64,000 bases of DNA from Limnohabitans sp. Jir61 (GTDB lineage Bacteria; Pseudomonadota; Gammaproteobacteria; Burkholderiales; Burkholderiaceae_C), in contig NZ_NESD01000001.1 in assembly GCF_003063545.1 (NCBI RefSeq), forward strand, positions 682,001 through 746,000, written 5' to 3'. The notes beneath the pieces are model-generated. The model was not told the origin of the DNA, searched no databases, and saw nothing but the letters and a program-made list of their open reading frames with translations. Made by a program: the position numbers and the translations under genes. Positions 1-64,000 of the stretch are shown here, piece by piece (positions within the stretch are counted from its first letter, which is position 1; each line of letters opens with the position of its first letter).

Positions 1-2
1 GC

Positions 3-836
3 GTGGGCGCATGTGCAGCGGGTGCATTGCTTGGGCTTGCAGGTGCATTGGCGCAAGGCTTGTTTCGTAACCCTTTGGCTGATCCGTATTTGCTAGGAAG
101 CGCATCGGGGGCCTCGCTGGGTGTTGCTGTGGCCTTGACGCTGTTTGGTGGCAATCCGTTTGCGACTGAATTTTTGGTGCGTTTGGGTTTGACAGGCTCA
201 GCGTTTATCGGGGCGGTGTTGGCTGTGTTGCTCACACTCGTGCTGGCGCGTGGCGTTCAACACACGTTGCGTTTGTTGTTGGCGGGCGTGATCGTGGGTG
301 TGGTGCTGGGCGCTCTTGCTTCGCTTATTACCCTCATGCGCCCCGATGTGTTGCAAGGCATGCAAGGCTTCTTGTTGGGCTCAACCAGCTTCATTGGTTG
401 GAATTCCTGTGCGTTGATGTTGGGTGTATTGCTCGTTTGCGTGGCAGTCTCATTTGCATTGAGCCGTGTGCTGGATGCTTTGAGCTTGGGTGAATCCACT
501 GCATTGAGTTTGGGTTTACCGCTCGCGCCCGTACGAGTGGCGCTGGTGTGTGTGTTGGCGCTGGCCACGGGGACGGCGGTTGCTCAAACGGGCTTGGTTG
601 CTTTTGTCGGCTTAGCTGCGCCGCACTTGGTGCGCTCGCTGGTGAAGACCAAGCACAACTGGATTGTGTTGCTGTCGGCTTTAATGGGCGGTGTCTTGCT
701 GCTGGCCGCTGACTTGTTGGCCCGCATGCTGTTGTCGCCTCAAGAGATGCCCGTGGGCGTACTAACTGCCGTGTTGGGCGGTGGCTATTTGCTGTGGCTG
801 ATGTATCGCGGTCAAACAACGAGGGCTGCACGATGA
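3..836 (+). CDS. btuC: FecCD-family ABC transporter permease (BtuC-like), 5' truncated by the window edge
   Basis: This is an inner-membrane permease of an iron-siderophore/vitamin B12-type importer. The visible 277 residues are almost wholly hydrophobic helices. They begin in the conserved early FecCD block (LFRNPLADP, then LLGSASGA) and end with the late block VAFVGLAAPHLVR, which faces the ATPase. About 50-60 N-terminal residues are missing compared with family members of roughly 330 aa, so the true start lies upstream of the window. The stop overlaps the ATPase start in an ATGA, showing translational coupling. The corrinoid substrate is inferred from cobO and cobQ just downstream; a siderophore permease cannot be excluded from the sequence alone. 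Confidence 0.85.
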   Translation: MGACAAGALLGLAGALAQGLFRNPLADPYLLGSASGASLGVAVALTLFGGNPFATEFLVRLGLTGSAFIGAVLAVLLTLVLARGVQHTLRLLLAGVIVGVVLGALASLITLMRPDVLQGMQGFLLGSTSFIGWNSCALMLGVLLVCVAVSFALSRVLDALSLGESTALSLGLPLAPVRVALVCVLALATGTAVAQTGLVAFVGLAAPHLVRSLVKTKHNWIVLLSALMGGVLLLAADLLARMLLSPQEMPVGVLTAVLGGGYLLWLMYRGQTTRAAR

Positions 837-1606
837 ATTCGCCGCTGATGGCTTTGCGTGTGCGCGATGTGCATGTGTCTCTTGCGGGGCAAGAGGTGTT
901 GCACGGGATTGATATCTCGTTTGTAGCAGGGCGTTGGACCAGCATCGTTGGCCCCAATGGTGCTGGCAAGTCCACCTTGCTCAAGGTCATGGCTGGGTTG
1001 TTGCCTTTCAGTGGCCGCATTTTTTTGTTTGACCAAGAGTTAATGGCGATGGACCGCAAGCAGCGCGCGCAGCAGCTGTCGTGGTTGGGTCAAAACGAAT
1101 CAGTGTCTGATGACTTGCGTGTGTGGGATGTGGTCATGCTCGGGCGCATGCCTCATCAAGATTGGCTGGCTGCGCCCAGTACGCATGATCATGCGGTGGT
1201 GGAAACTGCTTTGAAAGCCACACAATCTTGGGAATGGCGCGAGCGTTCCATCGGTCAGCTCTCGGGTGGTGAACGTCAGCGCGTGTTGCTGGCCCGCGCC
1301 ATGGCTGTGCAAGCGCAAGTGATGTTGATGGACGAGCCGCTTGCCAACCTAGACCCACCCCATCAAGTGGATTGGCTAGAGCAAGTGCGCTGCCTCACCG
1401 CGCAAAGCACCACCGTCATTAGCGTTCTGCACGAAGTGGGTATGGCCTTGCATGCGGATGACATGGTGGTCATGCAAACTGGCCGTGTGGTACACCAAGG
1501 TGCCTGCTCGGATGCGGCGACGCACCGTGCTGTTGAAGCCGTGTTTGACAAACGCATTGCCATTCATTCCCTAGATGGCCAGTGGGTGGCTGTGCCCAAG
1601 CTGTAA
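833..1606 (+). CDS. btuD: ABC transporter ATP-binding protein (BtuD/FecE-like)
   Basis: This 257-residue cytoplasmic ATPase drives the permease encoded just upstream. It carries Walker A GPNGAGKST, signature LSGGERQR and Walker B MLMDEPLANLD, with an H-loop histidine in SVLHEVG. The ATG at 833 is chosen because it overlaps the permease stop (ATGA); an in-frame upstream start at 794 would lie inside the permease gene. The length is normal for FecE/BtuD ATPases. A periplasmic binding protein (BtuF) and any cobalamin riboswitch would be expected upstream, outside the window. Cobalamin specificity is inferred from the neighbouring cob genes. Confidence 0.88.
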   Translation: MNSPLMALRVRDVHVSLAGQEVLHGIDISFVAGRWTSIVGPNGAGKSTLLKVMAGLLPFSGRIFLFDQELMAMDRKQRAQQLSWLGQNESVSDDLRVWDVVMLGRMPHQDWLAAPSTHDHAVVETALKATQSWEWRERSIGQLSGGERQRVLLARAMAVQAQVMLMDEPLANLDPPHQVDWLEQVRCLTAQSTTVISVLHEVGMALHADDMVVMQTGRVVHQGACSDAATHRAVEAVFDKRIAIHSLDGQWVAVPKL

Positions 1607-1621
1607 CCAAAGCGCTGCAAC

Positions 1622-2191
1622 ATGAATATCGAAAAACCGCCTGTCAATTACGCGCGTGTCACGCCGCAAGTTGAGCGACGTGGCTTGCTCATCGTCAACA
1701 CTGGGGACGGCAAAGGTAAAAGCACTGCAGCATTTGGCTTGGCCCTGCGCGCGCATGGCCGAGGTAAAGCGGTGAAGATTTACCAGTTCATGAAGGTGCC
1801 CACGGCGCGCTTTGGCGAACACCGCATGTTTGAACAACTCGGTATTTCGGTAGAAGGCTTGGGCGATGGCTTTAGTTGGAAAAGCAAAGACCTTGAACAC
1901 TCGGCGCAACTCGCGCGCGACGGCTGGCAAAAAGCCAAGGCTGCGATTTTGAGTGGCGAGTTTTTCTTGGTGGTGTTGGATGAAATTACCTACCCACTCA
2001 TTTACGGTTGGTTGCCGCTAGACGATGTGTTGGCTACCCTGCGTGCGCGGCCCACTGACGTGCATGTGTGCATGACTGGGCGTCGTTGTCCGACAGAGTT
2101 GATTGAGCTAGCCGATACGGTGACCGAGATGACCAAAATCAAACACGCCTTCAATGCAGGCATTCCCGCGCAACGCGGTATCGAAGATTAA
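1622..2191 (+). CDS. cobO: Corrinoid adenosyltransferase (CobO/BtuR)
   Basis: This protein transfers the adenosyl group of ATP to cob(I)alamin or cob(I)yrinate a,c-diamide, giving adenosylated corrinoids. Its 189 residues match the usual CobO/BtuR length. The P-loop [17 protein letters not shown] near residue 35, the [10 protein letters not shown] Walker-B-like segment and the late VHVCMTGR block are diagnostic of the CobA/CobO family and not of the unrelated PduO type. It starts 15 bp after the ATPase gene and 15 bp before cobQ, so it forms an operon of uptake plus late cobamide assembly. The neighbours suggest salvage or remodelling, but the full pathway is not visible here. Confidence 0.93.
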
Positions 2192-2206
2192 ATTTAAGGA
2201 CTCGCC

Positions 2207-3673
2207 ATGACGGCCAAGTGTGTGATGGTGTTGGGCACATCCAGCGGCGCTGGCAAAAGCTGGTTGACCACAGCGTTGTGCCGCTGGTATGCGCGTCAAG
2301 GCTTCAAAGTGGCCCCGTTCAAAGCGCAGAACATGAGCAACAACGCTCGCGTGGTGGCGTCGCACAACGGCCTAGGTGAAGTGGGCTCTGCCCAATACTT
2401 TCAGGCCCTCGCTGCCAAAGCCGAGCCCGATGTGCGAATGAACCCTTTGCTGCTCAAGCCCGAAGCCGACACGCACAGCCAAGTGGTTTTGCTGGGCAAG
2501 GTGAACAACGAACTAACGAACACGCCATGGCGCGGTCGAAGCGAAAAAGTTTGGCCGCAAATTGCAGCGTCTCTCGATGCTTTGCGTGCCGAAAACGATG
2601 TGGTGGTAATTGAGGGCGCGGGCTCGCCAGCCGAGATCAACCTCATGGCCAACGATATCGTCAATCTACGCGTCGCGCGTCATGGCGATGCGCGCTGCTT
2701 GCTGGTGACCGACATTGACAAAGGCGGTGCGTTTGCCCACTTGTACGGCACATGGGCCTTATTGCCACCAGAAGATCAAGCACGCATCACAGGCTTTGTA
2801 CTCAACAAGTTTCGCGGCGATGCATCGCTGCTTGCGCCTGCACCTGAGATGATGCAAGAGCGCACAGGCGTGCCCACGGTGGCCGTGCTGCCCATGTGGT
2901 GGCAACATGGCTTGCCTGAAGAAGATGGTGTGTTTGATGACCGAAGTCGCGCCACAGGTGTAGTGAATAAAACCGTGGCCGTCATTGCCTACCCACGCAT
3001 CAGCAACCTCGACGAATTTCAACCGTTAAAGAACGTGCCCGGTGTGCGCCTGTTGTGGGCGCGTAGCCCCGCCGATTTGGCTGGCTTGCAGGCTAGCGAT
3101 TGGGTCATCTTGCCTGGCTCGAAGCACACCAGCAGCGACCTTGCTTGGTTGCGCAGCCAAGGCCTTGACGCTGCCATTGCTCAACATGCAGAGCAGAGCG
3201 GTGGGGTGTTGGGCATTTGTGGTGGCTTGCAAATGTTGGGCGAGGCTTTGATTGACACACACAGCATTGATGGCAATGCAGCCGGCTTGGGGCTGTTGCC
3301 TGTGGTCACGCAATTCGCCGCAGACAAAACCGTGCGGCGCACCGCAGCCAAGTTTGGCCAACTGCGCGGTGCTTGGTCTGCGCTGTCGGGCGTGCAGGTG
3401 AGTGGTTATGAAATTCACCACGGACAAACACAAGCCCACGCTGCCATGGCTGCCGCAGGACAAGTGGTACATGAGGTGATGCCAAGCTTGGCTTGGCAAA
3501 ACGATGCAGGCAATGTGATGGGCTCGTACTTGCACGGTTTATTTGAAGACCCTGCCGTGTTGCAAGCCATGTTTGGTGCGCAAACGCCCACGCTAGAAAC
3601 TGTGTTTGAAGGCTTGGCCGATTACCTAGATCAACACATGAGCACCGATGTGCTGCGTGGCCTTATCGCCTAA
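2207..3673 (+). CDS. cobQ: Cobyric acid synthase (CobQ/CbiP)
   Basis: This glutamine-dependent, ATP-dependent amidase adds four amides to adenosylcobyrinate a,c-diamide. At 488 aa it has the normal length. The N-terminal dethiobiotin-synthetase-like ATPase has the P-loop GTSSGAGKS at residues 9-17. The C-terminal class-I-like glutaminase has the nucleophile Cys in GVLGICGGLQML near residue 338 and the His in YEIHHGQT. A terminal GSYLHGLFEDP block is typical. It is the last gene of the corrinoid operon and converges on nth with a gap of 5 bp. No terminator is evident between the two stops. Confidence 0.95.
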   Translation: MTAKCVMVLGTSSGAGKSWLTTALCRWYARQGFKVAPFKAQNMSNNARVVASHNGLGEVGSAQYFQALAAKAEPDVRMNPLLLKPEADTHSQVVLLGKVNNELTNTPWRGRSEKVWPQIAASLDALRAENDVVVIEGAGSPAEINLMANDIVNLRVARHGDARCLLVTDIDKGGAFAHLYGTWALLPPEDQARITGFVLNKFRGDASLLAPAPEMMQERTGVPTVAVLPMWWQHGLPEEDGVFDDRSRATGVVNKTVAVIAYPRISNLDEFQPLKNVPGVRLLWARSPADLAGLQASDWVILPGSKHTSSDLAWLRSQGLDAAIAQHAEQSGGVLGICGGLQMLGEALIDTHSIDGNAAGLGLLPVVTQFAADKTVRRTAAKFGQLRGAWSALSGVQVSGYEIHHGQTQAHAAMAAAGQVVHEVMPSLAWQNDAGNVMGSYLHGLFEDPAVLQAMFGAQTPTLETVFEGLADYLDQHMSTDVLRGLIA

Positions 3674-3678
3674 GCGGT

Positions 3679-4317
3679 TCAAGGCTTCGTCGTCTTCGGC
3701 TTGAAGCTACAAAACTCAGACACGCCACATTGCCAGCACAGTGGTTTGCGCGCTTGGCAAACATAGCGGCCATGCAAGATGAGCCAATGATGTGCGTCCA
3801 CCAAGTACTGAGCAGGGATACGCTTCATCAGCTGCATCTCCACCGCGAGTGGCGTCTTGCCTGGTGCTAAGCCCGTGCGGTTGCCCACGCGAAAGATGTG
3901 CGTGTCCACCGCCATGGTGGGTTCGCCAAAGGCCACGTTTAGCACCACGTTGGCCGTTTTGCGACCCACGCCGGGTAGGGCTTCTAGCGCTTCGCGTGTG
4001 CGGGGGATCACCCCTTGATGTTGCTCCACCAAGATGCGGCAGGTTTGCATTAGGTGCTTGGCTTTGCTGTGATACAGGCCAATCGTCTTGATGTAGCCCT
4101 CAAGGCCTTCTAGGCCAAGGTCCAAAATTTGTTGCGGCGTATTGGCCACCGCAAACAGCTTGCGCGTGGCCTTGTTCACACCCACATCGGTGGCTTGGGC
4201 ACTCAGCAGCACAGCGGCCAACAACTCGAACACGCTGGTATATTCCAACTCGGTATTGGGCTGCGGATTGGCTGCTTTCAGCGTCGCGAAAAAAGGCTCA
4301 ATGTGCTGTGTTTTCAT
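3679..4317 (-). CDS. nth: Endonuclease III (DNA glycosylase/AP lyase)
   Basis: This base-excision repair enzyme removes oxidised pyrimidines and cleaves at abasic sites. The helix-hairpin-helix LPGVGRKTANVV contains the catalytic Lys, and VDTHIFRV contains the catalytic Asp. The C-terminal iron-sulfur ligands are seen as C-x6-C-x2-C-x5-C. Its 212 residues are close to the E. coli length. The start at 4317 (MKTQH) is preferred because the six preceding in-frame codons are not family-like. The gene is divergent from the aminotransferase, with only 21 bp between the starts. Confidence 0.95.
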   Translation of the reverse strand: MKTQHIEPFFATLKAANPQPNTELEYTSVFELLAAVLLSAQATDVGVNKATRKLFAVANTPQQILDLGLEGLEGYIKTIGLYHSKAKHLMQTCRILVEQHQGVIPRTREALEALPGVGRKTANVVLNVAFGEPTMAVDTHIFRVGNRTGLAPGKTPLAVEMQLMKRIPAQYLVDAHHWLILHGRYVCQARKPLCWQCGVSEFCSFKPKTTKP

Positions 4318-4338
4318 CCGTCCATTATTCCCCACGCT

Positions 4339-5541
4339 ATGCCCTCAACTATGAAGTTTGCTGACCGCCTCAACAACGTTGAAACCTCCGCTATTCGTGA
4401 GCTGTTCAAGCTGCTGGGCAAGCCCGGCATCATCAGCTTTGCTGGCGGCTTTCCTGACAGCGCCATGTTTGACGTGCAAGGTATCCGTGAAGCCAGTGAA
4501 GCAGCGCTGACCCAAGAGCCAGGTGCTGCGCTGCAATACGGCGCAACGGAGGGCTACAACCCACTGCGCGAACAACTTGCGGCCTTCATGGCCAGCAAAG
4601 GTGTAAAGGGCTTAGACGCCAACGGCCTCATCGTCACCACCGGCAGCCAACAAGCGCTGGACCTGATTGCCAAGACTTTGCTCAACCCAGGCGATGTGGC
4701 TTTGGTCGAAGGCCCCACGTTCTTGGCCACCATCCAGTGCTTCCGTTTGTACGGCCCGCAAGTGGTGGGTGTGCCCATCGACGCGCACGGCGTGCAAGTG
4801 GACAAGCTCGAAGAAATGATGGTGCAACACAAGCCTAAGCTCGTGTACCTCATTCCCACTTTTGGTAACCCAAGCGGTGCCACCTTGAGCCTTGAGCGTC
4901 GCCTGCGCGTGCTCGAACTCGCCGTGAAATACAAAACCGTGGTGGTTGAAGACGACCCCTATGGCGACCTGTACTTTGGCGAAGCGCCACCGCCTTCGTT
5001 GCTCGCTTTGAGCGACCAAGTGCCGGGCAGCCGTGAGTGGCTGGTGTACTGCGGCTCGCTCAGCAAGGTGTTGTCACCCGGTCTGCGCGTGGGCTGGATG
5101 ATTGCCCCGCCCGAGTTGTTGGCGCGCGCCACCATGTGCAAGCAGTTCAGTGATGCACACACCTCCACCTTTGCGCAAGCCACCGCCGCGCACTACCTCA
5201 AAGCAGGCCGCATGCCTGCCAACTTGGCGCATGTACGCAGTGTGTACGCTGAGCGCGCACAAGCCATGGGTGAAGCCCTGAAGCGCGAGCTGGGCGATGC
5301 CTTGACGTTCACGCAACCACAAGGCGGTTTGTTCTTCTGGGCCAACCTCACAGGCGCAGGCAGCAAAGTGAAAGACGGTAGCGAACTGGCCAAACGCGCG
5401 ATTGAAAAAGGCGTGGCATTTGTACCGGGCGCACCGTTCTTTGCGAGCAACCCAGACACGACAGCGATTCGTTTGAGCTTTGCCACGGCGGATGTGGAGA
5501 AGATTAACGAGGGTATCGCCCGCTTGGGGCTGGCGCTTTAA
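4339..5541 (+). CDS. PLP-dependent aminotransferase, class I/II (2-aminoadipate/valine-type)
   Basis: This is a 400-residue fold-type I aminotransferase. The PLP lysine lies in CGSLSKVLSPGLRVGW, the cofactor-contacting Asp-Tyr segment in VEDDPYGDLYF and the carboxylate-binding Arg near the C-terminus in AIRLSFA. The opening block ISFAGGFPDSAMFD is typical of the LysN/AroH-like group, which includes 2-aminoadipate, kynurenine and branched-chain transaminases and the aminotransferase half of MocR regulators. No GntR domain is fused. A second ATG 12 bp downstream (4351) is an alternative start. The substrate cannot be assigned from sequence. Confidence 0.85.
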   Translation: MPSTMKFADRLNNVETSAIRELFKLLGKPGIISFAGGFPDSAMFDVQGIREASEAALTQEPGAALQYGATEGYNPLREQLAAFMASKGVKGLDANGLIVTTGSQQALDLIAKTLLNPGDVALVEGPTFLATIQCFRLYGPQVVGVPIDAHGVQVDKLEEMMVQHKPKLVYLIPTFGNPSGATLSLERRLRVLELAVKYKTVVVEDDPYGDLYFGEAPPPSLLALSDQVPGSREWLVYCGSLSKVLSPGLRVGWMIAPPELLARATMCKQFSDAHTSTFAQATAAHYLKAGRMPANLAHVRSVYAERAQAMGEALKRELGDALTFTQPQGGLFFWANLTGAGSKVKDGSELAKRAIEKGVAFVPGAPFFASNPDTTAIRLSFATADVEKINEGIARLGLAL

Positions 5542-5559
5542 AAAACGACCCGCAAGAAA

Positions 5560-5637
5560 CTGCTTGGGGTAGGCAGCGCCGACCGACGCAATTGTGACGA
5601 AGTCTCTGAGGAGGGCGGCGCTGCCTGCCACAAGCAG
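5560..5637. repeat. Long imperfect inverted repeat between convergent genes
   Basis: The two 21-nt arms, 5560-5580 and 5617-5637, pair at 19 of 21 positions around a 36-nt loop. They lie between the stops of the aminotransferase gene and gcvH. No T-run follows either arm, so it is not a canonical intrinsic terminator. It could be a dispersed REP-like repeat or an mRNA 3'-end stabilising structure. Confidence 0.6.
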
Positions 5638-5658
5638 CGCCTCGTCAACGAGAGAAAG

Positions 5659-6021
5659 TTAGCCTGCGATAGCCTGATAAGCCGCCGCATCCATCAACCC
5701 ATCCAACTCAGCAGCATTGCTGAGCTTGACCTTGTAAAACCAGCCCGCACCCTCGGGGTCGCTGTTGGCCAGCGATGGGTCGGCGCGCAGGGCTTCGTTT
5801 TGCTCAAGGATTTCCACACTCGCGGGCATGTGCACATCAGCAGCGGCTTTGACCGACTCGACCACTCCGGCTACGGTGCCTTGTGCAGCGGCGGTGCCTA
5901 CGGGTGCAAAGTCAACAAACACGATGTCGCCCAGCGTGTCTTGTGCGTGTTGGGTGATGCCCACCAAAGCGGTGTCGCCTTCGATGCGCACCCAAGTGTG
6001 TTCTGCGTGATATTTGTTCAT
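5659..6021 (-). CDS. gcvH: Glycine cleavage system H protein (lipoyl carrier)
   Basis: This is a 120-residue lipoyl-domain protein. The lipoylated lysine sits in VVESVKAAADV (near residue 63), and the typical HTWVRIEGD start and GWFYKVKL end are present. The family shuttles the aminomethyl group between GcvP, GcvT and GcvL. Unusually, gcvT and gcvP are not adjacent. The gene lies 5 bp downstream of the ETF-ubiquinone oxidoreductase gene and is probably cotranscribed with it. The normally conserved glycine of the SGE turn after the lipoyl site is Val (PASVEIL). It may serve gcvTP elsewhere or act mainly as a lipoate carrier. Confidence 0.9.
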   Translation of the reverse strand: MNKYHAEHTWVRIEGDTALVGITQHAQDTLGDIVFVDFAPVGTAAAQGTVAGVVESVKAAADVHMPASVEILEQNEALRADPSLANSDPEGAGWFYKVKLSNAAELDGLMDAAAYQAIAG

Positions 6022-6026
6022 AGTCT

Positions 6027-7712
6027 TTACATGCCGCTGTAGTTAGGGCCGCCACCACCTTCAGGCGTGACCCACACGATGTTTTGTGTGGGGTCTTTGA
6101 TGTCGCAAGTTTTGCAATGCACGCAGTTTTGCGCGTTGATTTGCAAGCGGTCGGAGTTGTCTTCGTTCTTCACGTACTCATAAACACCAGCAGGGCAATA
6201 GCGGCTTTCAGGGCCAGCGTATTTGGCGAGGTTGATGTTGACAGGCACCGACGCGTCTTTGAGCGTCAAGTGCGCGGGTTGGTTTTCTTCGTGGTTGGTG
6301 TTGCTGATGAACACGCTACTCAAGCGGTCAAACGTGAGCTTGCCGTCTGGCTTGGGGTAGTTGATCTGGGCGTGCTGTGCCGCAGGCTCCAAGTTCACAT
6401 GGTCGGGCTTGTTGCCGTGCAGTGTCCATGGTGGCGTGTCGATGCCGAGCTTGGGCAACAGCCATTGTTCGATGCCAGTCATCAAGGTGCCAACCAACAT
6501 GCCTTTTTTGAACCACAGCTTGAAGTTGCGGTATTGGTTGAGTTCTTTGCTGAGCCAGCTCTTCTCGAACGCAGCGGGGTAAGCGCTCAGCTCATCGTTG
6601 GCACGGCCTGCAGACACGGCCTCGTAGGCAGCATCAGCAGCCAACATGCCGCTCTTGATGGCGGCGTGGCTGCCTTTGATACGGGCAGCATTCAAGTAGC
6701 CGGCATCGCAGCCAATCAGTGCGCCGCCTGGGAACACGGTCTTGGGCAGAGCTTGTGGCGTGCCGTTGTTGATGGCGCGTGCGCCGTAGCCAATGCGTTT
6801 CGCGCCTTCGAGGTGAGCTGCAATGGCTGGGTGTGTTTTCCAACGTTGCATTTCTTCAAAGGGGCTGAGCCATGGGTTTTTGTAGTCGAGGCCGAGCACA
6901 AAACCGAGCGTGACTTTGTTGTCTTCGAGATGATACAAAAAGCCGCCGCCAAAGGCGTCGTCTTGCATGGGCCAGCCAGAGGTGTGCACCACCAAGCCTG
7001 GCTTGGCTTTGGAGGGATCAACTTCCCACAGCTCTTTGATGCCGATGGCATAGCTTTGTGGGTCGCGGCCTTCGGCCAAGTTGTATTTGGCAATGACTTG
7101 TTTGCCCAAGTGGCCGCGCGCACCTTCAGCGAAGATGGTGTACTTGGCGTGCAGTTCCATGCCGAGTTGGAAGTTGTCGGTGGGTTCGCCGTCTTTGCCG
7201 ATGCCGAGGTTGCCGGTGGCAACGCCTTTGACAGCACCTTGCTCGTCATACAAAACTTCTGCAGCCGTGAAGCCTGGAAAAATTTCAACGCCGATGGATT
7301 CCGCATGCGCCGCCATCCACTTCACCACATTGCCGAGCGCCACCACATAGCAGCCGTCGTTGTGGAAGTTGCGGGGCAGCAGCCAATCGGGGGTGCGTTG
7401 TGCGCCTGTTTCACTGAGGAACAACACATCGTCGCCCGTGACTTCTTGGTTGATAGGGCAGCCGAGTTCTTTCCAATTGGGGATCAGTTCAGTGATGGCC
7501 TTGGGGTCCATCACGGCACCTGACAAGATGTGTGCGCCGGGCTCAGAGCCTTTTTCCAGCACCACCACAGACACGTCGTTGCCTTTTTCAGCGGCGAGTT
7601 GTTTGATGCGGATGGCCGTGGCCAAACCACCGGGGCCGCCACCAATCACGACCACGTCGTATTCCATGGCTTCGCGTGGTCCGAACTGGGCGAGGATCTC
7701 TTCTTGTGTCAT
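6027..7712 (-). CDS. etfD: Electron transfer flavoprotein-ubiquinone oxidoreductase
   Basis: This membrane-associated FAD and 4Fe-4S enzyme passes electrons from ETF (reduced by acyl-CoA dehydrogenases) to ubiquinone. The N-terminal dinucleotide fold is VVVIGGGPGGLATAIR. The C-terminal ferredoxin-like segment carries the cluster cysteines in CVHCKTCDIKDP plus an upstream Cys in ESRYCPAGVYE. Its length of 561 aa matches the family. It is followed at 5 bp by gcvH. The acyl-CoA dehydrogenase at 56.5 kb is a plausible electron source, via ETF encoded elsewhere. A long open frame antisense to it is a codon-bias shadow. Confidence 0.95.
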   Translation of the reverse strand: MTQEEILAQFGPREAMEYDVVVIGGGPGGLATAIRIKQLAAEKGNDVSVVVLEKGSEPGAHILSGAVMDPKAITELIPNWKELGCPINQEVTGDDVLFLSETGAQRTPDWLLPRNFHNDGCYVVALGNVVKWMAAHAESIGVEIFPGFTAAEVLYDEQGAVKGVATGNLGIGKDGEPTDNFQLGMELHAKYTIFAEGARGHLGKQVIAKYNLAEGRDPQSYAIGIKELWEVDPSKAKPGLVVHTSGWPMQDDAFGGGFLYHLEDNKVTLGFVLGLDYKNPWLSPFEEMQRWKTHPAIAAHLEGAKRIGYGARAINNGTPQALPKTVFPGGALIGCDAGYLNAARIKGSHAAIKSGMLAADAAYEAVSAGRANDELSAYPAAFEKSWLSKELNQYRNFKLWFKKGMLVGTLMTGIEQWLLPKLGIDTPPWTLHGNKPDHVNLEPAAQHAQINYPKPDGKLTFDRLSSVFISNTNHEENQPAHLTLKDASVPVNINLAKYAGPESRYCPAGVYEYVKNEDNSDRLQINAQNCVHCKTCDIKDPTQNIVWVTPEGGGGPNYSGM

Positions 7713-7811
7713 TTGTTTTGTCTCAGTCTGTTGTCAGAGGTGAGACAGATTTTAGGGCCTGTCATAGACGCACTTGTCATAATGAAATAACTCAACATTC
7801 AGGAGCTCAGC

Positions 7812-8594
7812 ATGGCGTACAGCATGGATTTGTCGGGCCGCGTGGCTTTGGTCACCGGTGCATCCAGTGGTTTGGGGGCGCAATTTGCCCGCACCTTGTC
7901 ACGCGCAGGCGCTGCCGTGGTGCTGGCCAGCCGCCGTGTGGAAAAACTCAAAGAGCTACGCGCTGAGATTCAATCCGAGGGCGGCGACGCCCATGTGGTG
8001 CGCTTGGATGTGACCACGCTGGGCAGCATCAAGTCCGCCGTGGCTCACGCTGAGACTGAGGTGGGCAGCATCGACATTTTGGTGAACAACTCAGGCGTGA
8101 GTACGACACAACGCGTACAAGACGTGACCGAAGAAGACTTTGACTTCACCTTCAACACCAACGTGCGCGGCTCGTTTTTCGTGGCGCAAGAAGTGGGCAA
8201 ACGCATGTTGGCCCGTGCCAAGGGCGCAGCGCCCGGGACTTACACAGGCGGTCGCATCATCAACATTGCCTCGGTCGCAGGATTGCGTGTGTTGCCGCAG
8301 ATTGGCCCGTATTGCATGAGCAAAGCCGCCGTCATTCAAATGACCAAGGTGCTGGCCATGGAGTGGGGGCGCTTTGGCATCAACGTGAATGCGATTTGCC
8401 CGGGCTACATCGACACCGAAATCAACCACCATCATTGGCAGACCGAGCAAGGTCAAAAACTGGTGAGCATGCTGCCACGCAAGCGCATTGGTCATCCAGA
8501 AGATTTGGATGCCTTGTTGGTGCTGTTGGCCAGTGCCGAGAGTTCTTTCATCAATGGGGCCATCATTTCGGCCGACGATGGGTTTGCGGTATGA
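7812..8594 (+). CDS. SDR-family oxidoreductase
   Basis: This is a 260-residue classical short-chain dehydrogenase. The cofactor motif TGASSGLG lies at residues 15-22, NNSG near residue 93, a catalytic Ser in NIASVAG and YCMSK provides the Tyr-x3-Lys pair. The start at 7812 follows CAGGAG at a suitable distance. Its stop overlaps the next gene's start (ATGA), pairing it with a hotdog thioesterase, so it may act on acyl-CoA or 3-oxoacyl intermediates. The substrate is unknown. The gene is divergent from the ETF-QO gene across a 99-bp intergenic region that holds a TTGTCA hexamer and AT-rich promoter-like sequence. Confidence 0.85.
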   Translation: MAYSMDLSGRVALVTGASSGLGAQFARTLSRAGAAVVLASRRVEKLKELRAEIQSEGGDAHVVRLDVTTLGSIKSAVAHAETEVGSIDILVNNSGVSTTQRVQDVTEEDFDFTFNTNVRGSFFVAQEVGKRMLARAKGAAPGTYTGGRIINIASVAGLRVLPQIGPYCMSKAAVIQMTKVLAMEWGRFGINVNAICPGYIDTEINHHHWQTEQGQKLVSMLPRKRIGHPEDLDALLVLLASAESSFINGAIISADDGFAV

Positions 8595-9013
8595 GATACG
8601 AAATTCCAGAAAAAAAGAAACTGGTCTACGAATGCAACATTCCCATTCGCTGGGGCGATATGGATGCAATGGGGCATATCAACAACACGGTTTACTTCCG
8701 TTATCTTGAAATTGCGCGAGTGGATTGGTTGCACAAGTTCAATGCCGCGCCCGGCCCCGAGGGTGAGGGCCCTGTGGTTGTGAATGCGTTTTGCAACTTT
8801 TATAAGCAGCTCGAATATCCAGGCGATGTGCTGCTCAAGATGTACACCAGCGACCCAGGCCGCACCACGTTTGAAACCTGGGCCACGATGGAGCAAGCCG
8901 CCAACCCAGGTGTGATTTACGCCGCGGGCGGGGCTACTACGATTTGGGTGGACTTTCCCAATAAAAAAGCGGTGGATTTACCTGCGTGGCTGCGTGAGAT
9001 CGTCACACCCTAA
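8591..9013 (+). CDS. Acyl-CoA thioesterase, 4HBT/YbgC-like hotdog fold
   Basis: This is a 140-residue hotdog-fold thioesterase. The signature IRWGDMDAMGHINNTVYFRY holds the conserved catalytic Asp and the loop typical of YbgC/FadM-like enzymes, which hydrolyse acyl-CoA thioesters. The ATG at 8591 overlaps the SDR stop, so a longer in-frame start within the SDR is rejected. The stop codon overlaps by 4 bp that of the convergent hydrolase gene. The substrate is not predictable; coupling to the SDR suggests a shared acyl-CoA intermediate. Confidence 0.87.
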   Translation: MRYEIPEKKKLVYECNIPIRWGDMDAMGHINNTVYFRYLEIARVDWLHKFNAAPGPEGEGPVVVNAFCNFYKQLEYPGDVLLKMYTSDPGRTTFETWATMEQAANPGVIYAAGGATTIWVDFPNKKAVDLPAWLREIVTP

Positions 9014-9909
9014 GTTTCTTGAGCCGTTGGGCTCCCAACGGCTTGCCATTGACTTTTGTTGGTCTCTTGCCATTCGCGCATATGTTTTTCGCTACCCATT
9101 TGGTTGGGGTGAAAGTCTTTGCGGAAATAGGCCGCGAAACGCGGTGTGCATCGCCATAACCAGCCATAACGACCAAAACAAAATTTAACTGCGGACCACC
9201 AAGTGCTGGGCTTATGAAGCGTGCGATCGTGCCAGAGGTTGTTGATGGTTTGGCGTATCACATCGGTCGTGAAGTGGATGGAGAGGTACACAACCCATAA
9301 CAAGCGCCAAGTGTGGTTGCCGCCGAGTTGTTGGTACAAATCAAACGCTACGGCTTTGTGTTCACACTCTTCTGCAGCATGCCAGCGCCAAAGTGTTTGC
9401 TGTGACGTATCGGCGTCTTGAAGCCAATCACTTTCTTTGCCAATGCTTTGCAGCGTCAGATCACCCAGCACGGATGTGAAATGCTCATAGCCTGCTGTGA
9501 TGGCCAACTCATGCAGGTGGCGCTTGGTAGATTTCAGGAACAAGCGACGTGCACGTGTTTTTCTTTTCACGATGCGTGGCCCCCAATGGTTCTTAAGGCC
9601 TTGCGCTTCTAGCTGGATGTTGTACTGGGCGTGCAAATGTCGGTGCGTGGCTTCTTGGCCAATAAAGCCTTGGATCGTGTCGTGAAAGGCGGGGTTACAG
9701 GTCTCTGCATCAAGGTGTTGCACACCATTACGGACGGATTCGATGAAGAACTGTTCACCTTCTGGAAAGCTGAAAGACAGCGCGTTGTAGAAAGCGGTTA
9801 AAAAAGCATCACCACCGTTCCAGTGTCGGCGCATGGGCGTAGACAGATCAACGCTCAACCGCCGAACGATCAGGCGTGGCGTGAAATCAGGTGATGGGAT
9901 GTTAGACAT
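9010..9909 (-). CDS. Predicted metal-dependent hydrolase (PF10118-type)
   Basis: This 299-residue protein resembles the uncharacterised COG3687 metal-dependent hydrolase family. Its metal-ligand-like segments include FIGQEATHRHLH, YEHFT and HAAEECEHKAVAFD, a Glu/His-rich helical arrangement reminiscent of ferritin-like di-iron proteins. The start at 9909 (MSNIPSPDF) is preferred. The frame stays open about 320 bp further upstream, but that stretch overlaps the YkgJ-like gene in another frame. A TWWSAVKFCFGRYGWLWR segment is strongly aromatic and may be membrane-associated. The reaction is unknown. Confidence 0.75.
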   Translation of the reverse strand: MSNIPSPDFTPRLIVRRLSVDLSTPMRRHWNGGDAFLTAFYNALSFSFPEGEQFFIESVRNGVQHLDAETCNPAFHDTIQGFIGQEATHRHLHAQYNIQLEAQGLKNHWGPRIVKRKTRARRLFLKSTKRHLHELAITAGYEHFTSVLGDLTLQSIGKESDWLQDADTSQQTLWRWHAAEECEHKAVAFDLYQQLGGNHTWRLLWVVYLSIHFTTDVIRQTINNLWHDRTLHKPSTWWSAVKFCFGRYGWLWRCTPRFAAYFRKDFHPNQMGSEKHMREWQETNKSQWQAVGSPTAQET

Positions 9910-9937
9910 AGAGGCGATGGCTAATTTCCAATAAGTA

Positions 9938-10210
9938 TCACCTAGCTTGCTTGATCGTTGGGGTGGTGGATGTTTCGAGCTGTGTAAGCCAGAGAATTGC
10001 GGCATCACGGTTTGCACCGCACATGTCTGCTGAGGGCTGCAGTCCGCCACAAAACGACGGCCGCTCTGGTTTACCAAATACCGCGCAGCGCATATCTGGC
10101 AGCAGTTGCGCACACGGCACGCCTGCTTCTTTGCCATGTGGCATGCCGGGTAGGGCGCTGGTGATGGAGGGCGCGATGCAGCACGCCCCGCACCCGTTGC
10201 GGCATTGCAT
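9938..10210 (-). CDS. YkgJ-family cysteine-cluster protein
   Basis: This 90-residue protein has the CGACCIAPSI motif near its N-terminus plus further cysteines (CAQLL, RCAVF, FCGGLQ, DMCGAN). The pattern is typical of the YkgJ/UPF0153 cysteine-cluster family, thought to bind zinc or an iron-sulfur cluster. Its start abuts the stop of the upstream CMD-like gene, and the metal-dependent hydrolase follows 28 bp downstream, so the three probably form one minus-strand transcript. No function is established for the family. Confidence 0.75.
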   Translation of the reverse strand: MQCRNGCGACCIAPSITSALPGMPHGKEAGVPCAQLLPDMRCAVFGKPERPSFCGGLQPSADMCGANRDAAILWLTQLETSTTPTIKQAR

Positions 10211-10795
10211 TTACTTTTGCTTGGGCACACGACCCATCACATAAAACTCGGGGTTGGGCATCATGTTGCTGAAGCTCGCAACGCGATTGCTCAAACCAAA
10301 GAAAGCGGTGATGGCGGCAATGTCCCAAATGTCTTCGTCATTGAATCCATGGGCGTGTAGGGCGGTGAAGTCGGCGTCTTCCACCATGTCGCTGTGCAGG
10401 CAAACCTTCATAGCAAAGTCGAGCATGGCGCGTTGGCGTGGGCTGATATCTGCCTTGCGGTAGTTCACGGCCACTTGGTCGGCCACCAGTGGTTTTTTCT
10501 CGTAGATGCGCAAAATCGCGCCGTGCGCCACCACGCAATACAAGCAGTTGTTGGCCGCGCTGGTGGTGGTGACGATCATTTCGCGGTCACCTTTGGTGAG
10601 GTTGCTTTCGCGGCCCACCGACTCAGGCACCATCAAGGCATCGTGGTACGCAAAAAAGGCACGCCACTCGGCCGGGCGACGGGCCAGCGCCAAGAACACA
10701 TTGGGTACAAAGCCTGCTTTTTCTTGCACTTCCAAAATCTTGGCGCGAATGTCGTCGGGCAAGTCTTTGAGTTCTGGGTGTGGGTAGCGGCTCAT
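10211..10795 (-). CDS. Peroxidase-related enzyme, AhpD/CMD fold
   Basis: This 194-residue protein belongs to the uncharacterised peroxidase-related branch of the carboxymuconolactone decarboxylase/AhpD superfamily. The redox pair is visible in NNCLYCVVAHG, the AhpD-type C-x-x-C-x3-H signature. Family members reduce peroxides or act as thiol oxidoreductases, but the partner here is unknown. It heads a minus-strand run with the YkgJ-like and metal-hydrolase genes. It is divergent from another CMD-fold gene at 10876, so two distantly related CMD proteins share an 80-bp intergenic region. Confidence 0.8.
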   Translation of the reverse strand: MSRYPHPELKDLPDDIRAKILEVQEKAGFVPNVFLALARRPAEWRAFFAYHDALMVPESVGRESNLTKGDREMIVTTTSAANNCLYCVVAHGAILRIYEKKPLVADQVAVNYRKADISPRQRAMLDFAMKVCLHSDMVEDADFTALHAHGFNDEDIWDIAAITAFFGLSNRVASFSNMMPNPEFYVMGRVPKQK

Positions 10796-10875
10796 GGGGT
10801 GTCTCCAAGTGTTAAGTCATCTCAGGCGATTATCCTTGGGTCTATTTCTGACTTGATTGAACTTGAGGGACGCAC

Positions 10876-11274
10876 ATGACAAACAAACACAGCCACCCCA
10901 CCGATGCCGCTTTTCAAAATGGTTTGACCAAACGCACCCAAGTGATGGGCCAGGCCTTTGTAGACAAAGCGTTTGCAGGTGCGAGCGATTTCACATTGCC
11001 CATGCAGCACCACATCACACGTGCCGCGTGGGGTGATTCATGGCAGCGCGATGTGTTGGATTTGAAAACCCGCAGCCTCATCACCGTGGCCATGTTGACG
11101 GCACTGGGCAAAACGCATGAGCTCAAAGGCCATGTGCGCGGCGCGTTGAATAACGGTGCGACCAAACAAGAATTGCAAGAGGTGTTGTTGCATGCTGCCA
11201 TTTACTGTGGCGTGCCTACGGCTGTGGAAGGCTTCAGAGCTGCTGCTGAAGTGGTGGACGCACCTCAAGCCTAA
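10876..11274 (+). CDS. Carboxymuconolactone decarboxylase-family protein (PcaC-like)
   Basis: This 132-residue CMD-fold protein has the motif LHAAIYCGVPTAVEGF near its C-terminus, which is the characteristic PcaC block with the conserved His and Cys-Gly. True PcaC decarboxylates gamma-carboxymuconolactone in the protocatechuate branch of the beta-ketoadipate pathway. No pca ring-cleavage genes are adjacent. A 3-oxoacid CoA-transferase pair that could act in the same pathway begins 650 bp downstream, beyond a convergent regulator. A general CMD-family annotation is safer than PcaC. Confidence 0.82.
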   Translation: MTNKHSHPTDAAFQNGLTKRTQVMGQAFVDKAFAGASDFTLPMQHHITRAAWGDSWQRDVLDLKTRSLITVAMLTALGKTHELKGHVRGALNNGATKQELQEVLLHAAIYCGVPTAVEGFRAAAEVVDAPQA

Positions 11275-11280
11275 GACGGC

Positions 11281-11832
11281 TTAACCCACCACCAGCTTGT
11301 GCACCAAGTCTGCAGTGGTCGATGCCTTGTATTTGCGCATGAGCTTGGAACGGTAAATCTCCACCGTGCGGTGGCTGATGCCCAGTACCTTGCCAATTTC
11401 TTTGGAGGTCATGCCCTCCATCAAGAAAGCGGCCACTTCGCGCTCACGTGCAGTGAGCTCAGCGCGCACAGGACGCGTGGCGCTGAGGTCTTCAAAACTC
11501 CAAATGCCCGCTTCGTGGGGCGACTCCAGGTTCAAGGCTCGGCCTGTCACATGACACCAAAACGGCTCACCTTTCAGGCGGCCATCGATGCGCTTCATCA
11601 AACGGTCGTCGGCATACAGCCCCTTGGCGTTGAGGCTTAGCTTGATGCGCGCACCCGTGCGCTCATATTCATCTGCGCTGGGGTAGAGCACTTGAAATGA
11701 CTGGCCAATCAACTGCTCGCGTGTGGCGCCAAACATGTCACACACGTGTTGGTTGCAGTCCACCATGGTGCGGTTGCGTGACAGCACTAGCCCGACGGGG
11801 GCGAGGTCAAAGGCTTGGCGGTAATCAATCAT
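11281..11832 (-). CDS. PAS-LuxR transcriptional regulator
   Basis: This is a 183-residue cytoplasmic regulator. An N-terminal PAS sensor domain (residues 1-115, opening with FDLAPVGLVLSRNRTMVDCN) is followed by a C-terminal LuxR/FixJ-type helix-turn-helix (LTAREREVAAFLMEGMTSKEIGKVL, then HRTVEIYRSKLMRKY). There is no receiver domain, so it probably senses a ligand or redox state directly. It is divergent from the CoA-transferase genes. The TACGTAGT repeats in the 95-bp gap (11865-11889) are a likely binding site, so it may control both itself and scoAB. The signal is unknown. Confidence 0.85.
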   Translation of the reverse strand: MIDYRQAFDLAPVGLVLSRNRTMVDCNQHVCDMFGATREQLIGQSFQVLYPSADEYERTGARIKLSLNAKGLYADDRLMKRIDGRLKGEPFWCHVTGRALNLESPHEAGIWSFEDLSATRPVRAELTAREREVAAFLMEGMTSKEIGKVLGISHRTVEIYRSKLMRKYKASTTADLVHKLVVG

Positions 11833-11864
11833 GTGGGTGGCCTAGGGGGTCTGTGCTTACGAAA

Positions 11865-11889
11865 AACTACGTAGTTCAATACGTAGTAT
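11865..11889. promoter_or_regulatory. Tandem TACGTAGT operator-like sites
   Basis: A perfect 12-bp palindrome (AACTACGTAGTT, 11865-11876) is followed by a second TACGTA core at 11880-11885, so the two cores are 12 bp apart. They lie between the divergent PAS-LuxR gene and the TTG start of the CoA-transferase A subunit. TACGTA cores resemble sites of FixJ/LuxR-type regulators. Assignment to the adjacent regulator is inference. Confidence 0.5.
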
Positions 11890-11927
11890 CGTATCGTCAT
11901 TCTGTTGTACTTTGACTGGAGCATCCC

Positions 11928-12629
11928 TTGAACAAAGTTTTTCCTTCTGCTGCTGAAGCACTCAAAGACATCGTGGCCGACGGCCAACTGATGGCTGTGG
12001 GTGGTTTTGGCTTGTGTGGCATTCCTGAAGCCCTGATTGACGCCTTGCGCGACAGTGGTGTGAAGGACTTGACCGTCATTTCTAACAACGCTGGCGTGGA
12101 CGGCTTTGGTTTGGGCAAGTTGCTCGAAACCCGTCAAATCAAAAAAATGATTTCCAGCTACGTGGGCGAGAACAAAGAGTTCGAACGCCAATACCTCTCT
12201 GGCGAGTTGGAGCTCGAATTCACACCCCAAGGCACACTGGCTGAAAAGCTGCGTGCAGGCGGCGCTGGCATTCCCGCCTTCTTCACCAAAACTGGCGTGG
12301 GCACCTTGGTGGCCGAAGGTAAAGAACTGCGCGACTTCGACGGCGAAACTTACGTGATGGAACGCTCACTCGTGCCTGAAATCTCGCTCATCAAAGCGGA
12401 TGTGGCTGACCGTTCAGGCAATCTGCGCTTCAACATGACCGCGCGCAACTTCAACCCAGCCGCAGCGACCGCTGGCCGAATTTGCGTGGTGGAAGTCGAG
12501 CGCATCGTGGCCACGGGCGAGCTGGCCCCTGACGACATTCATTTGCCTGGCATTTACGTGCACCGCATCGTGCACAACCCCACGCCCGAGAAGCGCATTG
12601 AAAAGCGCACCACCCGCGACCGTAAATAA
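11928..12629 (+). CDS. scoA: 3-oxoacid CoA-transferase subunit A
   Basis: This 233-residue subunit of a class I CoA-transferase (SCOT/PcaI-type) moves CoA from succinyl-CoA to a 3-oxoacid such as acetoacetate or 3-oxoadipate. The block [21 protein letters not shown] is diagnostic. The start is a TTG at 11928, with GGAG 6 bp upstream; no ATG exists at this end of the frame. The B subunit follows after 10 bp. The divergent PAS-LuxR regulator and the TACGTA sites suggest inducible expression. Acetoacetate versus 3-oxoadipate specificity cannot be read from sequence. Confidence 0.9.
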
Positions 12630-12639
12630 GGACACCATC

Positions 12640-13278
12640 ATGGCTTGGACTCAAGACGAAATGGCCGCACGCGCGGCAAGCGAACTGCAAGACGGTTTTT
12701 ATGTGAACCTCGGCATCGGTATTCCCACGCTGGTGGCCAACCACGTGCCAGACCACGTGGAAGTGTGGCTGCAAAGCGAAAACGGCATGCTCGGAATTGG
12801 CCCGTTCCCCTATGAAGACGAAGTCGACGCCGACCTCATCAACGCAGGCAAGCAAACCGTCACCACCATCAAAGGCTCTGCCATTTTTGGCAGCGACCAA
12901 TCGTTTGCCATGATTCGCGGCGGCAAGATCAACCTCTCCATCCTTGGCGCAATGCAAGTAAGCGAGAAGGGCGATTTGGCCAACTGGATGATCCCCGGCA
13001 AGATGATCAAAGGCATGGGCGGCGCGATGGACTTGGTCGCGGGCGTCAAGCGCGTGATTATCTTGATGGAACACGTGGCCAAGAAAAAAGACGGCACCGA
13101 AGATTTGAAAATCTTGAAAGACTGCACCTTGCCTTTGACGGGCGTGGGCGTGGTAGACCGCATCATCACCGACCTCGCGGTGATGGACGTGGTGCCTGAA
13201 GGCTTGAAAGTGATTGAGTTAGCACCAGGCGTGACCCGCGACTTCTTGCAAAGCAAGACAGGTGTGACGCTGATTTAA
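12640..13278 (+). CDS. scoB: 3-oxoacid CoA-transferase subunit B
   Basis: This 212-residue catalytic subunit has the active-site Glu that forms the CoA thioester in [11 protein letters not shown], and the start block [17 protein letters not shown] is typical. The late block [15 protein letters not shown] is also a family feature. The start at 12640 has AAGGA upstream. It forms a heteromer with the A subunit encoded just before it. An intrinsic terminator follows within 20 bp, so scoAB ends here and transcription does not run into the tRNA-Gly locus. Confidence 0.92.
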
Positions 13279-13296
13279 TTCAACGTTGCACCCACG

Positions 13297-13339
13297 AAAA
13301 AGCCGCTCAGTTCACGTTAGTGAGCAGAGCGGCTTTTTT
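13297..13339. terminator. Bidirectional intrinsic terminator after scoB
   Basis: The 12-bp arms 13297-13308 and 13327-13338 (core AGCCGCTC/GAGCGGCT) end in a T6 run on the plus strand, with A5 preceding the stem. It lies between scoB and the 3' end of tRNA-Gly on the opposite strand, so it can stop transcription from both directions. Confidence 0.85.
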
Positions 13340-13342
13340 AAT

Positions 13343-13416
13343 TGGAGCGGGTGATGGGAATCGAACCCACGTTATTTGCTTGGGAAGCAAGAGTCCTACC
13401 ATTGAACGACACCCGC
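13343..13416 (-). tRNA. tRNA-Gly (anticodon CCC)
   Basis: This is a complete cloverleaf with acceptor GCGGGTG/CACCCGC, the D arm GTTCAATGGTAGGAC, anticodon loop TTCCCAA (CCC) and the T arm GTGGGTTCGATTCCCAT. The terminal CCA is encoded (13343-13345). The 5' half, from the anticodon loop outward, lies inside the 55-bp direct repeat shared with 23377-23431, so this tRNA is the insertion site of the 10-kb element. Its -10 box (TACAAT on the minus strand, 13429-13434) is within the repeat, but everything further upstream, including the -35 region, is element DNA. Confidence 0.95.
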
Positions 13417-13434
13417 AGAGGTGCTGGCATTGTA
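13380..13434 (-). repeat. attL-like 55-bp direct repeat (tRNA-Gly 5' half plus -10 box)
   Basis: These 55 bp are identical to 23377-23431. The repeat starts at the last base of the anticodon loop (13380) and ends exactly at the outer edge of the TACAAT -10 hexamer (13434). The flanking bases differ from the other copy on both sides. It marks the left junction of the integrated element. Confidence 0.9.
13429..13434 (-). promoter_or_regulatory. -10 box of tRNA-Gly promoter, at the element junction
   Basis: TACAAT lies 12 nt before the mature tRNA 5' end. The same hexamer is the last part of the right-hand repeat copy. The -35 region therefore differs between the resident (right) and element-supplied (left) promoters. 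Neither upstream sequence has a strong TTGACA. Confidence 0.6.
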
Positions 13435-13630
13435 GGTGTGTGAGCCTCTGCCTTGTGCGTGACTGGTTCTGTAGTGCTTTGTGTGATGTGCGACTTGGGT
13501 GTAGTGGGGGGGGGTGTGCGATAGCTTCCACCGTTGTTGAGTTGATGTTGGTTAAAAATCTTACCAATGTTGTTGTTTTTATCAAATTTAGATTTAGACT
13601 GTTATCTATCTTACAAATACAAGAATAGCT

Positions 13631-15859
13631 ATGACACGTCCTCTGATTGCCATTACTCTGTTTGCAGTTGCACTAATTGGGTGTGGCGGTGGAGGCGGTG
13701 GCGGTGGCGGTGGTCCAGCAGGTGGTTCCCCAGCTCCATCAGGTTTTTCTGGTGTTGCGGTTGATGGGTACCTTACTAATGCTCGAGCCTTCCTAGACTT
13801 AAACGGTAATGGAGCGTATGACGCTGGAGAACCTTCGTCCCTAACTGGAGCAGACGGCTCTTTTAATTTGAATGCGACGCAAGATCAAATCAATAGTCAC
13901 TCGGTTATTGTTCAAGCGATTTCAGGCACAACGATCGACCAAGATACACCTAACACTCCGCTGGCAGCTGGATTCACGATGATTGCGCCAGCCGGATACC
14001 CCTCAGTGGTTTCTCCATTGACTACTCATGTCGCTGCAAAAATGGCGACAGGTCTTTCTATTGATTCTGCAAAGTCTGCAGTTCAGTCGGAGTTGGGGTT
14101 GACGTCAATCGATGTTATGAAGAACTTTGTGGCTGAGAAAACGACTAACACAGCATATGCTGATGCACACAAGGTAGCTGTTTCTGTTGCGGAGCTACTG
14201 AAGACGGTTGATGCAAATTCGAACTCGTCCACGTCAATGTCGGAAAAATTGGCTAGTTTGACAACTAAGGTAACAAATCAAGTCGTTCCGCAATTAACAC
14301 AAATAAAAACATCAATAACGATTAATGATGCTAAAAACGTCACAATTAATATTATTAATAATGTTTCAGTGGCCGCTATTTATAATCTTGCTGGTTCAAT
14401 AAGCGGATTAACTTCGAGTGGTTTGGTTTTATCCAATGGAACAGATAATTTTAGCCCTGCATTAAATGCAACATCTTTCACTTTTAAAAACAAACTTTCA
14501 AATGCTGATGTTTACGAGGTAAAGATAAAAAATCAACCTGAAGGACAAATCTGCTCCCTGTTAAATGGATTTGGTGCAATTAATAATCAGTCAGTCACAA
14601 ATATATCGGTGCGATGTGCGGATGCTCCAGGTGTATTGGGAGGTGTAATATCTGGACTCACTACATCGGGGCTTATTTTAAAAAATGGCTCTACTCAATT
14701 GTCTATTAACTCAGGAAGTAGTAGTTTTCAGTTTCAAGATAAAATAAATTCTGGTGATGGATATAGTGTGACAGTGCATCAGCAGCCTTTAGGTAAAACT
14801 TGTAGTGTTTCAGCGGCATCGGGTGTAATGACACGGAGTGGAATTAGTAATATACAAGTTACTTGTTCAGCGAATTCCTATAAGATTGGTGGTGCTGTTT
14901 CCGGTCTAATTTCAGCCGGATTAAGGTTGAAGAGTGGTAGTGAAATAATTGATATTTCATCCGGCGTCGGAAGTTATACCTTTACATCTCCAATCGCCTA
15001 TGGATCTAATTACAATGTAGAGGTAGTTAATTCTCCTGCAGGTTTCACATGTGTTGTTGATTCAGCATCTGGAACGATGGGGGCGTCGAATATATCTAGT
15101 GTTAACGTATCGTGCGCAGATGGTCGGGCATTTGTGGGGGGGACTTTTACAGGGACTATTGCTAGTGGTCTAAAAATAAAAAATGGTTCTGAAATACTAT
15201 CCATTCCAGAGAATAGTACGCAATTTCGTTTCAGCAGTAGAGTTTCTAATGGAGCTGCATATAACATATCAGTAGAAACACCACCCGATGGTTATCAATG
15301 TGTTGTGTCTAACGGAAGTGGTTTTGTGGCTGGGGGAGACGTGACTACGCCAAATATTAACTGTTTCCTATACAGTCCTCAGTATTTTAAATACACGGCT
15401 GATGCTTGGGGTCAGCTATTAAACTATACAACCAGAACTGGAATTTGCGGTCAAGACATAGCAGTAGTCAGCTGCCTTACCATGAGTATCAACGAGCAGT
15501 ATGTTGATATGAAGGTTGGTGATAGGATTATTATTGATGGATCTGGTTTCTATTTCTCAGTACTTTTACTCAACGATGATGGCAGTTTTTGGGATACTCC
15601 ACGCATGTCATTCAGAGGGTTTCAGCTCGGTATTAGTGATAGCGACTACGATGCTGGTGTTGCTATTCACGTAGGCGAACCAGCTCTTCCGGGTGTTGCA
15701 GCGAGTTGGGGCTATTTTTCAAATAATTATGATCCACCTATATCTCCTAAATCTGCCATGATTATTTTGAAAAAACCTGGCATCTATAGCTTGTCAATCG
15801 ATCATCCCTTATGGGGGGTTAGACGATTGTTTGTAAAGTTGCGGGTCACTTATCCATAG
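13631..15859 (+). CDS. Large repeat-containing lipoprotein (element cargo), function unknown
   Basis: This 742-residue protein starts with a lipoprotein signal peptide: a hydrophobic stretch ends in the lipobox LIGC, with Cys at residue 18, followed directly by a ten-Gly tether. Residues 38-75 hold a VDGYLTNARAFLDLNGNGAYD segment with a DxNxNxxxD calcium-binding-like loop, as in carboxypeptidase-regulatory/SdrD-B-like modules. Residues about 247-585 hold four tandem repeats of about 83 aa, each with a (I/V)SGL..SGL.LKNGS-like start, a PxGxxC motif and an xVxC end, giving two Cys per repeat that could form a disulfide. The last 155 residues form a separate domain of unknown type. The gene is AT-rich and on the strand opposite to the rest of the element. 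It is probably envelope-anchored; the role is unknown. Confidence 0.75.
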   Translation: MTRPLIAITLFAVALIGCGGGGGGGGGGPAGGSPAPSGFSGVAVDGYLTNARAFLDLNGNGAYDAGEPSSLTGADGSFNLNATQDQINSHSVIVQAISGTTIDQDTPNTPLAAGFTMIAPAGYPSVVSPLTTHVAAKMATGLSIDSAKSAVQSELGLTSIDVMKNFVAEKTTNTAYADAHKVAVSVAELLKTVDANSNSSTSMSEKLASLTTKVTNQVVPQLTQIKTSITINDAKNVTINIINNVSVAAIYNLAGSISGLTSSGLVLSNGTDNFSPALNATSFTFKNKLSNADVYEVKIKNQPEGQICSLLNGFGAINNQSVTNISVRCADAPGVLGGVISGLTTSGLILKNGSTQLSINSGSSSFQFQDKINSGDGYSVTVHQQPLGKTCSVSAASGVMTRSGISNIQVTCSANSYKIGGAVSGLISAGLRLKSGSEIIDISSGVGSYTFTSPIAYGSNYNVEVVNSPAGFTCVVDSASGTMGASNISSVNVSCADGRAFVGGTFTGTIASGLKIKNGSEILSIPENSTQFRFSSRVSNGAAYNISVETPPDGYQCVVSNGSGFVAGGDVTTPNINCFLYSPQYFKYTADAWGQLLNYTTRTGICGQDIAVVSCLTMSINEQYVDMKVGDRIIIDGSGFYFSVLLLNDDGSFWDTPRMSFRGFQLGISDSDYDAGVAIHVGEPALPGVAASWGYFSNNYDPPISPKSAMIILKKPGIYSLSIDHPLWGVRRLFVKLRVTYP

Positions 15860-15891
15860 TCCCTAATCGCTTACGCCACTTCAACCACTGT

Positions 15892-16098
15892 TTAAAAGTC
15901 ATCATAGTAGTCATCCTTGGCAATCACTAAAACCATTGCCTTGTTGTCTTCTGTGATGGCGAAGCTGTAGAAGTCGCTGTTCATCTCACGAATCATTTCA
16001 ATCACACGGTCTTGGTTCCCCCTAAACCCGTGGTCATGGACCTTGTGGGCAATCTGAGTGATGGGGTTGGGGATTGGTGGTTTTGTTTTCTTTGCCAT
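15892..16098 (-). CDS. Small hypothetical protein of the element
   Basis: This 68-residue protein is not recognised. The N-terminus is basic and Pro-rich (MAKKTKPPIPNP) and the C-terminus is acidic (AKDDYYDDF). Coding status is supported by an excellent Shine-Dalgarno sequence, AAAGGAGG, 6 bp before the ATG. It lies downstream of the replication gene on the same strand across a 314-bp spacer with inverted repeats, so it may have its own promoter there. A regulatory or antitoxin-like role is possible but unsupported. Confidence 0.6.
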   Translation of the reverse strand: MAKKTKPPIPNPITQIAHKVHDHGFRGNQDRVIEMIREMNSDFYSFAITEDNKAMVLVIAKDDYYDDF

Positions 16099-16412
16099 AA
16101 GTACCTCCTTTTAGTGGCGTTGCGGGTACTTATGACGTTTCAAATCCCCAATTAATTAATCCTCGTAGGTTCAAACCAACGGTTTCGTATGGGTGGTTTC
16201 CACCATATCGGTTTAAGTCAACCTAGTTTGGTTGCTAACTAAGCAAACGACACACCCTTCAAATGACGCATTTTTAGGGGGTTTACGGGCGTTTCCCATA
16301 ACAGCTGGTACGGTTTTCGTCGATTTTTGGGTCGTCAAAATCCAGGGAGGGGATAACAGATGTGTGTTTTTAGTATTTTTATATAAATTAGCTCAGTTAT
16401 CCCCGCCCTTGG
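16099..16412. other. Non-coding spacer with inverted repeats downstream of the rep gene (possible origin or regulatory region)
   Basis: This 314-bp stretch has no convincing gene. It contains an imperfect hairpin at 16188-16207 (arms TATGGGTGG and CCACCATA) and a 9-bp perfect inverted pair GGGGATAAC (16349-16357) and GTTATCCCC (16396-16404). An AT-rich segment, including TTTTTATATAAATTA, lies between the two arms. A candidate replication origin, or the promoter region of the 68-aa gene, would fit. A small plus-strand open frame crossing it looks spurious. Confidence 0.4.
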
Positions 16413-19400
16413 TCAAATGGTCGGTTGGGATGGCGTAAACCCATGGAGTTGGTTGATGAATATCCAATCGTCTTGGATGGACTCTCGGAGGGTTCTAAGT
16501 TCGACCATCGTGTTGTAGGAGTCAGGGTCGATCATGTACTGGTAAATCTTGTCTTTGCCATTCTTTTTGGTCGATTTGATGGTTGATATTCCAACCATTT
16601 TCAAGAACCAATGCAGTTGTGTCGTTGGTTTAGATATGAGGTCACTCCTAAGTGGGTGATTGAACTGCCCTTGAACGTAGGCGCTTAGTTTTTTACAAGT
16701 CCGAATGAATTCAGTGAGATCAGACATCGTATAAATTGAAGTCAGATCAAAGTGACCATCTTTGAATGGAGGCGTGCTTGATAGCAGTGTGTTCATCAAC
16801 TCAACCTTTGCTTCCCACTCTTTAAGCCGATCAAACGGAATTGTTTTGTTACCTACGAAATACTTGATATTTTTTTGCTTCTTAATTTCTTTGATTAGGC
16901 TAGAGTCGGTGATAGCGTTGAAGAGTCTAAACTGGTTTCGTAGTTCTCCTCGTTGGTCTTTGCTGATAACACTCTCACTCAAGGGGCACTGATAAAACGC
17001 CTCAAGAGTCATGCGTCGGAATGACCAATAGCTATCTTCCGAGAGATTAGAGTCATCACCTAGAGCCTCTTGAATTACATCGAAGTCGGTTTTAGATATT
17101 GGTTTCGCATTTAATATATTTTGAATAAATTGTTCGTTATCAAGGCGTTTGCCTAACGCAATTGCATCCTTGCCTTGATCTGCAAATGCATCATTTTTTG
17201 CAATCAAAGTTGGAACCCAGCCTGTCTTGATTTTGTAATCAATGAAGTTCTTTTTTAGGTTGTTCTGTGAACGTCGCTGGTCAGAAACGATATGAGTTGC
17301 CATTGTTAAGAATGGGTCAGTCTCGTTGTAAATCTGCTCTCGTTTGATTGGATCAAATCCAACAAATGTGTTGGCAATTACTTGGTCAACTAGCAATTGA
17401 CGCTTGATGACACCGAACTCAGTTTCGAAATCAAACGTCCTTGGACTGAGCCAGACTCGTACATTTTTTGGGTGTCGGACACGGCGAATTTGTTGGTCGA
17501 TATCTAGGTGGGTGTTGATTAAAGACTCAAAGAAACCGTAGCAGCAATCAACAATTTTTTCATTATTTTCAAAAGTGAAATCAATTCCTGTTCCTAGAGA
17601 TGGACTGCACATGAATACATTGAATTTTTTGAATGTTTCCTGAAAAAATGAGGTGTTGTACTGCGCCTCATCTGTCCTCGAATTGGCAGAGGTCACAGCA
17701 AACGAAACACCATCACCGAACTTCTCCCTGATGCCTGCATGCAGGCGTTCAATCAGTCGTTTCGAGTTGGCAGCAACAAACAACTTTTTGCCATCGGCAA
17801 CGTCCATCATCATTCGACCTATTAGGTCGTCCTTGGATGAATAAATCTCAATCTGAGACTTGTCCGCTATGTGTTCATTGATGATTAACCACAGACGATT
17901 GTCTTTTGCCGCCGTGGGGGTAGTAATGCCACGCATCTCTGTTAACGTGAGGTATGAAGTCCAACCCAAGTCAGCATCAAGTGCTACTACGTTGGTTGCA
18001 GAGCTGATGACGTAACGCAACATCGAATAGATCGATTCCCGTCTTTTCATTGTGTCTGACAACAGATGGGCGAGAACTTGTTCGCATTCATCAATGACTA
18101 TGAGGTCATAGTCAATGTCTCTGACTTTCCAGAGACTGTCCAAGCAAACGCCATAACGTTTTCTTCTACGTTTGACCTCTTGAAAATCAAACTTGTCGTC
18201 GTCGAGGTAGCAGTTCAGACCCAGGCGGTTGCATAGCTGACGAATCAATGCTTGTCGATGACCAATCAATAAAATTTTGTAGTTGTTGGTAAGTAATCTT
18301 GGGGGTTCATCAGGATCGACATTTTCGACATCTTCAAGGGTCCGAAAGTCTTTGCTAACAATAAGATTTCTAATAATCTCAGTCAGTGATTCAGTCTTTC
18401 CTGAACCTTTAGGACTTCTTATGAGTGTGAGCCCGTTGTGCAAACCGTCAACTTCTAGATACTGGTGATTAACTATCTCTACAGATCCAATTCCCAGCGT
18501 TGGCATCTTTTTCGGATCAATGTGGTCGGGAAATACACGTAACTCTGACTTGGCATCTACCAGTTCACGAGATTGCTTGATGATCTTCACAAATTCATAG
18601 TCATCGTGCGTTCGTATGGCTTCCTCTTTTTCTGACTCAACCCACCAAGTCGTGCGACATACGATGCAAAACATGTAGGTTGATCCATGCGCATTTTTGT
18701 TGGTAAATGCACTGGCATTGCCATCGTTATGGAATTTGCAATGAATTTGAGTTTGTTGATTGAGATCGACAAGTCTTGTTAGAAGACCTGCTTTGGTAAA
18801 CGCCTCAAAATCACGTGGAAGCTTTTTTGTGCATCTTCTCGTGCCTGTATTGAAGTCTCCTGTTATTGAGTCAGTTTTGCTGATGATGGGGGCTGCTCGA
18901 CCGAGTTCGATTAATTCGTCAATTACGTCAGTCGGGATGTACCCATCAAAAACTTCATATCCTGCTGAACGATTGCCATATGAAATTCTCGATGCGTCGT
19001 GTGTACTGGGATCTCCGCAGAACTTCAATCCCAATGCTCGTTTGATAGCAACGTATTCGCTCGGATCAGTTAGATCACGTTCTAAGAGAAATCCCAGACG
19101 GAATCGATTCTCTTCAACTGTGTGTTTGACTGTCGTGTAGAAGAAGGTGAGGTGACTTCTTGCAAACTCATCCTCCAACACATCCTTGATGGTTGTGCCA
19201 GCATCGACATCGATCGATACGAGGTTTGTTAGTGAGTAGTTTTTGTTTGATCTGCTGCCATGTAATTGGGCGCAGAAGGCGTGTCCGTCATGAGCGACGG
19301 TATTGATGAGTTCATCGATCTTGAGTTCGACGTTTTCCCACTCTTTTGCCAAGTAGTAGAGATTGCCGCCGATGTTCTTGTCGACGATGTGGCGGTTGAT

Positions 19401-19427
19401 GGCAACCTTAGCTAGTTTTTGATTCAT
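16413..19427 (-). CDS. Plasmid-type replication protein, CyRepA1-like (primase-polymerase plus SF2-like helicase)
   Basis: This 1004-residue protein has the architecture of CyRepA1/origin-binding replication proteins. An N-terminal archaeo-eukaryotic primase-like region has an acidic pair in LVSIDVDAG (Asp73, Asp75) and conserved-looking RFRLGFLLERD and HDASRISYG segments. A zinc-finger-like CKFH...CIVC cluster follows near residues 229-257. A helicase core then has Walker A SPKGSGKT near residue 340 and a DEAD-like VIDECEQV near 442, followed by a motif VI-like QQIRRVRHP near 658. The C-terminal 300 residues are unrecognised. The family replicates small plasmids. The start has GGGGGA upstream, and a large cruciform-capable repeat lies in front of it. 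The gene belongs to the integrated element and implies extrachromosomal replication. Confidence 0.75.
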   Translation of the reverse strand: MNQKLAKVAINRHIVDKNIGGNLYYLAKEWENVELKIDELINTVAHDGHAFCAQLHGSRSNKNYSLTNLVSIDVDAGTTIKDVLEDEFARSHLTFFYTTVKHTVEENRFRLGFLLERDLTDPSEYVAIKRALGLKFCGDPSTHDASRISYGNRSAGYEVFDGYIPTDVIDELIELGRAAPIISKTDSITGDFNTGTRRCTKKLPRDFEAFTKAGLLTRLVDLNQQTQIHCKFHNDGNASAFTNKNAHGSTYMFCIVCRTTWWVESEKEEAIRTHDDYEFVKIIKQSRELVDAKSELRVFPDHIDPKKMPTLGIGSVEIVNHQYLEVDGLHNGLTLIRSPKGSGKTESLTEIIRNLIVSKDFRTLEDVENVDPDEPPRLLTNNYKILLIGHRQALIRQLCNRLGLNCYLDDDKFDFQEVKRRRKRYGVCLDSLWKVRDIDYDLIVIDECEQVLAHLLSDTMKRRESIYSMLRYVISSATNVVALDADLGWTSYLTLTEMRGITTPTAAKDNRLWLIINEHIADKSQIEIYSSKDDLIGRMMMDVADGKKLFVAANSKRLIERLHAGIREKFGDGVSFAVTSANSRTDEAQYNTSFFQETFKKFNVFMCSPSLGTGIDFTFENNEKIVDCCYGFFESLINTHLDIDQQIRRVRHPKNVRVWLSPRTFDFETEFGVIKRQLLVDQVIANTFVGFDPIKREQIYNETDPFLTMATHIVSDQRRSQNNLKKNFIDYKIKTGWVPTLIAKNDAFADQGKDAIALGKRLDNEQFIQNILNAKPISKTDFDVIQEALGDDSNLSEDSYWSFRRMTLEAFYQCPLSESVISKDQRGELRNQFRLFNAITDSSLIKEIKKQKNIKYFVGNKTIPFDRLKEWEAKVELMNTLLSSTPPFKDGHFDLTSIYTMSDLTEFIRTCKKLSAYVQGQFNHPLRSDLISKPTTQLHWFLKMVGISTIKSTKKNGKDKIYQYMIDPDSYNTMVELRTLRESIQDDWIFINQLHGFTPSQPTI

Positions 19428-19470
19428 AAATCCCCCGTGTATAGGTCGAGTCCGATTGACCTGTGACCGT

Positions 19471-19525
19471 GAATACTTGCAGGGGAGGGGGATGAGTTCG
19501 GACTCAGCGTCCCCTGCAAGTATTC
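19471..19525. repeat. Perfect 16-bp inverted repeat with nested hairpin upstream of the rep gene
   Basis: The arms 19471-19486 and 19510-19525 (GAATACTTGCAGGGGA and its complement) are perfectly matched. The 23-nt spacer contains a nested TGAGT/ACTCA stem with a TCGG loop. An 8-bp GAGTCCGA at 19448-19455 is complementary to TCGGACTC at 19498-19505, allowing an alternative fold. It lies between int and rep, 44 bp upstream of the rep start. It could be an operator, attenuator or replication origin; the lack of a T-run argues against a simple terminator. Confidence 0.65.
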
Positions 19526-19569
19526 CGTGTCTGAGGGTATTTATACAGTATTGATATGCTTTAGCTAAG

Positions 19570-20637
19570 TTATTTGTCTAGATTCATCTTGTTGATGAGG
19601 TCAGTTGCCTTACGTGAGACCTGTGCTTGCTCAATGTGGGCATAACGCATGGTTGTCTTGATGTCCGAGTGACCAAGGATTTCCTTGACCTCGTATAGGT
19701 TCATGCCATTCTGGATTAGACGGGTGGCAAGCGTATGGCGAAGGGTGTGTGCTGAGCAATCAGGCAACCCAGCTCGTTGGAATGCCTTGTGAAACGTCAT
19801 GTTGATGTGTTTTCTTGCCTCACCTTGTGCATTTGTAAAAACGAACTTGGAATTCCTGCTGACAAATCGTCTCAACAGCACTTTATGAACTCTGTCGCTC
19901 ATGTAGAGGACTGATTCGTTTTTAACTTTAGAGCGCCACAGAGCTATTGTCTTTCTTGCCATGTTGATTTGGGACCACTCAAGCGTGCAAATCTCACCAT
20001 GGCGTGCCCCTGTATCCAGCAAGATGATGATGAAGTCGTGGACATCTTGCATCTGCTTTTTAATGCGTGGTATCCGTTTTTCATAGGTTGCTAGACCCTT
20101 GACCTCACGCTTGGGATCAACTGCCTCAAGGAGGCGCTGCTCTTCTTCCACCGTCAGATAACGTAGGCGACCTCGGGACAGTTTGATACTGGGGATTTCG
20201 ACCTCAGGGACTTGATACCCCATCCGCTTGGCATATTTGATGGTGCCACCAACTTGGTTCAAGGCATGTTTGATCGTCTGATTGCTGTACGCCTTGCGTT
20301 CCATGTCGATCTTGAAGCGTTCAATGTCACGACTCTGCAGTAAGTGCAGGTGTGGAACGTATGAGAAGAACTCTGCTGCACGCATCGACCAGAGATTGAC
20401 AACGTAGTGACTGACGATCTTTTTCTTGGATGCTGAATACTCTTTGAATGCTTCCAGCGTGTCGATCGTTGGTTTGATGCCGAGTTGATATTGCTCGATT
20501 AGCTGCTTGCGCCAATTGGATTCGAGGCGTTCCGCAAGTTCTTTGTCAGTGGTCTTGGATGACTTGATGTACATCTTGCCGCCATACTGGAACTGGATGT
20601 ACAGGTACTTGGAACCTTCACGTTTGACGATTGCCAT
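19570..20637 (-). CDS. int: Tyrosine recombinase/integrase of the element
   Basis: This 355-residue site-specific recombinase has all catalytic residues visible: Arg212 in DTGARHGEI, Lys237 in SKVKN, His297-x2-Arg300 in HTLRH, His323 in LGHSD and the nucleophile Tyr332 in MRYAH. The N-terminal 60 residues look like an arm-binding domain (YLYIQFQYGGKMYIKSSKT) and residues about 60-150 like the core-binding SAM-like domain. It presumably catalyses integration at the 55-bp tRNA-Gly core. It sits in the middle-right part of the element and not at the end. No obvious Xis is adjacent, although either of the two small genes just upstream could serve. Confidence 0.93.
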   Translation of the reverse strand: MAIVKREGSKYLYIQFQYGGKMYIKSSKTTDKELAERLESNWRKQLIEQYQLGIKPTIDTLEAFKEYSASKKKIVSHYVVNLWSMRAAEFFSYVPHLHLLQSRDIERFKIDMERKAYSNQTIKHALNQVGGTIKYAKRMGYQVPEVEIPSIKLSRGRLRYLTVEEEQRLLEAVDPKREVKGLATYEKRIPRIKKQMQDVHDFIIILLDTGARHGEICTLEWSQINMARKTIALWRSKVKNESVLYMSDRVHKVLLRRFVSRNSKFVFTNAQGEARKHINMTFHKAFQRAGLPDCSAHTLRHTLATRLIQNGMNLYEVKEILGHSDIKTTMRYAHIEQAQVSRKATDLINKMNLDK

Positions 20638-20719
20638 GGGATGTGTCCGTTAAATGCGGTCACTGTCCAGTCAAATCACTGCTTGGGCAACGGGAGTGAA
20701 ACCGTCAATTTAATCGACG

Positions 20720-20749
20720 CTTCTAGTGGGTGATAGCCCCCACTAGAAG
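20720..20749. repeat. 11-bp perfect inverted repeat upstream of int
   Basis: CTTCTAGTGGG (20720-20730) and CCCACTAGAAG (20739-20749) form a stem with an 8-nt loop in the 122-bp gap between the small hypothetical gene and int. No T-run follows on the minus strand, so it may be a regulatory hairpin or operator controlling int, not a terminator. Confidence 0.5.
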
Positions 20750-20759
20750 GTGAGGGCGA

Positions 20760-21029
20760 TCAGTCTGCCTTCTGCTTACGGAACTTGCGGCTGATGTTGT
20801 AGTAATAGGTAGGGGAACCCTTGGGCGTTACGTCTGCCCCCTCGACGAATGCTCGGAGGACAACCTCACGATGCTCGTCATGGATTAGGCGAAAGATTGC
20901 CCTTGCTGCGTCTGCTTTGCTGCCCCCATTAGTCAGGATGGTTCGACCTTCTTGAACTGCCTTGGTATAGCGGTTCTTGTCCTTGGGTTCAATCTGTTGT
21001 TTAGGGGTTTCAGGGGTAGGTGTTGGCAC
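20760..21029 (-). CDS. Small hypothetical protein of the element
   Basis: The protein is about 89 residues if started at the GTG at 21029, which has GGAAG upstream and overlaps the end of the preceding gene by 20 bp. The same frame is open to 21116, but that N-terminal part is out of character (Trp/Arg-rich) and overlaps the other gene. The core, KADAARAIFRLIHDEHREVV followed by an RAFVEGADVTPKGSPTYYYN segment, looks like a compact helical nucleic-acid-binding protein. No function is recognised. The position directly before int would suit an excisionase or regulator. Confidence 0.55.
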   Translation of the reverse strand: MPTPTPETPKQQIEPKDKNRYTKAVQEGRTILTNGGSKADAARAIFRLIHDEHREVVLRAFVEGADVTPKGSPTYYYNISRKFRKQKAD

Positions 21030-21216
21030 TGTATTTCTTCCACAAAATGTTGATGATTTCCATGGCATTTGGGGTCGATATGCCCTCCATGCCAGAGATG
21101 TCCTCAAACAAGTCAAAGGCGACTTCTGTGAAATGACTCTGTGTCAAATTGAACCCACACTTCTCACGAATGACGTAGATAAGTCGGTATTGTTCGGCAG
21201 GGGAGAGTTGGTCCAT
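21010..21216 (-). CDS. Small acidic hypothetical protein of the element
   Basis: This 68-residue protein has an ATG preceded by AAGGTG. It is not recognised. It is predicted to be helical (SPAEQYRLIYVIREKCGF, then FTEVAFDLFEDI). The stop lies inside the start region of the next small gene, so the pair is translationally coupled. It heads the small-gene/int group on the minus strand. Confidence 0.5.
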   Translation of the reverse strand: MDQLSPAEQYRLIYVIREKCGFNLTQSHFTEVAFDLFEDISGMEGISTPNAMEIINILWKKYSANTYP

Positions 21217-21304
21217 AGGTCACCTTGGTTGCTGAGGTGAGGGGACCATCCCTGAGATTTAGTTGAAAGACAACTGGTGTTTATTAATTACCGAGGCTAA
21301 TTGA

Positions 21305-22120
21305 TCATGAACTTTTAGGAGGGCTCTTACTGCTTTCCTTTTTATTTCCCCTGTTCGACTTGTCTCTAAGTATTGATCTGTATTCAAGCACTTCAGGAAT
21401 GATGTGTGATTTGCCTCCCCAATCCTGCTTGTTTAGCTCTTTACCTACGTTCGGATTGGCATCATCTAGAAACAGAGATTGATTGATGTTCGATTTTGAT
21501 AACACGCTTGTAATGTAGGCATCAAATGCCTCATTAATTTTCGAACGACATGCCTGCGTAACGGATTCTGCAATTACGTCGGCGCCGCTTAATCCGTCAT
21601 CCATTTTTACGATTGCGGACTTTACACACTTGTCTCTTGCGTTGAGTGCATCTAATGCAGCAAGGTCATAGGTTTTTTGAACTGCCTTGGATACTTCGAA
21701 TTCATCTCTCTTAAAGTCGATTCTGATGGAGTTTTTTTGCGCTGTTGCGTCCATGGTTTTCACAAGCTCATTTAACCAATTTGATGTGCAAACTTCAGCT
21801 TCTGAATTAGGTAATAAGCTGCAGCTCCTCAAGTTATTGATGTTTAATTTTTTTAATTTTTGTAGATCGTTCAACTCTACTGTTGACCTGAATACTTTGA
21901 GTTGTTGAAAAGCAAAGTCGATAGCTTTAGCCTTTTCAATGAGTACTGGATTCAAACAAATTTGTTTCATGTGTGGGTGCAGACCAAGCGTTTTGTTGAA
22001 CTCGCACTCCGATGGAATTGAGCCTGCAAACGCCCATCCGACGGGCAATAAAAGAAGATTGACCGCCAATACGGTCTTTTGTGCTGATCTGAAGATGACT
22101 TTCATTTGGACGCTGAACAT
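21305..22120 (-). CDS. Probable secreted or periplasmic protein of the element, function unknown
   Basis: This 271-residue protein has an N-terminal Sec-type signal: a basic start, hydrophobic VLAVNLLLLPVGWAF and a probable AFA cleavage site. An internal Met at residue 6 (22105) is an equally possible start. The mature part has six cysteines (CEF, QICL, RSCS, EVCT, DKCV, QACR) and is mostly helical, with a charged Lys/Ser-rich tail. No known domain is recognised. It lies 90 bp downstream of the cyclase-like gene on the same strand, so the two may be cotranscribed, but the exported location does not match known Pycsar effectors. Confidence 0.55.
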   Translation of the reverse strand: MFSVQMKVIFRSAQKTVLAVNLLLLPVGWAFAGSIPSECEFNKTLGLHPHMKQICLNPVLIEKAKAIDFAFQQLKVFRSTVELNDLQKLKKLNINNLRSCSLLPNSEAEVCTSNWLNELVKTMDATAQKNSIRIDFKRDEFEVSKAVQKTYDLAALDALNARDKCVKSAIVKMDDGLSGADVIAESVTQACRSKINEAFDAYITSVLSKSNINQSLFLDDANPNVGKELNKQDWGGKSHIIPEVLEYRSILRDKSNRGNKKESSKSPPKSS

Positions 22121-22210
22121 GAACTTTATCGCTCTGTGTTATGGCTGGATCCACACGGCTGTTGAGGTGTGCGGACCCTACCTGTGATCATGAATGAGGA
22201 CAATAGGTTT

Positions 22211-23020
22211 TCAATCAAGTTTGCAGTTTTCTAAAGCTGCAGCTTGTTTTAAGAACCCCAATAACCAGTGCCATTTTTCTCGTTGTTTAGGTTCAAGATG
22301 TGTGTTGTTTACTTGCTGTTCCATTTTCGACTGTAATCTTGAATACCATGATGAGAGTTTTTTTGGCGATTCATTTGGGGCGAAAAATAATGAAGGCGTG
22401 AATGTGTTGACTGTCCAGTGTCCTTGATATTCGATCACCATACGGTTCATTGTTCCTGATGCTATGTCGATCCAGTATTTTGTCGCTTCTTTTCCAAGGA
22501 TGACTCTAGGGAAAATCGCTTCCTTTGACTCCAGTTCATAGGCGTCAATGAATGCCGGACCAACGATATTTGTCTTTGTGTGCCAAACATCGCCTATCTC
22601 TAGTCCCCCTCTCAGGAGAAAACCGTGATTCAGGAAAACTAACGAACACTGAATAATACGAGTGACTACGTCTTGGAATCCGTCAATGTCTTTATGTTCA
22701 GGTTGCTCTAGTCGTTGCGACAGGATGAGACTATCCGACACCTGTAGATATCGAGGGAATATCTCAGGGTGATTTTGTGCTCGAAATAGACCAAGTGTTG
22801 TTGCCTGCAGAAGGTTGCTTCTAGGAATCGCTGAGTTCAATAAATTGATGATTTGATTGATAGCCTCAAGGTTGCCTTGCTTAACTTGAGAGGTGAATCC
22901 GAGAGCATCAATAAAGGCAACGACTGATTTCTCGTAACAGACTTCTAACTTCTCAGTGTTCGGGTGCGAATGGTCAGGCTTTGGAAAAGCTGGAGATAAA
23001 AAAGTCATGCTACTTGTCAT
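22211..23020 (-). CDS. Class III nucleotide-cyclase-like protein (element cargo, possible defence or signalling gene)
   Basis: The protein is about 269 residues from the ATG at 23020. The frame is open to an ATG at 23086, but that start would overlap the 30-bp repeat. The pattern resembles class III adenylate/guanylate cyclase homology domains and the Pycsar PycC-like branch: a first metal-Asp motif VVAFIDALGF, a second acidic motif LQVSDSLIL, then LRGGLEIG, and GPAFIDAYELESKEAIFPRVI. The assignment rests on pattern recognition alone. It could make a cyclic nucleotide or be an inactive relative. It lies at the end of the mobile element, a usual position for cargo, and the secreted-protein gene follows it. 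Confidence 0.55.
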   Translation of the reverse strand: MTSSMTFLSPAFPKPDHSHPNTEKLEVCYEKSVVAFIDALGFTSQVKQGNLEAINQIINLLNSAIPRSNLLQATTLGLFRAQNHPEIFPRYLQVSDSLILSQRLEQPEHKDIDGFQDVVTRIIQCSLVFLNHGFLLRGGLEIGDVWHTKTNIVGPAFIDAYELESKEAIFPRVILGKEATKYWIDIASGTMNRMVIEYQGHWTVNTFTPSLFFAPNESPKKLSSWYSRLQSKMEQQVNNTHLEPKQREKWHWLLGFLKQAAALENCKLD

Positions 23021-23046
23021 GGCCTGATTGTCCAATATGCTCGCCG

Positions 23047-23276
23047 CTGCGGAAAACCAGTCTGGGTGATGATTGGCTAGACCCATTCCTTCAAACTGTT
23101 GAAGTTGGTCTAGGGATACAACAGACGACTTCTCTATATAAAAATCAAAAACACAGACCTGTTAGCCCCATCCGGAATTTGGAAGAAACAAGGTTGGTTG
23201 ATGTTGACTTACACCTTGGAATGTTGGAAGGTGTAGGCATAACTCCCTGCGGAAATCCAGTCTGGGTGATGACTGG
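23047..23276. repeat. Pair of 30-bp direct repeats near the right end of the element
   Basis: 23047-23076 and 23247-23276 match at 28 of 30 positions and are exactly 200 bp apart. Each contains CCAGTC-N8-GAYTGG, so each can form a hairpin. A third partial copy starts at 23336 (CTGCGGAAGACC), close to the right att repeat. A further imperfect hairpin lies at 23288-23328. They are too few and too widely spaced for CRISPR; they may be recombinase arm sites or regulator sites. Confidence 0.6.
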
Positions 23277-23376
23277 GGTAACCCAATCCACCACCTGTAT
23301 GTGTGGAACTGCTGGAACAGGTTAGTGGCGTCTCACTGCGGAAGACCTGTGGACGTTACGACACGTCATTAGGGGG

Positions 23377-23431
23377 TTGGGAAGCAAGAGTCCTACCATT
23401 GAACGACACCCGCAGAGGTGCTGGCATTGTA
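23377..23431 (-). repeat. attR-like 55-bp direct repeat (truncated tRNA-Gly 5' half)
   Basis: This is an identical copy of 13380-13434. It comprises the 5' 37 nt of tRNA-Gly(CCC) followed, in the upstream direction, by its leader and TACAAT -10 box. There is no 3' half, so it cannot give a tRNA. The chromosomal sequence to the right is presumably the original upstream promoter region of the tRNA. Confidence 0.9.
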
Positions 23432-23485
23432 TCGGGGCGTGATCTAAACTGAACGCACGACATGGTTTGAATATGGAGACGCACT

Positions 23486-23740
23486 TTGAAAAAAATAATC
23501 CAATGCTTGTGTTTGTTGGTCAGCGTTGCGGCAAACGCGCAAGGCTGCAACGATATCAAGGACAAAGACAAAGCCAACTATTGCCGTGCAATCGACACGA
23601 ACGACAAATCACATTGCCAAAAGATAGGCAGTAACGATTTGCTGAATCTGTGCATGGGCAAGGTTGAGAACGACATCAAATACTGTCGTCGTATTGCTAC
23701 TGACAAAATTAAGAAGCGATGTGAGAACAGCATTCGCTGA
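23486..23740 (+). CDS. Small secreted protein with periodic cysteines
   Basis: This 84-residue protein starts at a TTG with GGAG 7 bp upstream. It has a Sec signal peptide (hydrophobic IIQCLCLLVSVAANAQG, cleavage near ANA). The mature part has six cysteines at residues 21, 33, 44, 56, 67 and 79, spaced 12-11-12-11-12, each repeat unit reading roughly C-x2-I/V-x6-8-C and rich in Lys and Asp. It lies just outside the right junction of the element, in the region upstream of the original tRNA promoter. It is probably a disulfide-bonded periplasmic protein. The function is unknown. Confidence 0.65.
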   Translation: MKKIIQCLCLLVSVAANAQGCNDIKDKDKANYCRAIDTNDKSHCQKIGSNDLLNLCMGKVENDIKYCRRIATDKIKKRCENSIR

Positions 23741-23747
23741 AAACAAA

Positions 23748-23770
23748 ACAGCATCCAATAGGGATGCTGT
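23748..23770 (-). terminator. Intrinsic terminator of the winged-helix gene
   Basis: The 9-bp perfect stem ACAGCATCC/GGATGCTGT has a 5-nt loop. On the minus strand it is followed by TTTTGTTTTC. It lies 21 bp after the stop of the minus-strand regulator gene and 7 bp after the plus-strand Cys-rich gene, so it separates convergent genes. Confidence 0.7.
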
Positions 23771-23791
23771 TATGGGGGCGCGCAGCAAGAC

Positions 23792-24139
23792 TTAGGCGTG
23801 TGCGAGTACCTGCTTCATCACGTCACCGACTTGGGCAAAGTAGTCGTGAGCGACTTGCGTAGGGACTAAGTATTTGGTGCGGCGATTTTTACCTTCAAAC
23901 ACGGTGTCGATCATGCCGATCTCGCGCAGTTGGTCAATTTTTCGATGCAGTGTTGCAGGCGATGCAATACTGCTCAAAGCCATGGCGTCAGTGACCGTTA
24001 AGGGTTTTTCCTCTGCATGACGAACAGCGATCACTTCGAGAAGTTTTTTTGCATCCAAGTCCATCACAGGGGCGTGTTCTGCTCCATCCAAGGCATGAAT
24101 GAGATTCAGAAAACGCAGATAGATTTGCTTAGAGTCCAT
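23792..24139 (-). CDS. Winged-helix (MarR-like) transcriptional regulator
   Basis: This protein of about 115 residues has the winged-helix core LTVTDAMALSSIASPATLHRKIDQLREIGMI, followed by a wing containing KNRRTKYLVPT. The start at 24139 (MDSKQIYLRFL) resembles relatives in Comamonadaceae; the ATG at 24163 is an alternative, and neither has a strong ribosome-binding site. A perfect ATACAA/TTGTAT dyad just upstream (24173-24187) suggests autoregulation. The ligand and regulon are unknown. Confidence 0.7.
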   Translation of the reverse strand: MDSKQIYLRFLNLIHALDGAEHAPVMDLDAKKLLEVIAVRHAEEKPLTVTDAMALSSIASPATLHRKIDQLREIGMIDTVFEGKNRRTKYLVPTQVAHDYFAQVGDVMKQVLAHA

Positions 24140-24172
24140 GTTTAGGTATGTCTTTCCATGCATAAGTTACGC

Positions 24173-24187
24173 ATACAAGGATTGTAT
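24173..24187. promoter_or_regulatory. Operator-like dyad upstream of the winged-helix gene
   Basis: ATACAA-GGA-TTGTAT is a perfect 6-bp inverted repeat located 10-35 bp upstream of the possible starts. Its spacing fits a dimeric winged-helix regulator. Assignment to the adjacent gene is inference. Confidence 0.4.
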
Positions 24188-24249
24188 ACATAGATCCTGT
24201 TAAAAAATAAGCAAAACCACGTAGACCTTCATTTTTAAAGGCTTTGACG

Positions 24250-25728
24250 TTATTTGAGGATGTCACCCAAGCAGAGGTATTTCATCTCTAAGTACTCATC
24301 CATGCCGTGGCTAGAGCCCTCGCGACCAAGGCCTGATTGCTTCACGCCGCCAAAGGGCACGTGTTCTGTGGCGATGACGCCCACATTGATGCCCACCATG
24401 CCGTACTCCAACGCTTCGCTCACACGGTAGATGCGGCCAATGTCACGGCTGTAGAAGTAGCTGGCCAAACCAAATTCGGTATTGTTGGCGGCATCCACGG
24501 CTTCTTGCTCTTTGTGAAAGCGAAACACGGGAGCGAACGGGCCAAAGGTTTCTTCACGGGCGCACAGCATGTCGGCGCGGGCGTCGGCAATGACGGTAGG
24601 TTCAAAGAACTGACCGTCTAGTTTGTGGCCACCCACCATGACCCTGCCGCCTTTAGCGATGGCGTCTTGCACATGGCGTGCAACCTTTTCAACGGCCGCG
24701 TCTTCAATCAGCGGGCCTTGCACCACGCCCTCATCAAAGCCGTTACCCACTTTGAGGGTTTTGACTTTGGCCGAGAACTTTTGCACAAACTCGTCGTACA
24801 CGGCGTCTTGCACGTAAATGCGGTTGGCGCACACGCAGGTTTGACCAGCGTTGCGGTATTTGCTGGCCATTGCGCCTTCCACGGCGCTGTCAATGTCGGC
24901 ATCGTCAAACACGATAAAGGGTGCGTTGCCACCTAACTCGAGAGCGAGCTTCTTGATGCTGGGTGCAGACTGTGCCATCAAGATGCGGCCTACTTCGGTG
25001 GAGCCGGTAAAGCTGATGTGGCGCACGATGTCGCTGCTGCAAAACACTTTGCCAATGGCAATGCTGTTGTCGCTGTCGGCCGTGATGATGTTCACCACGC
25101 CTGCTGGAATGCCAGCGCGAATGGCCAACTCAGCAGCAGCCAGGGCGGTGAGGGGGGTTAGTTCGGCGGGTTTGATGACCACGGGGCAGCCAGCAGCCAA
25201 GGCAGGTGCCACTTTGCGGGTGATCATGGCCAGTGGGAAGTTCCACGGTGTGATGGCGGCGCACACGCCGATGGGCTGCTTGAGCACCATCAAGCGGCGG
25301 TTGTTGTCAAACTGGGGCAGGGTTTCGCCGTTGACGCGCTTGGCTTCTTCGGCAAACCACTCGACAAAGCTCGCGCCGTAGGCCACTTCGCCTTTGGCTT
25401 CGGCAAAGGGCTTGCCTTGCTCGGCGGTCATGATGCGGCCGAGGTCTTCCTGATTCGCCATAAGCAGGTCGAACCACTTGCGCAGGAGGATGCTGCGCTC
25501 TTTGCCGGTTTTGCTGCGCCATGCAGGCCATGCTGCATTGGCCGCATCAAGGGCTGCTTCGGCGTCTTTGGCGGTGAGGTTGGCGACATCGGCCAGCTTT
25601 TTGCCGGTGGCGGGGTCATGCACATCAAAACGGCTGGCCCCTTGCACCCAATGGCCGTTGATCAAGGCATCGGTCTTGAGCAAAGTAGGGTCGTTGAGCA
25701 AAGAAAGAGGCGCTGTCTTCATGTCCAT
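24250..25728 (-). CDS. gabD: NAD(P)-dependent succinate-semialdehyde dehydrogenase
   Basis: This 492-residue aldehyde dehydrogenase oxidises succinate semialdehyde to succinate in 4-aminobutyrate and related catabolism. The catalytic Glu is in LALELGGNAPFIV and the nucleophilic Cys in GQTCVCANRIYV, where the CVC arrangement is typical of GabD. The cofactor-binding block PWNFPLAMITRKVAPALAAGC and the end block VPFGGVKQSGLGREGS match the SSADH subgroup. The start at 25728 has GGAG 8 bp upstream. It stands alone, without gabT nearby. It is divergent from alaS. Confidence 0.92.
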   Translation of the reverse strand: MDMKTAPLSLLNDPTLLKTDALINGHWVQGASRFDVHDPATGKKLADVANLTAKDAEAALDAANAAWPAWRSKTGKERSILLRKWFDLLMANQEDLGRIMTAEQGKPFAEAKGEVAYGASFVEWFAEEAKRVNGETLPQFDNNRRLMVLKQPIGVCAAITPWNFPLAMITRKVAPALAAGCPVVIKPAELTPLTALAAAELAIRAGIPAGVVNIITADSDNSIAIGKVFCSSDIVRHISFTGSTEVGRILMAQSAPSIKKLALELGGNAPFIVFDDADIDSAVEGAMASKYRNAGQTCVCANRIYVQDAVYDEFVQKFSAKVKTLKVGNGFDEGVVQGPLIEDAAVEKVARHVQDAIAKGGRVMVGGHKLDGQFFEPTVIADARADMLCAREETFGPFAPVFRFHKEQEAVDAANNTEFGLASYFYSRDIGRIYRVSEALEYGMVGINVGVIATEHVPFGGVKQSGLGREGSSHGMDEYLEMKYLCLGDILK

Positions 25729-25817
25729 AAGGGTCTCCAAATTTATTTACCCAGAGCATACCGCTGCCCCAGTGCCCGCGATGACTCTGGGGTGACACCG
25801 AAACCTATAATTTGAGG

Positions 25818-28442
25818 ATGACTACACCCAAATTCACCGTCGCTGATATTCGCAAAACATTCTTGGACTTCTTCGAGTCCAAAGGCCACACCGTGGTGGC
25901 CTCTAGCCCATTGGTACCGGGCAATGACCCCACCTTGATGTTCACCAACTCGGGCATGGTCCAGTTCAAAGACGTGTTCTTGGGCGAAGACAAGCGCTCC
26001 TACGTGCGTGCCGCATCAGTGCAAGCCTGTTTGCGCGCCGGTGGCAAACACAACGATTTGGAAAACGTGGGCTACACCGCGCGCCACCACACCTTCTTCG
26101 AAATGTTGGGCAACTGGTCGTTTGGCGACTACTTCAAACGCGAATCGCTCAAATGGGCGTGGGAGTTGTTGACCGAGGTCTACAAGCTGCCAGCCGACCG
26201 TTTGCTGGCCACCGTCTACCAAGAAGACGACGAAGCCTATGACATTTGGACCAAAGAAATTGGCCTGCCACCCGAGCGCGTGATTCGCATTGGCGACAAC
26301 AAAGGTGGCCGCTACAAGAGCGACAACTTCTGGATGATGGCCGACACGGGCCCTTGCGGCCCTTGCTCTGAAATCTTCTACGACCACGGCGACCACATCC
26401 CTGGCGGCCCTCCTGGCAGCCCTGATGAAGACGGCGACCGCTTCATCGAAATTTGGAACAACGTGTTCATGCAGTTCAACATGGCCGAAGACGGCAGCGT
26501 CACGCGCTTGCCCGCGCCTTGTGTGGATACAGGCATGGGCCTGGAGCGTTTGGCTGCCATCTTGCAGCACGTGCACAGCAACTACGAAATCGACATCTTT
26601 GATGCCCTCATCAAAGCCGCTGCACGCGAAACTGGTTGCCAAGACTTAGGCCACAAGAGCCTGCGCGTGATTGCCGACCACATCCGTGCCACCTCGTTCT
26701 TGGTGAGCGATGGCGTGGTGCCTAGCAACGAAGGCCGTGGTTATGTGCAACGCCGTATCATCCGCCGCGCCATTCGCCACGGGTATTTGTTGGGCCAGAA
26801 AAAACCGTTCTTCCACAAGCTCGTGCCTGACTTGGTCAAGCTCATGGGCGATGCGTACCCCAACATGGCTTCACAGGCTGAACGCATTGCGTCGGTGTTG
26901 AAGGCTGAAGAAGAACGCTTCTTTGAAACCCTCGAAGTGGGCATGTCAATTTTGGATGCCGCATTGCAAGGTGGCGCAAAAGTGTTGCCGGGCGAAGTGG
27001 CGTTCAAGCTGCACGACACCTATGGCTTCCCACTCGACTTGTCGGCCGACGTGTGCCGCGAGCGGGACTTAAGCGTTGACGAAGCAGGCTTTGCAGCTGC
27101 GATGGAAAAACAAAAGAGCCAAGCCCGCGCCGCAGGCAAGTTCAAGATGGACAAGGCTTTGGAGTACACCGGCGCAGGCAATGCGTTTGTGGGCTATGAC
27201 GATCTCAAAGCGACTGCCAAAGTGGTGGCGGTGTATTTGGATGGCAACTCTGTGGCCGAACTCAAGCACGGCCAATCAGGCGTGGTGGTGTTAGACACCA
27301 CACCGTTCTACGCCGAGAGCGGCGGTCAAGTGGGCGATGCTGGCGTGTTGGTCAGCGGCTCTGCCAGCTTTGCAGTGGAAGACACCTTGAAGATCAAAGC
27401 CGATGTCTACGGCCACCACGGCACTTTGACTCAAGGCACTTTGGCCGTGGGCGACCACGTGGATGCGCAAGTCGACACGCAAGTGCGCGCTGCGACCGTG
27501 CGCAACCACTCCGCCACCCATTTGATGCACAAAGCCTTGCGCGAAGTGCTGGGCGATCACGTGCAACAAAAAGGCAGCTTGGTGAATGCCGAACGCACAC
27601 GTTTTGACTTTGCGCATAACGCACCCGTGACGGATGCGCAGATTCGCGAGATCGAAGCCAAGGTCAACGCCGAAATTTTGGCTAACGCCGCGGCACAAGC
27701 GCGTGTGATGGACATCGAATCCGCTCAAAAAACCGGCGCCATGATGTTGTTCGGCGAGAAGTACGGCGAGACCGTGCGCGTGCTCGACATTGGTTCCAGC
27801 CGCGAGTTGTGCGGTGGCACACACGTCAAAGCGACAGGCGACATTGGCTTGTTCAAAGTGGTGGCCGAAGGTGGCGTAGCAGCTGGCGTGCGCCGTATTG
27901 AAGCTGTCACAGGTGCCAATGCGCTGGCTTATTTGCAGTCGCTCGAAGACTCAGTAGCCCAAGCGGCTGGCGCACTCAAAGCCCCACCTACCGAGCTCAA
28001 CTCACGTTTGGCCCAAGTGTTGGAGCAAGTCAAAACGCTCGAAAAAGAAGTGTCAGCCCTCAAAGGCAAAGTGGCTTCTGCGCAAAGCGACGAATTGCTG
28101 ACGCAAGCCGTGGACATCAAAGGCACCAAGCTTTTGGTGGCCAAGCTCGAAGGGGCTGACGCCAAAACTTTGCGCGACACCATGGACAAGCTCAAAGACA
28201 AGATGAAGTCTGCCGTCATCGTGTTGGCTGCTGTGGACGGCGAGAAGGTCAACATCGCCGCTGGCGTGACCGCTGATAACACAGGCAAAGTCAAAGCGGG
28301 CGAGATGGCCAACTTTGTGGCTCAGCAAGTCGGCGGCAAAGGCGGTGGCAAGCCTGACATGGCGATGGCTGGCGGCACCGATGCCGCGGCTTTGCCCAAG
28401 GCTTTGGCCAGCGTGCAAGCTTGGGTGACTGAGCGCTTGTGA
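25818..28442 (+). CDS. alaS: Alanyl-tRNA synthetase
   Basis: This 874-residue class II synthetase charges tRNA-Ala and edits mischarged Ser/Gly. The catalytic core starts with [13 protein letters not shown], and [12 protein letters not shown] lies in the motif region. The editing domain has the zinc ligands HSATHLMH and [10 protein letters not shown]. The C-terminal DHHA1-like domain ([14 protein letters not shown]) is present. GAGG directly precedes the ATG at 25818, so a TTG six bases upstream is not preferred. The stop overlaps the next gene's ATG, and an intrinsic terminator lies 35 bp beyond. Confidence 0.98.
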
Positions 28443-29050
28443 TGCGCATGAACGCAGGTTCTTACGACATGCAAACAAAGGCCCAACCCGTGTTGGGCCT
28501 TTTTATTGGCGTTTGCCTTGCTGTGTTGTCTTTGAGTTTTGTGCCCACCCAAGCATGGGCGCAGTTCGACAAAACTCCATGGCCTGCCAAAGTGGACACG
28601 CCCAAAATTGAAGCCATCGATTTGCAAGGCAAAGCTTGGACCACAGCTGAGCTAACAGGCAAAGTGGTAGTGCTCAACTTTTGGGCCACGTGGTGCGCAC
28701 CGTGCAAAGACGAACTGCCCACTTTGCAAACTCTGCATGACATCAGTGACAACCAAACCGTGGTGCTCACCATCAATGTGCGCGAGCCTGCTGCACGCGC
28801 GTCGCGTTACATGCAAAGCACGGGCATGACATTCCCTGTCATTTCTGACGCCAAAGGCGAACTCGCCAAACGTTGGGGTGTGGCGGTGTATCCCACCACC
28901 ATCCTCATCGCGCCCAATGGCCAAGCCCGTTGGCGCGTGGTGGGCGATGTGGACTGGAGCGGACCGCAGGCCAACGCGTGGTTGACTGAACTACGTCAAA
29001 ACGTTTCACCCGCTCAGCCGCCGTCAAAGGCAGCCACCCCCAAGCGATAA
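28442..29050 (+). CDS. TlpA/ResA-family periplasmic thioredoxin-like protein
   Basis: This is a thiol-disulfide oxidoreductase of about 202 residues with an N-terminal Sec signal (hydrophobic LGLFIGVCLAVLSLSF, cleavage near AWA-Q) and a thioredoxin fold. The active site is FWATWCAPCKDELP, with the cis-Pro in VYPTTIL. Family members reduce apocytochromes c or periplasmic proteins. The start is uncertain: an ATG at 28442 overlaps the alaS stop, an ATG lies at 28469, and a GTG at 28490 is possible. A strong terminator is embedded in the signal-peptide codons, an odd arrangement that would limit readthrough from alaS. Confidence 0.85.
   Translation: MRMNAGSYDMQTKAQPVLGLFIGVCLAVLSLSFVPTQAWAQFDKTPWPAKVDTPKIEAIDLQGKAWTTAELTGKVVVLNFWATWCAPCKDELPTLQTLHDISDNQTVVLTINVREPAARASRYMQSTGMTFPVISDAKGELAKRWGVAVYPTTILIAPNGQARWRVVGDVDWSGPQANAWLTELRQNVSPAQPPSKAATPKR
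28477..28507 (+). terminator. Intrinsic terminator of alaS, inside the downstream coding region
   Basis: The 8-bp GGCCCAAC/GTTGGGCC stem with a CCGT loop is extended by A-T pairs and followed by TTTTTATT. It starts 35 bp after the alaS stop and lies within the signal-peptide codons of the TlpA-like gene, so it must attenuate that gene if transcription comes from alaS. Confidence 0.85.
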
Positions 29051-29178
29051 TTGGCGTACCCCGCGCACTTTGCGCGAGGTGACCTGCCTTCGGGGCATGG
29101 GTGCTGCGAGATGTTTCATCTTGCTCATGCACTTTGTATGTGCCGACAGGTCTCACTCATTATTCGGAGCTCTCTTTC

Positions 29179-30303
29179 ATGACTCTCGTGCGTCGTTCCC
29201 TTCTCAAGGGGGCCGCAGCTGCGTGTGCCCTCAGTGGTGTGCCCAGCTTTGCTTTGGCCCAAACCTCATCTTCAGCTGCTCGCCGCTTTGAGCCACAAGC
29301 GGGCCAATGGCGCACGTTTGAAATCACCACCCGTGTGGATTTGGCTGACGCCAAAGGCGCTGCCTCACGCGTGTGGTTGCCAGTGCCCAGCATCAATTCC
29401 GATTGGCAGCGTTCGCTGGAAAGTAATTTCAGCAGCAACGGCACCTCACGCATGACCAGCGACGGTACCGAAGGTGCGCGCATGGTCTACACCGAGTTCG
29501 CCGCAGGCGTGACGCCGTTTGTTGAAGTGACCAGCCGCGTGCAAACACAAAGCCGTTTTGTGGATATCAGCAAACCAGCCGCTCAAGCGTTCACGCGCGA
29601 AGACGCTGGAACTTTGCACCACTACACCCGCGCCACCAAGCTGTTGCCCACCGACGGCATCGTGCGCACCACGGCTCTCAAAGCCACGCAAGGCGCAAAG
29701 ACTGACGCACAAAAAGCGCGTGCCATTTACGACTGGGTGGTGGCCAACGCCTGGCGTGAACCCAAGACACGTGGTTGCGGCGAGGGCGATATCAAAACCA
29801 TGTTGGAGACCGGCAACCTCGGCGGCAAGTGCGCTGATATCAACGCCTTGTTTGTGGGCCTGTGCCGCTCAGTCGGTGTGCCTGCACGCGATGTGTATGG
29901 CATTCGCTTGGTGCCTTCGGCCTTTGGCTACAAAGAGTTGTCGGGCAACCCCGCCAGCTTGAAAGGCGCGCAACACTGCCGCGCCGAGGTGTATTTGCAA
30001 GCCAACGGCTGGGTGGCGATGGACCCCGCTGACGTGGCCAAGGTCATGCGCATGGAAACCCCAGAGTGGATCAAGCGCACCGACAACGCCGTGGTGCAGC
30101 CCGTGTACAACCGCTTGTTCGGTGGCTGGGAAGGTAACTGGCTGGGCTGGAACACCGCGCACGATGTGGCTTTGCCCGGCAGCAAAGAAGACCGCTTGGG
30201 CTTCTTGATGTACCCCGTGGCTGAAACGGTGGATGGCCGCGCAGACTCATACGCGCCTGACACCTTCAAGTACCAAATCACGGCACGCGAAATCAAGGCG
30301 TAA
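29179..30303 (+). CDS. Tat-exported transglutaminase-like protein
   Basis: This 374-residue protein starts with a twin-arginine signal (LVRRSLLKGAAAACALSG, cleavage near ALA-Q). It has a transglutaminase/cysteine-protease-like domain: the nucleophile Cys in GGKCADINALFVGL, His in AQHCRAEVY and Asp in WVAMDPADV. Such periplasmic proteins are common in proteobacteria and mostly uncharacterised; the triad could support peptide hydrolysis or amide exchange. The ATG at 29179 with GGAG 9 bp upstream is chosen over an in-frame ATG at 29101, because the Tat motif follows the former directly. Confidence 0.85.
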   Translation: MTLVRRSLLKGAAAACALSGVPSFALAQTSSSAARRFEPQAGQWRTFEITTRVDLADAKGAASRVWLPVPSINSDWQRSLESNFSSNGTSRMTSDGTEGARMVYTEFAAGVTPFVEVTSRVQTQSRFVDISKPAAQAFTREDAGTLHHYTRATKLLPTDGIVRTTALKATQGAKTDAQKARAIYDWVVANAWREPKTRGCGEGDIKTMLETGNLGGKCADINALFVGLCRSVGVPARDVYGIRLVPSAFGYKELSGNPASLKGAQHCRAEVYLQANGWVAMDPADVAKVMRMETPEWIKRTDNAVVQPVYNRLFGGWEGNWLGWNTAHDVALPGSKEDRLGFLMYPVAETVDGRADSYAPDTFKYQITAREIKA

Positions 30304-30308
30304 CGTTT

Positions 30309-30346
30309 TTTCACAGCGCGATGCTCAAACGCATCGCGCTGTGAAA
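30309..30346. terminator. Perfect 16-bp hairpin between convergent genes
   Basis: The arms TTTCACAGCGCGATGC and its complement (30309-30324 and 30331-30346) flank a 6-nt loop. The structure overlaps the last codons and stop of the minus-strand pseudouridine synthase gene and begins 6 bp after the transglutaminase stop. It lacks a U-run on either strand, so its effect may be RNA 3'-end protection or factor-assisted termination. Confidence 0.5.
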
Positions 30347-31207
30347 CTCTCTGGCTTTACCCGTGACGGGGTCGGTGAACGCCACGCTTTTCGCCAGCAG
30401 CTGCAACGGGTTGCTGAAGTCTTCTTCCGCATCTGGCCCGCGCAACACGGTGGGATAAAACTGGTCACCCTCTAGCGGCAAGCCCAGCGCCATCATGTGC
30501 ACGCGCAGTTGGTGGCGTTTGCCACTGATGGGCTCTAGCTGGTACAGCGCACGCGTGCCTTTTGCTTTGAGCAGGCTGATGCGTGTTTCGCTGTTGGGCT
30601 CACCAGCTACCTCTTGGGTTCTGAAAAAAAGTTCGTCGGGTTGCAGACGGCTGGTGTGCGTGCGTGGCAGCTCAAGCGAAGGGTTGTACGCCGCCACAGC
30701 TTCGTACACCTTGTGCATTGCTTTGTCGCGAAATAGCGCGTGGTAAGCATCGCGGTCTTGCAGGCGCTTGCCAAACATCACGAGGCCAGCGGTTTCGCGG
30801 TCGATGCGGTGCAAGGGCACGAGGTCGTCGTTGCCTGTGAGGTGCTTGAGCTGGACCAACAGGCTTTGCTGCACATAGCGGCCCGCAGGTGTGACGGGCA
30901 TGAAGTGCGGTTTGTCCGCCACGATCAAGTGCTCGTCTTCAAACACGATGCTGGCCTTTTGGGGTAGCACAGGCTCGTTGGCAATGTGGCGGTAGTAGTA
31001 GAGTTTGGTGCGCGGTGTGTAGGTCTGTGTGGCCGCCACGGGCTGGGCCTCTTCGTTCAGCACCAAGCCATGTTCAAAGCGATGCAGCCACTCGTCACGC
31101 GAGATGTCGGGCATGCGCTCTAGTAAGAAGTCCAGCACCGTGGGCCAAGGCCCAACGGGCAGCGACACGCGGCTGGCGCCTACGCCGTTGCGCGTGGGGA
31201 TTCGCAT
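30311..31207 (-). CDS. RluA-family pseudouridine synthase
   Basis: This 298-residue RNA pseudouridine synthase has the catalytic Asp in LVPLHRIDRETAGLVMFG. The late block PISGKRHQLRVHMMALGLPL is typical. It may modify 23S rRNA or tRNA; the subgroup is not resolved. The start at 31207 (MRIPTRNG) lies 20 bp after trmB, making it the last gene of a minus-strand run with gluQ and trmB. Upstream in-frame codons overlap the trmB stop region and are not favoured. Its stop lies within a perfect hairpin. Confidence 0.9.
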   Translation of the reverse strand: MRIPTRNGVGASRVSLPVGPWPTVLDFLLERMPDISRDEWLHRFEHGLVLNEEAQPVAATQTYTPRTKLYYYRHIANEPVLPQKASIVFEDEHLIVADKPHFMPVTPAGRYVQQSLLVQLKHLTGNDDLVPLHRIDRETAGLVMFGKRLQDRDAYHALFRDKAMHKVYEAVAAYNPSLELPRTHTSRLQPDELFFRTQEVAGEPNSETRISLLKAKGTRALYQLEPISGKRHQLRVHMMALGLPLEGDQFYPTVLRGPDAEEDFSNPLQLLAKSVAFTDPVTGKAREFHSAMRLSIAL

Positions 31208-31227
31208 AGGCGTGGCTTTCAGACGCC

Positions 31228-31953
31228 TTAGACCTTGGTGAACACCAAGTCCCACACACCATGGCCGAGCTTCAAGCCACGGTTTTCAAACTTGGTGAGC
31301 GGGCGGTAGGCGGGCTTTTCGGCAAAGCCACTCGCGTCGGTGGCTGTGTTTTTGAGCAAAGGCTCGGCAGACACCACTTGCATCATTTGTTCCGCATACG
31401 GCTCCCAATCGGTGGCCAAGTGCAGGTAGCCGCCGGGCTTGATGTGTTTGGCCAAGCGGTTGACGAAGGCGCTTTGAATCAAGCGGCGCTTGTGGTGACG
31501 GCTCTTGTGCCAAGGGTCTGGGAAGAAGATGTGCACGCCGTCTAGGCTGTTTTCGCCCAGCATGTGGTCCATCACCTCCACTGCGTCGTGCTGCAAGATG
31601 CGGATGTTGCCAATGCTTTCTTCGCCGCAGCGCTTGAGCAATGCTCCCACGCCTGGGGCGTGAACCTCGCAGCACAAAAAGTTGTCGTCAGGGCGCGTGT
31701 GCGCAATCTTGGCCGTGGCGTCGCCCATGCCAAAACCGATTTCCAAAATCAATGGGGCAGAGCGGCCAAAGGCGGCAGCCACATCCAAACGCTCAGGTGT
31801 GTAGGGCACCAAAAACTTGGGGCCAAATTGTTCAAACGCCCGCACTTGGCCCGAACCCATGCGGCCAGCACGCAGCACATAGGTTTTGATGACGCGCATG
31901 AATGGGGCGTCAGTTATTGGGGTGTCGGGGGTGGTGGGCGTATCAGCAGTCAT
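31228..31953 (-). CDS. trmB: tRNA (guanine-N7)-methyltransferase
   Basis: This 241-residue SAM-dependent methyltransferase makes m7G46 in the tRNA variable loop. Motif [16 protein letters not shown], binds SAM, and [22 protein letters not shown] is the diagnostic TrmB block. The N-terminal 20 residues are Thr/Pro-rich and probably disordered. It lies between gluQ and an RluA-type synthase, forming a tRNA-modification group. Confidence 0.96.
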
Positions 31954-31980
31954 GGCAGCAAGTCTTTGAATAACCAGTGA

Positions 31981-32904
31981 TTATCGCGGGACTGGGCTGT
32001 CCATCTCTTGCCATGCTTTTGTCCACTCGGCTAACGCCTGCGCTATCGATGTGTCATCGCTGGGCTTGGGCAGGCCTAAGGCTTGCGCAGCAGTTTGCAG
32101 TGCCTTCAGTGGGTGGCTCGCATCAAAGGCGGTTGCGCCGTTTTGTTTGCTGAGCTTCTCGCCGTTTTCACCCAACACCAAGGGCGTATGCATGTAGCAA
32201 GGTGTAGCCAAACCCAACGCACGTTGCAACACGATTTGGCGTGCGGTGTTGTCGGTCAAGTCTTCCCCGCGCACGATGTGGGTGATGCCTTGCGCAGCAT
32301 CGTCCACCACCACGGCGAGTTGGTAGGCCCACAGGCCGTCGGCGCGGCGCAGCACGAAGTCGCCCACGTCCTTAGCCACGTCTTGTTGTTGGCTGCCTAG
32401 CAAACGGTCTTGCCAAGTGAGCGGTGTGTCGAGTTGCAACTCGTCGATGACGCGTTGCACATTCAGTCGCCATGCGCGTGCGGCTTTGCCATTCAAGCCG
32501 TCGCGGCATGTGCCGGGGTAGACCGCTGCTGTGTGGCGCTCACGCGTGTGACCCATCAGGGCTTGTGCGTCTTCAATCTCTTTGCGTGAGCAGCCGCAGG
32601 GGTAGGCCCAGCCTTTGGCGATCAAGCTATCGAGAGCCGCTTGGTAGGCATCGCTGCGTTGCGATTGCCACATCGCAGGCGCATCGGGCACAAGTCCGCA
32701 GGCGGCAAGCTGCTGAAGAATGAGTTGGTCTGCAGCTGTTATGCAGCGCGGTGCGTCCACGTCTTCGATGCGAACCAGCCATTGGCCGCCGTGGGCACGC
32801 GCGTCTAGCCAACTGGCGAGGGCTGCAACGAGCGAGCCCGCATGCAGCGGGCCCGTAGGGGAGGGAGCAAATCGACCGATGTAGCGCACAAGAACTTCAC
32901 GCAC
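31981..32904 (-). CDS. gluQ: Glutamyl-Q tRNA(Asp) synthetase
   Basis: This 307-residue GluRS paralogue lacks the anticodon-binding domain and glutamylates queuosine-34 of tRNA-Asp. The HIGH-like motif is in [15 protein letters not shown]. Zinc-binding cysteines lie in [10 protein letters not shown] and the later GTCRDG. The KMSKS-like motif is [10 protein letters not shown]. The start is GTG at 32904, with a second GTG (32889) nearer the conserved YIGRFAPS; either is possible. It is 27 bp upstream of trmB. Confidence 0.94.
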
Positions 32905-32925
32905 GTCGCGCGTGCGTGAACCGTT

Positions 32926-33993
32926 TTACAAACGCTTGGCGGATTGGCAAACAGCCAAGGCGAGTTCAAGGCCAGAGACAAACGCGTCTTCCACGCGGTG
33001 GCCCAAGTGCCAGTCGCCACAGGTGCCCAAGCCGTTGGCTGGGTTGTACTGGTGCGAGACGCCCAAGGGCTTGACCGTTTTCGCATACAGCCAGCGGTGC
33101 AGTTCGGCATGTGCGGGTTCAGCGCGGATGCCTGTGAGTTCCGAGAAAGCGCGAAGCAATTTGGCTTTCACGCGGGCTTCGGTGTCGGTGATGTGTTCAG
33201 CCGACCATTCGGCGCTGGCTTGTACGGTCCAGCGCTCCACTTTGCCGCGGCCTGGTTTGGACGACTCGCGTGCCAACCATGCAATGCGGTGGTGAATGCT
33301 GCGTGCGGCGTTCCACTGTGGGCCAATGTGCAAGTTCGGTTGTGTGGCATTGGGGAAGGCCACCATCATGGTCCAGCATGGGGCCACGTCGACGGCGTCC
33401 ATGGCTTTGATCCAATGGGCATTGGCTGCTTCTTTGCCGGAGGCTTTGAGCAAGTTCTCGGCTTGTACCGAAGGAATAGCGAGCAACACATGGTCAAAAC
33501 CAGTGTGCTTTTGCGCCACTTCTTTGCCCGAGGTGCTGTTGACGGTGTGCAATGTCCACAAGCCTTTGGCAGCGCGCTCAAGGCGGTTGACTTGCGTGTT
33601 GTAGGTAACGGCTTTGCCCAGTGGTTCGGCCCAGTGGCGCACCAAGGCGTTCATGCCGGGCTTGGCCACAAAGTGCGCGTCTTTGGTGGCACGAGCAGCT
33701 TCAAACACATGACCTAGAGGGTCAAGCACGCGCACGGCGTTGGCGCTCCATGGGCGGCAAATGTCTGTGGTGCCGGGAACGGTTTGCAAGGCCAGCGAAA
33801 AGCGCGGGTCACGCACGGTGAAGTATTGGGCGCCGTGGTCAAACGTGCCAAAGTTGCTGAGGCGGGTGGACATGCGTCCGCCTGCGCCTCGGCTCTTTTC
33901 AAACACATGCACATGGTGGCCAGCTTGGGCCAAAGTGCGGGCTGCTGTGATGCCAGCAATGCCGGCTCCGATGATGGCGATGTTTAAGGTCAT
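32926..33993 (-). CDS. FAD-dependent amine oxidase/renalase-like flavoprotein
   Basis: This 355-residue flavoprotein has the dinucleotide motif IAIIGAGIAGITAARTL at the N-terminus and GRMSTR with FDHGAQYFTVRDPRF, which is typical of bacterial renalase-like oxidases. The C-terminal FAD block GDWHLGHRVEDAFVSG is present. Bacterial renalases oxidise dihydronicotinamide isomers; whether this one does is unknown. It lies between a LysR gene (9 bp upstream) and gluQ (21 bp downstream), all on the minus strand. Confidence 0.85.
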   Translation of the reverse strand: MTLNIAIIGAGIAGITAARTLAQAGHHVHVFEKSRGAGGRMSTRLSNFGTFDHGAQYFTVRDPRFSLALQTVPGTTDICRPWSANAVRVLDPLGHVFEAARATKDAHFVAKPGMNALVRHWAEPLGKAVTYNTQVNRLERAAKGLWTLHTVNSTSGKEVAQKHTGFDHVLLAIPSVQAENLLKASGKEAANAHWIKAMDAVDVAPCWTMMVAFPNATQPNLHIGPQWNAARSIHHRIAWLARESSKPGRGKVERWTVQASAEWSAEHITDTEARVKAKLLRAFSELTGIRAEPAHAELHRWLYAKTVKPLGVSHQYNPANGLGTCGDWHLGHRVEDAFVSGLELALAVCQSAKRL

Positions 33994-34002
33994 GGTTGCA
34001 CT

Positions 34003-34980
34003 CTACACCTTCCTAAGGGCTGATTTGGGTCGGGGGTTCACCAATAGCGCGGAGCGTGTGGTGGTGCTCTTGAGTTGTTTGAGCCACCACTGCAGAGCGC
34101 GCCCACCGCGCTCGCCCTCGCTGCCATCGGGGATGCGCCAAGCGTAACTGAGTTGGGCCACGCGTCGCGGGCGATCCACCTCGCGCACCACCAACACACC
34201 TTGGTCAATCAAGGGCTGCACCATCAGCTCGGGCACAAAACCCACGCCGAGTCCGCGCACTTGCGCCTCAATTTTGCTGTGCATGTTGGAGACGGTGAAC
34301 ACGTCTTGGCCTGGCAGCAAACCAATGGTCACGCCTGCACCGCGTTGCACCGAGTCAGCCACGGCCACGGCGCGGTATTGGCCAATGAGTGCATCGCTCA
34401 AAGGCTCTGGCGCTTGTGCCAACGGATGGTGTGGGGCGACCGCAAACACAAACTTCATAGGTCCAAGCGCGTGGCTGTGAATGCCAGACGCTGTAACGCT
34501 CTCACTGAACGAGCCTGCGATGCCCAGCGCTAAATCGGCTTGGCCGCTGGTGAGCGCTTCGAGCGTGCCGGTGAGTGTTTCGTCGCGCAGCTTCAAGCGG
34601 GTGGGTGCATTCAAGGCCATGAAGGCTTCGCACAACTCCATCACCGTGGTGCGGTCGATGATGCCGTCCACCGCAATGGTGAACTGGCTTTCCCAACCCG
34701 TGGCCACGCGCTTGACGCGGTTGGCAATGGCATCCATGTCGGCCAGCAAGCGTTCGCCTTCGCGCAGCAGCTCACGCCCTGCGGCGGTCAGCTTGGCTTG
34801 ACGCGAGCTGCGATCAAACAGCAGCACATCCAGTGCATCTTCGATTTGGCGCACACGGTAGGTGAGGGCGCTGGGCACCAAGCCTAGCGCTCGGGCTGCG
34901 GCAGCAAAGCTGCCTGCTTTTTCAATCGCGTGCAGCATGGACAGCGAATCGGGGGTGAGGACGTCACGGGGAGAAGTCAT
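34003..34980 (-). CDS. LysR-family transcriptional regulator
   Basis: This is a 325-residue regulator. The winged helix-turn-helix occupies the first 60 residues (LSMLHAIEKAGSFAAAARAL, then SALTYRVRQIEDAL), followed by a periplasmic-binding-like effector domain. The ATG at 34980 is chosen because the preceding in-frame codons are not LysR-like. It is divergent from the pirin-DoxX-flavodoxin genes, and an 11-bp inverted repeat of LysR type lies between them (34995-35017). It probably controls that group in response to a quinone or oxidative signal. Confidence 0.9.
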   Translation of the reverse strand: MTSPRDVLTPDSLSMLHAIEKAGSFAAAARALGLVPSALTYRVRQIEDALDVLLFDRSSRQAKLTAAGRELLREGERLLADMDAIANRVKRVATGWESQFTIAVDGIIDRTTVMELCEAFMALNAPTRLKLRDETLTGTLEALTSGQADLALGIAGSFSESVTASGIHSHALGPMKFVFAVAPHHPLAQAPEPLSDALIGQYRAVAVADSVQRGAGVTIGLLPGQDVFTVSNMHSKIEAQVRGLGVGFVPELMVQPLIDQGVLVVREVDRPRRVAQLSYAWRIPDGSEGERGGRALQWWLKQLKSTTTRSALLVNPRPKSALRKV

Positions 34981-34994
34981 GCAATGAGGCTTTG

Positions 34995-35017
34995 ATCGTT
35001 CAAATAATTTGAATGAT
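34995..35017. promoter_or_regulatory. LysR-type operator between the LysR gene and pirin
   Basis: An inverted repeat with the perfect core TTCAAAT-A-ATTTGAA extends to 11-bp half sites with one mismatch. It lies 14 bp upstream of the LysR start and 76 bp upstream of the pirin start, the expected position for the recognition site of a divergently acting LysR protein. Confidence 0.6.
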
Positions 35018-35093
35018 GCCATCAAATGCGGTGCATGGCAAAAGCATGTGCGGAATCTACAGTTCATGCCATACCCAGCAAGGAGCACACGCT

Positions 35094-35789
35094 ATGTTGA
35101 CCATTCGCAAATCACAAGACCGAGGCTACGCCGATCACGGCTGGCTCAAGTCGTTCCACAGCTTTTCATTTGCCCACTACTACGACCCCGAGTTCATGGG
35201 TTGGGGCAATTTGCGCGTCATCAACGAAGACCGCATTGCACCAGGCACGGGCTTTGGCACTCACGGTCACCGCGACATGGAAATCATCAGCTATGTGCTG
35301 AGCGGCAACTTGGCCCACAAAGACAGCATGGGCAACGTCAAAGGTATTCCGCCCGGCGACGTGCAGCGCATGAGCGCGGGCAGCGGTGTGCAGCACAGCG
35401 AGTTCAACCACGCGCCAGACGAGACCACGCACTTCTTTCAAATTTGGATTGAGCCCAATGTGCGTGGCATTCCCGCGAGCTATGAGCAAAAGCAAGTGCC
35501 GCCAGTCTCCAAGCGCGGCGCACTCAGCCGAATTGCAGCACCCGAAGGCGGTGTGGTGAAGATTCACGCCGATGCCGCTTTGTACGCGGGCTTTTTTGAT
35601 GGCGACGAGGCTGCCACGTTGCAAATCGCATCAGGCCGTAAAGCTTATGTGCATTTGATTCGCGGCAGTTTGCAAGTCAACGGTGTGGCTTTGGCCACAG
35701 GCGACGCTGCTTTGTTGGACAACGAACCGACCATTCACCTCACGCATGGCGAAGATGCCGAAGTGCTGGTGTTTGACTTGGCCGCTTAA
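35094..35789 (+). CDS. Pirin-family protein (bicupin, YhhW-like)
   Basis: This 231-residue cupin has the N-terminal metal site in GFGTHGHRDMEIISYVLSG and GSGVQHSEFNH, matching the pirin/YhhW iron-binding ligands (three His and a Glu). YhhW relatives have quercetin-2,3-dioxygenase activity; other pirins are redox-linked coregulators. The ATG at 35094 follows AAGGAG. It is the first gene of a plus-strand set with DoxX and a flavodoxin-like quinone reductase, facing the LysR gene. Confidence 0.92.
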   Translation: MLTIRKSQDRGYADHGWLKSFHSFSFAHYYDPEFMGWGNLRVINEDRIAPGTGFGTHGHRDMEIISYVLSGNLAHKDSMGNVKGIPPGDVQRMSAGSGVQHSEFNHAPDETTHFFQIWIEPNVRGIPASYEQKQVPPVSKRGALSRIAAPEGGVVKIHADAALYAGFFDGDEAATLQIASGRKAYVHLIRGSLQVNGVALATGDAALLDNEPTIHLTHGEDAEVLVFDLAA

Positions 35790-35821
35790 TTTCTTCATTC
35801 ATTCTTAACAGGAAACTTCTC

Positions 35822-36223
35822 ATGAATAACGCACTCAACCTCATTGGCCGTCTTTTGATCGCTGCCCTCTTTTTACCTGCAGGCTTAGCTAAATTGGCTG
35901 GCTTTGACGGTACCGTTGGATACATTGAATCTGTCGGTTTGCCCTTGCCAGCTGTTGCGGCTACAGTGGCTTTGGCTGTCGAAATCTTAGGTTCTGTGGC
36001 TTTGATCTTGGGTTTTCAAACCCGCGTTACGGCTTCTGTGCTCGCGGTGTTTACTATGGTCGCTTCAATATTTTTTCACGCGTTTTGGGCCGCCGCGCCT
36101 GAGCAAGCTTTTGTGCAACAACTCTTGTTCTTCAAGAACATTGGCGTGATCGGTGGCTTGTTAGTGTTGGTGTCTTCAGGCGCTGGCGCTTGGAGCCTTG
36201 ACGCTAAAAAAGAAGCTCAATAA
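35822..36223 (+). CDS. DoxX-family membrane protein
   Basis: This 133-residue protein has four predicted hydrophobic helices and starts with LIGRLLIAALFLPAGLAKLAG, the DoxX signature. DoxX proteins are small quinone-related membrane subunits or partners of redox enzymes. It lies 32 bp after pirin and 51 bp before a flavodoxin-type protein, suggesting a joint quinone/redox stress role, which is inference. Confidence 0.85.
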   Translation: MNNALNLIGRLLIAALFLPAGLAKLAGFDGTVGYIESVGLPLPAVAATVALAVEILGSVALILGFQTRVTASVLAVFTMVASIFFHAFWAAAPEQAFVQQLLFFKNIGVIGGLLVLVSSGAGAWSLDAKKEAQ

Positions 36224-36274
36224 TTCACACCTGTATTTCGAAACCCTCTTTCAATCACATCAAGGAAACACACC

Positions 36275-36808
36275 ATGACTAAAACTGTCGTCGTTTACCA
36301 CTCAGGCTACGGCCACACACAACGCGTGGCGCAATTCGTGGCCGAGGGCGCGAAAGCCACCATCGTCGCCATCGACGCAGACGGCAACATCACCGACGCC
36401 GAGTGGGAAGCCCTCAACGCAGCCGACGCCATCATCTTTGGCTCACCCACTTACATGGGCTCGGTGTCATGGCAGTTCAAGAAGTTTGCAGACGCCACAT
36501 CCAAGCAATGGTTTGGCAGCGCATGGAAAGACAAAGTGGCCGGTGGCTTCACCATCTCCGCCAGCCCCAGCGGCGACAAACTGTCGACCATCCAATACTT
36601 CATCACCTTGGCCATGCAACAAGGCATGGTGTGGGTGGGCCAGCCCGCCATGAACGACGGCAGCATCAACCGCCTCGGTTCTAACTCTGGCGTGATGGCG
36701 CAAGTGGGCCCCACAAGCCCGGCTGCTGACATTCCTCAAGGCGACTTGGACACGGCCAAAGCCTACGGCGAGCGCGTGGCTGCTGTGGCTGCTAAGTTGC
36801 GCGGTTAA
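36275..36808 (+). CDS. Flavodoxin-family NAD(P)H-dependent oxidoreductase (WrbA-like)
   Basis: This 177-residue flavoprotein has the FMN phosphate loop in VYHSGYGHTQRVA, and GSPTYMGSVSWQFKKF binds the isoalloxazine ring. WrbA-type enzymes reduce quinones by two electrons. It is somewhat shorter than E. coli WrbA (198 aa). It is the third gene of the LysR-divergent group and is followed by a strong terminator. Confidence 0.88.
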   Translation: MTKTVVVYHSGYGHTQRVAQFVAEGAKATIVAIDADGNITDAEWEALNAADAIIFGSPTYMGSVSWQFKKFADATSKQWFGSAWKDKVAGGFTISASPSGDKLSTIQYFITLAMQQGMVWVGQPAMNDGSINRLGSNSGVMAQVGPTSPAADIPQGDLDTAKAYGERVAAVAAKLRG

Positions 36809-36853
36809 TTCATCATCAGCCGAAACGCATCCGTGATGAGCGGGTGACGAAAT

Positions 36854-36888
36854 AAAAGGGCAGTTCAACAGAGCTGCCCTTTTTCTTT
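36854..36888 (+). terminator. Intrinsic terminator after the flavodoxin gene
   Basis: The stem AAAAGGGCAG/CTGCCCTTTT (36854-36863 and 36874-36883) has a 10-nt loop and ends in TTTTTCTTT. It lies 46 bp after the stop and closes the pirin group. Confidence 0.85.
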
Positions 36889-36903
36889 GGTTAGTATCAA
36901 CGC

Positions 36904-37602
36904 ATGAAAATCATTCAACTGCTGCCTTGGACCGATTGGGTCGCTCTCGGGTTTTTTGTGTTGGTGTGGGTGGGCTATGCCATGTTCGCCAAATACTGGA
37001 GCGACGGCCAGCATTCCATCTTGGCTATGACCAACCGTTATCGCCATCTATGGATGCTGCAAACCACAGCCCGTGATCCGCGCATGTTGGACGGCATCAT
37101 CACGCAAACCTTGTCAGCTACCCCTGCATTTTTTTGTTCCACCACCATTTTGATTTTGGGTGGTTTGTTTGCGTTGCTGGGCACCACTGACAAGGCGGCT
37201 GAGCTGGTGCGCGAAATACCGTTTGCCGAACAAACGCCTATTCTTGTGTTTGAGTTCAAGATCTTGGTGTTGGTGGTGATTTTTGTGTACTCGTTCTTTC
37301 GCTTCTCGTGGTCGATGCGTCAGTACACCTTTGTGGCGCTACTCATTGGCGCCATGCCACCTCCTGAGACCTTTGAGCACGAAGGTGCTCCGAACCGTCA
37401 ACACTATGCCGATCGTGCCGCTGCCATGACAGGCTTGGCAGCTGAAACCTTCAACGGTGGTTTGCGCGCGTACTATTTTTCGTTTGCAGCCTTGGGTTGG
37501 TTTTTCTCACCCGCCATGTTTGTCTTCGCCACGTTGTTGGTGGCCGGTGTGTTGTACACCCGTGAATTCAAGTCTGAGGTGTTGGCGCTGTTGGAAGAGT
37601 AG
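36904..37602 (+). CDS. DUF599 integral membrane protein
   Basis: This 232-residue membrane protein has an N-terminal helix (WVALGFFVLVWVGYAMF), two or three central helices and a final pair (LGWFFSPAMFVFATLLVAGVL). The NRYRHLWMLQTTARDPRMLDG loop and FRFSWSMRQY are typical of the DUF599 family, whose function is unknown. Its 3' end overlaps the convergent trhO gene by 35 bp. Confidence 0.85.
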   Translation: MKIIQLLPWTDWVALGFFVLVWVGYAMFAKYWSDGQHSILAMTNRYRHLWMLQTTARDPRMLDGIITQTLSATPAFFCSTTILILGGLFALLGTTDKAAELVREIPFAEQTPILVFEFKILVLVVIFVYSFFRFSWSMRQYTFVALLIGAMPPPETFEHEGAPNRQHYADRAAAMTGLAAETFNGGLRAYYFSFAALGWFFSPAMFVFATLLVAGVLYTREFKSEVLALLEE

Positions 37603-38359
37603 TGGGGAACGTGCCATCCGGCGCCAAGCCCGTGGCGCTCAGGTCTGCGCCTACAGCGCGACGCTCATCAAACACAAAGCAGCCGCCGTCGTAGTGGTCA
37701 TTGCCCACTTCTTCAAAGTATTTGAGGATGCCGCCTTCCAGCTGGTACACATGGGGCAAGCCAGCGTTACGCATGTAGATGGCTGCTTTCTCGCAGCGAA
37801 TCCCGCCGGTGCAAAAGCTGATCACGGTTTTGTCTTGCAACTCGTCTAAGTGGGCTTGCACTGCATCTGGAAATTCTGTGAACTTGGTGATGCCCCAGTT
37901 GATGGTGTTCTTGAATGTGCCAGCATCCACTTCAAACTGGTTGCGCGTGTCTAAGGTCACCACAGGGCGACCGTCGTCGTCGTGGCCTTGGTCTAACCAA
38001 CGTTTCGCGGTCTCGGGGGTGACAGCGGGTGCACGGCCTTCGAAGGGGCGAATGCTGGGGTGGTTCATGCGGATGATTTCGTTTTTCACCTTCACCAGCA
38101 TCTTGCGAAACGGCTGGGTGTCAGACCAGCTTTCTTTGGGGGCGAGGTCGGCAAAACGGGCGTCTGAGCGCAGCCAGTCCACAAAGCCGTGCACATCGTC
38201 GGCGCTGCCGGCCAAAAAGAAATTAATGCCTTCTTCTGCAATCAGAATCGTGCCTTTGAGCTTGCGCGCCATAGCGTTGTCTAAACAAGGCTGGCGCAGG
38301 TCTTGGGCGTCGGGCAGGGCGACGAATTTGTAGCAAGAAATATTCAGGATTTGGTTCAC
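37568..38359 (-). CDS. trhO: tRNA uridine(34) hydroxylase (TrhO, rhodanese-like)
   Basis: This 263-residue protein hydroxylates U34 of tRNA to ho5U in an oxygen-dependent reaction. The N-terminal acylphosphatase-like domain contains GTILIAEEGINFFLAG. The rhodanese domain has the catalytic Cys in SFCTGGIRCEKAAIYM. It is slightly shorter than E. coli YceA. It is divergent from dnaE and convergent, with overlap, on the DUF599 gene. It adds to the number of tRNA-modification genes in this region. Confidence 0.93.
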   Translation of the reverse strand: MNQILNISCYKFVALPDAQDLRQPCLDNAMARKLKGTILIAEEGINFFLAGSADDVHGFVDWLRSDARFADLAPKESWSDTQPFRKMLVKVKNEIIRMNHPSIRPFEGRAPAVTPETAKRWLDQGHDDDGRPVVTLDTRNQFEVDAGTFKNTINWGITKFTEFPDAVQAHLDELQDKTVISFCTGGIRCEKAAIYMRNAGLPHVYQLEGGILKYFEEVGNDHYDGGCFVFDERRAVGADLSATGLAPDGTFPTTLPTAPTPQT

Positions 38360-38401
38360 CCAGCCATTCTAAGTAACGGGGTGTCCCTACAATCTCAACC
38401 C

Positions 38402-41400
38402 ATGTTTGTTCACTTGCGCCTTCACTCCGAATTTTCTGTCGTTGACGGGACCAACCGCATCGACGAGGTGGTGAAAGCAGCCGCAGCCGACCAGCAGCCC
38501 GCGCTGGCCATCACCGACATCAATAACCTTTACGGTGCCATCAAGTTTTACAAAGAAACCCGTGGCAAGGGCGTCAAGCCCGTCATCGGCGCAGAGATTT
38601 ACCTAGAAAGCCTCACCCAAGACGCTGCGCAGACCTCGCGCATGGTGCTCTTGGTGCAAAACCATCAGGGGTACTTGAACCTGTGCGAACTCATTAGCCG
38701 TGGCTGGACGCAAAACGTGCACAAGGCTGTGGCCGTGACCAAGCTGGAATGGCTGCAAGAGTTATCGCAGGGGTTAATCGCTTTGTCGGGCGCACAAGCC
38801 GGTGCGGTGGGCCAAGCCTTGGTGCAAGGCGATACCACGCGTGCGGGCGAAGTGGCCTTGCAACTGGCAGGCATCTTCCCGCATCGCTTTTACATTGAGC
38901 TGCAACGCGCTGGCCGTGCGGATGACGAAACCCATGTGTCTGGTGCCGTGCAACTGGCCGCGCGCTTGAGCCTGCCCGTGGTGGCGACACACCCTGTGCA
39001 GTTCACAGAGCCCGACGATTACGAAGCGCATGAAGCGCGTGTGTGTATTGCCGAAGGCGAGATCTTGGGCAACCAACGCCGTGTGCGCAAGTTCACGCGC
39101 GAGCAGTATTTCAAATCATCTGCACAAATGTGCGAGCTGTTTGCCGATGTGCCCAGCGCCATTGCCAACACCGCCGAAATTGCCAAGCGCTGCAACCTGA
39201 CCTTGGTGTTGGGCAAGCCGCAGTTGCCCAACTTCCCCATCCCGCCCGTGAACGGTGTGGTGATGTCAGTGGAAGACTATTTCCGCCATGTGTCGCACGA
39301 GGGCTTAGAGGCCCGCTTAGCTCATTTGTATCCCGTTGAAGCCAAGCGCGATGAAGAACGCCCACGTTATGTGGAGCGTTTGGAGTTTGAGCTGAACACG
39401 ATTTTGAACATGGGCTTTCCCGGCTACTTCTTGATCGTGGGTGACTTCATCCAGTGGGCCAAAGCCAATGGCTGCCCTGTGGGGCCCGGCCGTGGTTCGG
39501 GTGCGGGCTCGCTCGTGGCGTATGCCTTGAAGATTACTGACCTTGACCCGCTGCAATACAACTTGCTGTTCGAGCGTTTCTTGAACCCAGAGCGGGTATC
39601 GATGCCCGACTTCGACATTGACTTTTGCCAAACCAACCGCGACCGCGTGATTGACTACGTGAAAGACAAATACGGCCGCGAAGCCGTGTCTCAAATTGCC
39701 ACCTTCGGCACCATGGCCGCGCGTGCCGCGATTGGTGACGTGGGCCGTGTGCTTGACATGAGCTACACCTTCTGCAAGGGCATTAGCGGCTTGATTCCCA
39801 ACAAGCCTGGCCAGCACATCACCATTGCCGGTGCGATTGAGGTCGAGCCCATCTTGGCCGAGCGTTTGGCCAAAGAAGATGAAGTCAAAACATTGTTGGA
39901 ATTGGCGCAAAAGCTAGAAGGCATGACGCGTAACGTGGGCATGCACGCCGGTGGCGTGTTGATTGCTCCAGGCAAGCTCACCGACTTCTGCCCGCTGTAC
40001 CAACAGCCCGGCAGCGAATCGGCGGTGAGCCAGTTTGACAAAGACGACGTGGAAGCTGCGGGCTTGGTGAAGTTCGACTTTTTGGGCTTGGCCACGCTGA
40101 CCATTTTGGAGATCGCGCGCGAGTTCATCATGGCGCGTCACAAAGGCCAAGAGAACTTCGCATTCGAGAACATTCCGCTCGACGACAAACGCACGTACGA
40201 ACTGTTCCAAGACGGTAAGACCGAGGCTGTGTTCCAGTTTGAAAGTCGCGGCATGCAGGGCATGTTGCGCGACGCGCGTCCCACGCGCTTGGAAGACTTG
40301 ATTGCGCTGAACGCTTTGTACCGTCCAGGCCCAATGGACTTGATTCCAAGCTTCGTCGCACGTAAGCATGGCCGCGAAGAGATTGAATACCCGCACCCCA
40401 TGGTGGCGCAGATGTTGTCCGAGACCTACGGCATCATGGTGTACCAAGAGCAGGTGATGCAGACTGCGCAGATTCTGGGCGGCTACTCACTCGGCGGCGC
40501 TGACATGTTGCGCCGTGCGATGGGTAAGAAAAAGCCCGAAGAGATGGCGGAGCACCGCGAAATCTTCCGCGCAGGTGCATCCAAGAACAACATCAGCCAA
40601 GACAAAGCCGACGAGATCTTTGACTTGATGGAGAAGTTCGCGGGCTACGGCTTTAACAAGTCGCACGCCGCCGCTTACTCGCTGCTGGCCTATCACACCG
40701 GTTGGTTGAAGGTGCATTACACGGCTGAGTTCTTCTGTGCCAACATGACGGTGGAAATGGACAACACCGACAAACTCAAGGTGTTGTTTGAAGATGCGCA
40801 CAAGATGGGCCTGACGTTTGAAGCGCCCGATGTGAACCGTGGCTTCTATCGCTTCGAGCCCATCTCAGACAAAGTCATTCGCTACGGCCTAGGTGCTATC
40901 AAAGGCTCAGGCCAACAAGCGATTGAAGCTGTCGTGGCCGCACGCGAAGAGGGTGGCCCGTTCACCAGCTTGTTTGATTTCTGCCGCCGTGTGGACCGCA
41001 GCCGTTTGAACAAACGCACGGTCGAAGCCCTGATCAAAGCTGGCGCATTTGACAACTTGCACCTCAACCGCGCCGAGTTGTTGGCCAGCGTCGAGCGCGC
41101 GTTTGACTTTGCCTCTGCCAGCGAAGCCAACGCCAACCAAGGCGGCTTGTTTGACATGATGGGTGACGATGCCCACGGGTCTAGCACGCAAGAACCTGAA
41201 TACGTAGAGATGTTGCCTTGGGGCGTGAAAGAACGCCTCACGCACGAGAAGGTGGCGCTGGGCTTTTACTTGTCCGGCCATTTGTTTGACGAAGTCGAGC
41301 GCGAGGTGCGCCGCTTTGCCCGCACCCGCATTGAAGACTTGATGGACTCACGCGAGCCGCAGTTGCTGTCGGGCATCGTGAGCGACATGCGCGTGATCAA

Positions 41401-41875
41401 CGGTCAGCGCGGCAAGCTGGCCATCTTCAAGCTGGACGACAAATCAGCGGTGATCGAAGCCACGGCAGACGAGGCCACCATCAACACCTATCGCAACACC
41501 TTGAAGGATGATGAGCTGGTCATCATCATGGGCAAGGCGCAGCCAGACCGTTTCTCGGGCGGCTTGCGTTTGTCTATCCAGCAGGTGTGGAGCTTGGAGC
41601 AAGCGCGTTGCCGCTTTGGCAAATACCTCAGCGTCACGGTCAACGGCAATTCGCCTGACATTGCGCGTATGTTGCGCGACCACCCCGCCAAAGTGGAGCA
41701 ATCCGAGCAGGGCGAGTTGGTGCGCGGGATGGGCGTACGATTGAAGCTGTTACGCGAGGGCGCAACGGCTGAGGTTCAATTAGGCGACAACGCCAAGTTT
41801 TTCCCTAGCGATGCCGCCTTGGCCAGTTGGATGGCACAGGCGCACGACGGGCAATCACACATCATTTACGAGTAA
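38402..41875 (+). CDS. dnaE: DNA polymerase III alpha subunit
   Basis: This 1157-residue replicative polymerase has an N-terminal PHP domain (FVHLRLHSEFSVVDG, with AITDINNLYGAIKF) and the palm catalytic Asp pair in VSMPDFDIDFCQTNRD near residues 401-403. The block KSHAAAYSLLAYHTGWLK, a helix-hairpin-helix region and a late OB-fold domain (LLSGIVSDMRVINGQRGKLAIFKLDD) follow. The length matches E. coli DnaE (1160). The ATG at 38402 is chosen over an upstream in-frame start because the PHP domain begins directly after it. The downstream gene pgsA starts 8 bp after the stop. Confidence 0.98.
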   Translation: MFVHLRLHSEFSVVDGTNRIDEVVKAAAADQQPALAITDINNLYGAIKFYKETRGKGVKPVIGAEIYLESLTQDAAQTSRMVLLVQNHQGYLNLCELISRGWTQNVHKAVAVTKLEWLQELSQGLIALSGAQAGAVGQALVQGDTTRAGEVALQLAGIFPHRFYIELQRAGRADDETHVSGAVQLAARLSLPVVATHPVQFTEPDDYEAHEARVCIAEGEILGNQRRVRKFTREQYFKSSAQMCELFADVPSAIANTAEIAKRCNLTLVLGKPQLPNFPIPPVNGVVMSVEDYFRHVSHEGLEARLAHLYPVEAKRDEERPRYVERLEFELNTILNMGFPGYFLIVGDFIQWAKANGCPVGPGRGSGAGSLVAYALKITDLDPLQYNLLFERFLNPERVSMPDFDIDFCQTNRDRVIDYVKDKYGREAVSQIATFGTMAARAAIGDVGRVLDMSYTFCKGISGLIPNKPGQHITIAGAIEVEPILAERLAKEDEVKTLLELAQKLEGMTRNVGMHAGGVLIAPGKLTDFCPLYQQPGSESAVSQFDKDDVEAAGLVKFDFLGLATLTILEIAREFIMARHKGQENFAFENIPLDDKRTYELFQDGKTEAVFQFESRGMQGMLRDARPTRLEDLIALNALYRPGPMDLIPSFVARKHGREEIEYPHPMVAQMLSETYGIMVYQEQVMQTAQILGGYSLGGADMLRRAMGKKKPEEMAEHREIFRAGASKNNISQDKADEIFDLMEKFAGYGFNKSHAAAYSLLAYHTGWLKVHYTAEFFCANMTVEMDNTDKLKVLFEDAHKMGLTFEAPDVNRGFYRFEPISDKVIRYGLGAIKGSGQQAIEAVVAAREEGGPFTSLFDFCRRVDRSRLNKRTVEALIKAGAFDNLHLNRAELLASVERAFDFASASEANANQGGLFDMMGDDAHGSSTQEPEYVEMLPWGVKERLTHEKVALGFYLSGHLFDEVEREVRRFARTRIEDLMDSREPQLLSGIVSDMRVINGQRGKLAIFKLDDKSAVIEATADEATINTYRNTLKDDELVIIMGKAQPDRFSGGLRLSIQQVWSLEQARCRFGKYLSVTVNGNSPDIARMLRDHPAKVEQSEQGELVRGMGVRLKLLREGATAEVQLGDNAKFFPSDAALASWMAQAHDGQSHIIYE

Positions 41876-41883
41876 ACACATCT

Positions 41884-42447
41884 ATGTGGACCATTCCTAC
41901 GCTCATGACACTGGCGCGCATTGCGGCCATACCGCTCATCGTGGGGTTGTTCTATTTACCGATCGACACCGCAGAGCGCAACCTGTGGGCCACCGTGATG
42001 TTTGTTGTGTTTGCGTTGACTGACTGGCTCGATGGCTACTTGGCTCGCAAACTCAATCAGTCCTCAGCCTTTGGTGCGTTTCTCGACCCGGTGGCTGATA
42101 AATTTTTGGTGTGTGCCTCGTTGCTCATCTTGGTGCACCTCGGCCGCGCTGATGTGCTTGTGGCGCTCATCATCATCGGGCGTGAAATTGCCATCTCAGC
42201 TTTGCGCGAGTGGATGGCGCAAATTGGCGCGTCCCGCAGCGTGGCGGTGCACGTGTTGGGCAAATTGAAAACCACCGTGCAAATGGTCGCTATCCCGTTC
42301 TTGCTGTTTGATGGCCAACTGTTTGGCGTAATTGACACGGCCTTGTGGGGTACGGTGTTGATTTGGATTGCGGGCGTCTTGACCGTTTGGTCGATGGTGT
42401 ATTACCTGCAAAAGGCGTGGCCTGATATCGTGGATCACGCCAAGTAA
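41884..42447 (+). CDS. pgsA: CDP-diacylglycerol-glycerol-3-phosphate 3-phosphatidyltransferase
   Basis: This 187-residue inner-membrane enzyme makes phosphatidylglycerophosphate. The CDP-alcohol phosphatidyltransferase motif D-G-x2-A-R-x8-G-x3-D-x3-D is visible in LDGYLARKLNQSSAFGAF, extended by LDPVADK. Four or five helices are predicted. The start at 41884 (MWTIPTLMTLARI) gives the usual length. Its TAA overlaps the ATG of the next gene (TAATG), coupling it to a DMT-type transporter. Confidence 0.95.
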   Translation: MWTIPTLMTLARIAAIPLIVGLFYLPIDTAERNLWATVMFVVFALTDWLDGYLARKLNQSSAFGAFLDPVADKFLVCASLLILVHLGRADVLVALIIIGREIAISALREWMAQIGASRSVAVHVLGKLKTTVQMVAIPFLLFDGQLFGVIDTALWGTVLIWIAGVLTVWSMVYYLQKAWPDIVDHAK

Positions 42448-43334
42448 TGAGTGAGTCACGCAACCAAGCATGGATCAATGCCATGCCTTGGCTATTTGTG
42501 TTGATCTGGAGCACCGGCTTCATCGTGGCGCGCTACGGTATGCCCAACTCGCCGCCCTTTACTTTCTTGTTGTGGCGTTACATCTTTTCTATTGTCTGTT
42601 TTGTGCTGTGGGTCAAATGGGCGCATGTGCCCTGGCCGCAGGGCAGGGGGCAGTGGTGGCATTTGGCCGTCACGGGCGTGTTGATGCATGCGGGTTATTT
42701 AGGTGGCGTGTGGGCTGCGGTGAAGGTGGGCATGGGCGCAGGCCTGACCGCTTTGATCGTGGGTTTGCAACCCGTCATCACGGCTATTTGGCTATCAGCG
42801 CGGGGCGGTCATGTGACTCGCCGTCAATGGCAAGGCTTGGCTTTGGGCTTTGTGGGCTTGGCCATGGTCGTGTCGCGCAAACTTGAAGGGGGCATTGAAG
42901 TCACGCCTTGGAGTCTGACCATGATCACCATGGCATTGGCGTCCATCACCACGGGTACGCTCTATCAAAAACGATTTGTCCAGCCCTGCGATGTGCGCAG
43001 TGCCAATGCCGTTCAGCTCATGGCTGCTTATTTGGTGACCTTGCCATTGGCCTTGATGGAATCCGAACCTGCGTTGTGGAACGCCGAGATGACTTGGGCC
43101 ATGGTGTGGGCCGTGTTGGTGTTGACCTTGGGCGGCAGCTCCCTGTTTTACATCCTCATTCAGCGCGGTGCAGCGGCTTCGGTCACCAGCTTGTTGTACT
43201 TGGTGCCACCCACCACGGCAGTGATGGCTTGGATTTTGTTCAATGAGCCCATCACCTTGGTGACACTGGCAGGCATTGTGGTAACCGCAGCTGGGGTGAG
43301 TTTGGTCGTGCGGCCTCCTAAAATAGTTACTTGA
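42447..43334 (+). CDS. EamA/DMT-superfamily transporter (RhaT-like)
   Basis: This 295-residue protein has about ten predicted membrane segments in two EamA repeats, opening with LFVLIWSTGFIVARYGMPNSPP. Family members export amino acids and related metabolites. It is translationally coupled to pgsA, with its start overlapping the pgsA stop by one base. The substrate is unknown. It ends 17 bp before the tartrate/malate dehydrogenase gene. Confidence 0.88.
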   Translation: MSESRNQAWINAMPWLFVLIWSTGFIVARYGMPNSPPFTFLLWRYIFSIVCFVLWVKWAHVPWPQGRGQWWHLAVTGVLMHAGYLGGVWAAVKVGMGAGLTALIVGLQPVITAIWLSARGGHVTRRQWQGLALGFVGLAMVVSRKLEGGIEVTPWSLTMITMALASITTGTLYQKRFVQPCDVRSANAVQLMAAYLVTLPLALMESEPALWNAEMTWAMVWAVLVLTLGGSSLFYILIQRGAAASVTSLLYLVPPTTAVMAWILFNEPITLVTLAGIVVTAAGVSLVVRPPKIVT

Positions 43335-43351
43335 TTTTTTAAAGGTTCAAG

Positions 43352-44437
43352 ATGAGTCAAAAACGCATTGCAGTGATCGCCGGTGACGGTATTGGCAAAG
43401 AAGTCATGCCAGAAGGCATTCGCGTCATGGATGCGGCTGCTCGCAAGTTTGGCATTGACTTGAAGTTTGACCACTTTGATTTTTCGAGCTGGGACTATTT
43501 CGAGAAGCACGGCAAGATGCTGCCCGATGATTGGAAAGATCAAATCGGCGGCCACGATGCTTTGTTCTTTGGTGCTGTAGGTTGGCCCGACAAGATTCCA
43601 GATCACATCTCACTCTGGGGCTCGCTCCTATTGTTCCGTCGTGAGTTTGACCAGTACATCAACCTGCGTCCTGCGCGTTTGATGCCAGGCATCATCGCGC
43701 CCGTGGTGCGACGTGACGGCACGCCGCGTCAGCCCGGCGAGATTGACATGTACATCGTGCGTGAGAACACCGAAGGTGAGTACTCCAGCATTGGTGGCCG
43801 CATGTACCCAGGCACTGAGCGCGAAATCGTGATGCAAGAAACGGTGATGTCACGCATTGGTGTCGACCGCGTGTTGAAGTTTGCGTTTGAGTTGGCCCAA
43901 ACCCGTCCTAAAAAGCATTTGACCAGCGCCACCAAGTCCAACGGCATTGCCATCACCATGCCCTACTGGGATGAGCGTGTGGTTGAAATGGCCAAGAACT
44001 ATCCAGGCATCAACGTGGATAAGTTCCACATCGACATCTTGACTGCGCACTTCGTGCAACGCCCCGACTTCTTTGATGTGGTGGTGGCCAGCAATTTGTT
44101 TGGTGACATCTTGAGCGACTTAGGCCCCGCGTGCACAGGCACCATTGGCATTGCGCCCAGCGCCAACCTCAATCCCGACCGCAAGTTCCCATCGTTGTTT
44201 GAGCCTGTGCATGGCTCAGCGCCAGACATCGCTGGCAAAGGCATTGCCAATCCGATTGGGCAAATTTGGTGTGGCGCGATGATGCTTGAGTTCTTAGGCC
44301 ATAAGGATGCACACGATGCAGTGATGGCCGCGATTGAGAAAGTACTCGATCCAAAGAGTGGCGCGCCTAAGACACCAGACATTGGGGGTAACGCTAGTAC
44401 ATCTGATTTAGGGCGTGCAATTGCTGAAGCCTTGTAA
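43352..44437 (+). CDS. ttuC: Tartrate dehydrogenase/D-malate dehydrogenase (decarboxylating)
   Basis: This 361-residue beta-decarboxylating dehydrogenase is related to isopropylmalate and isocitrate dehydrogenases. It has AVIAGDGIGKEVMPEG at the N-terminus, the substrate-loop segment SLWGSLLLFRREFDQYINLRPARL, IVRENTEGEYSSIGGR, metal-binding Asp residues in VASNLFGDILSDLG and the NAD adenosine loop VHGSAPDIAGKGIANP. The SLWG-type substrate loop is characteristic of the TtuC/DmlA group and not of LeuB. It probably oxidises tartrate or D-malate. No tartrate transporter is adjacent. Confidence 0.9.
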   Translation: MSQKRIAVIAGDGIGKEVMPEGIRVMDAAARKFGIDLKFDHFDFSSWDYFEKHGKMLPDDWKDQIGGHDALFFGAVGWPDKIPDHISLWGSLLLFRREFDQYINLRPARLMPGIIAPVVRRDGTPRQPGEIDMYIVRENTEGEYSSIGGRMYPGTEREIVMQETVMSRIGVDRVLKFAFELAQTRPKKHLTSATKSNGIAITMPYWDERVVEMAKNYPGINVDKFHIDILTAHFVQRPDFFDVVVASNLFGDILSDLGPACTGTIGIAPSANLNPDRKFPSLFEPVHGSAPDIAGKGIANPIGQIWCGAMMLEFLGHKDAHDAVMAAIEKVLDPKSGAPKTPDIGGNASTSDLGRAIAEAL

Positions 44438-44577
44438 TTTTTAGCTTCAAAAAACGACTAGAATTTCAATCATGTTGCGACACAAGGCGAGACACCTTCA
44501 GCAACGCTACATACCGTAGAGCTAGTAAACTAGCATCATCATTGACTAACATCACATCTCATTGAGAGGGGATCTTT

Positions 44578-44850
44578 GTGAATAAAACAGAACTGATTGA
44601 GCACATTGCTAAGCACGCAGATATTTCTAAAGCTGCAGCCACTCGCGCACTTGAGTCCACCATTGGTGCAGTGAAGACTACCTTGAAAAAAGGCGGCACA
44701 GTTTCTTTGGTTGGTTTCGGTACTTTCGCAGTGGGCAAGCGTGCCGCTCGCACTGGCCGCAACCCACGCACTGGCGCAGCGATCAAGATCAAAGCAGCCA
44801 AGGTGCCTAAGTTCCGTCCAGGCAAGGGTTTGAAAGACGCCTTGAACTAA
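44578..44850 (+). CDS. hupB: HU-family DNA-binding protein
   Basis: This 90-residue nucleoid protein has a start at GTG 44578 behind GAGAGGGG and the typical [28 protein letters not shown] opening. The beta-arm region contains [25 protein letters not shown], which includes the DNA-intercalating Pro. In the 140-bp upstream gap, a GCTAGT-AA-ACTAGC hairpin (44521-44534) and a TTGACT hexamer (44542) may be regulatory. tRNA-Val follows 15 bp after its stop. Confidence 0.95.
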
Positions 44851-44865
44851 TTCGCGGTTTCGGTT

Positions 44866-44941
44866 GGGTGCTTAGCTCAGTTGGCAGAGCGGCTGCCTTA
44901 CACGCAGTAGGTCGGCGGTTCGACCCCGTCAGCACCCACCA
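44866..44941 (+). tRNA. tRNA-Val (anticodon TAC)
   Basis: The cloverleaf has acceptor GGGTGCT/AGCACCC, D arm AGCTCAGTTGGCAGAGCG, anticodon loop CTTACAC, T arm GGCGGTTCGACCCCGTC and an encoded CCA. It lies between hupB and a terminator, so it is probably cotranscribed with hupB. Confidence 0.97.
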
Positions 44942-44947
44942 CCCATT

Positions 44948-44981
44948 AAAAAGGCGAACGCACGGTTCGCCTTTTTTCTTG
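44948..44981 (+). terminator. Intrinsic terminator after tRNA-Val
   Basis: The stem AAAAAGGCGAAC/GTTCGCCTTTTT has a 5-nt GCACG loop and ends in a T6 run. It lies 7 bp after the tRNA CCA. Confidence 0.9.
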
Positions 44982-45011
44982 GCTTCTCACACGTCACGAT
45001 GAGTCCATCAC

Positions 45012-46907
45012 ATGTTTGATTTTGTTCGCAAGCACACACGGGTCATGCAGTTTTTGCTGTTCCTGTTGATCTTTCCATCTTTTGTTTTGTTTGGACTTGA
45101 GGGTTACAACCGTTTTCGCGAAGGCGGAGCCACAGTCGCGACCGTGGACGGCCACAGCATCACGCAAGCTGAATGGGATGCCGCACATCGCAGCCAAGTT
45201 GAACGCATGCGCAGCAGCATGCCGAATGTGGATGTCAAGATGTTTGATACGCCTGAAGCGAAATACAGCACGCTTGAGCGCATGGTGCGTGACCGTTTGT
45301 TGCAAGTTGCAGCTAGCAAGCTTCACCTAGGCTCCAGTGATGCACGCCTAGCCGCAGAGCTTCAACAAAATCCCAATATTTCTGCGTTGCGCCGTGCCGA
45401 CGGCACGTTGGACATGGAACGCTATCGCCAATTATTGGCATCGCAAGGGATGTCGCCAGAATCATTCGAAGCTCAGGTTCGCGCTGATTTGGCTTCACGC
45501 CAAGTCATGTCTGGCGTGGGCGTGACCAGTTTTAGCGCCAGTGCGCTGGCTGATGTGACCTTGAATGCTTTTTACGAGCAACGCCAAGTGCAAGTGGCGC
45601 GTTTTGCGCCCTCTGACTTTGTGGCGCAAATCAGCCCTAGCGATGCGGAACTAGAGGCTTATTACAAAGCCAACGCAGACAAGTTTCAGTCTGTTGAGCG
45701 TGCAGACATCGAATACGTGGTCTTGAACTTGGCTGCTGTGCAAAAAGACATCGTGGTGCCTGAGGCTGAACTCAAGACGTATTTCGAACAAAACTCAGCC
45801 CGTTTGGCTGGTTTGGAAGAGCGCCGTGCGAGCCACATTTTGATCAATGCCGACAAAGCAGCCTCCGCTGCCGAACGTGATGCTGCACGCGCCAAGGCAC
45901 AAGCGCTGTTGGCAGAAGTGCAAAAGTCACCGACTCAGTTTGCTGAACTGGCCCGCAAAAATTCCCAAGACACAGGTTCTGCTGCCAAAGGTGGCGACCT
46001 CGACTTCTTTGGCCGTGGTGCCATGGTGAAACCCTTTGAAGACGCTGCATTTGCTTTGAAAAAAGGTGAGACCAGCGGTTTGGTGGAAACTGAATTTGGC
46101 TTTCACATTATTCGCCTGACTGACATCAAGCAGCCAGAGCAAAAAAGCTTTGAATCACAACGCGCCAAGCTGGAGCTTGAAGTGCGTGCCCAATTGGCTC
46201 AGCGTAAATTTGCCGAAGCGGCTGAGCAATTTACCAACCTCGTTTACGAACAATCGGATAGTTTGAAGCCTGCTGCAGATCGACTGAAGCTTGACGTGCA
46301 ACGTGCGACCAACCTTAGCCGTGAGGTAGTGGCTGGCAATACGGCGGTGAACAATCCCAAGCTATTGGCGGCAGTGTTCTCGCAAGACTCGATTGAGAAA
46401 AAACGTAACACCGAAGCGGTGGAGTTGGCCCCCAATGTATTGGCTGCTGCCCGCATCATCAGCTACAACCCTGCACGCACCTTGCCTTTGGATGAAGTCA
46501 AAGCACGCGTGCGCGAGCAAGTGGTTGCCCAGCAAGCTGGCGAGCGTGCTCGTTCTGAAGGTGCTGCTAAGTTGGCCGAGTGGAAGGCCAGCCCAGATGC
46601 GGCAAAGTTGCCTGCTGCCATCGTGGTGTCGCGTGAATCTAAGCAAGCGCAGCCCACCGCTTTAGTTGAAGCGGCCTTGCGTGCCAGCACTCAAGCGCTG
46701 CCAGCTTGGGTCGGGGTTGATTTGGGTAGCAGCGGCTATGCCGTGGTTAAGGTCGAAAAAGTCTTGCCTCGTGGTGATAAAGACGCCACTGCTACTACCC
46801 GTGAACGCGAGCAGTATGCACAGTGGTGGGCTTCAGCCGAAGGCTTGGCCTACTACAAGCTATTAAAAGAAAAATTCAAGGCAGAAATCAAAATAGCTAG
46901 GTTATAA
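45012..46907 (+). CDS. ppiD: PpiD/SurA-type periplasmic peptidyl-prolyl isomerase
   Basis: This 631-residue foldase is anchored by one N-terminal membrane helix (FVRKHTRVMQFLLFLLIFPSFVLFGLEGY), followed by a SurA-N-like chaperone region. One parvulin domain lies at about residues 260-375 (RRASHILINADKAA, then FAELARKNSQDTGSAAKGGDL and EFGFHIIRLTD). PpiD acts at the Sec translocon on secreted proteins. The length matches E. coli PpiD (623). tRNA-His follows 12 bp after the stop. Confidence 0.93.
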   Translation: MFDFVRKHTRVMQFLLFLLIFPSFVLFGLEGYNRFREGGATVATVDGHSITQAEWDAAHRSQVERMRSSMPNVDVKMFDTPEAKYSTLERMVRDRLLQVAASKLHLGSSDARLAAELQQNPNISALRRADGTLDMERYRQLLASQGMSPESFEAQVRADLASRQVMSGVGVTSFSASALADVTLNAFYEQRQVQVARFAPSDFVAQISPSDAELEAYYKANADKFQSVERADIEYVVLNLAAVQKDIVVPEAELKTYFEQNSARLAGLEERRASHILINADKAASAAERDAARAKAQALLAEVQKSPTQFAELARKNSQDTGSAAKGGDLDFFGRGAMVKPFEDAAFALKKGETSGLVETEFGFHIIRLTDIKQPEQKSFESQRAKLELEVRAQLAQRKFAEAAEQFTNLVYEQSDSLKPAADRLKLDVQRATNLSREVVAGNTAVNNPKLLAAVFSQDSIEKKRNTEAVELAPNVLAAARIISYNPARTLPLDEVKARVREQVVAQQAGERARSEGAAKLAEWKASPDAAKLPAAIVVSRESKQAQPTALVEAALRASTQALPAWVGVDLGSSGYAVVKVEKVLPRGDKDATATTREREQYAQWWASAEGLAYYKLLKEKFKAEIKIARL

Positions 46908-46919
46908 TTTTGCCTCTAC

Positions 46920-46996
46920 GGTGGCTGTAGCTCAGTTGGTAGAGTCCAGGATTGTGATTCCTGTTGTCGTGGGTTCGAGCCCCATCAGCCACCCCA
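46920..46996 (+). tRNA. tRNA-His (anticodon GTG)
   Basis: It shows the extra G at position -1 (46920) opposite the C discriminator, as is special to tRNA-His, and acceptor GTGGCTG/CAGCCAC. The anticodon loop ATTGTGATT contains GTG. The T arm CGTGGGTTCGAGCCCCATC and an encoded CCA are present. Confidence 0.96.
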
Positions 46997-47002
46997 AAAT
47001 TT

Positions 47003-47032
47003 AAAGGGTTCCCATTCGGGAACCCTTTTTTA
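47003..47032 (+). terminator. Intrinsic terminator after tRNA-His
   Basis: The stem AAAGGGTTCCC/GGGAACCCTTT has an ATTC loop and is followed by a T6 run. It lies 6 bp after the tRNA and insulates the SOS cassette downstream. Confidence 0.92.
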
Positions 47033-47099
47033 TTTGCAGTAAAGCGTCGTTCACTGACAGTCAGTTCAGGTTGACTAATTATGCGGCCCCTTTGTGAGG

Positions 47100-47115
47100 C
47101 TGTTTATTTGTACAG
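47100..47115 (+). promoter_or_regulatory. LexA (SOS) box upstream of umuD
   Basis: CTGT-N8-ACAG matches the proteobacterial LexA consensus exactly. It overlaps the promoter: a TATTAT -10 hexamer follows directly at 47116-47121, and a TTGTGA -35-like hexamer lies 18 bp before it. The umuD ATG is 13 bp after the box, so repression of the whole umuD-cho-umuC unit is expected. Confidence 0.85.
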
Positions 47116-47127
47116 TATTATCGCGTT

Positions 47128-47568
47128 ATGGAAACAACGTCTGTATCTCACAATCATCCAGTGTTGCTAGACCCTAGCCCTTTATGGTTGGATGTCTGCG
47201 GCTGGCTCGTTCCTGCAGGCTTTCCTTCACCTGCAGCAGATCACACAGAAGAGCGGATTGACCTCAACAAGCAGTTGATCCGTAACAAAGCCGCAACCTA
47301 TGTGTTTCGCGTCAAGGGCGATTCCATGACGGGGATCGGTATCTACGAGGGTGATGCGCTCTTGGTTGACCGCAGCATGGACCCTAAGCACAACCACATC
47401 GTCGTTGCGCTGTTGAACAACGAGTTCACGGTAAAGCGGCTTTACCGACGGGGCGGCGTGGTCAAGCTCATCGCTGAAAACCCCATTTACCCCGCACGCC
47501 TCATCAAAGAAGAGGACGACTTTGTGGTCTGGGGTGTGGTGACCAATAACATTCACAAGCTGTGTTGA
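47128..47568 (+). CDS. umuD: UmuD (SOS mutagenesis, S24 self-cleaving peptidase)
   Basis: This 146-residue S24-family protein has the self-cleavage site Ala30-Gly31 (VPAGFPSPAAD), the catalytic Ser66 in VKGDSMTG and Lys103 in FTVKRL. RecA-stimulated cleavage gives UmuD', which joins UmuC as polymerase V. There is no N-terminal DNA-binding domain, so it is not LexA. The gene sits directly behind a perfect LexA box and is followed 3 bp later by a cho-like gene. Confidence 0.95.
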   Translation: METTSVSHNHPVLLDPSPLWLDVCGWLVPAGFPSPAADHTEERIDLNKQLIRNKAATYVFRVKGDSMTGIGIYEGDALLVDRSMDPKHNHIVVALLNNEFTVKRLYRRGGVVKLIAENPIYPARLIKEEDDFVVWGVVTNNIHKLC

Positions 47569-47571
47569 GTC

Positions 47572-48420
47572 ATGCCGTCCACCAACGTCAAGCTGCTCGA
47601 ACACAAGATTGATGCGGATAGTCTGGCAGTGTTGCCGCGCAACCCTGGTGTTTACATCTTCAAAGGCGAGGGGACACTGCCGCTTTACATCGGTAAGAGC
47701 GTTGATATTCGCACGCGTGTCTTGAGTCATTTGAGAACGCCAGAGGAAGCCAGCATGATTGCTCAAACGCGTCGTATCGACTTCATCGAAACTGCAGGTG
47801 AGATTGGGGCTTTGTTACTGGAGTCTCGAATGATCAAAGAACAAACCCCTTTGTTCAATCAGCGCTTGAGGCGAATAAGGACGCTCTGCTCGATAAGGCT
47901 GAATCAAACCAATGCAGGCGCTTTGCCAGAGGTTGTGGACAGCAAGCAAGTCAACCTAGGCTCCACGCCTGAGCTTTACGGTTTGTATTCTTCAAGTCAT
48001 GCCGCCAAAGCCAAGCTCAAGGAGCTGGCTCAGCAGCACATGCTGTGCCTCGCGCTCTTAGGCTTAGAGAAAACATCCACGCGAGGGTGCTTTGGCTTGC
48101 AGATCAAAACATGTCTTGGTGCCTGTGTGGGTAGAGAAGACCGACCCACACATGACCAAAGGCTTTTTTCTGCCTTGGTGGACTCGCAAGTCGAAGTGTG
48201 GCCGTTTGATGGCCCGATTGATTTGATTGAACAAGCTGGTGAGTGGGTACAACGCCATCGCGTGAACAACTGGTGCTACTTGGGGACGCAGTGTTCTAAG
48301 TCGAGCCATCCAAGTCAGATCAATGCGTACCAGCAGCATGACTTTGATTTGGATAGTTACAAGATTTTGGTCAAGCCCATCATGCTCAAAACCGTGAAGG
48401 TCGAAGAAGTTGAGCTATGA
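47572..48420 (+). CDS. cho: Cho-type UvrC homologue (GIY-YIG endonuclease)
   Basis: This 282-residue protein is homologous to the N-terminal half of UvrC. The GIY-YIG nuclease core is [21 protein letters not shown], with the catalytic Arg in IRTRVLSHL and Glu in [19 protein letters not shown]. The later [17 protein letters not shown] cysteine segment is typical of Cho. Cho makes the alternative 3' incision in nucleotide excision repair and is SOS-induced in E. coli. Here it sits between umuD and umuC, and its stop overlaps the umuC start (ATGA), so the three genes are one SOS operon. Confidence 0.9.
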
Positions 48421-49679
48421 CACCGCAAATAGCTTTGGTGGACTGCAACAACTTCTATGTGAGTTGTGAGCGTGTTTTCCGTCCTGATTTAAAAAAAGTA
48501 CCGATCGTTGTGCTGTCAAACAATGATGGCTGTGCAGTCTCACGCTCTAACGAGGCGAAAGCTTTGGGTATTCGCATGGGGCAGCCATGGTTCGAGTGCA
48601 AACACCTTGCAGAAGAAAGTGGCATTCTTGCTTTGAGCTCTAACTATGCTCTTTATGCAGACATGTCGAACAGGGTGATGTCTATCTTGAGTGACTACTC
48701 GCCCAAGCACGAGGTTTACTCCATCGACGAATGTTTCGTTGACCTCACAGGCACGCCAAAGCTCAGAGATGCGAGCTACGAAATGCGTGAGCGTGTGATT
48801 GCGTGGACAGGCATCCCTGTGTGCGTTGGCATTGGACCAACCAAAACATTAGCCAAGTTGGCGAACCACATTGCGAAGAAGCACCCTAGGTCGAAAGGTG
48901 TTTTCAACTACAACGATTTGTCTGAAGCTCAGCAGGTGAAGTTGCTCAGTCAAATTGAAGTGGGCGAGGTGTGGGGGGTAGGGCGCAGGATGACAGTTCG
49001 GTTGGCCGAACACGGTATTCATACCGTTCAAGATTTGCGCGCCGCACATTGCGCGACGCTAAGAGCCGAGTTTGGTGTGGTGATGGAGAAAACTCAGCGT
49101 GAGTTGCAAGGCGTGACTTGCATTGAGCTACAGGAACTAGTGCCAGACAAAAAGCAAATCGTGAGCAGCAGATCGTTTGGCCATACTGTGCGTGACGTCG
49201 CCGTTCTCAAAGATGCCATGAGCACGTTTGTGGCCAACTCTTGCGCCAAGTTGCGCGCTCAAGGCTCGCATGCATCGTTGATTCAAGTGTCTTTGTACAC
49301 AAACCGTTTTCGCAAAGACCTGCCGCAATACAACCCGACATTTACTGTGCCTTTGCCGCAGCCAACGAACGACAGCCTTGTGGTGAATCGCTGGGCTGAC
49401 TATCTTGTTGAGCGATTATTCAAGCCTGGGTATGAATACAAAAAGGCAGGAATCATGCTTGGGGAGATACACCCGACAGGAAGGTATCAAGCTGATTGGT
49501 TGGAGCCAGCTCAGGCGACGGACAAGAGGTTGATGGATGCGGTGGATGGACTGAATAAACGTTTTGGGCGAGGCACAGTGAAGGTGTCAACGCAAGGGGC
49601 CTACAAAGAGTGGCAGATGAAGCAAGAGCGGAAGTCACCGAGTTACACAACGGACTGGGAGCAGGTGCCTTATATTTAA
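48417..49679 (+). CDS. umuC: UmuC (Y-family DNA polymerase V catalytic subunit)
   Basis: This 420-residue translesion polymerase has catalytic Asp9 in [17 protein letters not shown] and the acidic pair in [12 protein letters not shown]. The HhH region and little-finger domain follow, and the C-terminal tail [16 protein letters not shown] is typical of UmuC. The length matches E. coli UmuC (422). It is translationally coupled to cho. A small TTGGCT/AGCCAA hairpin right after the stop (49680-49696) has no T-run and is not a clear terminator. Confidence 0.96.
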
Positions 49680-49876
49680 TTGGCTATGAGAGCCAAGTTG
49701 ATGTTGGGGAAGTTCTTCAAGAAGTTAGGGTTTATGCGTCTGATTCCTAACAATACTTATGATGCTGTGTAGATTAATTGATGTGGTGTAAAAATCCCTA
49801 ATAGTGGGATGTCTTAAACATCTGATCGATCGAAATTTAGGTTACTGCTCATTCCATCCAAGTTTTATCAAGACAA

Positions 49877-50530
49877 ATGAACATCAATGCTGATTACAGT
49901 GAAAAAGTCGTGATCAATCATCATGACCTTCCTTGGATTCCGAGCCCCGAATCAGGGGTTGAAAGGCGAATGCTTGAGCGCTTTGGTGACGAGGTGGCTA
50001 AGGCAACTTCTATCGTTCGGTACAAGCCAGGATCTACGTTTCAAAAGCATCACCATGAATTTGGGGAAGAGATATTTGTTTTGGATGGGACGTTCAGTGA
50101 TGAGACAGGCCACTATCACGCTGGCACATACATCATGAATCCACCAGGTTCATCACATGCGCCATTTAGTAAGTCTGGGTGCACTCTGTTTGTGAAGCTG
50201 CGGCATCTTGGCTCAGATCAGGTCGTGCGTGAAGTCATGGATACAACAACATCCCCTTGGTACCAAGGTATGGTGCCTGGTCTTAATGTCATGCCTTTGA
50301 TGCAACAGGGGAGTGGGTCGACTTTAGTGAGATGGGCGCCACAAACTTATTTCAATCCACACAGACACTATGGCGGAGAAGAAATCTTTGTCGTGGATGG
50401 GGTGTTTGAGGATGAACACGGACGCTATCCAGCAGGTTCGTGGATCAGAAGTCCCCATATGAGTCTTCACAAGCCTTTTAGTAAAGAGGGCTGCACGATC
50501 TTTGTGAAGACTGGGCATCTACTGGATTAG
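49877..50530 (+). CDS. Bicupin protein (ChrR-like cupin domains)
   Basis: This 217-residue protein has two similar cupin halves. The first has FQKHHHEFGEEIFVLDGTFSDETG and the second FNPHRHYGGEEIFVVDGVFEDEHG; each supplies metal-binding His/Glu ligands and a PPGSSHAPFSKSGC/SPHMSLHKPFSKEGC end. ChrR-type cupins sense singlet oxygen or organic peroxides when fused to an anti-sigma domain, which is absent here. The substrate is unknown. The 197-bp region before it holds only a small ATCCC/GGGAT hairpin and AT-rich, promoter-like sequence. Confidence 0.8.
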   Translation: MNINADYSEKVVINHHDLPWIPSPESGVERRMLERFGDEVAKATSIVRYKPGSTFQKHHHEFGEEIFVLDGTFSDETGHYHAGTYIMNPPGSSHAPFSKSGCTLFVKLRHLGSDQVVREVMDTTTSPWYQGMVPGLNVMPLMQQGSGSTLVRWAPQTYFNPHRHYGGEEIFVVDGVFEDEHGRYPAGSWIRSPHMSLHKPFSKEGCTIFVKTGHLLD

Positions 50531-50584
50531 GTAGCGAAACTACTTTCAATTTCTTGGCGCAACCTAGGTTAATGCGTAGCTTAA

Positions 50585-51484
50585 TTAACTTTGCAATGGC
50601 GCTAATTCTTTTAACCATTTTGTCGCTGGCAAGGGCCAGCGTGTTTGAATTTTTTGCGCTTGTGAAAGCAAAGTGTTCTTGTCCAATGCCCGAGGCGTAC
50701 GAAACGCCAGCACGATCGTGTTGCCTGCTGTTGTAGGCTTGAAGGCCCACATAGCGTCAGGGCCAAACGCCTTACCAATCCGCTGCATGCTAGTTTCTGC
50801 GCTTGAATCACGGCCATACAAATTGACAGCCATGCAACCTTGGGCTGTCAGTAGTTGTCTACAGTCGGCGTAAAACCCTTCACTGTCTAGCGCAGGGTGA
50901 GCGGCCTCTTGGTCATACAAGTCGACTTGGAGCGCATCAATTTTTCCACGCCATTCATGATGACTTGCAATATTTGCGGCGTTAGCAAGCAATACTTTTA
51001 ATTTGGCATTGTCCTCGGGCAGGTAGAACCAGTTTCTACAAGTGTCTATGACTTGTGGGTTCAGTTCTACAGCCGTGGTGTGCATGCCCAATTGAAGATG
51101 GCAAAACTTGGTCAAAGATGCCGCGCCTAAACCTAACTGCATCGCTTGCAAATGACAAGTTTGGTCTAAATCTACAAATAACAGCCAGCCCATCATGCGT
51201 TGAACGTATTCGAGGTGAATGTCATACGGCTTGCTGATCTTCATCGAGCCTTGTACCCAAGGTGTTCCCAGATGCAAAAACCGCATGTCGCCGTAGTCGA
51301 TGTGGTTGACTTGCGGTAAATTTTCATGGCCTGGCTGTTCGGCGTCGCTGCCACTATTGGGTTGGCCCTTGTAGGTGTTAGCTTGTTTTTTAGCGAGCGA
51401 AATTCCAATCCAAATGGCAGCAAGACAAGCGATGCCCCCAAAGATCAGATCGTTTGTGGTGATCTCTGTGCTGAATACATCCAT
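50585..51484 (-). CDS. Membrane-anchored spermidine-synthase-like methyltransferase-fold protein
   Basis: This 299-residue protein has an N-terminal membrane helix (LIFGGIACLAAIWIGISLA) and a linker, then a spermidine synthase-like SAM fold: MQLGLGAASLTKF (motif I), TAVELNPQVIDTCRNWF and DALQVDLYDQEAAHPALDSEGFY. Polyamine synthase activity is uncertain, since spermidine-synthase-like proteins of this kind are largely uncharacterised. It is divergent from the unknown gene at 51635 across a 150-bp gap containing a 7-bp dyad. Confidence 0.75.
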   Translation of the reverse strand: MDVFSTEITTNDLIFGGIACLAAIWIGISLAKKQANTYKGQPNSGSDAEQPGHENLPQVNHIDYGDMRFLHLGTPWVQGSMKISKPYDIHLEYVQRMMGWLLFVDLDQTCHLQAMQLGLGAASLTKFCHLQLGMHTTAVELNPQVIDTCRNWFYLPEDNAKLKVLLANAANIASHHEWRGKIDALQVDLYDQEAAHPALDSEGFYADCRQLLTAQGCMAVNLYGRDSSAETSMQRIGKAFGPDAMWAFKPTTAGNTIVLAFRTPRALDKNTLLSQAQKIQTRWPLPATKWLKELAPLQS

Positions 51485-51584
51485 CTGCTGTTTGCTCCAT
51501 TCCCGCTACCTTAGCTTGTCAAATGTTAAGTCATGGCATTTTCATGGCTAAGACCCTTCAGTGCGATATGTCACGTGAATGAGT

Positions 51585-51603
51585 TACAACTGACATAGTT
51601 GTA
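51585..51603. promoter_or_regulatory. Operator-like dyad between divergent genes
   Basis: TACAACT-GACAT-AGTTGTA is a perfect 7-bp inverted repeat 32 bp upstream of the GTG start at 51635 and about 100 bp upstream of the divergent methyltransferase-like gene. It could be an operator; the regulator is unknown. Confidence 0.4.
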
Positions 51604-51634
51604 GAAGTTATTTTTTAGATCGAGATCAATTTAA

Positions 51635-52390
51635 GTGGTTAATAAATTAAATGTTGTGCTGATTATTGGTAGCGCCCCAGATGCTGTGTGTGTGAAGAAT
51701 TGGGACTTATCTATTTTTTCTAGCTGCGTTGCGATCAACAATGCGTGGCAACTATTTGATGGATGGAATTACTTAATTTATCCGGAAGATTTTCCGAGCA
51801 ATCGGTTGCCTGCCGAAAAAGATCAAATAGGTAAGAAGCTGATTGCAGCAAACGAGTTTGTACCGCAGCAAAACTATTTTGGTGGGTTTGTTTATGCAGG
51901 TGGAACGATGGCTTTCACGGCGGCATATTGGGCGCTTGGTGCCTTAAAGCCTGACCTCATCGCATTTGTTGGATGCGACATGGTTTACTCTGCAGAAAAA
52001 GGCAAGTCAACGCACTTTTATGGGAATGGGACCGCTGATCCGCTTAGACCCGATGTGACCTTGCAGTCGTTAGAGGCAAAGTCTGTTCGATTTATGGCAA
52101 TTGCACATGAGCAAAATTGCGGAGTTGCCAATCTTTCTCAGCTGCCTGAGTCGCGCCTGCTTTTTCCTCGTATGTCTCTGAAAGAGTTTGACCATGAGAG
52201 GCAACTTTTACAACTTCTAAAAGAGCAAAAGACTTTAATTAAACATGATGTGGTCACCAAAGCGCTGCAAACAGAGCAGAATTTAGGATACATGGTCCCT
52301 TCAGGAAAATATTGGGAAGTTCTAGCAAGCTTTGATAAAGACAAGCTAAGTGCAATTGATGCCATGTGGCTTGAAGCGGTGCAAGTTTAA
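51635..52390 (+). CDS. Hypothetical protein, Rossmann-like (MptE/DUF115 or glycosyltransferase-like)
   Basis: This 251-residue protein starts at a GTG and has no confident family. The N-terminal VVLIIGSAPDAVC strand-loop, AINNAWQLFD, LIYPEDFPSN and the later FVGCDMVYSAEKGKSTHFYG are arranged as in MptE/DUF115 or sialyltransferase-like proteins that bind nucleotide-activated substrates. It lies 21 bp upstream of an MsbA-type exporter, so a role in cell-surface glycolipid or polysaccharide biosynthesis is possible. The base composition is AT-richer than that of its neighbours. Confidence 0.5.
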   Translation: MVNKLNVVLIIGSAPDAVCVKNWDLSIFSSCVAINNAWQLFDGWNYLIYPEDFPSNRLPAEKDQIGKKLIAANEFVPQQNYFGGFVYAGGTMAFTAAYWALGALKPDLIAFVGCDMVYSAEKGKSTHFYGNGTADPLRPDVTLQSLEAKSVRFMAIAHEQNCGVANLSQLPESRLLFPRMSLKEFDHERQLLQLLKEQKTLIKHDVVTKALQTEQNLGYMVPSGKYWEVLASFDKDKLSAIDAMWLEAVQV

Positions 52391-52411
52391 AAAGAGTTAG
52401 TAGGTCCTCGT

Positions 52412-54184
52412 TTGAAATCATCTCCTAAATCACTGTCTGGGCTTTTACCATTTGTACGTCCCTATCGTGTACAAGTAGCATTTGCCGCTGTCTTCTTAAT
52501 TTTGGCTGCAGCGACCACCTTGGCTTTCCCATGGGCCTTACGCAATATGATTGATCAAGGGTTGGCTGCGCCTGCTGGGGAAGAGGTTTTGGTTGGGAAA
52601 TTTATCAATCTCTTCATGGTCGCCGTTGCTTTAGCGCTCTTTTCTTCCGCTCGGTTTTACACAGTGAGTTGGTTGGGTGAAAAAATTATTGTTGATCTTA
52701 AAAATCAAGTCTATGCGCATGTGTTACAGCAAAGTCCTACGTTTTTTGAAACCACGCAATCTGGCGAAGTTTTGTCTAGGTTAACCAACGATGCAACTTT
52801 GATTCAAACCGTCGTTGGTTCATCGTTGTCGATGGGATTAAGAAACTTTGTCATGGGCATCGGGGCAATGGTCATGTTGGTATGGACCAATCCATTGCTC
52901 ATGCTTCAAGTCATGACAGTCTTGGTTGTGGTGATCTTTCCGAGTGTTTATTTAGGCCGGCGAGTACGTCGTTTATCGCGTGCAAGTCAAGATCGAGCTG
53001 CTGATTCAAGTGCAATTGCGTCAGAAGTTCTAAATGCTATTTCAGTCGTTCAGAGTTACACCGCTGAGCACAGAGAAGCTGAGCGCTTTCGCACTTCGAC
53101 AGCGCAAGCGTTAGCAACTGCATTGCGGCGAATCCGTGCGCGTTCTGCACTGGTAGGCTTCATCATCATGGCCTCAAGCGCAGCCTTACTTTGGGGATTG
53201 TATTTAGGGGCACTGTCAGTGCGTGCTGGCACCACGACCGCTGGTGAGCTGGGACAGACGGTTATTTACGTTATTTTGTTAGCCAGCGCATTCGCTGTAT
53301 TGGGCGAAGTTTATGGTGATGTATTGCGAGCAGCTGGGGCTACTGAGCGATTGATGGAGCTGTTGCATACACGCTCAGACGTGCGTTCGCCTGTTCATCC
53401 TCAGCATGCGGCGTGGCCAAAAAATGGGTCGAATCTTGCGTTGCGCGGCGTGAGCTTTAGTTACCCATCACGTCCTATGCAGCAAGCATTGAATGGTGTA
53501 ACAGGTGAGATTCTTGCTGGACAAACGGTTGCTATCGTGGGACCGAGCGGTGCAGGCAAGACAACATTGTTTTCTTTGTTGATGCGTTTTTATGCGCCTC
53601 AACAGGGGGGAGTCATATTAGACGGTGTGCCAATTGAGCTTATGGACTTGAATGACCTGCGACAACGCATTGGCGTAGTTCCGCAAGAGTCAGTGGTGTT
53701 TTCTGGAACTGTGATGGAAAACATTAGATATGGCAAACCCGATGCGACAGACGAAGAGGTTCATGTCGCGGCAGAGGCGGCGTTTGCTATGGAATTTATC
53801 TCAGAATTGCCGCAAGGATTCGATACGTATTTAGGGGACAGAGGCGTACGCCTGTCTGGTGGGCAACGTCAGCGCATCGCGATTGCCCGTGCAATCTTAA
53901 AAAACCCACCTATGCTTCTACTAGATGAAGCCACCAGCGCATTGGACGCAAACAGCGAGCGTATGGTGCAAGCTGCGTTGGAAAAAGCGATGCAAGGCCG
54001 TACTACTTTGGTCATTGCGCATCGGTTGTCGACAGTCCAGCGGGCCGATAGTATTTGGGTTCTAGACCATGGTCGCCTGGCAGAGAGAGGAACGCACGCA
54101 GAGCTGATGGCCAACGGAAGTGTTTACTCTCGCTTGGCTCAATTACAGTTCAGCAACTCCCCTGAGTTAAATCGAATTGTGTGA
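52412..54184 (+). CDS. ABC transporter, fused permease-ATPase (MsbA/LmrA-like exporter)
   Basis: This 590-residue half-transporter works as a homodimer. Six transmembrane helices occupy the first 310 residues (VAFAAVFLILAAATTLAFPWALRNMIDQG onward). The ATPase has Walker A GPSGAGKTT near residue 380, signature LSGGQRQR, Walker B LLLDEATSALD and the H-loop VIAHRLSTV. The start is a TTG at 52412, with AGTAGG upstream. The substrate could be lipid A, other lipids or drugs. It follows the unknown gene at 51635 by 21 bp. Confidence 0.9.
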   Translation: MKSSPKSLSGLLPFVRPYRVQVAFAAVFLILAAATTLAFPWALRNMIDQGLAAPAGEEVLVGKFINLFMVAVALALFSSARFYTVSWLGEKIIVDLKNQVYAHVLQQSPTFFETTQSGEVLSRLTNDATLIQTVVGSSLSMGLRNFVMGIGAMVMLVWTNPLLMLQVMTVLVVVIFPSVYLGRRVRRLSRASQDRAADSSAIASEVLNAISVVQSYTAEHREAERFRTSTAQALATALRRIRARSALVGFIIMASSAALLWGLYLGALSVRAGTTTAGELGQTVIYVILLASAFAVLGEVYGDVLRAAGATERLMELLHTRSDVRSPVHPQHAAWPKNGSNLALRGVSFSYPSRPMQQALNGVTGEILAGQTVAIVGPSGAGKTTLFSLLMRFYAPQQGGVILDGVPIELMDLNDLRQRIGVVPQESVVFSGTVMENIRYGKPDATDEEVHVAAEAAFAMEFISELPQGFDTYLGDRGVRLSGGQRQRIAIARAILKNPPMLLLDEATSALDANSERMVQAALEKAMQGRTTLVIAHRLSTVQRADSIWVLDHGRLAERGTHAELMANGSVYSRLAQLQFSNSPELNRIV

Positions 54185-54278
54185 GTACGGCAAAAATTTA
54201 TCGAATAACTAGAGTAGTTTTATTGACAATTCATATTGCTATTTAGACTTTGTGATATTTGCAATTGTTCATGCACTA

Positions 54279-54785
54279 TTAAAGATCGTCATTGTTTGAT
54301 TCAATGGACTTGTCAATTTTTTCCATGTTGTCGAGCAACTTCATCAGGTAGTGCAAGGTGTGGGTTAGGTCTCCTGTCGAGAAGTCGGTCAGCGCAGCTT
54401 CGTAGTATTCACGAATTTTTGGCTGTGCATCTTTTTCCCATACCTTACGACCATTTGCTGTCATGGTGATCAATTTCGCGCGTCGATCACGATCGTTTGT
54501 AGTCAGTTCAATATGGCCGTCGCGCTCCATACGCCCAAGCAGCCCTGATAGGTTTTGTCGGCTGACTTTTAGATAACGCGCTAAATCACCCACGCTCAAG
54601 CCTTCCTCTGCGCCTGTGCGTGACAGTGCGCCCAACACCGCCCACTGTTGCGTGGTTAAGCCTTCTTTTTCCACAGCGCGGGTACCTGTTTTATGCAACA
54701 TATTTGCACATTGATACAAGCGGAAAAACAACCGGTTGGCAATGTCTAGTCGAGATTGTTTGCTATTTTGTTTAGGGAAAACCAT
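54279..54785 (-). CDS. badR: MarR-family regulator (BadR-like)
   Basis: This 168-residue MarR protein has the winged helix around LTTQQWAVLGALSRTGAEEGLSVGDLARYLKVSRQNLSGLLGRMERDGHI, followed by the wing NDRDRRAKLITMT. It is divergent from the badH/badI/aliB/aliA genes, as badR is in Rhodopseudomonas palustris, where BadR represses these genes until 2-ketocyclohexane-1-carboxyl-CoA is present. Two ACATAA(A)TATGA repeats lie in the shared 139-bp gap. The ligand here is inferred. Confidence 0.8.
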   Translation of the reverse strand: MVFPKQNSKQSRLDIANRLFFRLYQCANMLHKTGTRAVEKEGLTTQQWAVLGALSRTGAEEGLSVGDLARYLKVSRQNLSGLLGRMERDGHIELTTNDRDRRAKLITMTANGRKVWEKDAQPKIREYYEAALTDFSTGDLTHTLHYLMKLLDNMEKIDKSIESNNDDL

Positions 54786-54829
54786 TGTAAAAAATTGAAA
54801 AATAAGGTTTGTGAATTGATGCCGACCTC

Positions 54830-54862
54830 ACATAATATGACAACACATTGACATAAATATGA
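54830..54862. promoter_or_regulatory. Repeated AT-rich motif in the badR-badH gap (candidate BadR site)
   Basis: ACATAATATGA (54830-54840) and ACATAAATATGA (54851-54862) recur 21 bp apart in the divergent intergenic region. CTCA before the first copy and TGAG at the end of the second give partial dyad symmetry to the whole 35-bp block. One or both may be the operator for the MarR-type regulator; this is inference. Confidence 0.4.
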
Positions 54863-54924
54863 GATTTTTAAAAAGTTTGATGTTGGTGTCAAGCATAACC
54901 ACCTTGTAAAACTTGGAGAGCAGC

Positions 54925-55692
54925 ATGAATCATTTGAAAGACAGAACCGTCATTGTTACTGGTGGTGCGGGTGGTATTGGTGGCGCCACTTGTCGCCGAT
55001 TTGCCGCGCAGGGCGCCAAGGTCGCGGTGTTTGACATGAATTTAGATTCTGCCCAAAAAGTAGCCGAAGCCATCCAAGCCTCGGGTGGCACAGCGGTTGC
55101 CTACAAGTGTGACATCACTGATCGAGCAGCAGTCGATGCGGCAGTGATGGACACCATAGTCCAACTTGGTCCCATTGATGTTTTGGTCAACAACGCCGGT
55201 TGGGATGTGTTCAAGCCTTTTGTTAAAACTGTGCCTGATGAATGGAGTAAGTTGATCGCCATTAACTTAACGGGTGCTTTGCACATGTTGCACGCTGTGT
55301 TGCCCGGTATGGTTGAGCGTAATGCGGGTCGCATTGTCAACATTGCGTCAGATGCCGCACGTGGCGGCTCGTCGGGTGAAGCTGTGTACTCCGCTTGCAA
55401 GGGGGGCTTGGTGGCACTGTCTAAAACGTTGGCGCGTGAGCATGCACGGCACAACATCACTGTCAATGTTGTGTGTCCTGGCCCCACTGACACCGCCTTG
55501 TTGGCGGGAGTGGCTGAAGGCGCGCGGGATCCAGTTAAATTGATTGAGGCTTTCCGCAGCGCCATACCGCTTGGCCGCTTGGGACAGCCCGAAGACTTGG
55601 CCAGTGCCATTGTTTTCTTTGGCAGTGACGACGCTTCCTTCATCACCGGCCAAGTCATCAGCGTGTCTGGTGGCTTGACGATGCACGGTTAA
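54925..55692 (+). CDS. badH: 2-hydroxycyclohexanecarboxyl-CoA dehydrogenase (BadH-like SDR)
   Basis: This 255-residue SDR has the cofactor motif TGGAGGIGGATC at the N-terminus, NNAG near residue 87, the catalytic Ser in NIASDAA and Tyr-Lys in YSACKGG. In the benzoate/cyclohexanecarboxylate pathway BadH oxidises 2-hydroxycyclohexane-1-carboxyl-CoA to the 2-keto compound with NAD+. The assignment rests on position next to badI and a MarR gene, since SDR sequence alone does not fix the substrate. The ATG at 54925 has GGAG 9 bp upstream. Confidence 0.85.
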   Translation: MNHLKDRTVIVTGGAGGIGGATCRRFAAQGAKVAVFDMNLDSAQKVAEAIQASGGTAVAYKCDITDRAAVDAAVMDTIVQLGPIDVLVNNAGWDVFKPFVKTVPDEWSKLIAINLTGALHMLHAVLPGMVERNAGRIVNIASDAARGGSSGEAVYSACKGGLVALSKTLAREHARHNITVNVVCPGPTDTALLAGVAEGARDPVKLIEAFRSAIPLGRLGQPEDLASAIVFFGSDDASFITGQVISVSGGLTMHG

Positions 55693-55713
55693 TTTCACAT
55701 ATCGGAGACTCAC

Positions 55714-56496
55714 ATGCAATTCGAAGACATTCTTTACGAAAACCGCAATGGCGTGGCATGGATCACGATCAACCGTCCTGACAAGATGAATGCGTTTCGT
55801 GGCACTACATGCGATGAAATCATCAAGGCGCTGAACAAAGCCGGCTATGACCGCAGTGTGGGCTGCATCGTATTAGCTGGTGCGGGTGACCGTGCGTTTT
55901 GTACTGGCGGTGACCAATCTGCGCACGATGGCAACTACGACGGACGCGGCACTATTGGTTTGCCAATGGAAGAGTTGCACACAGCTATTCGCGATGTGCC
56001 CAAACCCGTGATCGCTCGCGTGCAGGGCTTTGCTATCGGTGGCGGCAATGTGTTGTGCACGATTTGTGATTTGACGATTTGCTCTGACAAGGCCGTCTTT
56101 GGACAAGTTGGCCCGAAGATGGGTTCGGTCGATCCTGGCTACGGCACTGCTTTTTTGGCACGTGTGGTGGGTGAGAAAAAAGCCCGCGAGATTTGGTACC
56201 TCAACCGTCGCTATACCGGGACAGAAGCTGTGGCGATGGGCTTAGCCAATATGTGTGTGCCACATGATCAGCTTGATGCTGAAGTGCAAAAGTGGGGCGA
56301 GGAGATTTGTGAACGTAGTCCAACCGCGATTGCCATAGCAAAGCGCAGTTTTAACGCCGATACCGCTCATCAGTCGGGTATTGCAGGTTTGGGCATGTAC
56401 GCATTGAAGTTGTATTACGACACCGAAGAATCACGTGAAGGTGTGAATGCGCTCAAAGAAAAACGCAAACCTGAGTTTCGCAAGTACGTCAAGTAA
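55714..56496 (+). CDS. badI: 2-ketocyclohexanecarboxyl-CoA hydrolase (BadI)
   Basis: This 260-residue crotonase-fold enzyme cleaves the ring of 2-ketocyclohexane-1-carboxyl-CoA by adding water, giving pimelyl-CoA. The oxyanion-hole segments are VLAGAGDRAFCTGGDQSAHDG and FAIGGGNVLCTICDL; GPKMGSVDPGYGTAFLARVVG and the C-terminal KEKRKPEFRKYVK strongly recall Rhodopseudomonas BadI from memory. This is the most specific marker in the cluster for the alicyclic ring-cleavage route. It starts 21 bp after badH and ends 24 bp before the acyl-CoA dehydrogenase gene. Confidence 0.93.
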   Translation: MQFEDILYENRNGVAWITINRPDKMNAFRGTTCDEIIKALNKAGYDRSVGCIVLAGAGDRAFCTGGDQSAHDGNYDGRGTIGLPMEELHTAIRDVPKPVIARVQGFAIGGGNVLCTICDLTICSDKAVFGQVGPKMGSVDPGYGTAFLARVVGEKKAREIWYLNRRYTGTEAVAMGLANMCVPHDQLDAEVQKWGEEICERSPTAIAIAKRSFNADTAHQSGIAGLGMYALKLYYDTEESREGVNALKEKRKPEFRKYVK

Positions 56497-56520
56497 TTTG
56501 CCCCAGTAAGGAGCCCTGTA

Positions 56521-57678
56521 ATGAATCCCAACCCCTACATCGACGAAGACCTGCAAGCCTTGGCTGAGACGGCGCGACGTTTTGCAGACGAGCGCGTCAG
56601 GCCAGGGTTTTTAGAGCGTGACAAGACCCGTGAGCTTGACCGTGAGTTGTTGCGTGAGATGGGCGAGCTTGGCTTCATCTGCCCCGAACTACCAGAAGAG
56701 TTTGGCGGTTTGGGTATGGGATGTTTGGCTGCGGGGGTGATTCATGAAGAGATTGCGCGCGCTGACTTGAGTTTCTCTTACTTGAACTTGTTGGCATCCT
56801 TGAATGGTCAAATTTTGTCTAAGTACGGCAACCCCGATGTGGTGGGCCCTTGGCTTAAAAAACTCACGCAAGGTGAGGCTATTTGTGCCATTGCCTTGAC
56901 CGAACCACGCGGAGGCTCTGACGCCGCCAACTTGCGTTTACGGATTGAACGTGACGGTGACTTCTATGTCATCAATGGCGAAAAAACATCCATCTCTGCT
57001 GCAGATCAAGCCGACATCACGGTGGTTTTTGGTCGCACGGGCGTGCCTGAAGACGGAGCGCATGGAGTGACGGCTTTGCTGGTGCCGATGGATACACCTG
57101 GTTTGACCACCAACCGCTTTGACTGTCATGGCCAGCGTGCCATTGGTCGTGGATCTATCTTTTTTGAAAACGTCCGTGTGCCTGTAAACCATCGCTTGGG
57201 CGACGAGAACAAAGGCTTTGTCCAAGTGATGCACGGGTTTGATTTTTCTCGCTCACTTATTGGGTTGCAATGTTTGGCCGTGGCGCGTGTGGCGCTAGAG
57301 GAAACCTGGGAATACATCACCCAGCGCCAAGCCTTTGGTCAACCCCTATCGGCATTCCAAGGCGTGACGCATCCATTAGCTCAATTCGACACGGAGGTTG
57401 AAGGTGCACGTCTGCTGTGCTTGCAAGGTTTATGGCTCAAGGATAAGTCCTTGCCGCATACCGCCGAGGCTGGTATGGCCAAGTGGTGGGGCCCTAAGCT
57501 TGCCTACGATGTGATTCATCAATGCCTACTCTGTTATGGCCATGGTGGCTACGACAGAGGATTAATGGAGCAACGATTGCGTGATGTATTGGGTTTTCAG
57601 ATTGGTGACGGGACAGCGCAAATCATGAAGACCATCATTGCACGCACACGTGCTGGTCGGAAGTTTGTTCCCGCCTAA
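56521..57678 (+). CDS. aliB: Cyclohexanecarboxyl-CoA dehydrogenase (AliB-like acyl-CoA dehydrogenase)
   Basis: This 385-residue FAD acyl-CoA dehydrogenase has the flavin/substrate block AICAIALTEPRGGSDAANLRL, SAADQADITVVFGRTG and the C-terminal LGFQIGDGTAQIMKTIIARTRAGR segment. AliB forms cyclohex-1-ene-1-carboxyl-CoA and passes electrons to ETF, then to ubiquinone through ETF-QO (one is encoded at 6-7.7 kb). The assignment follows from its position between badI and aliA. Which of cyclohexane- or cyclohexene-carboxyl-CoA it prefers is not proven. Confidence 0.87.
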   Translation: MNPNPYIDEDLQALAETARRFADERVRPGFLERDKTRELDRELLREMGELGFICPELPEEFGGLGMGCLAAGVIHEEIARADLSFSYLNLLASLNGQILSKYGNPDVVGPWLKKLTQGEAICAIALTEPRGGSDAANLRLRIERDGDFYVINGEKTSISAADQADITVVFGRTGVPEDGAHGVTALLVPMDTPGLTTNRFDCHGQRAIGRGSIFFENVRVPVNHRLGDENKGFVQVMHGFDFSRSLIGLQCLAVARVALEETWEYITQRQAFGQPLSAFQGVTHPLAQFDTEVEGARLLCLQGLWLKDKSLPHTAEAGMAKWWGPKLAYDVIHQCLLCYGHGGYDRGLMEQRLRDVLGFQIGDGTAQIMKTIIARTRAGRKFVPA

Positions 57679-57725
57679 ATGCTTCGTGTAAAAAATGACA
57701 CCACTGATCCACTGAGGAGACAACT

Positions 57726-59378
57726 ATGGAATTCGATGCCGTCTTAATTTCCGCCCGTCGTGAACACAGCATTGCCAAAGGTTATTGGCATGACCGCACC
57801 ATAAACGATGATCTGGATTCCTGTGTTGCGTCTTGTCCTGATAAGACGGCTTTGACCGCAGTAAAAGCGGAGAGTGGTCAAGTGAGGCACTTCACTTATC
57901 GCGAGTTATCCATAATGGCTGATCGTGTTGCCGTAGGTTTGAGTCAACTCGGGGTGGGCCATAACGATATCGTGGCTTGCCAGCTACCCAATTGGTGGCA
58001 GTTTACGGTCACCTATCTCGCATGTTCACGCATTGGTGCGGTGATGAACCCACTCATGCACATCTTCCGAGAGCGTGAGTTGTCGTTCATGCTGAAGCAT
58101 GGTGAAGCCAAGGTGCTCATCATCCCGCAAACCTTCCGTGGTTTCGATTACGAGAAGATGGTTGATGCATTGAAACCTGACTTGCCTCATTTGAAGCATG
58201 TTGTGGTGGTTGATGGCGCGGGTGTGAACAGCTATGAAGCTTTGCTAAGTGGTCCAGAGTGGGAGAAACAAAGCGATGCCAAGATGCTGCTGAAGCAGCA
58301 CCGTCCCAGCCCTGATGATGTAACCCAACTTATCTACACCTCGGGCACTACTGGGGAACCTAAAGGCGTGATGCACACCGCCAATACGGTGATGGCCAAC
58401 ATCATTCCTTATGCTGAGCGTTTGCGCTTGGATGCCAACGATGTCGTTTTGATGGCATCACCAATGGCGCACCAAACTGGTTTTATGTACGGCTTGATGA
58501 TGCCTATCATGCTCAAGTCCAGCGTCGTGTTGCTGGATGTCTGGGATCCCTTGCTTGCGATTGATTTGATTCGCGAAGAGCGAGTTACTTTCACGATGGC
58601 ATCTACACCGTTTCTAACTGATTTGGCTAAAAACGTGGAAGAGTCAGGCAAAAAAGTGCCAACACTTCGTACCTTCTTGTGTGCGGGAGCTCCGATTCCC
58701 GGACCGTTGGTTGAGCAAGCTCGTAGCGTGTTGGGCACCAAGATTGTGTCCGCATGGGGCATGACTGAAAACGGCGCAGTCACTTTGATTGAACTGAACG
58801 ACCCAGATGAGCGTGCATTCACGACGGACGGATTGCCGTTGGCTGGCGTCGAACTCAAAGTGGTGAATGACGATGGGCTATCGTTACCCGTAGGTGAGGT
58901 GGGCAAGTTGTATGTGCGCTCTTGCTCAAACTTTGGTGGATATTTGAAACGCGCACATCTTAATGGTACCGATGCAGAAGGATGGTTTGACACGGGTGAT
59001 CTAGCTCGTTTGGACGCACAAGGCTATGTGCGTATCACGGGCCGCAGCAAAGATGTGATCATCCGTGGCGGTGAAAACATTCCTGTCGTGGAAATCGAAT
59101 CATTGCTCTATCGCCATCCCGCCGTTGCGATGGCCGCCATCGTGGCCTATCCCGATGAACGTTTGGGTGAGAGGGCTTGCGCTGTTGTGGTGTTAAAGCC
59201 TGGGCAAAGCTTGGATTTGATGGGATTGGTGAATTACCTCAAGTCGCAAAAAGTCGCAATGCAATACATTCCAGAAAAAATAGAGATTCGCGACGCCATG
59301 CCTACGACGCCATCAGGAAAGATTCAAAAGTTCAAGTTGCGTGAAATTTTGCGCTACCAAGCAGGTTCATTAACTTGA
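57726..59378 (+). CDS. aliA: Cyclohexanecarboxylate-CoA ligase (AliA-like)
   Basis: This 550-residue AMP-forming acyl-CoA synthetase has the P-loop LIYTSGTTGEPKGVMHT, the adenine-binding WGMTENGAVTL, the hinge TGRSKDVIIRGGENIP and the catalytic Lys in TTPSGKIQKFKLRE. In R. palustris AliA activates cyclohexanecarboxylate in the same gene neighbourhood. It ends 14 bp before a 4HBT thioesterase gene. The substrate is inferred from neighbours, and a related alicyclic or aromatic acid is possible. Confidence 0.87.
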   Translation: MEFDAVLISARREHSIAKGYWHDRTINDDLDSCVASCPDKTALTAVKAESGQVRHFTYRELSIMADRVAVGLSQLGVGHNDIVACQLPNWWQFTVTYLACSRIGAVMNPLMHIFRERELSFMLKHGEAKVLIIPQTFRGFDYEKMVDALKPDLPHLKHVVVVDGAGVNSYEALLSGPEWEKQSDAKMLLKQHRPSPDDVTQLIYTSGTTGEPKGVMHTANTVMANIIPYAERLRLDANDVVLMASPMAHQTGFMYGLMMPIMLKSSVVLLDVWDPLLAIDLIREERVTFTMASTPFLTDLAKNVEESGKKVPTLRTFLCAGAPIPGPLVEQARSVLGTKIVSAWGMTENGAVTLIELNDPDERAFTTDGLPLAGVELKVVNDDGLSLPVGEVGKLYVRSCSNFGGYLKRAHLNGTDAEGWFDTGDLARLDAQGYVRITGRSKDVIIRGGENIPVVEIESLLYRHPAVAMAAIVAYPDERLGERACAVVVLKPGQSLDLMGLVNYLKSQKVAMQYIPEKIEIRDAMPTTPSGKIQKFKLREILRYQAGSLT

Positions 59379-59392
59379 TCGAATGATGATTA

Positions 59393-59821
59393 ATGAACAA
59401 AGTCGTAATTTATAAAGTTAACGTTGAATTCGGCGACTGTGATCCAGCCAAGATTGTTTGGTTTCCAAATTACTTTAAATGGCTTGATGCGGCATCACGT
59501 AACTTTTTTGTGAAGTGTGGCGTGCCGTCTTGGAAAGAAACAGAAAAATCTATGGGCATTTTGGGAACGCCTTTGGTAAATATACAGACACGGTTTGTGA
59601 AGACAGCTAGTTACGGCGATCATCTAAATGTGCACGTCAGTGTTTCCGAATGGCGCAATACAAGCTTTGTGATGGAATACAAAATTTACCGTGACACAGA
59701 CTTAATTTTGGAAGCACAAGACGTTCGTGTTTTTGCGGCTTTTTGCGAGACGGGCAACCCAGATCAACCCAGCATTCGTGCGGTACCGATTCCCCCATTT
59801 ATTCTGGAATTGTGTCAGTAA
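59393..59821 (+). CDS. 4-hydroxybenzoyl-CoA thioesterase-like hotdog enzyme
   Basis: This 142-residue hotdog protein has VEFGDCDPAKIVWFPNYFKWLDAASRNFF, with Asp17 matching the nucleophile position of the Pseudomonas 4-hydroxybenzoyl-CoA thioesterase. WKETEKSMGILGTPLVN and the C-terminal ILELC also recall that enzyme. The glycine of the usual DPAGIV motif is Lys here. It could hydrolyse 4-hydroxybenzoyl-CoA or release CoA from an alicyclic intermediate. It lies in line with aliA and the next SDR. Confidence 0.85.
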   Translation: MNKVVIYKVNVEFGDCDPAKIVWFPNYFKWLDAASRNFFVKCGVPSWKETEKSMGILGTPLVNIQTRFVKTASYGDHLNVHVSVSEWRNTSFVMEYKIYRDTDLILEAQDVRVFAAFCETGNPDQPSIRAVPIPPFILELCQ

Positions 59822-59844
59822 AAACTCAGTACTTGGAGATGCAT

Positions 59845-60627
59845 ATGCCGAACAACTACTTGCACCATACATTTGGTTTAACTGGAAGGGTGGCATTGGT
59901 CACAGGGGCAGCTCGCGGCATCGGCTTTGCGATTGCCAAAGCCCTTGGCCATGCAGGTGCGCATGTTGTGATCAACGATCTTCATGCAGAAGTCTGTGAT
60001 GAAGCAGTACATGCCCTTATAAGTGAAGGCATTCGCGCAAATGCCTTGGTGATGGATGTATCAGACCATGCTTCTGTGCGTGAGGGTAAATTAGCTTTGG
60101 TGCAGAAAGGCATGCGTGTTGATATCTTGGTCAACAACGCTGGCAATCAGAATCGCAAAGCCTTGGTGGAGATGAGTCCAGAAGAATGGCAGCAACTCAT
60201 GAATGTGCATGTAAACGGTGCATTTAATTGCACACAAACGTTTCTTCCCGACATGCTGTCGCAAGGCTTTGGGCGTATTGTGATGGTGTCATCGGTGTCA
60301 GGGCAAGCAACGATGCCGTTGATTTCAGCTTATTCAACTGCAAAAGCAGCCACGGCTTCGATGGCGAGGTCTATCGCTGTGGAATACGGTGCAGATGGCA
60401 TTACAGCCAATGCCATTGCCCCTGGATTTGTCAAAACCGATTTCACTAAGGGTCTGCAAGAACGTGAAGGCTTTGAGGGGTATCTCAAGTCAAGTGTTCC
60501 TGCTGGTAGATGGGCTATGCCAGAGGATATTGCACCGGTGGTGTTGTTTTTGGTGTCACCAGCAGGTGGTTTTGTGAATGGGCAAGTGCTGGCAATTGAT
60601 GGAGGCTTGCTAGCTCGAATGGGCTAA
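59845..60627 (+). CDS. SDR-family oxidoreductase in the alicyclic-acid cluster
   Basis: This 260-residue classical SDR has TGAARGIGFAIAKAL, VNNAGNQNRKALVEMS, the catalytic Ser in VMVSSVSGQA and Tyr-Lys in YSTAKAA. The ATG at 59845 has GGAG 6 bp upstream; an ATG at 59839 is less well spaced. A longer frame to 59743 overlaps the thioesterase gene. It probably oxidises a hydroxy-alicyclic or hydroxyacyl-CoA intermediate. Its sequence resembles gluconate-type SDRs, so the substrate is open. Confidence 0.83.
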   Translation: MPNNYLHHTFGLTGRVALVTGAARGIGFAIAKALGHAGAHVVINDLHAEVCDEAVHALISEGIRANALVMDVSDHASVREGKLALVQKGMRVDILVNNAGNQNRKALVEMSPEEWQQLMNVHVNGAFNCTQTFLPDMLSQGFGRIVMVSSVSGQATMPLISAYSTAKAATASMARSIAVEYGADGITANAIAPGFVKTDFTKGLQEREGFEGYLKSSVPAGRWAMPEDIAPVVLFLVSPAGGFVNGQVLAIDGGLLARMG

Positions 60628-60631
60628 ATGC

Positions 60632-61570
60632 TTAAGCGCTATGTTTTTTCTTAGTCACGCCATCGCCGTGAATCTTTTTCAAATAATTGGCGCGAAAGAC
60701 TTTGGGACTCACGCCTGCATGTTTACGGAAAAATCGAGTGAAGTAAGCATCATCATCAAAGCCGAGCTCATGCGCCAACTGTTTGATGGATACGCTGGTG
60801 TAGACCAGCTCTCGCTCAGCTTCTTGCAAGATGCGTGCGTTGATGACCTCCAAGCTCGACTTGCCCAAGACTTCGCGACACAAACGCGACAAATGTCCCA
60901 CAGTGACACCAATTTCATTGGCATAGATTTGCAAGCTGTATTGCTTTCGAAAGTCACGGTCTATCAAGCTTCTGAACTTTTCGATTTGTTGATTTTTTCT
61001 GGAAATCGTGTGATGTGTTTGAAATTCAGACATGCCCGACAGCTTGCTGATGCGATTGACTTGTACCAGCAAGGCCAACAGCAGCGACATGCCTGCGGCC
61101 ATTTGACCCACTGCATGTGTGCGCGATTCTTGTTCAAGCGACAAGAACAAAGGCATCAGCTGCACGATGTATCGCATTTCAGACTGCAAGGACAAAATTC
61201 GAGGGGTTCTTATGGTGTCCAACAATTCAGGCATGACCGAACTGGCAACCGATTCAAGCGTTTTTTGTGTGGCCGTTACGACTGGACCATCGATGGTTTT
61301 AGAGAAATGAAAACCGTGCACATGCCCCGCAGGGATGACCAGCAAGCAAGGCGCTGTGGCGCGTGTTTTGATGTGGTCAATTTGCACGTCCACATATCCA
61401 CTTTTCAAATACAAAATTTGAAAAAAAGAATCGTGGCGATGCGGTTGAATGATCCAGTTGTAAATCTTCGATCGTTGCGGAATCCACTCGAAATTGAACG
61501 AGCTACTCCAGCCCGGCGTGGCCTCGTCGCCATACAAATCGTAGCTAGGGATAACCCGAGAAAGACTCAT
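60632..61570 (-). CDS. AraC-family regulator, PobR-like
   Basis: This 312-residue regulator has an N-terminal cupin-like effector domain with a HRHDSFFQILYLKSG segment and VIPAGHVHGFHFS. The C-terminal pair of helix-turn-helix units contains LQIYANEIGVTVGHLSRLCREVLGKS and SIKQLAHELGFDDDAYFTRFFRKHAGVSP. AraC-type PobR proteins activate 4-hydroxybenzoate genes. Here it lies between two catabolic SDR genes and is divergent from the second SDR/flavoprotein pair, which it may activate. The inducer is not known. Confidence 0.85.
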   Translation of the reverse strand: MSLSRVIPSYDLYGDEATPGWSSSFNFEWIPQRSKIYNWIIQPHRHDSFFQILYLKSGYVDVQIDHIKTRATAPCLLVIPAGHVHGFHFSKTIDGPVVTATQKTLESVASSVMPELLDTIRTPRILSLQSEMRYIVQLMPLFLSLEQESRTHAVGQMAAGMSLLLALLVQVNRISKLSGMSEFQTHHTISRKNQQIEKFRSLIDRDFRKQYSLQIYANEIGVTVGHLSRLCREVLGKSSLEVINARILQEAERELVYTSVSIKQLAHELGFDDDAYFTRFFRKHAGVSPKVFRANYLKKIHGDGVTKKKHSA

Positions 61571-61679
61571 GCGTACTCCTAATTTGCACGAATTGTCCTT
61601 TTATTGGCGTGATTCGTCAATCACAAATCTTATGCAAATTCAAACAATGCAGAACAAGAAATAACGGGAGACTAACTGC

Positions 61680-62492
61680 ATGCGCACAACACAGGACTGG
61701 TTGAAATTGTCCGGCAAAGTCTGCGTTGTGACAGGAGCCGCGAGTGGTATCGGTGCTTCTATCAGCGAATTGCTATGTCAAGAGGGGGCGCATGTGGCTA
61801 TGCTTGACCGCGATGAGGTTGCCGTCAAAAAAATGGCTGACGCCTTGCGTCAGCTAGGCGGTGATGTTTTACCTTTGGTGTGTGATATCAGCCAACCTGA
61901 CGACGTGACCTCGGCTGCACAGAAAGTCCTGTCGCATTGGCAACGCTGCGATGTGTTGGTAAACAACGCCGGGCTGCTACGTGCGGGCTCTTTAAGCGAT
62001 GTGAGCTTGCAAGATTGGCAGCACGTTTTGAATGTCAATCTGACAGGCTATTTGCTTTGCTCACGCGCATTTGTCGAACCAATGAAGTCAGAAGGGCGTG
62101 GCAGTGTAGTGAACATCGCTTCAATTTCTGGTTTGTTCCCGCAGTCGGGCAGCGGCTCATACAGCGCAAGTAAAGCGGGTGTTTTGCAAATGTCTCGGCA
62201 GATGGCAGTGGAGTGGGGGCCGCTGGGGATTCGTAGCAATGCCATTTGCCCCGGCATGATTCGCACGGCTTTGTCAGCCAAGTTTTATGAGGTGCCTGGC
62301 TTTGAAGCCAAGCGTGCTGCAGTCACCGCCAGTCGACGCGTAGGTGAGTCCAGCGACATCGCCAATGTGGCTTTGTTTTTGGCCAGTGAACGCTCGGCTT
62401 ATGTGAACGGCGCTGAGCTCGTGGTTGACGGCGGCATGCAATGCATGTTGATGGACATGGTGCCTCGGCCTGGCTACAACCAATCGAATTGA
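61680..62492 (+). CDS. SDR-family oxidoreductase paired with a KSTD-like flavoprotein
   Basis: This 270-residue classical SDR has TGAASGIGASISELL, LVNNAGLLRAGSLS, the catalytic Ser in NIASISGLF and Tyr-Lys in YSASKAG. It starts 110 bp from the divergent AraC gene, with a GGGAG-like ribosome-binding site. The flavoprotein gene follows after 11 bp. As a pair, alcohol oxidation followed by ring desaturation is plausible, for example hydroxy- to oxo- to unsaturated oxo-cyclohexanecarboxylate, but this is inference. Confidence 0.83.
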   Translation: MRTTQDWLKLSGKVCVVTGAASGIGASISELLCQEGAHVAMLDRDEVAVKKMADALRQLGGDVLPLVCDISQPDDVTSAAQKVLSHWQRCDVLVNNAGLLRAGSLSDVSLQDWQHVLNVNLTGYLLCSRAFVEPMKSEGRGSVVNIASISGLFPQSGSGSYSASKAGVLQMSRQMAVEWGPLGIRSNAICPGMIRTALSAKFYEVPGFEAKRAAVTASRRVGESSDIANVALFLASERSAYVNGAELVVDGGMQCMLMDMVPRPGYNQSN

Positions 62493-62503
62493 GGAGTTGA
62501 ACA

Positions 62504-64000
62504 ATGTCTTTTCCAACGCAATGTGATGTGATCGTGGTCGGCTCAGGTGCTGCAGGTTTGTCCTGTGCCATCACCGCCAAAAAGCGCGGTTTGAATGTGG
62601 TGGTACTTGAAAAAGAACCTGTCTTTGGTGGCACAACTGCTTTGTCGGGGGGGGTGCTGTGGATACCCTTGAATCACCACGGCGTGAAGCAAAATTCCCA
62701 AGATACGGCTGACTTGGTGCACACCTACATGATGCAAGAGACTGGTGCCTTTTACGACCAACAAGCGGTGCAAACCTTCATCGACAACGGCGTCAAGATG
62801 GTGGATTTCTTTGAGCGTGAAACGGAGATGCAATTTATCCCCACGCTTTACCCTGACTATCACCCCGATGTGGCAGGTGGCGCAAACATTGGCCGATCAA
62901 TATTGGCTAAGCCCTATGACATTCGTGGCCTTGGTAACGATATGAAACGATTGAAGCTGCCTTTGAAAACTATCACCTTCATGGGAATGATGTTCAATTC
63001 TTCGAATGCAGATTTGAAGCATTTTTTCCGTGCTACTAAATCACTGACATCGTTCATTTATGTCGCCAAGCGTTTGGTCAATCACATGAAAGAGTTGGTT
63101 TTGTATCAACGCGCTGTGCAAGTCACTAGCGGTAATGCATTGGCCGCTCGTTTGGCTAAGTCAGCGCTTGACTTGGGCATCCCCATCCTCACCGCTACAC
63201 CCGCTGAAAAAATATTGTTCGAAAACGAACAAGTGGTTGGTGTGCAAGCTGGTGGCGAAGCTGTGAGGCGCAATATTCATGCGCGCGTTGGTGTGGTGTT
63301 GGCGTGTGGTGGCTTTCCGCATGACGTTCAGCGAATTGCAAAGACATACACCCACTTAAAAAGCGGAGGAGCGCACCTGTCGCCCACACCTCAATCCAAC
63401 ACAGGCGATGGCGTGCGCTTGGCAGAAACTTTGGGTGCGGATACGCGTATTCGATTCAAAGACTCTGCCGCTTGGATGCCTGTGTCTAAGGTGGATTACG
63501 GTGACGGTGAAGTAGGCGTGTTTCCGCATTTGTTGGATCGCTACAAGCCCGGTGTGATAGGTGTGCTGCGCAACGGCAAACGTTTCACCAATGAATCCAA
63601 CTCCTACCACGATGTAGGTGTCGACATGATTCGTGCATGCGAAGGTCAATCAGAAACAGCTATGTGGCTGATCTGTGACAAGACCACACTGGGTAAATAC
63701 GGGTTGGGCTTTGTCAAACCAGCACCTATGCCCATTGGTAAATTCATTCGTAACGGGTATTTGTTTTGCGGCAACACGCTCTGTGAATTGGCACAAGCCG
63801 CTGGCCTCAATCCACAAGCCTTGGAAGAAACGGTGCGCGATTACAACATAGGCGCCGTAGAAGGACAGGATTTGCAATTTGGTCGCGGCACTACCGCCTT
63901 CAATCGCTACTTAGCTGATCCTGAGCAACAACCTAACCCTTGTGTGGCACCCATTCTGAAAGGCCCTTTCTATGCGGTCAAAGTTGTGATGGGTGACTTG
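62504..64000 (+). CDS. FAD-dependent 3-ketosteroid-dehydrogenase-like flavoprotein, 3' truncated by the window edge
   Basis: The open frame runs without a stop from the ATG at 62504 (GAGGAG 7 bp upstream) to the end of the window, giving 499 visible residues. The FAD fold CDVIVVGSGAAGLSCAITAKKRG is followed by VFGGTTALSGGVLWIP, the arrangement typical of ketosteroid Delta1-dehydrogenases and fumarate-reductase-like flavoproteins. LACGGFPHD and SNTGDGVRLAETLGAD are further family blocks. Such enzymes introduce a double bond next to a ring ketone. The C-terminus is missing. An eight-G run at 62647-62654 lies inside the coding region. Confidence 0.85.
   Translation, partial: MSFPTQCDVIVVGSGAAGLSCAITAKKRGLNVVVLEKEPVFGGTTALSGGVLWIPLNHHGVKQNSQDTADLVHTYMMQETGAFYDQQAVQTFIDNGVKMVDFFERETEMQFIPTLYPDYHPDVAGGANIGRSILAKPYDIRGLGNDMKRLKLPLKTITFMGMMFNSSNADLKHFFRATKSLTSFIYVAKRLVNHMKELVLYQRAVQVTSGNALAARLAKSALDLGIPILTATPAEKILFENEQVVGVQAGGEAVRRNIHARVGVVLACGGFPHDVQRIAKTYTHLKSGGAHLSPTPQSNTGDGVRLAETLGADTRIRFKDSAAWMPVSKVDYGDGEVGVFPHLLDRYKPGVIGVLRNGKRFTNESNSYHDVGVDMIRACEGQSETAMWLICDKTTLGKYGLGFVKPAPMPIGKFIRNGYLFCGNTLCELAQAAGLNPQALEETVRDYNIGAVEGQDLQFGRGTTAFNRYLADPEQQPNPCVAPILKGPFYAVKVVMGDL

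Follow-up and report, generated by a model that had tools for sequence, protein, structure and literature searches.

A 10-kb integrative element that probably supplies the 5′ half and promoter region of a tRNA-Gly(CCC) gene in Limnohabitans

INTRODUCTION

With most tRNA-targeting elements, the host promoter stays in place and the 3′ half of the gene is restored. A 64,000-nucleotide stretch of the Limnohabitans sp. Jir61 genome, called here the window, raises the mirror question: which DNA provides the 5′ half and the promoter when an element lies on the promoter side of a tRNA gene? If the element brings the promoter region, the host tRNA would depend on mobile DNA.

RESULTS

A repeat of the tRNA 5′ half brackets 10 kb

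ARAGORN calls a single tRNA-Gly(CCC), at 13343-13416 on the minus strand, with an anticodon loop formed by nt 31-37. A first, sequence-only reading had placed an element of ~10 kb with an integrase 5′ of this gene, between perfect 55-bp direct repeats running from the last anticodon-loop base to the outer edge of the -10 box. The repeat is indeed as described, at 13380-13434 and 23377-23431 (9997 start to start; the second-longest across the 12 kb examined measures 43 nt at 84%). It comprises tRNA nt 1-37 and 18 bp upstream, terminating in TACAAT on the tRNA strand. The element itself was likewise found, with an intact tyrosine integrase and low GC (43.9% vs 54.1% in the remaining window). Besides one complete copy, a search of its own genome with the tRNA and leader turned up the right repeat as a 55-bp copy and tRNA-Gly(TCC) as an 84% match. 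The features of the locus are listed below.

13343-13416, minus: tRNA-Gly(CCC), apparently reconstituted from an element-derived 5′ half (13380-13416) and a host 3′ half (13343-13379); ARAGORN and repeat comparison
13380-13434, minus: left, tRNA-side copy of the 55-bp repeat, a putative hybrid attachment site; repeat search
13380-13386, minus: anticodon loop TTCCCAA, putative 7-bp crossover region; overlap of the Gly 5′-half block and the L034 Arg 3′-half block
13429-13434, minus: TACAAT, -10-like box closing the repeat on its outer side; leader comparison
13435-13498, minus: int-distal element arm, lying upstream of the tRNA on its promoter side; 92% identity to G023 over 65 columns
13631-15859, plus: cargo, 742-aa predicted lipoprotein adjoining the tRNA end; ORF, lipoprotein called by eye from the N-terminus
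15892-16098, minus: 68-aa ORF; relative in G023, 52%
16413-19427, minus: CyRepA1-family replication protein, 1004 aa; NF042913
19570-20637, minus: tyrosine recombinase (integrase), 355 aa; PF00589
20760-21116, minus: 118-aa ORF adjoining the integrase; relatives in 7 of 9 related elements examined
21010-21216, minus: 68-aa ORF overlapping the 118-aa ORF; relatives in 4 of 9 related elements examined
21305-22120, minus: 271-aa cargo ORF, without family match
22211-23086, minus: 291-aa cargo ORF; PHROG 23933 (unknown function)
23198-23376, minus: int-proximal element arm; 93% identity to G023
23377-23431, minus: right repeat copy, apparently the displaced host tRNA-Gly 5′ half with its original leader; repeat and leader comparison
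23432-23485, minus: original host upstream region of the tRNA, now ~10 kb off, presumed to hold its promoter; flank alignments

The element encodes an integrase and a plasmid-type replication protein

The integrase (PF00589, E 6e-30) is encoded in a single open frame ~2.7 kb from the nearer repeat. Residues R212, K237, H297, R300, H323 and Y332, which we take to be the catalytic ones, are invariant in an alignment of four homologues. The CyRepA1 protein scores 299.6 bits with NF042913 (cut-off 200) and has relatives in the elements of G023, G001 and L035; its best plasmid relative is 34% identical, and phage relatives are 22-26% identical among the matches listed. Relatives of the 118-aa ORF occur in G023, G001, G425, L034, L035, G742 and G1293, and those of the 68-aa ORF at 21010-21216 in G023, L034, L035 and G742. 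The predicted lipoprotein gave no match in Pfam or NCBIfam and a partial one to PHROG 24736 (unknown function, E 1.8e-13). Among the eight element ORFs of the window, Pfam, NCBIfam and PHROGs revealed no virion or conjugation gene (E 0.01) and no B-family DNA polymerase, the pipolin criterion; six ORFs, four of which belong to the window, had no PADLOC match. The relative L034 does encode a B-family DNA polymerase (PF03175), for which no match was obtained in PDB.

Related genomes carry the uninterrupted site

The sequence-only reading had proposed looking for an uninterrupted tRNA-Gly locus in relatives, and such loci exist. When the host flanks were joined across the element, they aligned unbroken through the junction to G045 (84.5%; query 1-3303 of 3304) and, as far as the fetched stretch allowed, also to G076 (query 576-2433). 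Right-flank sequence starts within ~130 bp upstream of the tRNA in 12 of 29 fetched loci (L004-L032). An intact 55-bp site had been expected there: the 37 tRNA nucleotides are present, but part of the 18 leader bases is missing.

Searching 84 genomes of the genus, 56 of which gave any match, listed the displaced 5′ fragment in three (the window's genome G000, G023 and G001) and the integrase in the same three, so the repeat is not a dispersed tRNA scrap. Between G000 and G023 the element interior aligns at 74% over 4985 columns and the ends at 92-93%. The integrase of G001 is split by an insertion carrying two ORFs, presumably IS3-like, and G003 keeps just cargo and an element-type promoter region. 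Separately, a candidate mobile element 3′ of the tRNA in G026 was discarded: the extra 4.5 kb there contains ORFs without a recognised integrase (by eye only).

Related integrases lie beside the same 5′ half, or a 3′ half of tRNA-Arg

Aligning integrase homologues and listing their att sites, another proposed check, extended the pattern beyond the genus. Three other betaproteobacteria (G425, G1293 and L035) encode integrases 54-59% identical to that of the window, with a 5′-half tRNA-Gly(CCC) fragment upstream that matches the window's fragment at 30-31 of 37 positions; their contigs stop short of the intact tRNA, so that the remnant side alone is visible, and in G425 and G1293 the fragment may extend 3 nt beyond the loop. 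The L034 integrase (60% identical) resides in tRNA-Arg(CCG), where the half used is the conventional 3′ one; relative to the integrase, the orientation is that of the Gly-type elements.

For three more distant integrases (37-49%), target sites were not found in the stretches fetched: exact 15-mers from tRNAs near the G742 integrase and the first G803 integrase revealed no displaced fragment, and no tRNA was called in the stretch around the second G803 integrase. Wider searches returned the window's genome alone at E 1e-70 (class level, 369 genomes) and G742 alone (its family, 22 genomes). Tblastn with the integrase gave no match at 1e-30 in plasmids and 26 phage records (26-27% identity in the best 20 of 26), and an alignment scan of viral_contigs gave three weak relatives (22-28%).

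The conserved site ends at the anticodon loop

Common to all three elements of the genus is the 37-nt tRNA 5′ half, ending at the last anticodon-loop base. The remaining 18 bp, leader and -10-like box, are identical between copies in the window's genome only; the copies within G023 and within G001 agree in the 37 nt alone and have different leaders, therefore 55 bp overstates the conserved site. The remnant leader is host-type in both genomes (in G001 one base of 16 off the uninterrupted relative L006; in G023 like those of G000 and G045), and the leader at the intact tRNA differs from it. The idea of a 55-bp site thus stands for the repeat as seen here and not for the elements together. Local conversion of the leader (18 bp) atop the 37-bp site probably accounts for the longer identity in the window's genome.

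The 49-bp block of L034 begins a single base ahead of the tRNA-Arg(CCG) anticodon loop and extends 3′. What the Gly and Arg blocks have in common is the loop and one further base, with edges that chance matches may stretch by ~1 base, and this overlap suggests that crossover takes place there.

Element leaders keep a -10-like box

The -10-like box is kept in all four element-supplied leaders. No convincing -35 was seen in host or element leader copies, and consensus promoter scans found nothing at the tRNA, at either location. The earlier notion that the element keeps the promoter working is accordingly an inference. One 9-of-12 promoter match lies ~140 bp upstream of the tRNA, inside the element; by eye, the alignment between elements is poor around it. 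In G003, where the element has decayed, an element-type promoter region still precedes the host tRNA, which suggests, from its sequence, a promoter takeover outliving the element.

DISCUSSION

A model for integration, and its alternatives

Very probably, the locus holds an integrative element of plasmid-like character, and its tyrosine integrase acts by recombination between attP and the tRNA-Gly(CCC) anticodon loop. The attP arm farther from int would hold its own version of the tRNA 5′ half together with a leader, which includes the -10-like box, and a promoter region. Upon integration, this 5′ half would be fused to the 3′ half of the host, so that the gene would be whole and be read out of the element's DNA, and the host 5′ half and host promoter would be left at the far end. 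The boundaries, uninterrupted sites, fragment-integrase linkage and element-type leaders are read directly at sequence level; we infer that crossover falls within the 7-nt loop, that the element is excised and replicates as a circle through CyRepA1, and that the tRNA is expressed from element DNA.

Could such a repeat arise without site-specific integration, through duplication of a segment or homologous recombination among copies of the tRNA? What speaks for it is the repetitive nature of tRNA genes in general and nothing particular to this locus. Against this stand the identical 37-nt boundary of the three elements in the genus, three further 5′-half fragments whose ends fall at the loop or no more than 3 nt from it, a related integrase in every case, and the uninterrupted orthologous sites in relatives. 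This constancy makes random duplication extremely improbable, and we rejected it. Exchange near the -10 box, with the 55-bp repeat as the true attachment site, would fit the window's genome, where identity extends as far as the outer side of TACAAT. Had exchange taken place upstream of nt 1, however, the host leader would have stayed on the tRNA, and G023 and G001 have differing leaders, with the element-type one on the tRNA and the host-type one on the remnant; the L034 block, moreover, lies 3′ of the loop. A 55-bp attachment site was rejected on the differing leaders, and exchange at the -10 box is quite improbable.

A frozen island, in which repeat and integrase are relics, would agree with the split integrase of G001, with the reduced state of G003 and with viral_contigs, where the exact attP/attR pattern had 0 matches and no excised circle was seen. 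In the window, however, both repeats are perfect, the integrase frame is uninterrupted and has the homologue-invariant residues, and the 1004-aa replication protein scores above its family cut-off. Loss of mobility is thus rather unlikely, though the most serious of these alternatives.

What determines the restored half

More tentatively, with the balance slightly against it, the related integrases may form a Burkholderiales clade that holds to the tRNA-Gly(CCC) 5′ half across genera, with the tRNA promoter region on its own attP arm. L034 would be a nested descendant that moved to the tRNA-Arg(CCG) 3′ half with orientation unchanged, and G003 a decayed element with promoter takeover. If so, the restored half would be set by the tRNA-mimicking attP arm and not by integrase polarity. 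A first tree, including a very divergent row, was unresolved; a second, with that row out and G1293 in, was resolved, with L034 and L035 flagged by the program as long branches of unsure placement. The presumed direction of the switch comes from this second tree and from outgroup rows without an assigned target. Since the relatives share an orientation and use opposite halves, it can be tested directly whether attP or the integrase chooses the half.

Comparison with known systems

In the portion of the Islander report consulted (PMC4383910), a 5′ fragment is found in 159 of 3919 islands and a 3′ fragment in 3760, which bears out the earlier statement that most elements restore the 3′ half. The present element contains a tyrosine recombinase, with the 5′ fragment upstream of the intact gene in matching orientation, features of the 5′-fragment class, as is the uninterrupted orthologous site in relatives. 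The bacterial Islander 5′-fragment islands, a group with crossover in the anticodon loop, also have, as that portion describes them, a tyrosine integrase, an intact tRNA at one end, an anticodon site and a displaced 5′ fragment upstream in like orientation (PMC4383910); we see no difference in kind. According to excerpts of two reports (PMC5495485, PMC8371274), pTN3-type (suicidal) integrases of Thermococcales target the tRNA 5′ half, with 41 bp common to attP and attB, and the rebuilt tRNA is likewise cut off from its original promoter; these archaeal integrase genes are disrupted upon integration, whereas here the gene is intact and away from both repeats. Insertion at a 5′ fragment, the mirror image of the usual tRNA insertion, is therefore rare but already known, having been recorded for Islander islands and archaeal pTN3.

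CyRepA1-family plasmids encode a replication protein of the same family, and some Vibrio and Aeromonas phages a related one; those relatives are plasmids or phages, whereas the present element is 10 kb and integrated. Tycheposons, as far as the consulted part of their description goes (PMC10872708), likewise have a tRNA at one border, a tyrosine recombinase and cargo. Set beside these systems, the points of interest here are the recurrent use of the 5′ half, the switch of half, and the promoter region that appears to have outlived its element in G003.

A perfect repeat of the tRNA 5′ half brackets the element

The element of about 10 kb lies on the 5′ side of tRNA-Gly(CCC). Its main features are:

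13343-13416, minus strand: tRNA-Gly(CCC), single in the window
13380-13434 and 23377-23431: perfect 55-bp direct repeat
13631-15859, 21305-22120 and 22211-23086: three cargo ORFs of unknown function
16413-19427: CyRepA1-family replication protein (299.6 bits, cut-off 200)
19570-20637: integrase (PF00589)
20760-21116: small ORF beside the integrase, relatives in 7/9 related elements
21010-21216: small ORF overlapping the preceding one, relatives in 4/9 related elements

The sequence-only reading had described a perfect 55-bp repeat bracketing integrase-carrying DNA and running from the anticodon loop's last base through the tRNA 5′ half to the outer edge of the −10 box. The observation is real and was correctly interpreted: on the tRNA strand, the repeat starts at TACAAT, with an 18-bp leader followed by tRNA nt 1-37, and its 3′ limit is the final base of the anticodon loop. 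GC content is 43.9% inside the repeats and 54.1% in the remaining window. Querying the window's own genome (G000) with the tRNA and leader gave three matches: the full tRNA copy, the 55-bp repeat copy and, at 84%, tRNA-Gly(TCC).

The uninterrupted locus implied by this reading exists in relatives. The window's two host flanks were joined and aligned to other genomes. In G045 (query 1-3303 of 3304, 84.5%) and in G076 (query 576-2433, where the fetched stretch stops) the alignment crossed the junction without a break. Among 29 fetched genus tRNA loci (L004-L032), right-flank sequence starts at most ~130 bp upstream of the tRNA in 12, the element is present in two (L005, L008) and a decayed element in one (L012); the remaining 14 are uninformative (contig ends, other neighbours, a more distant flank match or, for L032, a weak tRNA match).

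The repeat is tied to the integrase and is not a dispersed tRNA scrap. The tRNA query matched in 56/84 genus genomes. Many of the 84 are incomplete: 40 reach 90% completeness with no more than 5% contamination. The displaced 5′ fragment (query 1-55) was found in three, G000, G023 and G001, and the integrase (E 1e-25) in the same three. In G001 the integrase gene is split by an ORF pair (L041:11521-12656), which we take to be IS3-like.

The attachment sequence is shorter than the repeat

The 55-bp repeat is perfect in the window genome, but in G023 and G001 only tRNA nt 1-37 are common to the intact tRNA and to the remnant, the displaced host 5′ half at the far element end; their leaders differ between copies. 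The 55-bp identity is therefore peculiar to the window genome, as a 37-bp attachment sequence plus an 18-bp leader. The leader preceding the remnant looks host-type in both genomes: that of G001 differs at 1 base of 16 from the uninterrupted relative L006, and that of G023 is similar to the leaders of G000 and G045. Since the window leader resembles the G023 host leader, we infer that the leader of the window element was converted to host type.

Over the 110 bp that precede the intact tRNA, G000, G023 and G003, a genome with a decayed element, are mutually similar (scores 41-58). G001 scores 22 against G000 and only 8 and 7 against G023 and G003, and element-versus-host comparisons (n = 92) score at most 7. 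Between G000 and G023, identity is 92-93% at the element ends (65 and 179 columns) and 74% in the interior (4985-column alignment). The G003 element (L046:14996-19642), likewise 5′ of this tRNA, retains a lipoprotein-like and an outer-membrane-like cargo gene, and two cargo genes have counterparts in G023 (79% and 50%). The 4.6 kb separating flank from tRNA showed neither integrase nor rep nor 5′ fragment; the element-type region still precedes the tRNA.

A −10-like box (at least 5/6 bases) occurs in 27/31 upstream sequences, including 4/4 supplied by elements. The best −35 match is 3/6 in all four element-supplied sequences and 2-4/6 in host sequences with the −10 set, and consensus promoter scans gave none at the tRNA in either place. 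Because of these poor −35 matches and empty scans, we only infer, from position and arm conservation, that transcription of the tRNA comes from element DNA. Demand on tRNA-Gly(CCC) may be eased by tRNA-Gly(TCC), which is encoded at another place in the window genome and presumably reads GGG through wobble.

Gene content and repeats of the element

No virion or conjugation genes were recognised in the 8 element ORFs scanned. Relatives of the replication protein occur in 110 plasmid records (best, 34% identity, a Bradyrhizobium plasmid) and, among phages, in 25 records, most of them Vibrio phages (22-26% identity among matches listed). This gene content suggests an excising, replicating, plasmid-like life.

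An inverted repeat between the rep and integrase genes (19460-19536; arms 19460-19486 and 19510-19536, 81% complementary) could be a terminator or a replication signal. Near the integrase-proximal end, a 43-bp direct repeat (84%; 23047-23089 and 23247-23289), with an extra CTGCGGAA copy closer to the junction, provides candidate recombinase arm-binding sites. An imperfect 57-nt inverted repeat (74%; 16327-16383 and 23135-23191), its arms 6.7 kb apart within the element, may be due to chance.

Related integrases use either half of a tRNA

A genome-contig scan gave three integrase relatives, L033 (on the G023 contig), L034 and L035, the last from another betaproteobacterium. Sampled searches, counting the own or centre genome, found the integrase in 2/399 family, 3/399 order and 1/369 class genomes, and in 2/89 genomes of the genus of G425. 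Both G425 and G1293 adjoin a flank matching (78-80%) a window gene that we take to be aldehyde-dehydrogenase-like. In these two and L035, a 5′-half tRNA-Gly(CCC) fragment matching the window's at 30-31/37 positions lies upstream of the integrase and the 118-aa ORF (20760-21116 in the window); the contigs stop before an intact tRNA, leaving the remnant side alone visible. The fragment may extend 3 nt beyond the loop in G425 and G1293. In L035, CyRepA1 similarity is split over two reading frames (8027-9897), and the rep looks broken or mis-assembled. Overall, the Gly(CCC) 5′ half adjoins 6/10 distinct integrases examined (both ends seen in three) and the Arg(CCG) 3′ half adjoins one; no target was identified for three (G742, both of G803).

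The exception is L034, with an integrase that shares 60% identity with that of the window. Its 49-bp repeat (98% identical, copies 7930 bp apart) begins one base before the anticodon loop of an intact tRNA-Arg(CCG) (8959-9034) and runs through the tRNA 3′ end. Since the integrase direction relative to the tRNA is the same as in the Gly elements, orientation is unchanged and only the tRNA-mimicking arm differs. The Arg block overlaps the Gly block, which spans nt 1 to the loop end, by the 7-nt loop plus one base; the loop has the canonical size for a tyrosine-recombinase overlap region, according to the part available of an archaeal recombinase review (PMC8371274). In the tree, a branch with support 100/99 sets L035 and the two rows without an identified target apart from L034 and the G000 and G425 pairs. 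This split points to Gly 5′ as the older state, although the outgroup rows have no identified target, L034 and L035 carry a long-branch flag and a first tree gave no resolution. The tRNA-Arg element encodes an 891-aa B-family DNA polymerase (L034:11264-13939, PF03175) and gave no CyRepA1 match at E 1e-4, which suggests an exchange of the replication module; the element is possibly pipolin-like.

Comparison with known systems

In the accessible text of the Islander paper, 3760 islands have a 3′ fragment and 159 a 5′ fragment (PMC4383910). Excerpts from two further papers on tRNA-targeting elements describe 3′-half or 3′-end sites (PMC10865867; PMC2647930). The accessible part of the archaeal review states that rebuilt bacterial tRNAs retain the original promoter 'with very few exceptions' and, citing Williams 2002, that a 5′-half-like situation is 'seldomly encountered in bacteria' (PMC8371274). 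In the open-licence text available, no paper was found that dealt with the window's integrase family or with related elements switching tRNA halves. The moderate interest of the case lies in the recurrent 5′-half use among these integrases, in the half-switch and in the promoter region that outlasted its element in G003. As far as the available extracts go, pTN3-like integrases use the tRNA 5′ half (PMC8371274), and in pTN3 the rebuilt tRNA is parted from its original promoter (PMC5495485). The window element is like them in using the 5′ half; it is rare, yet not a new kind.
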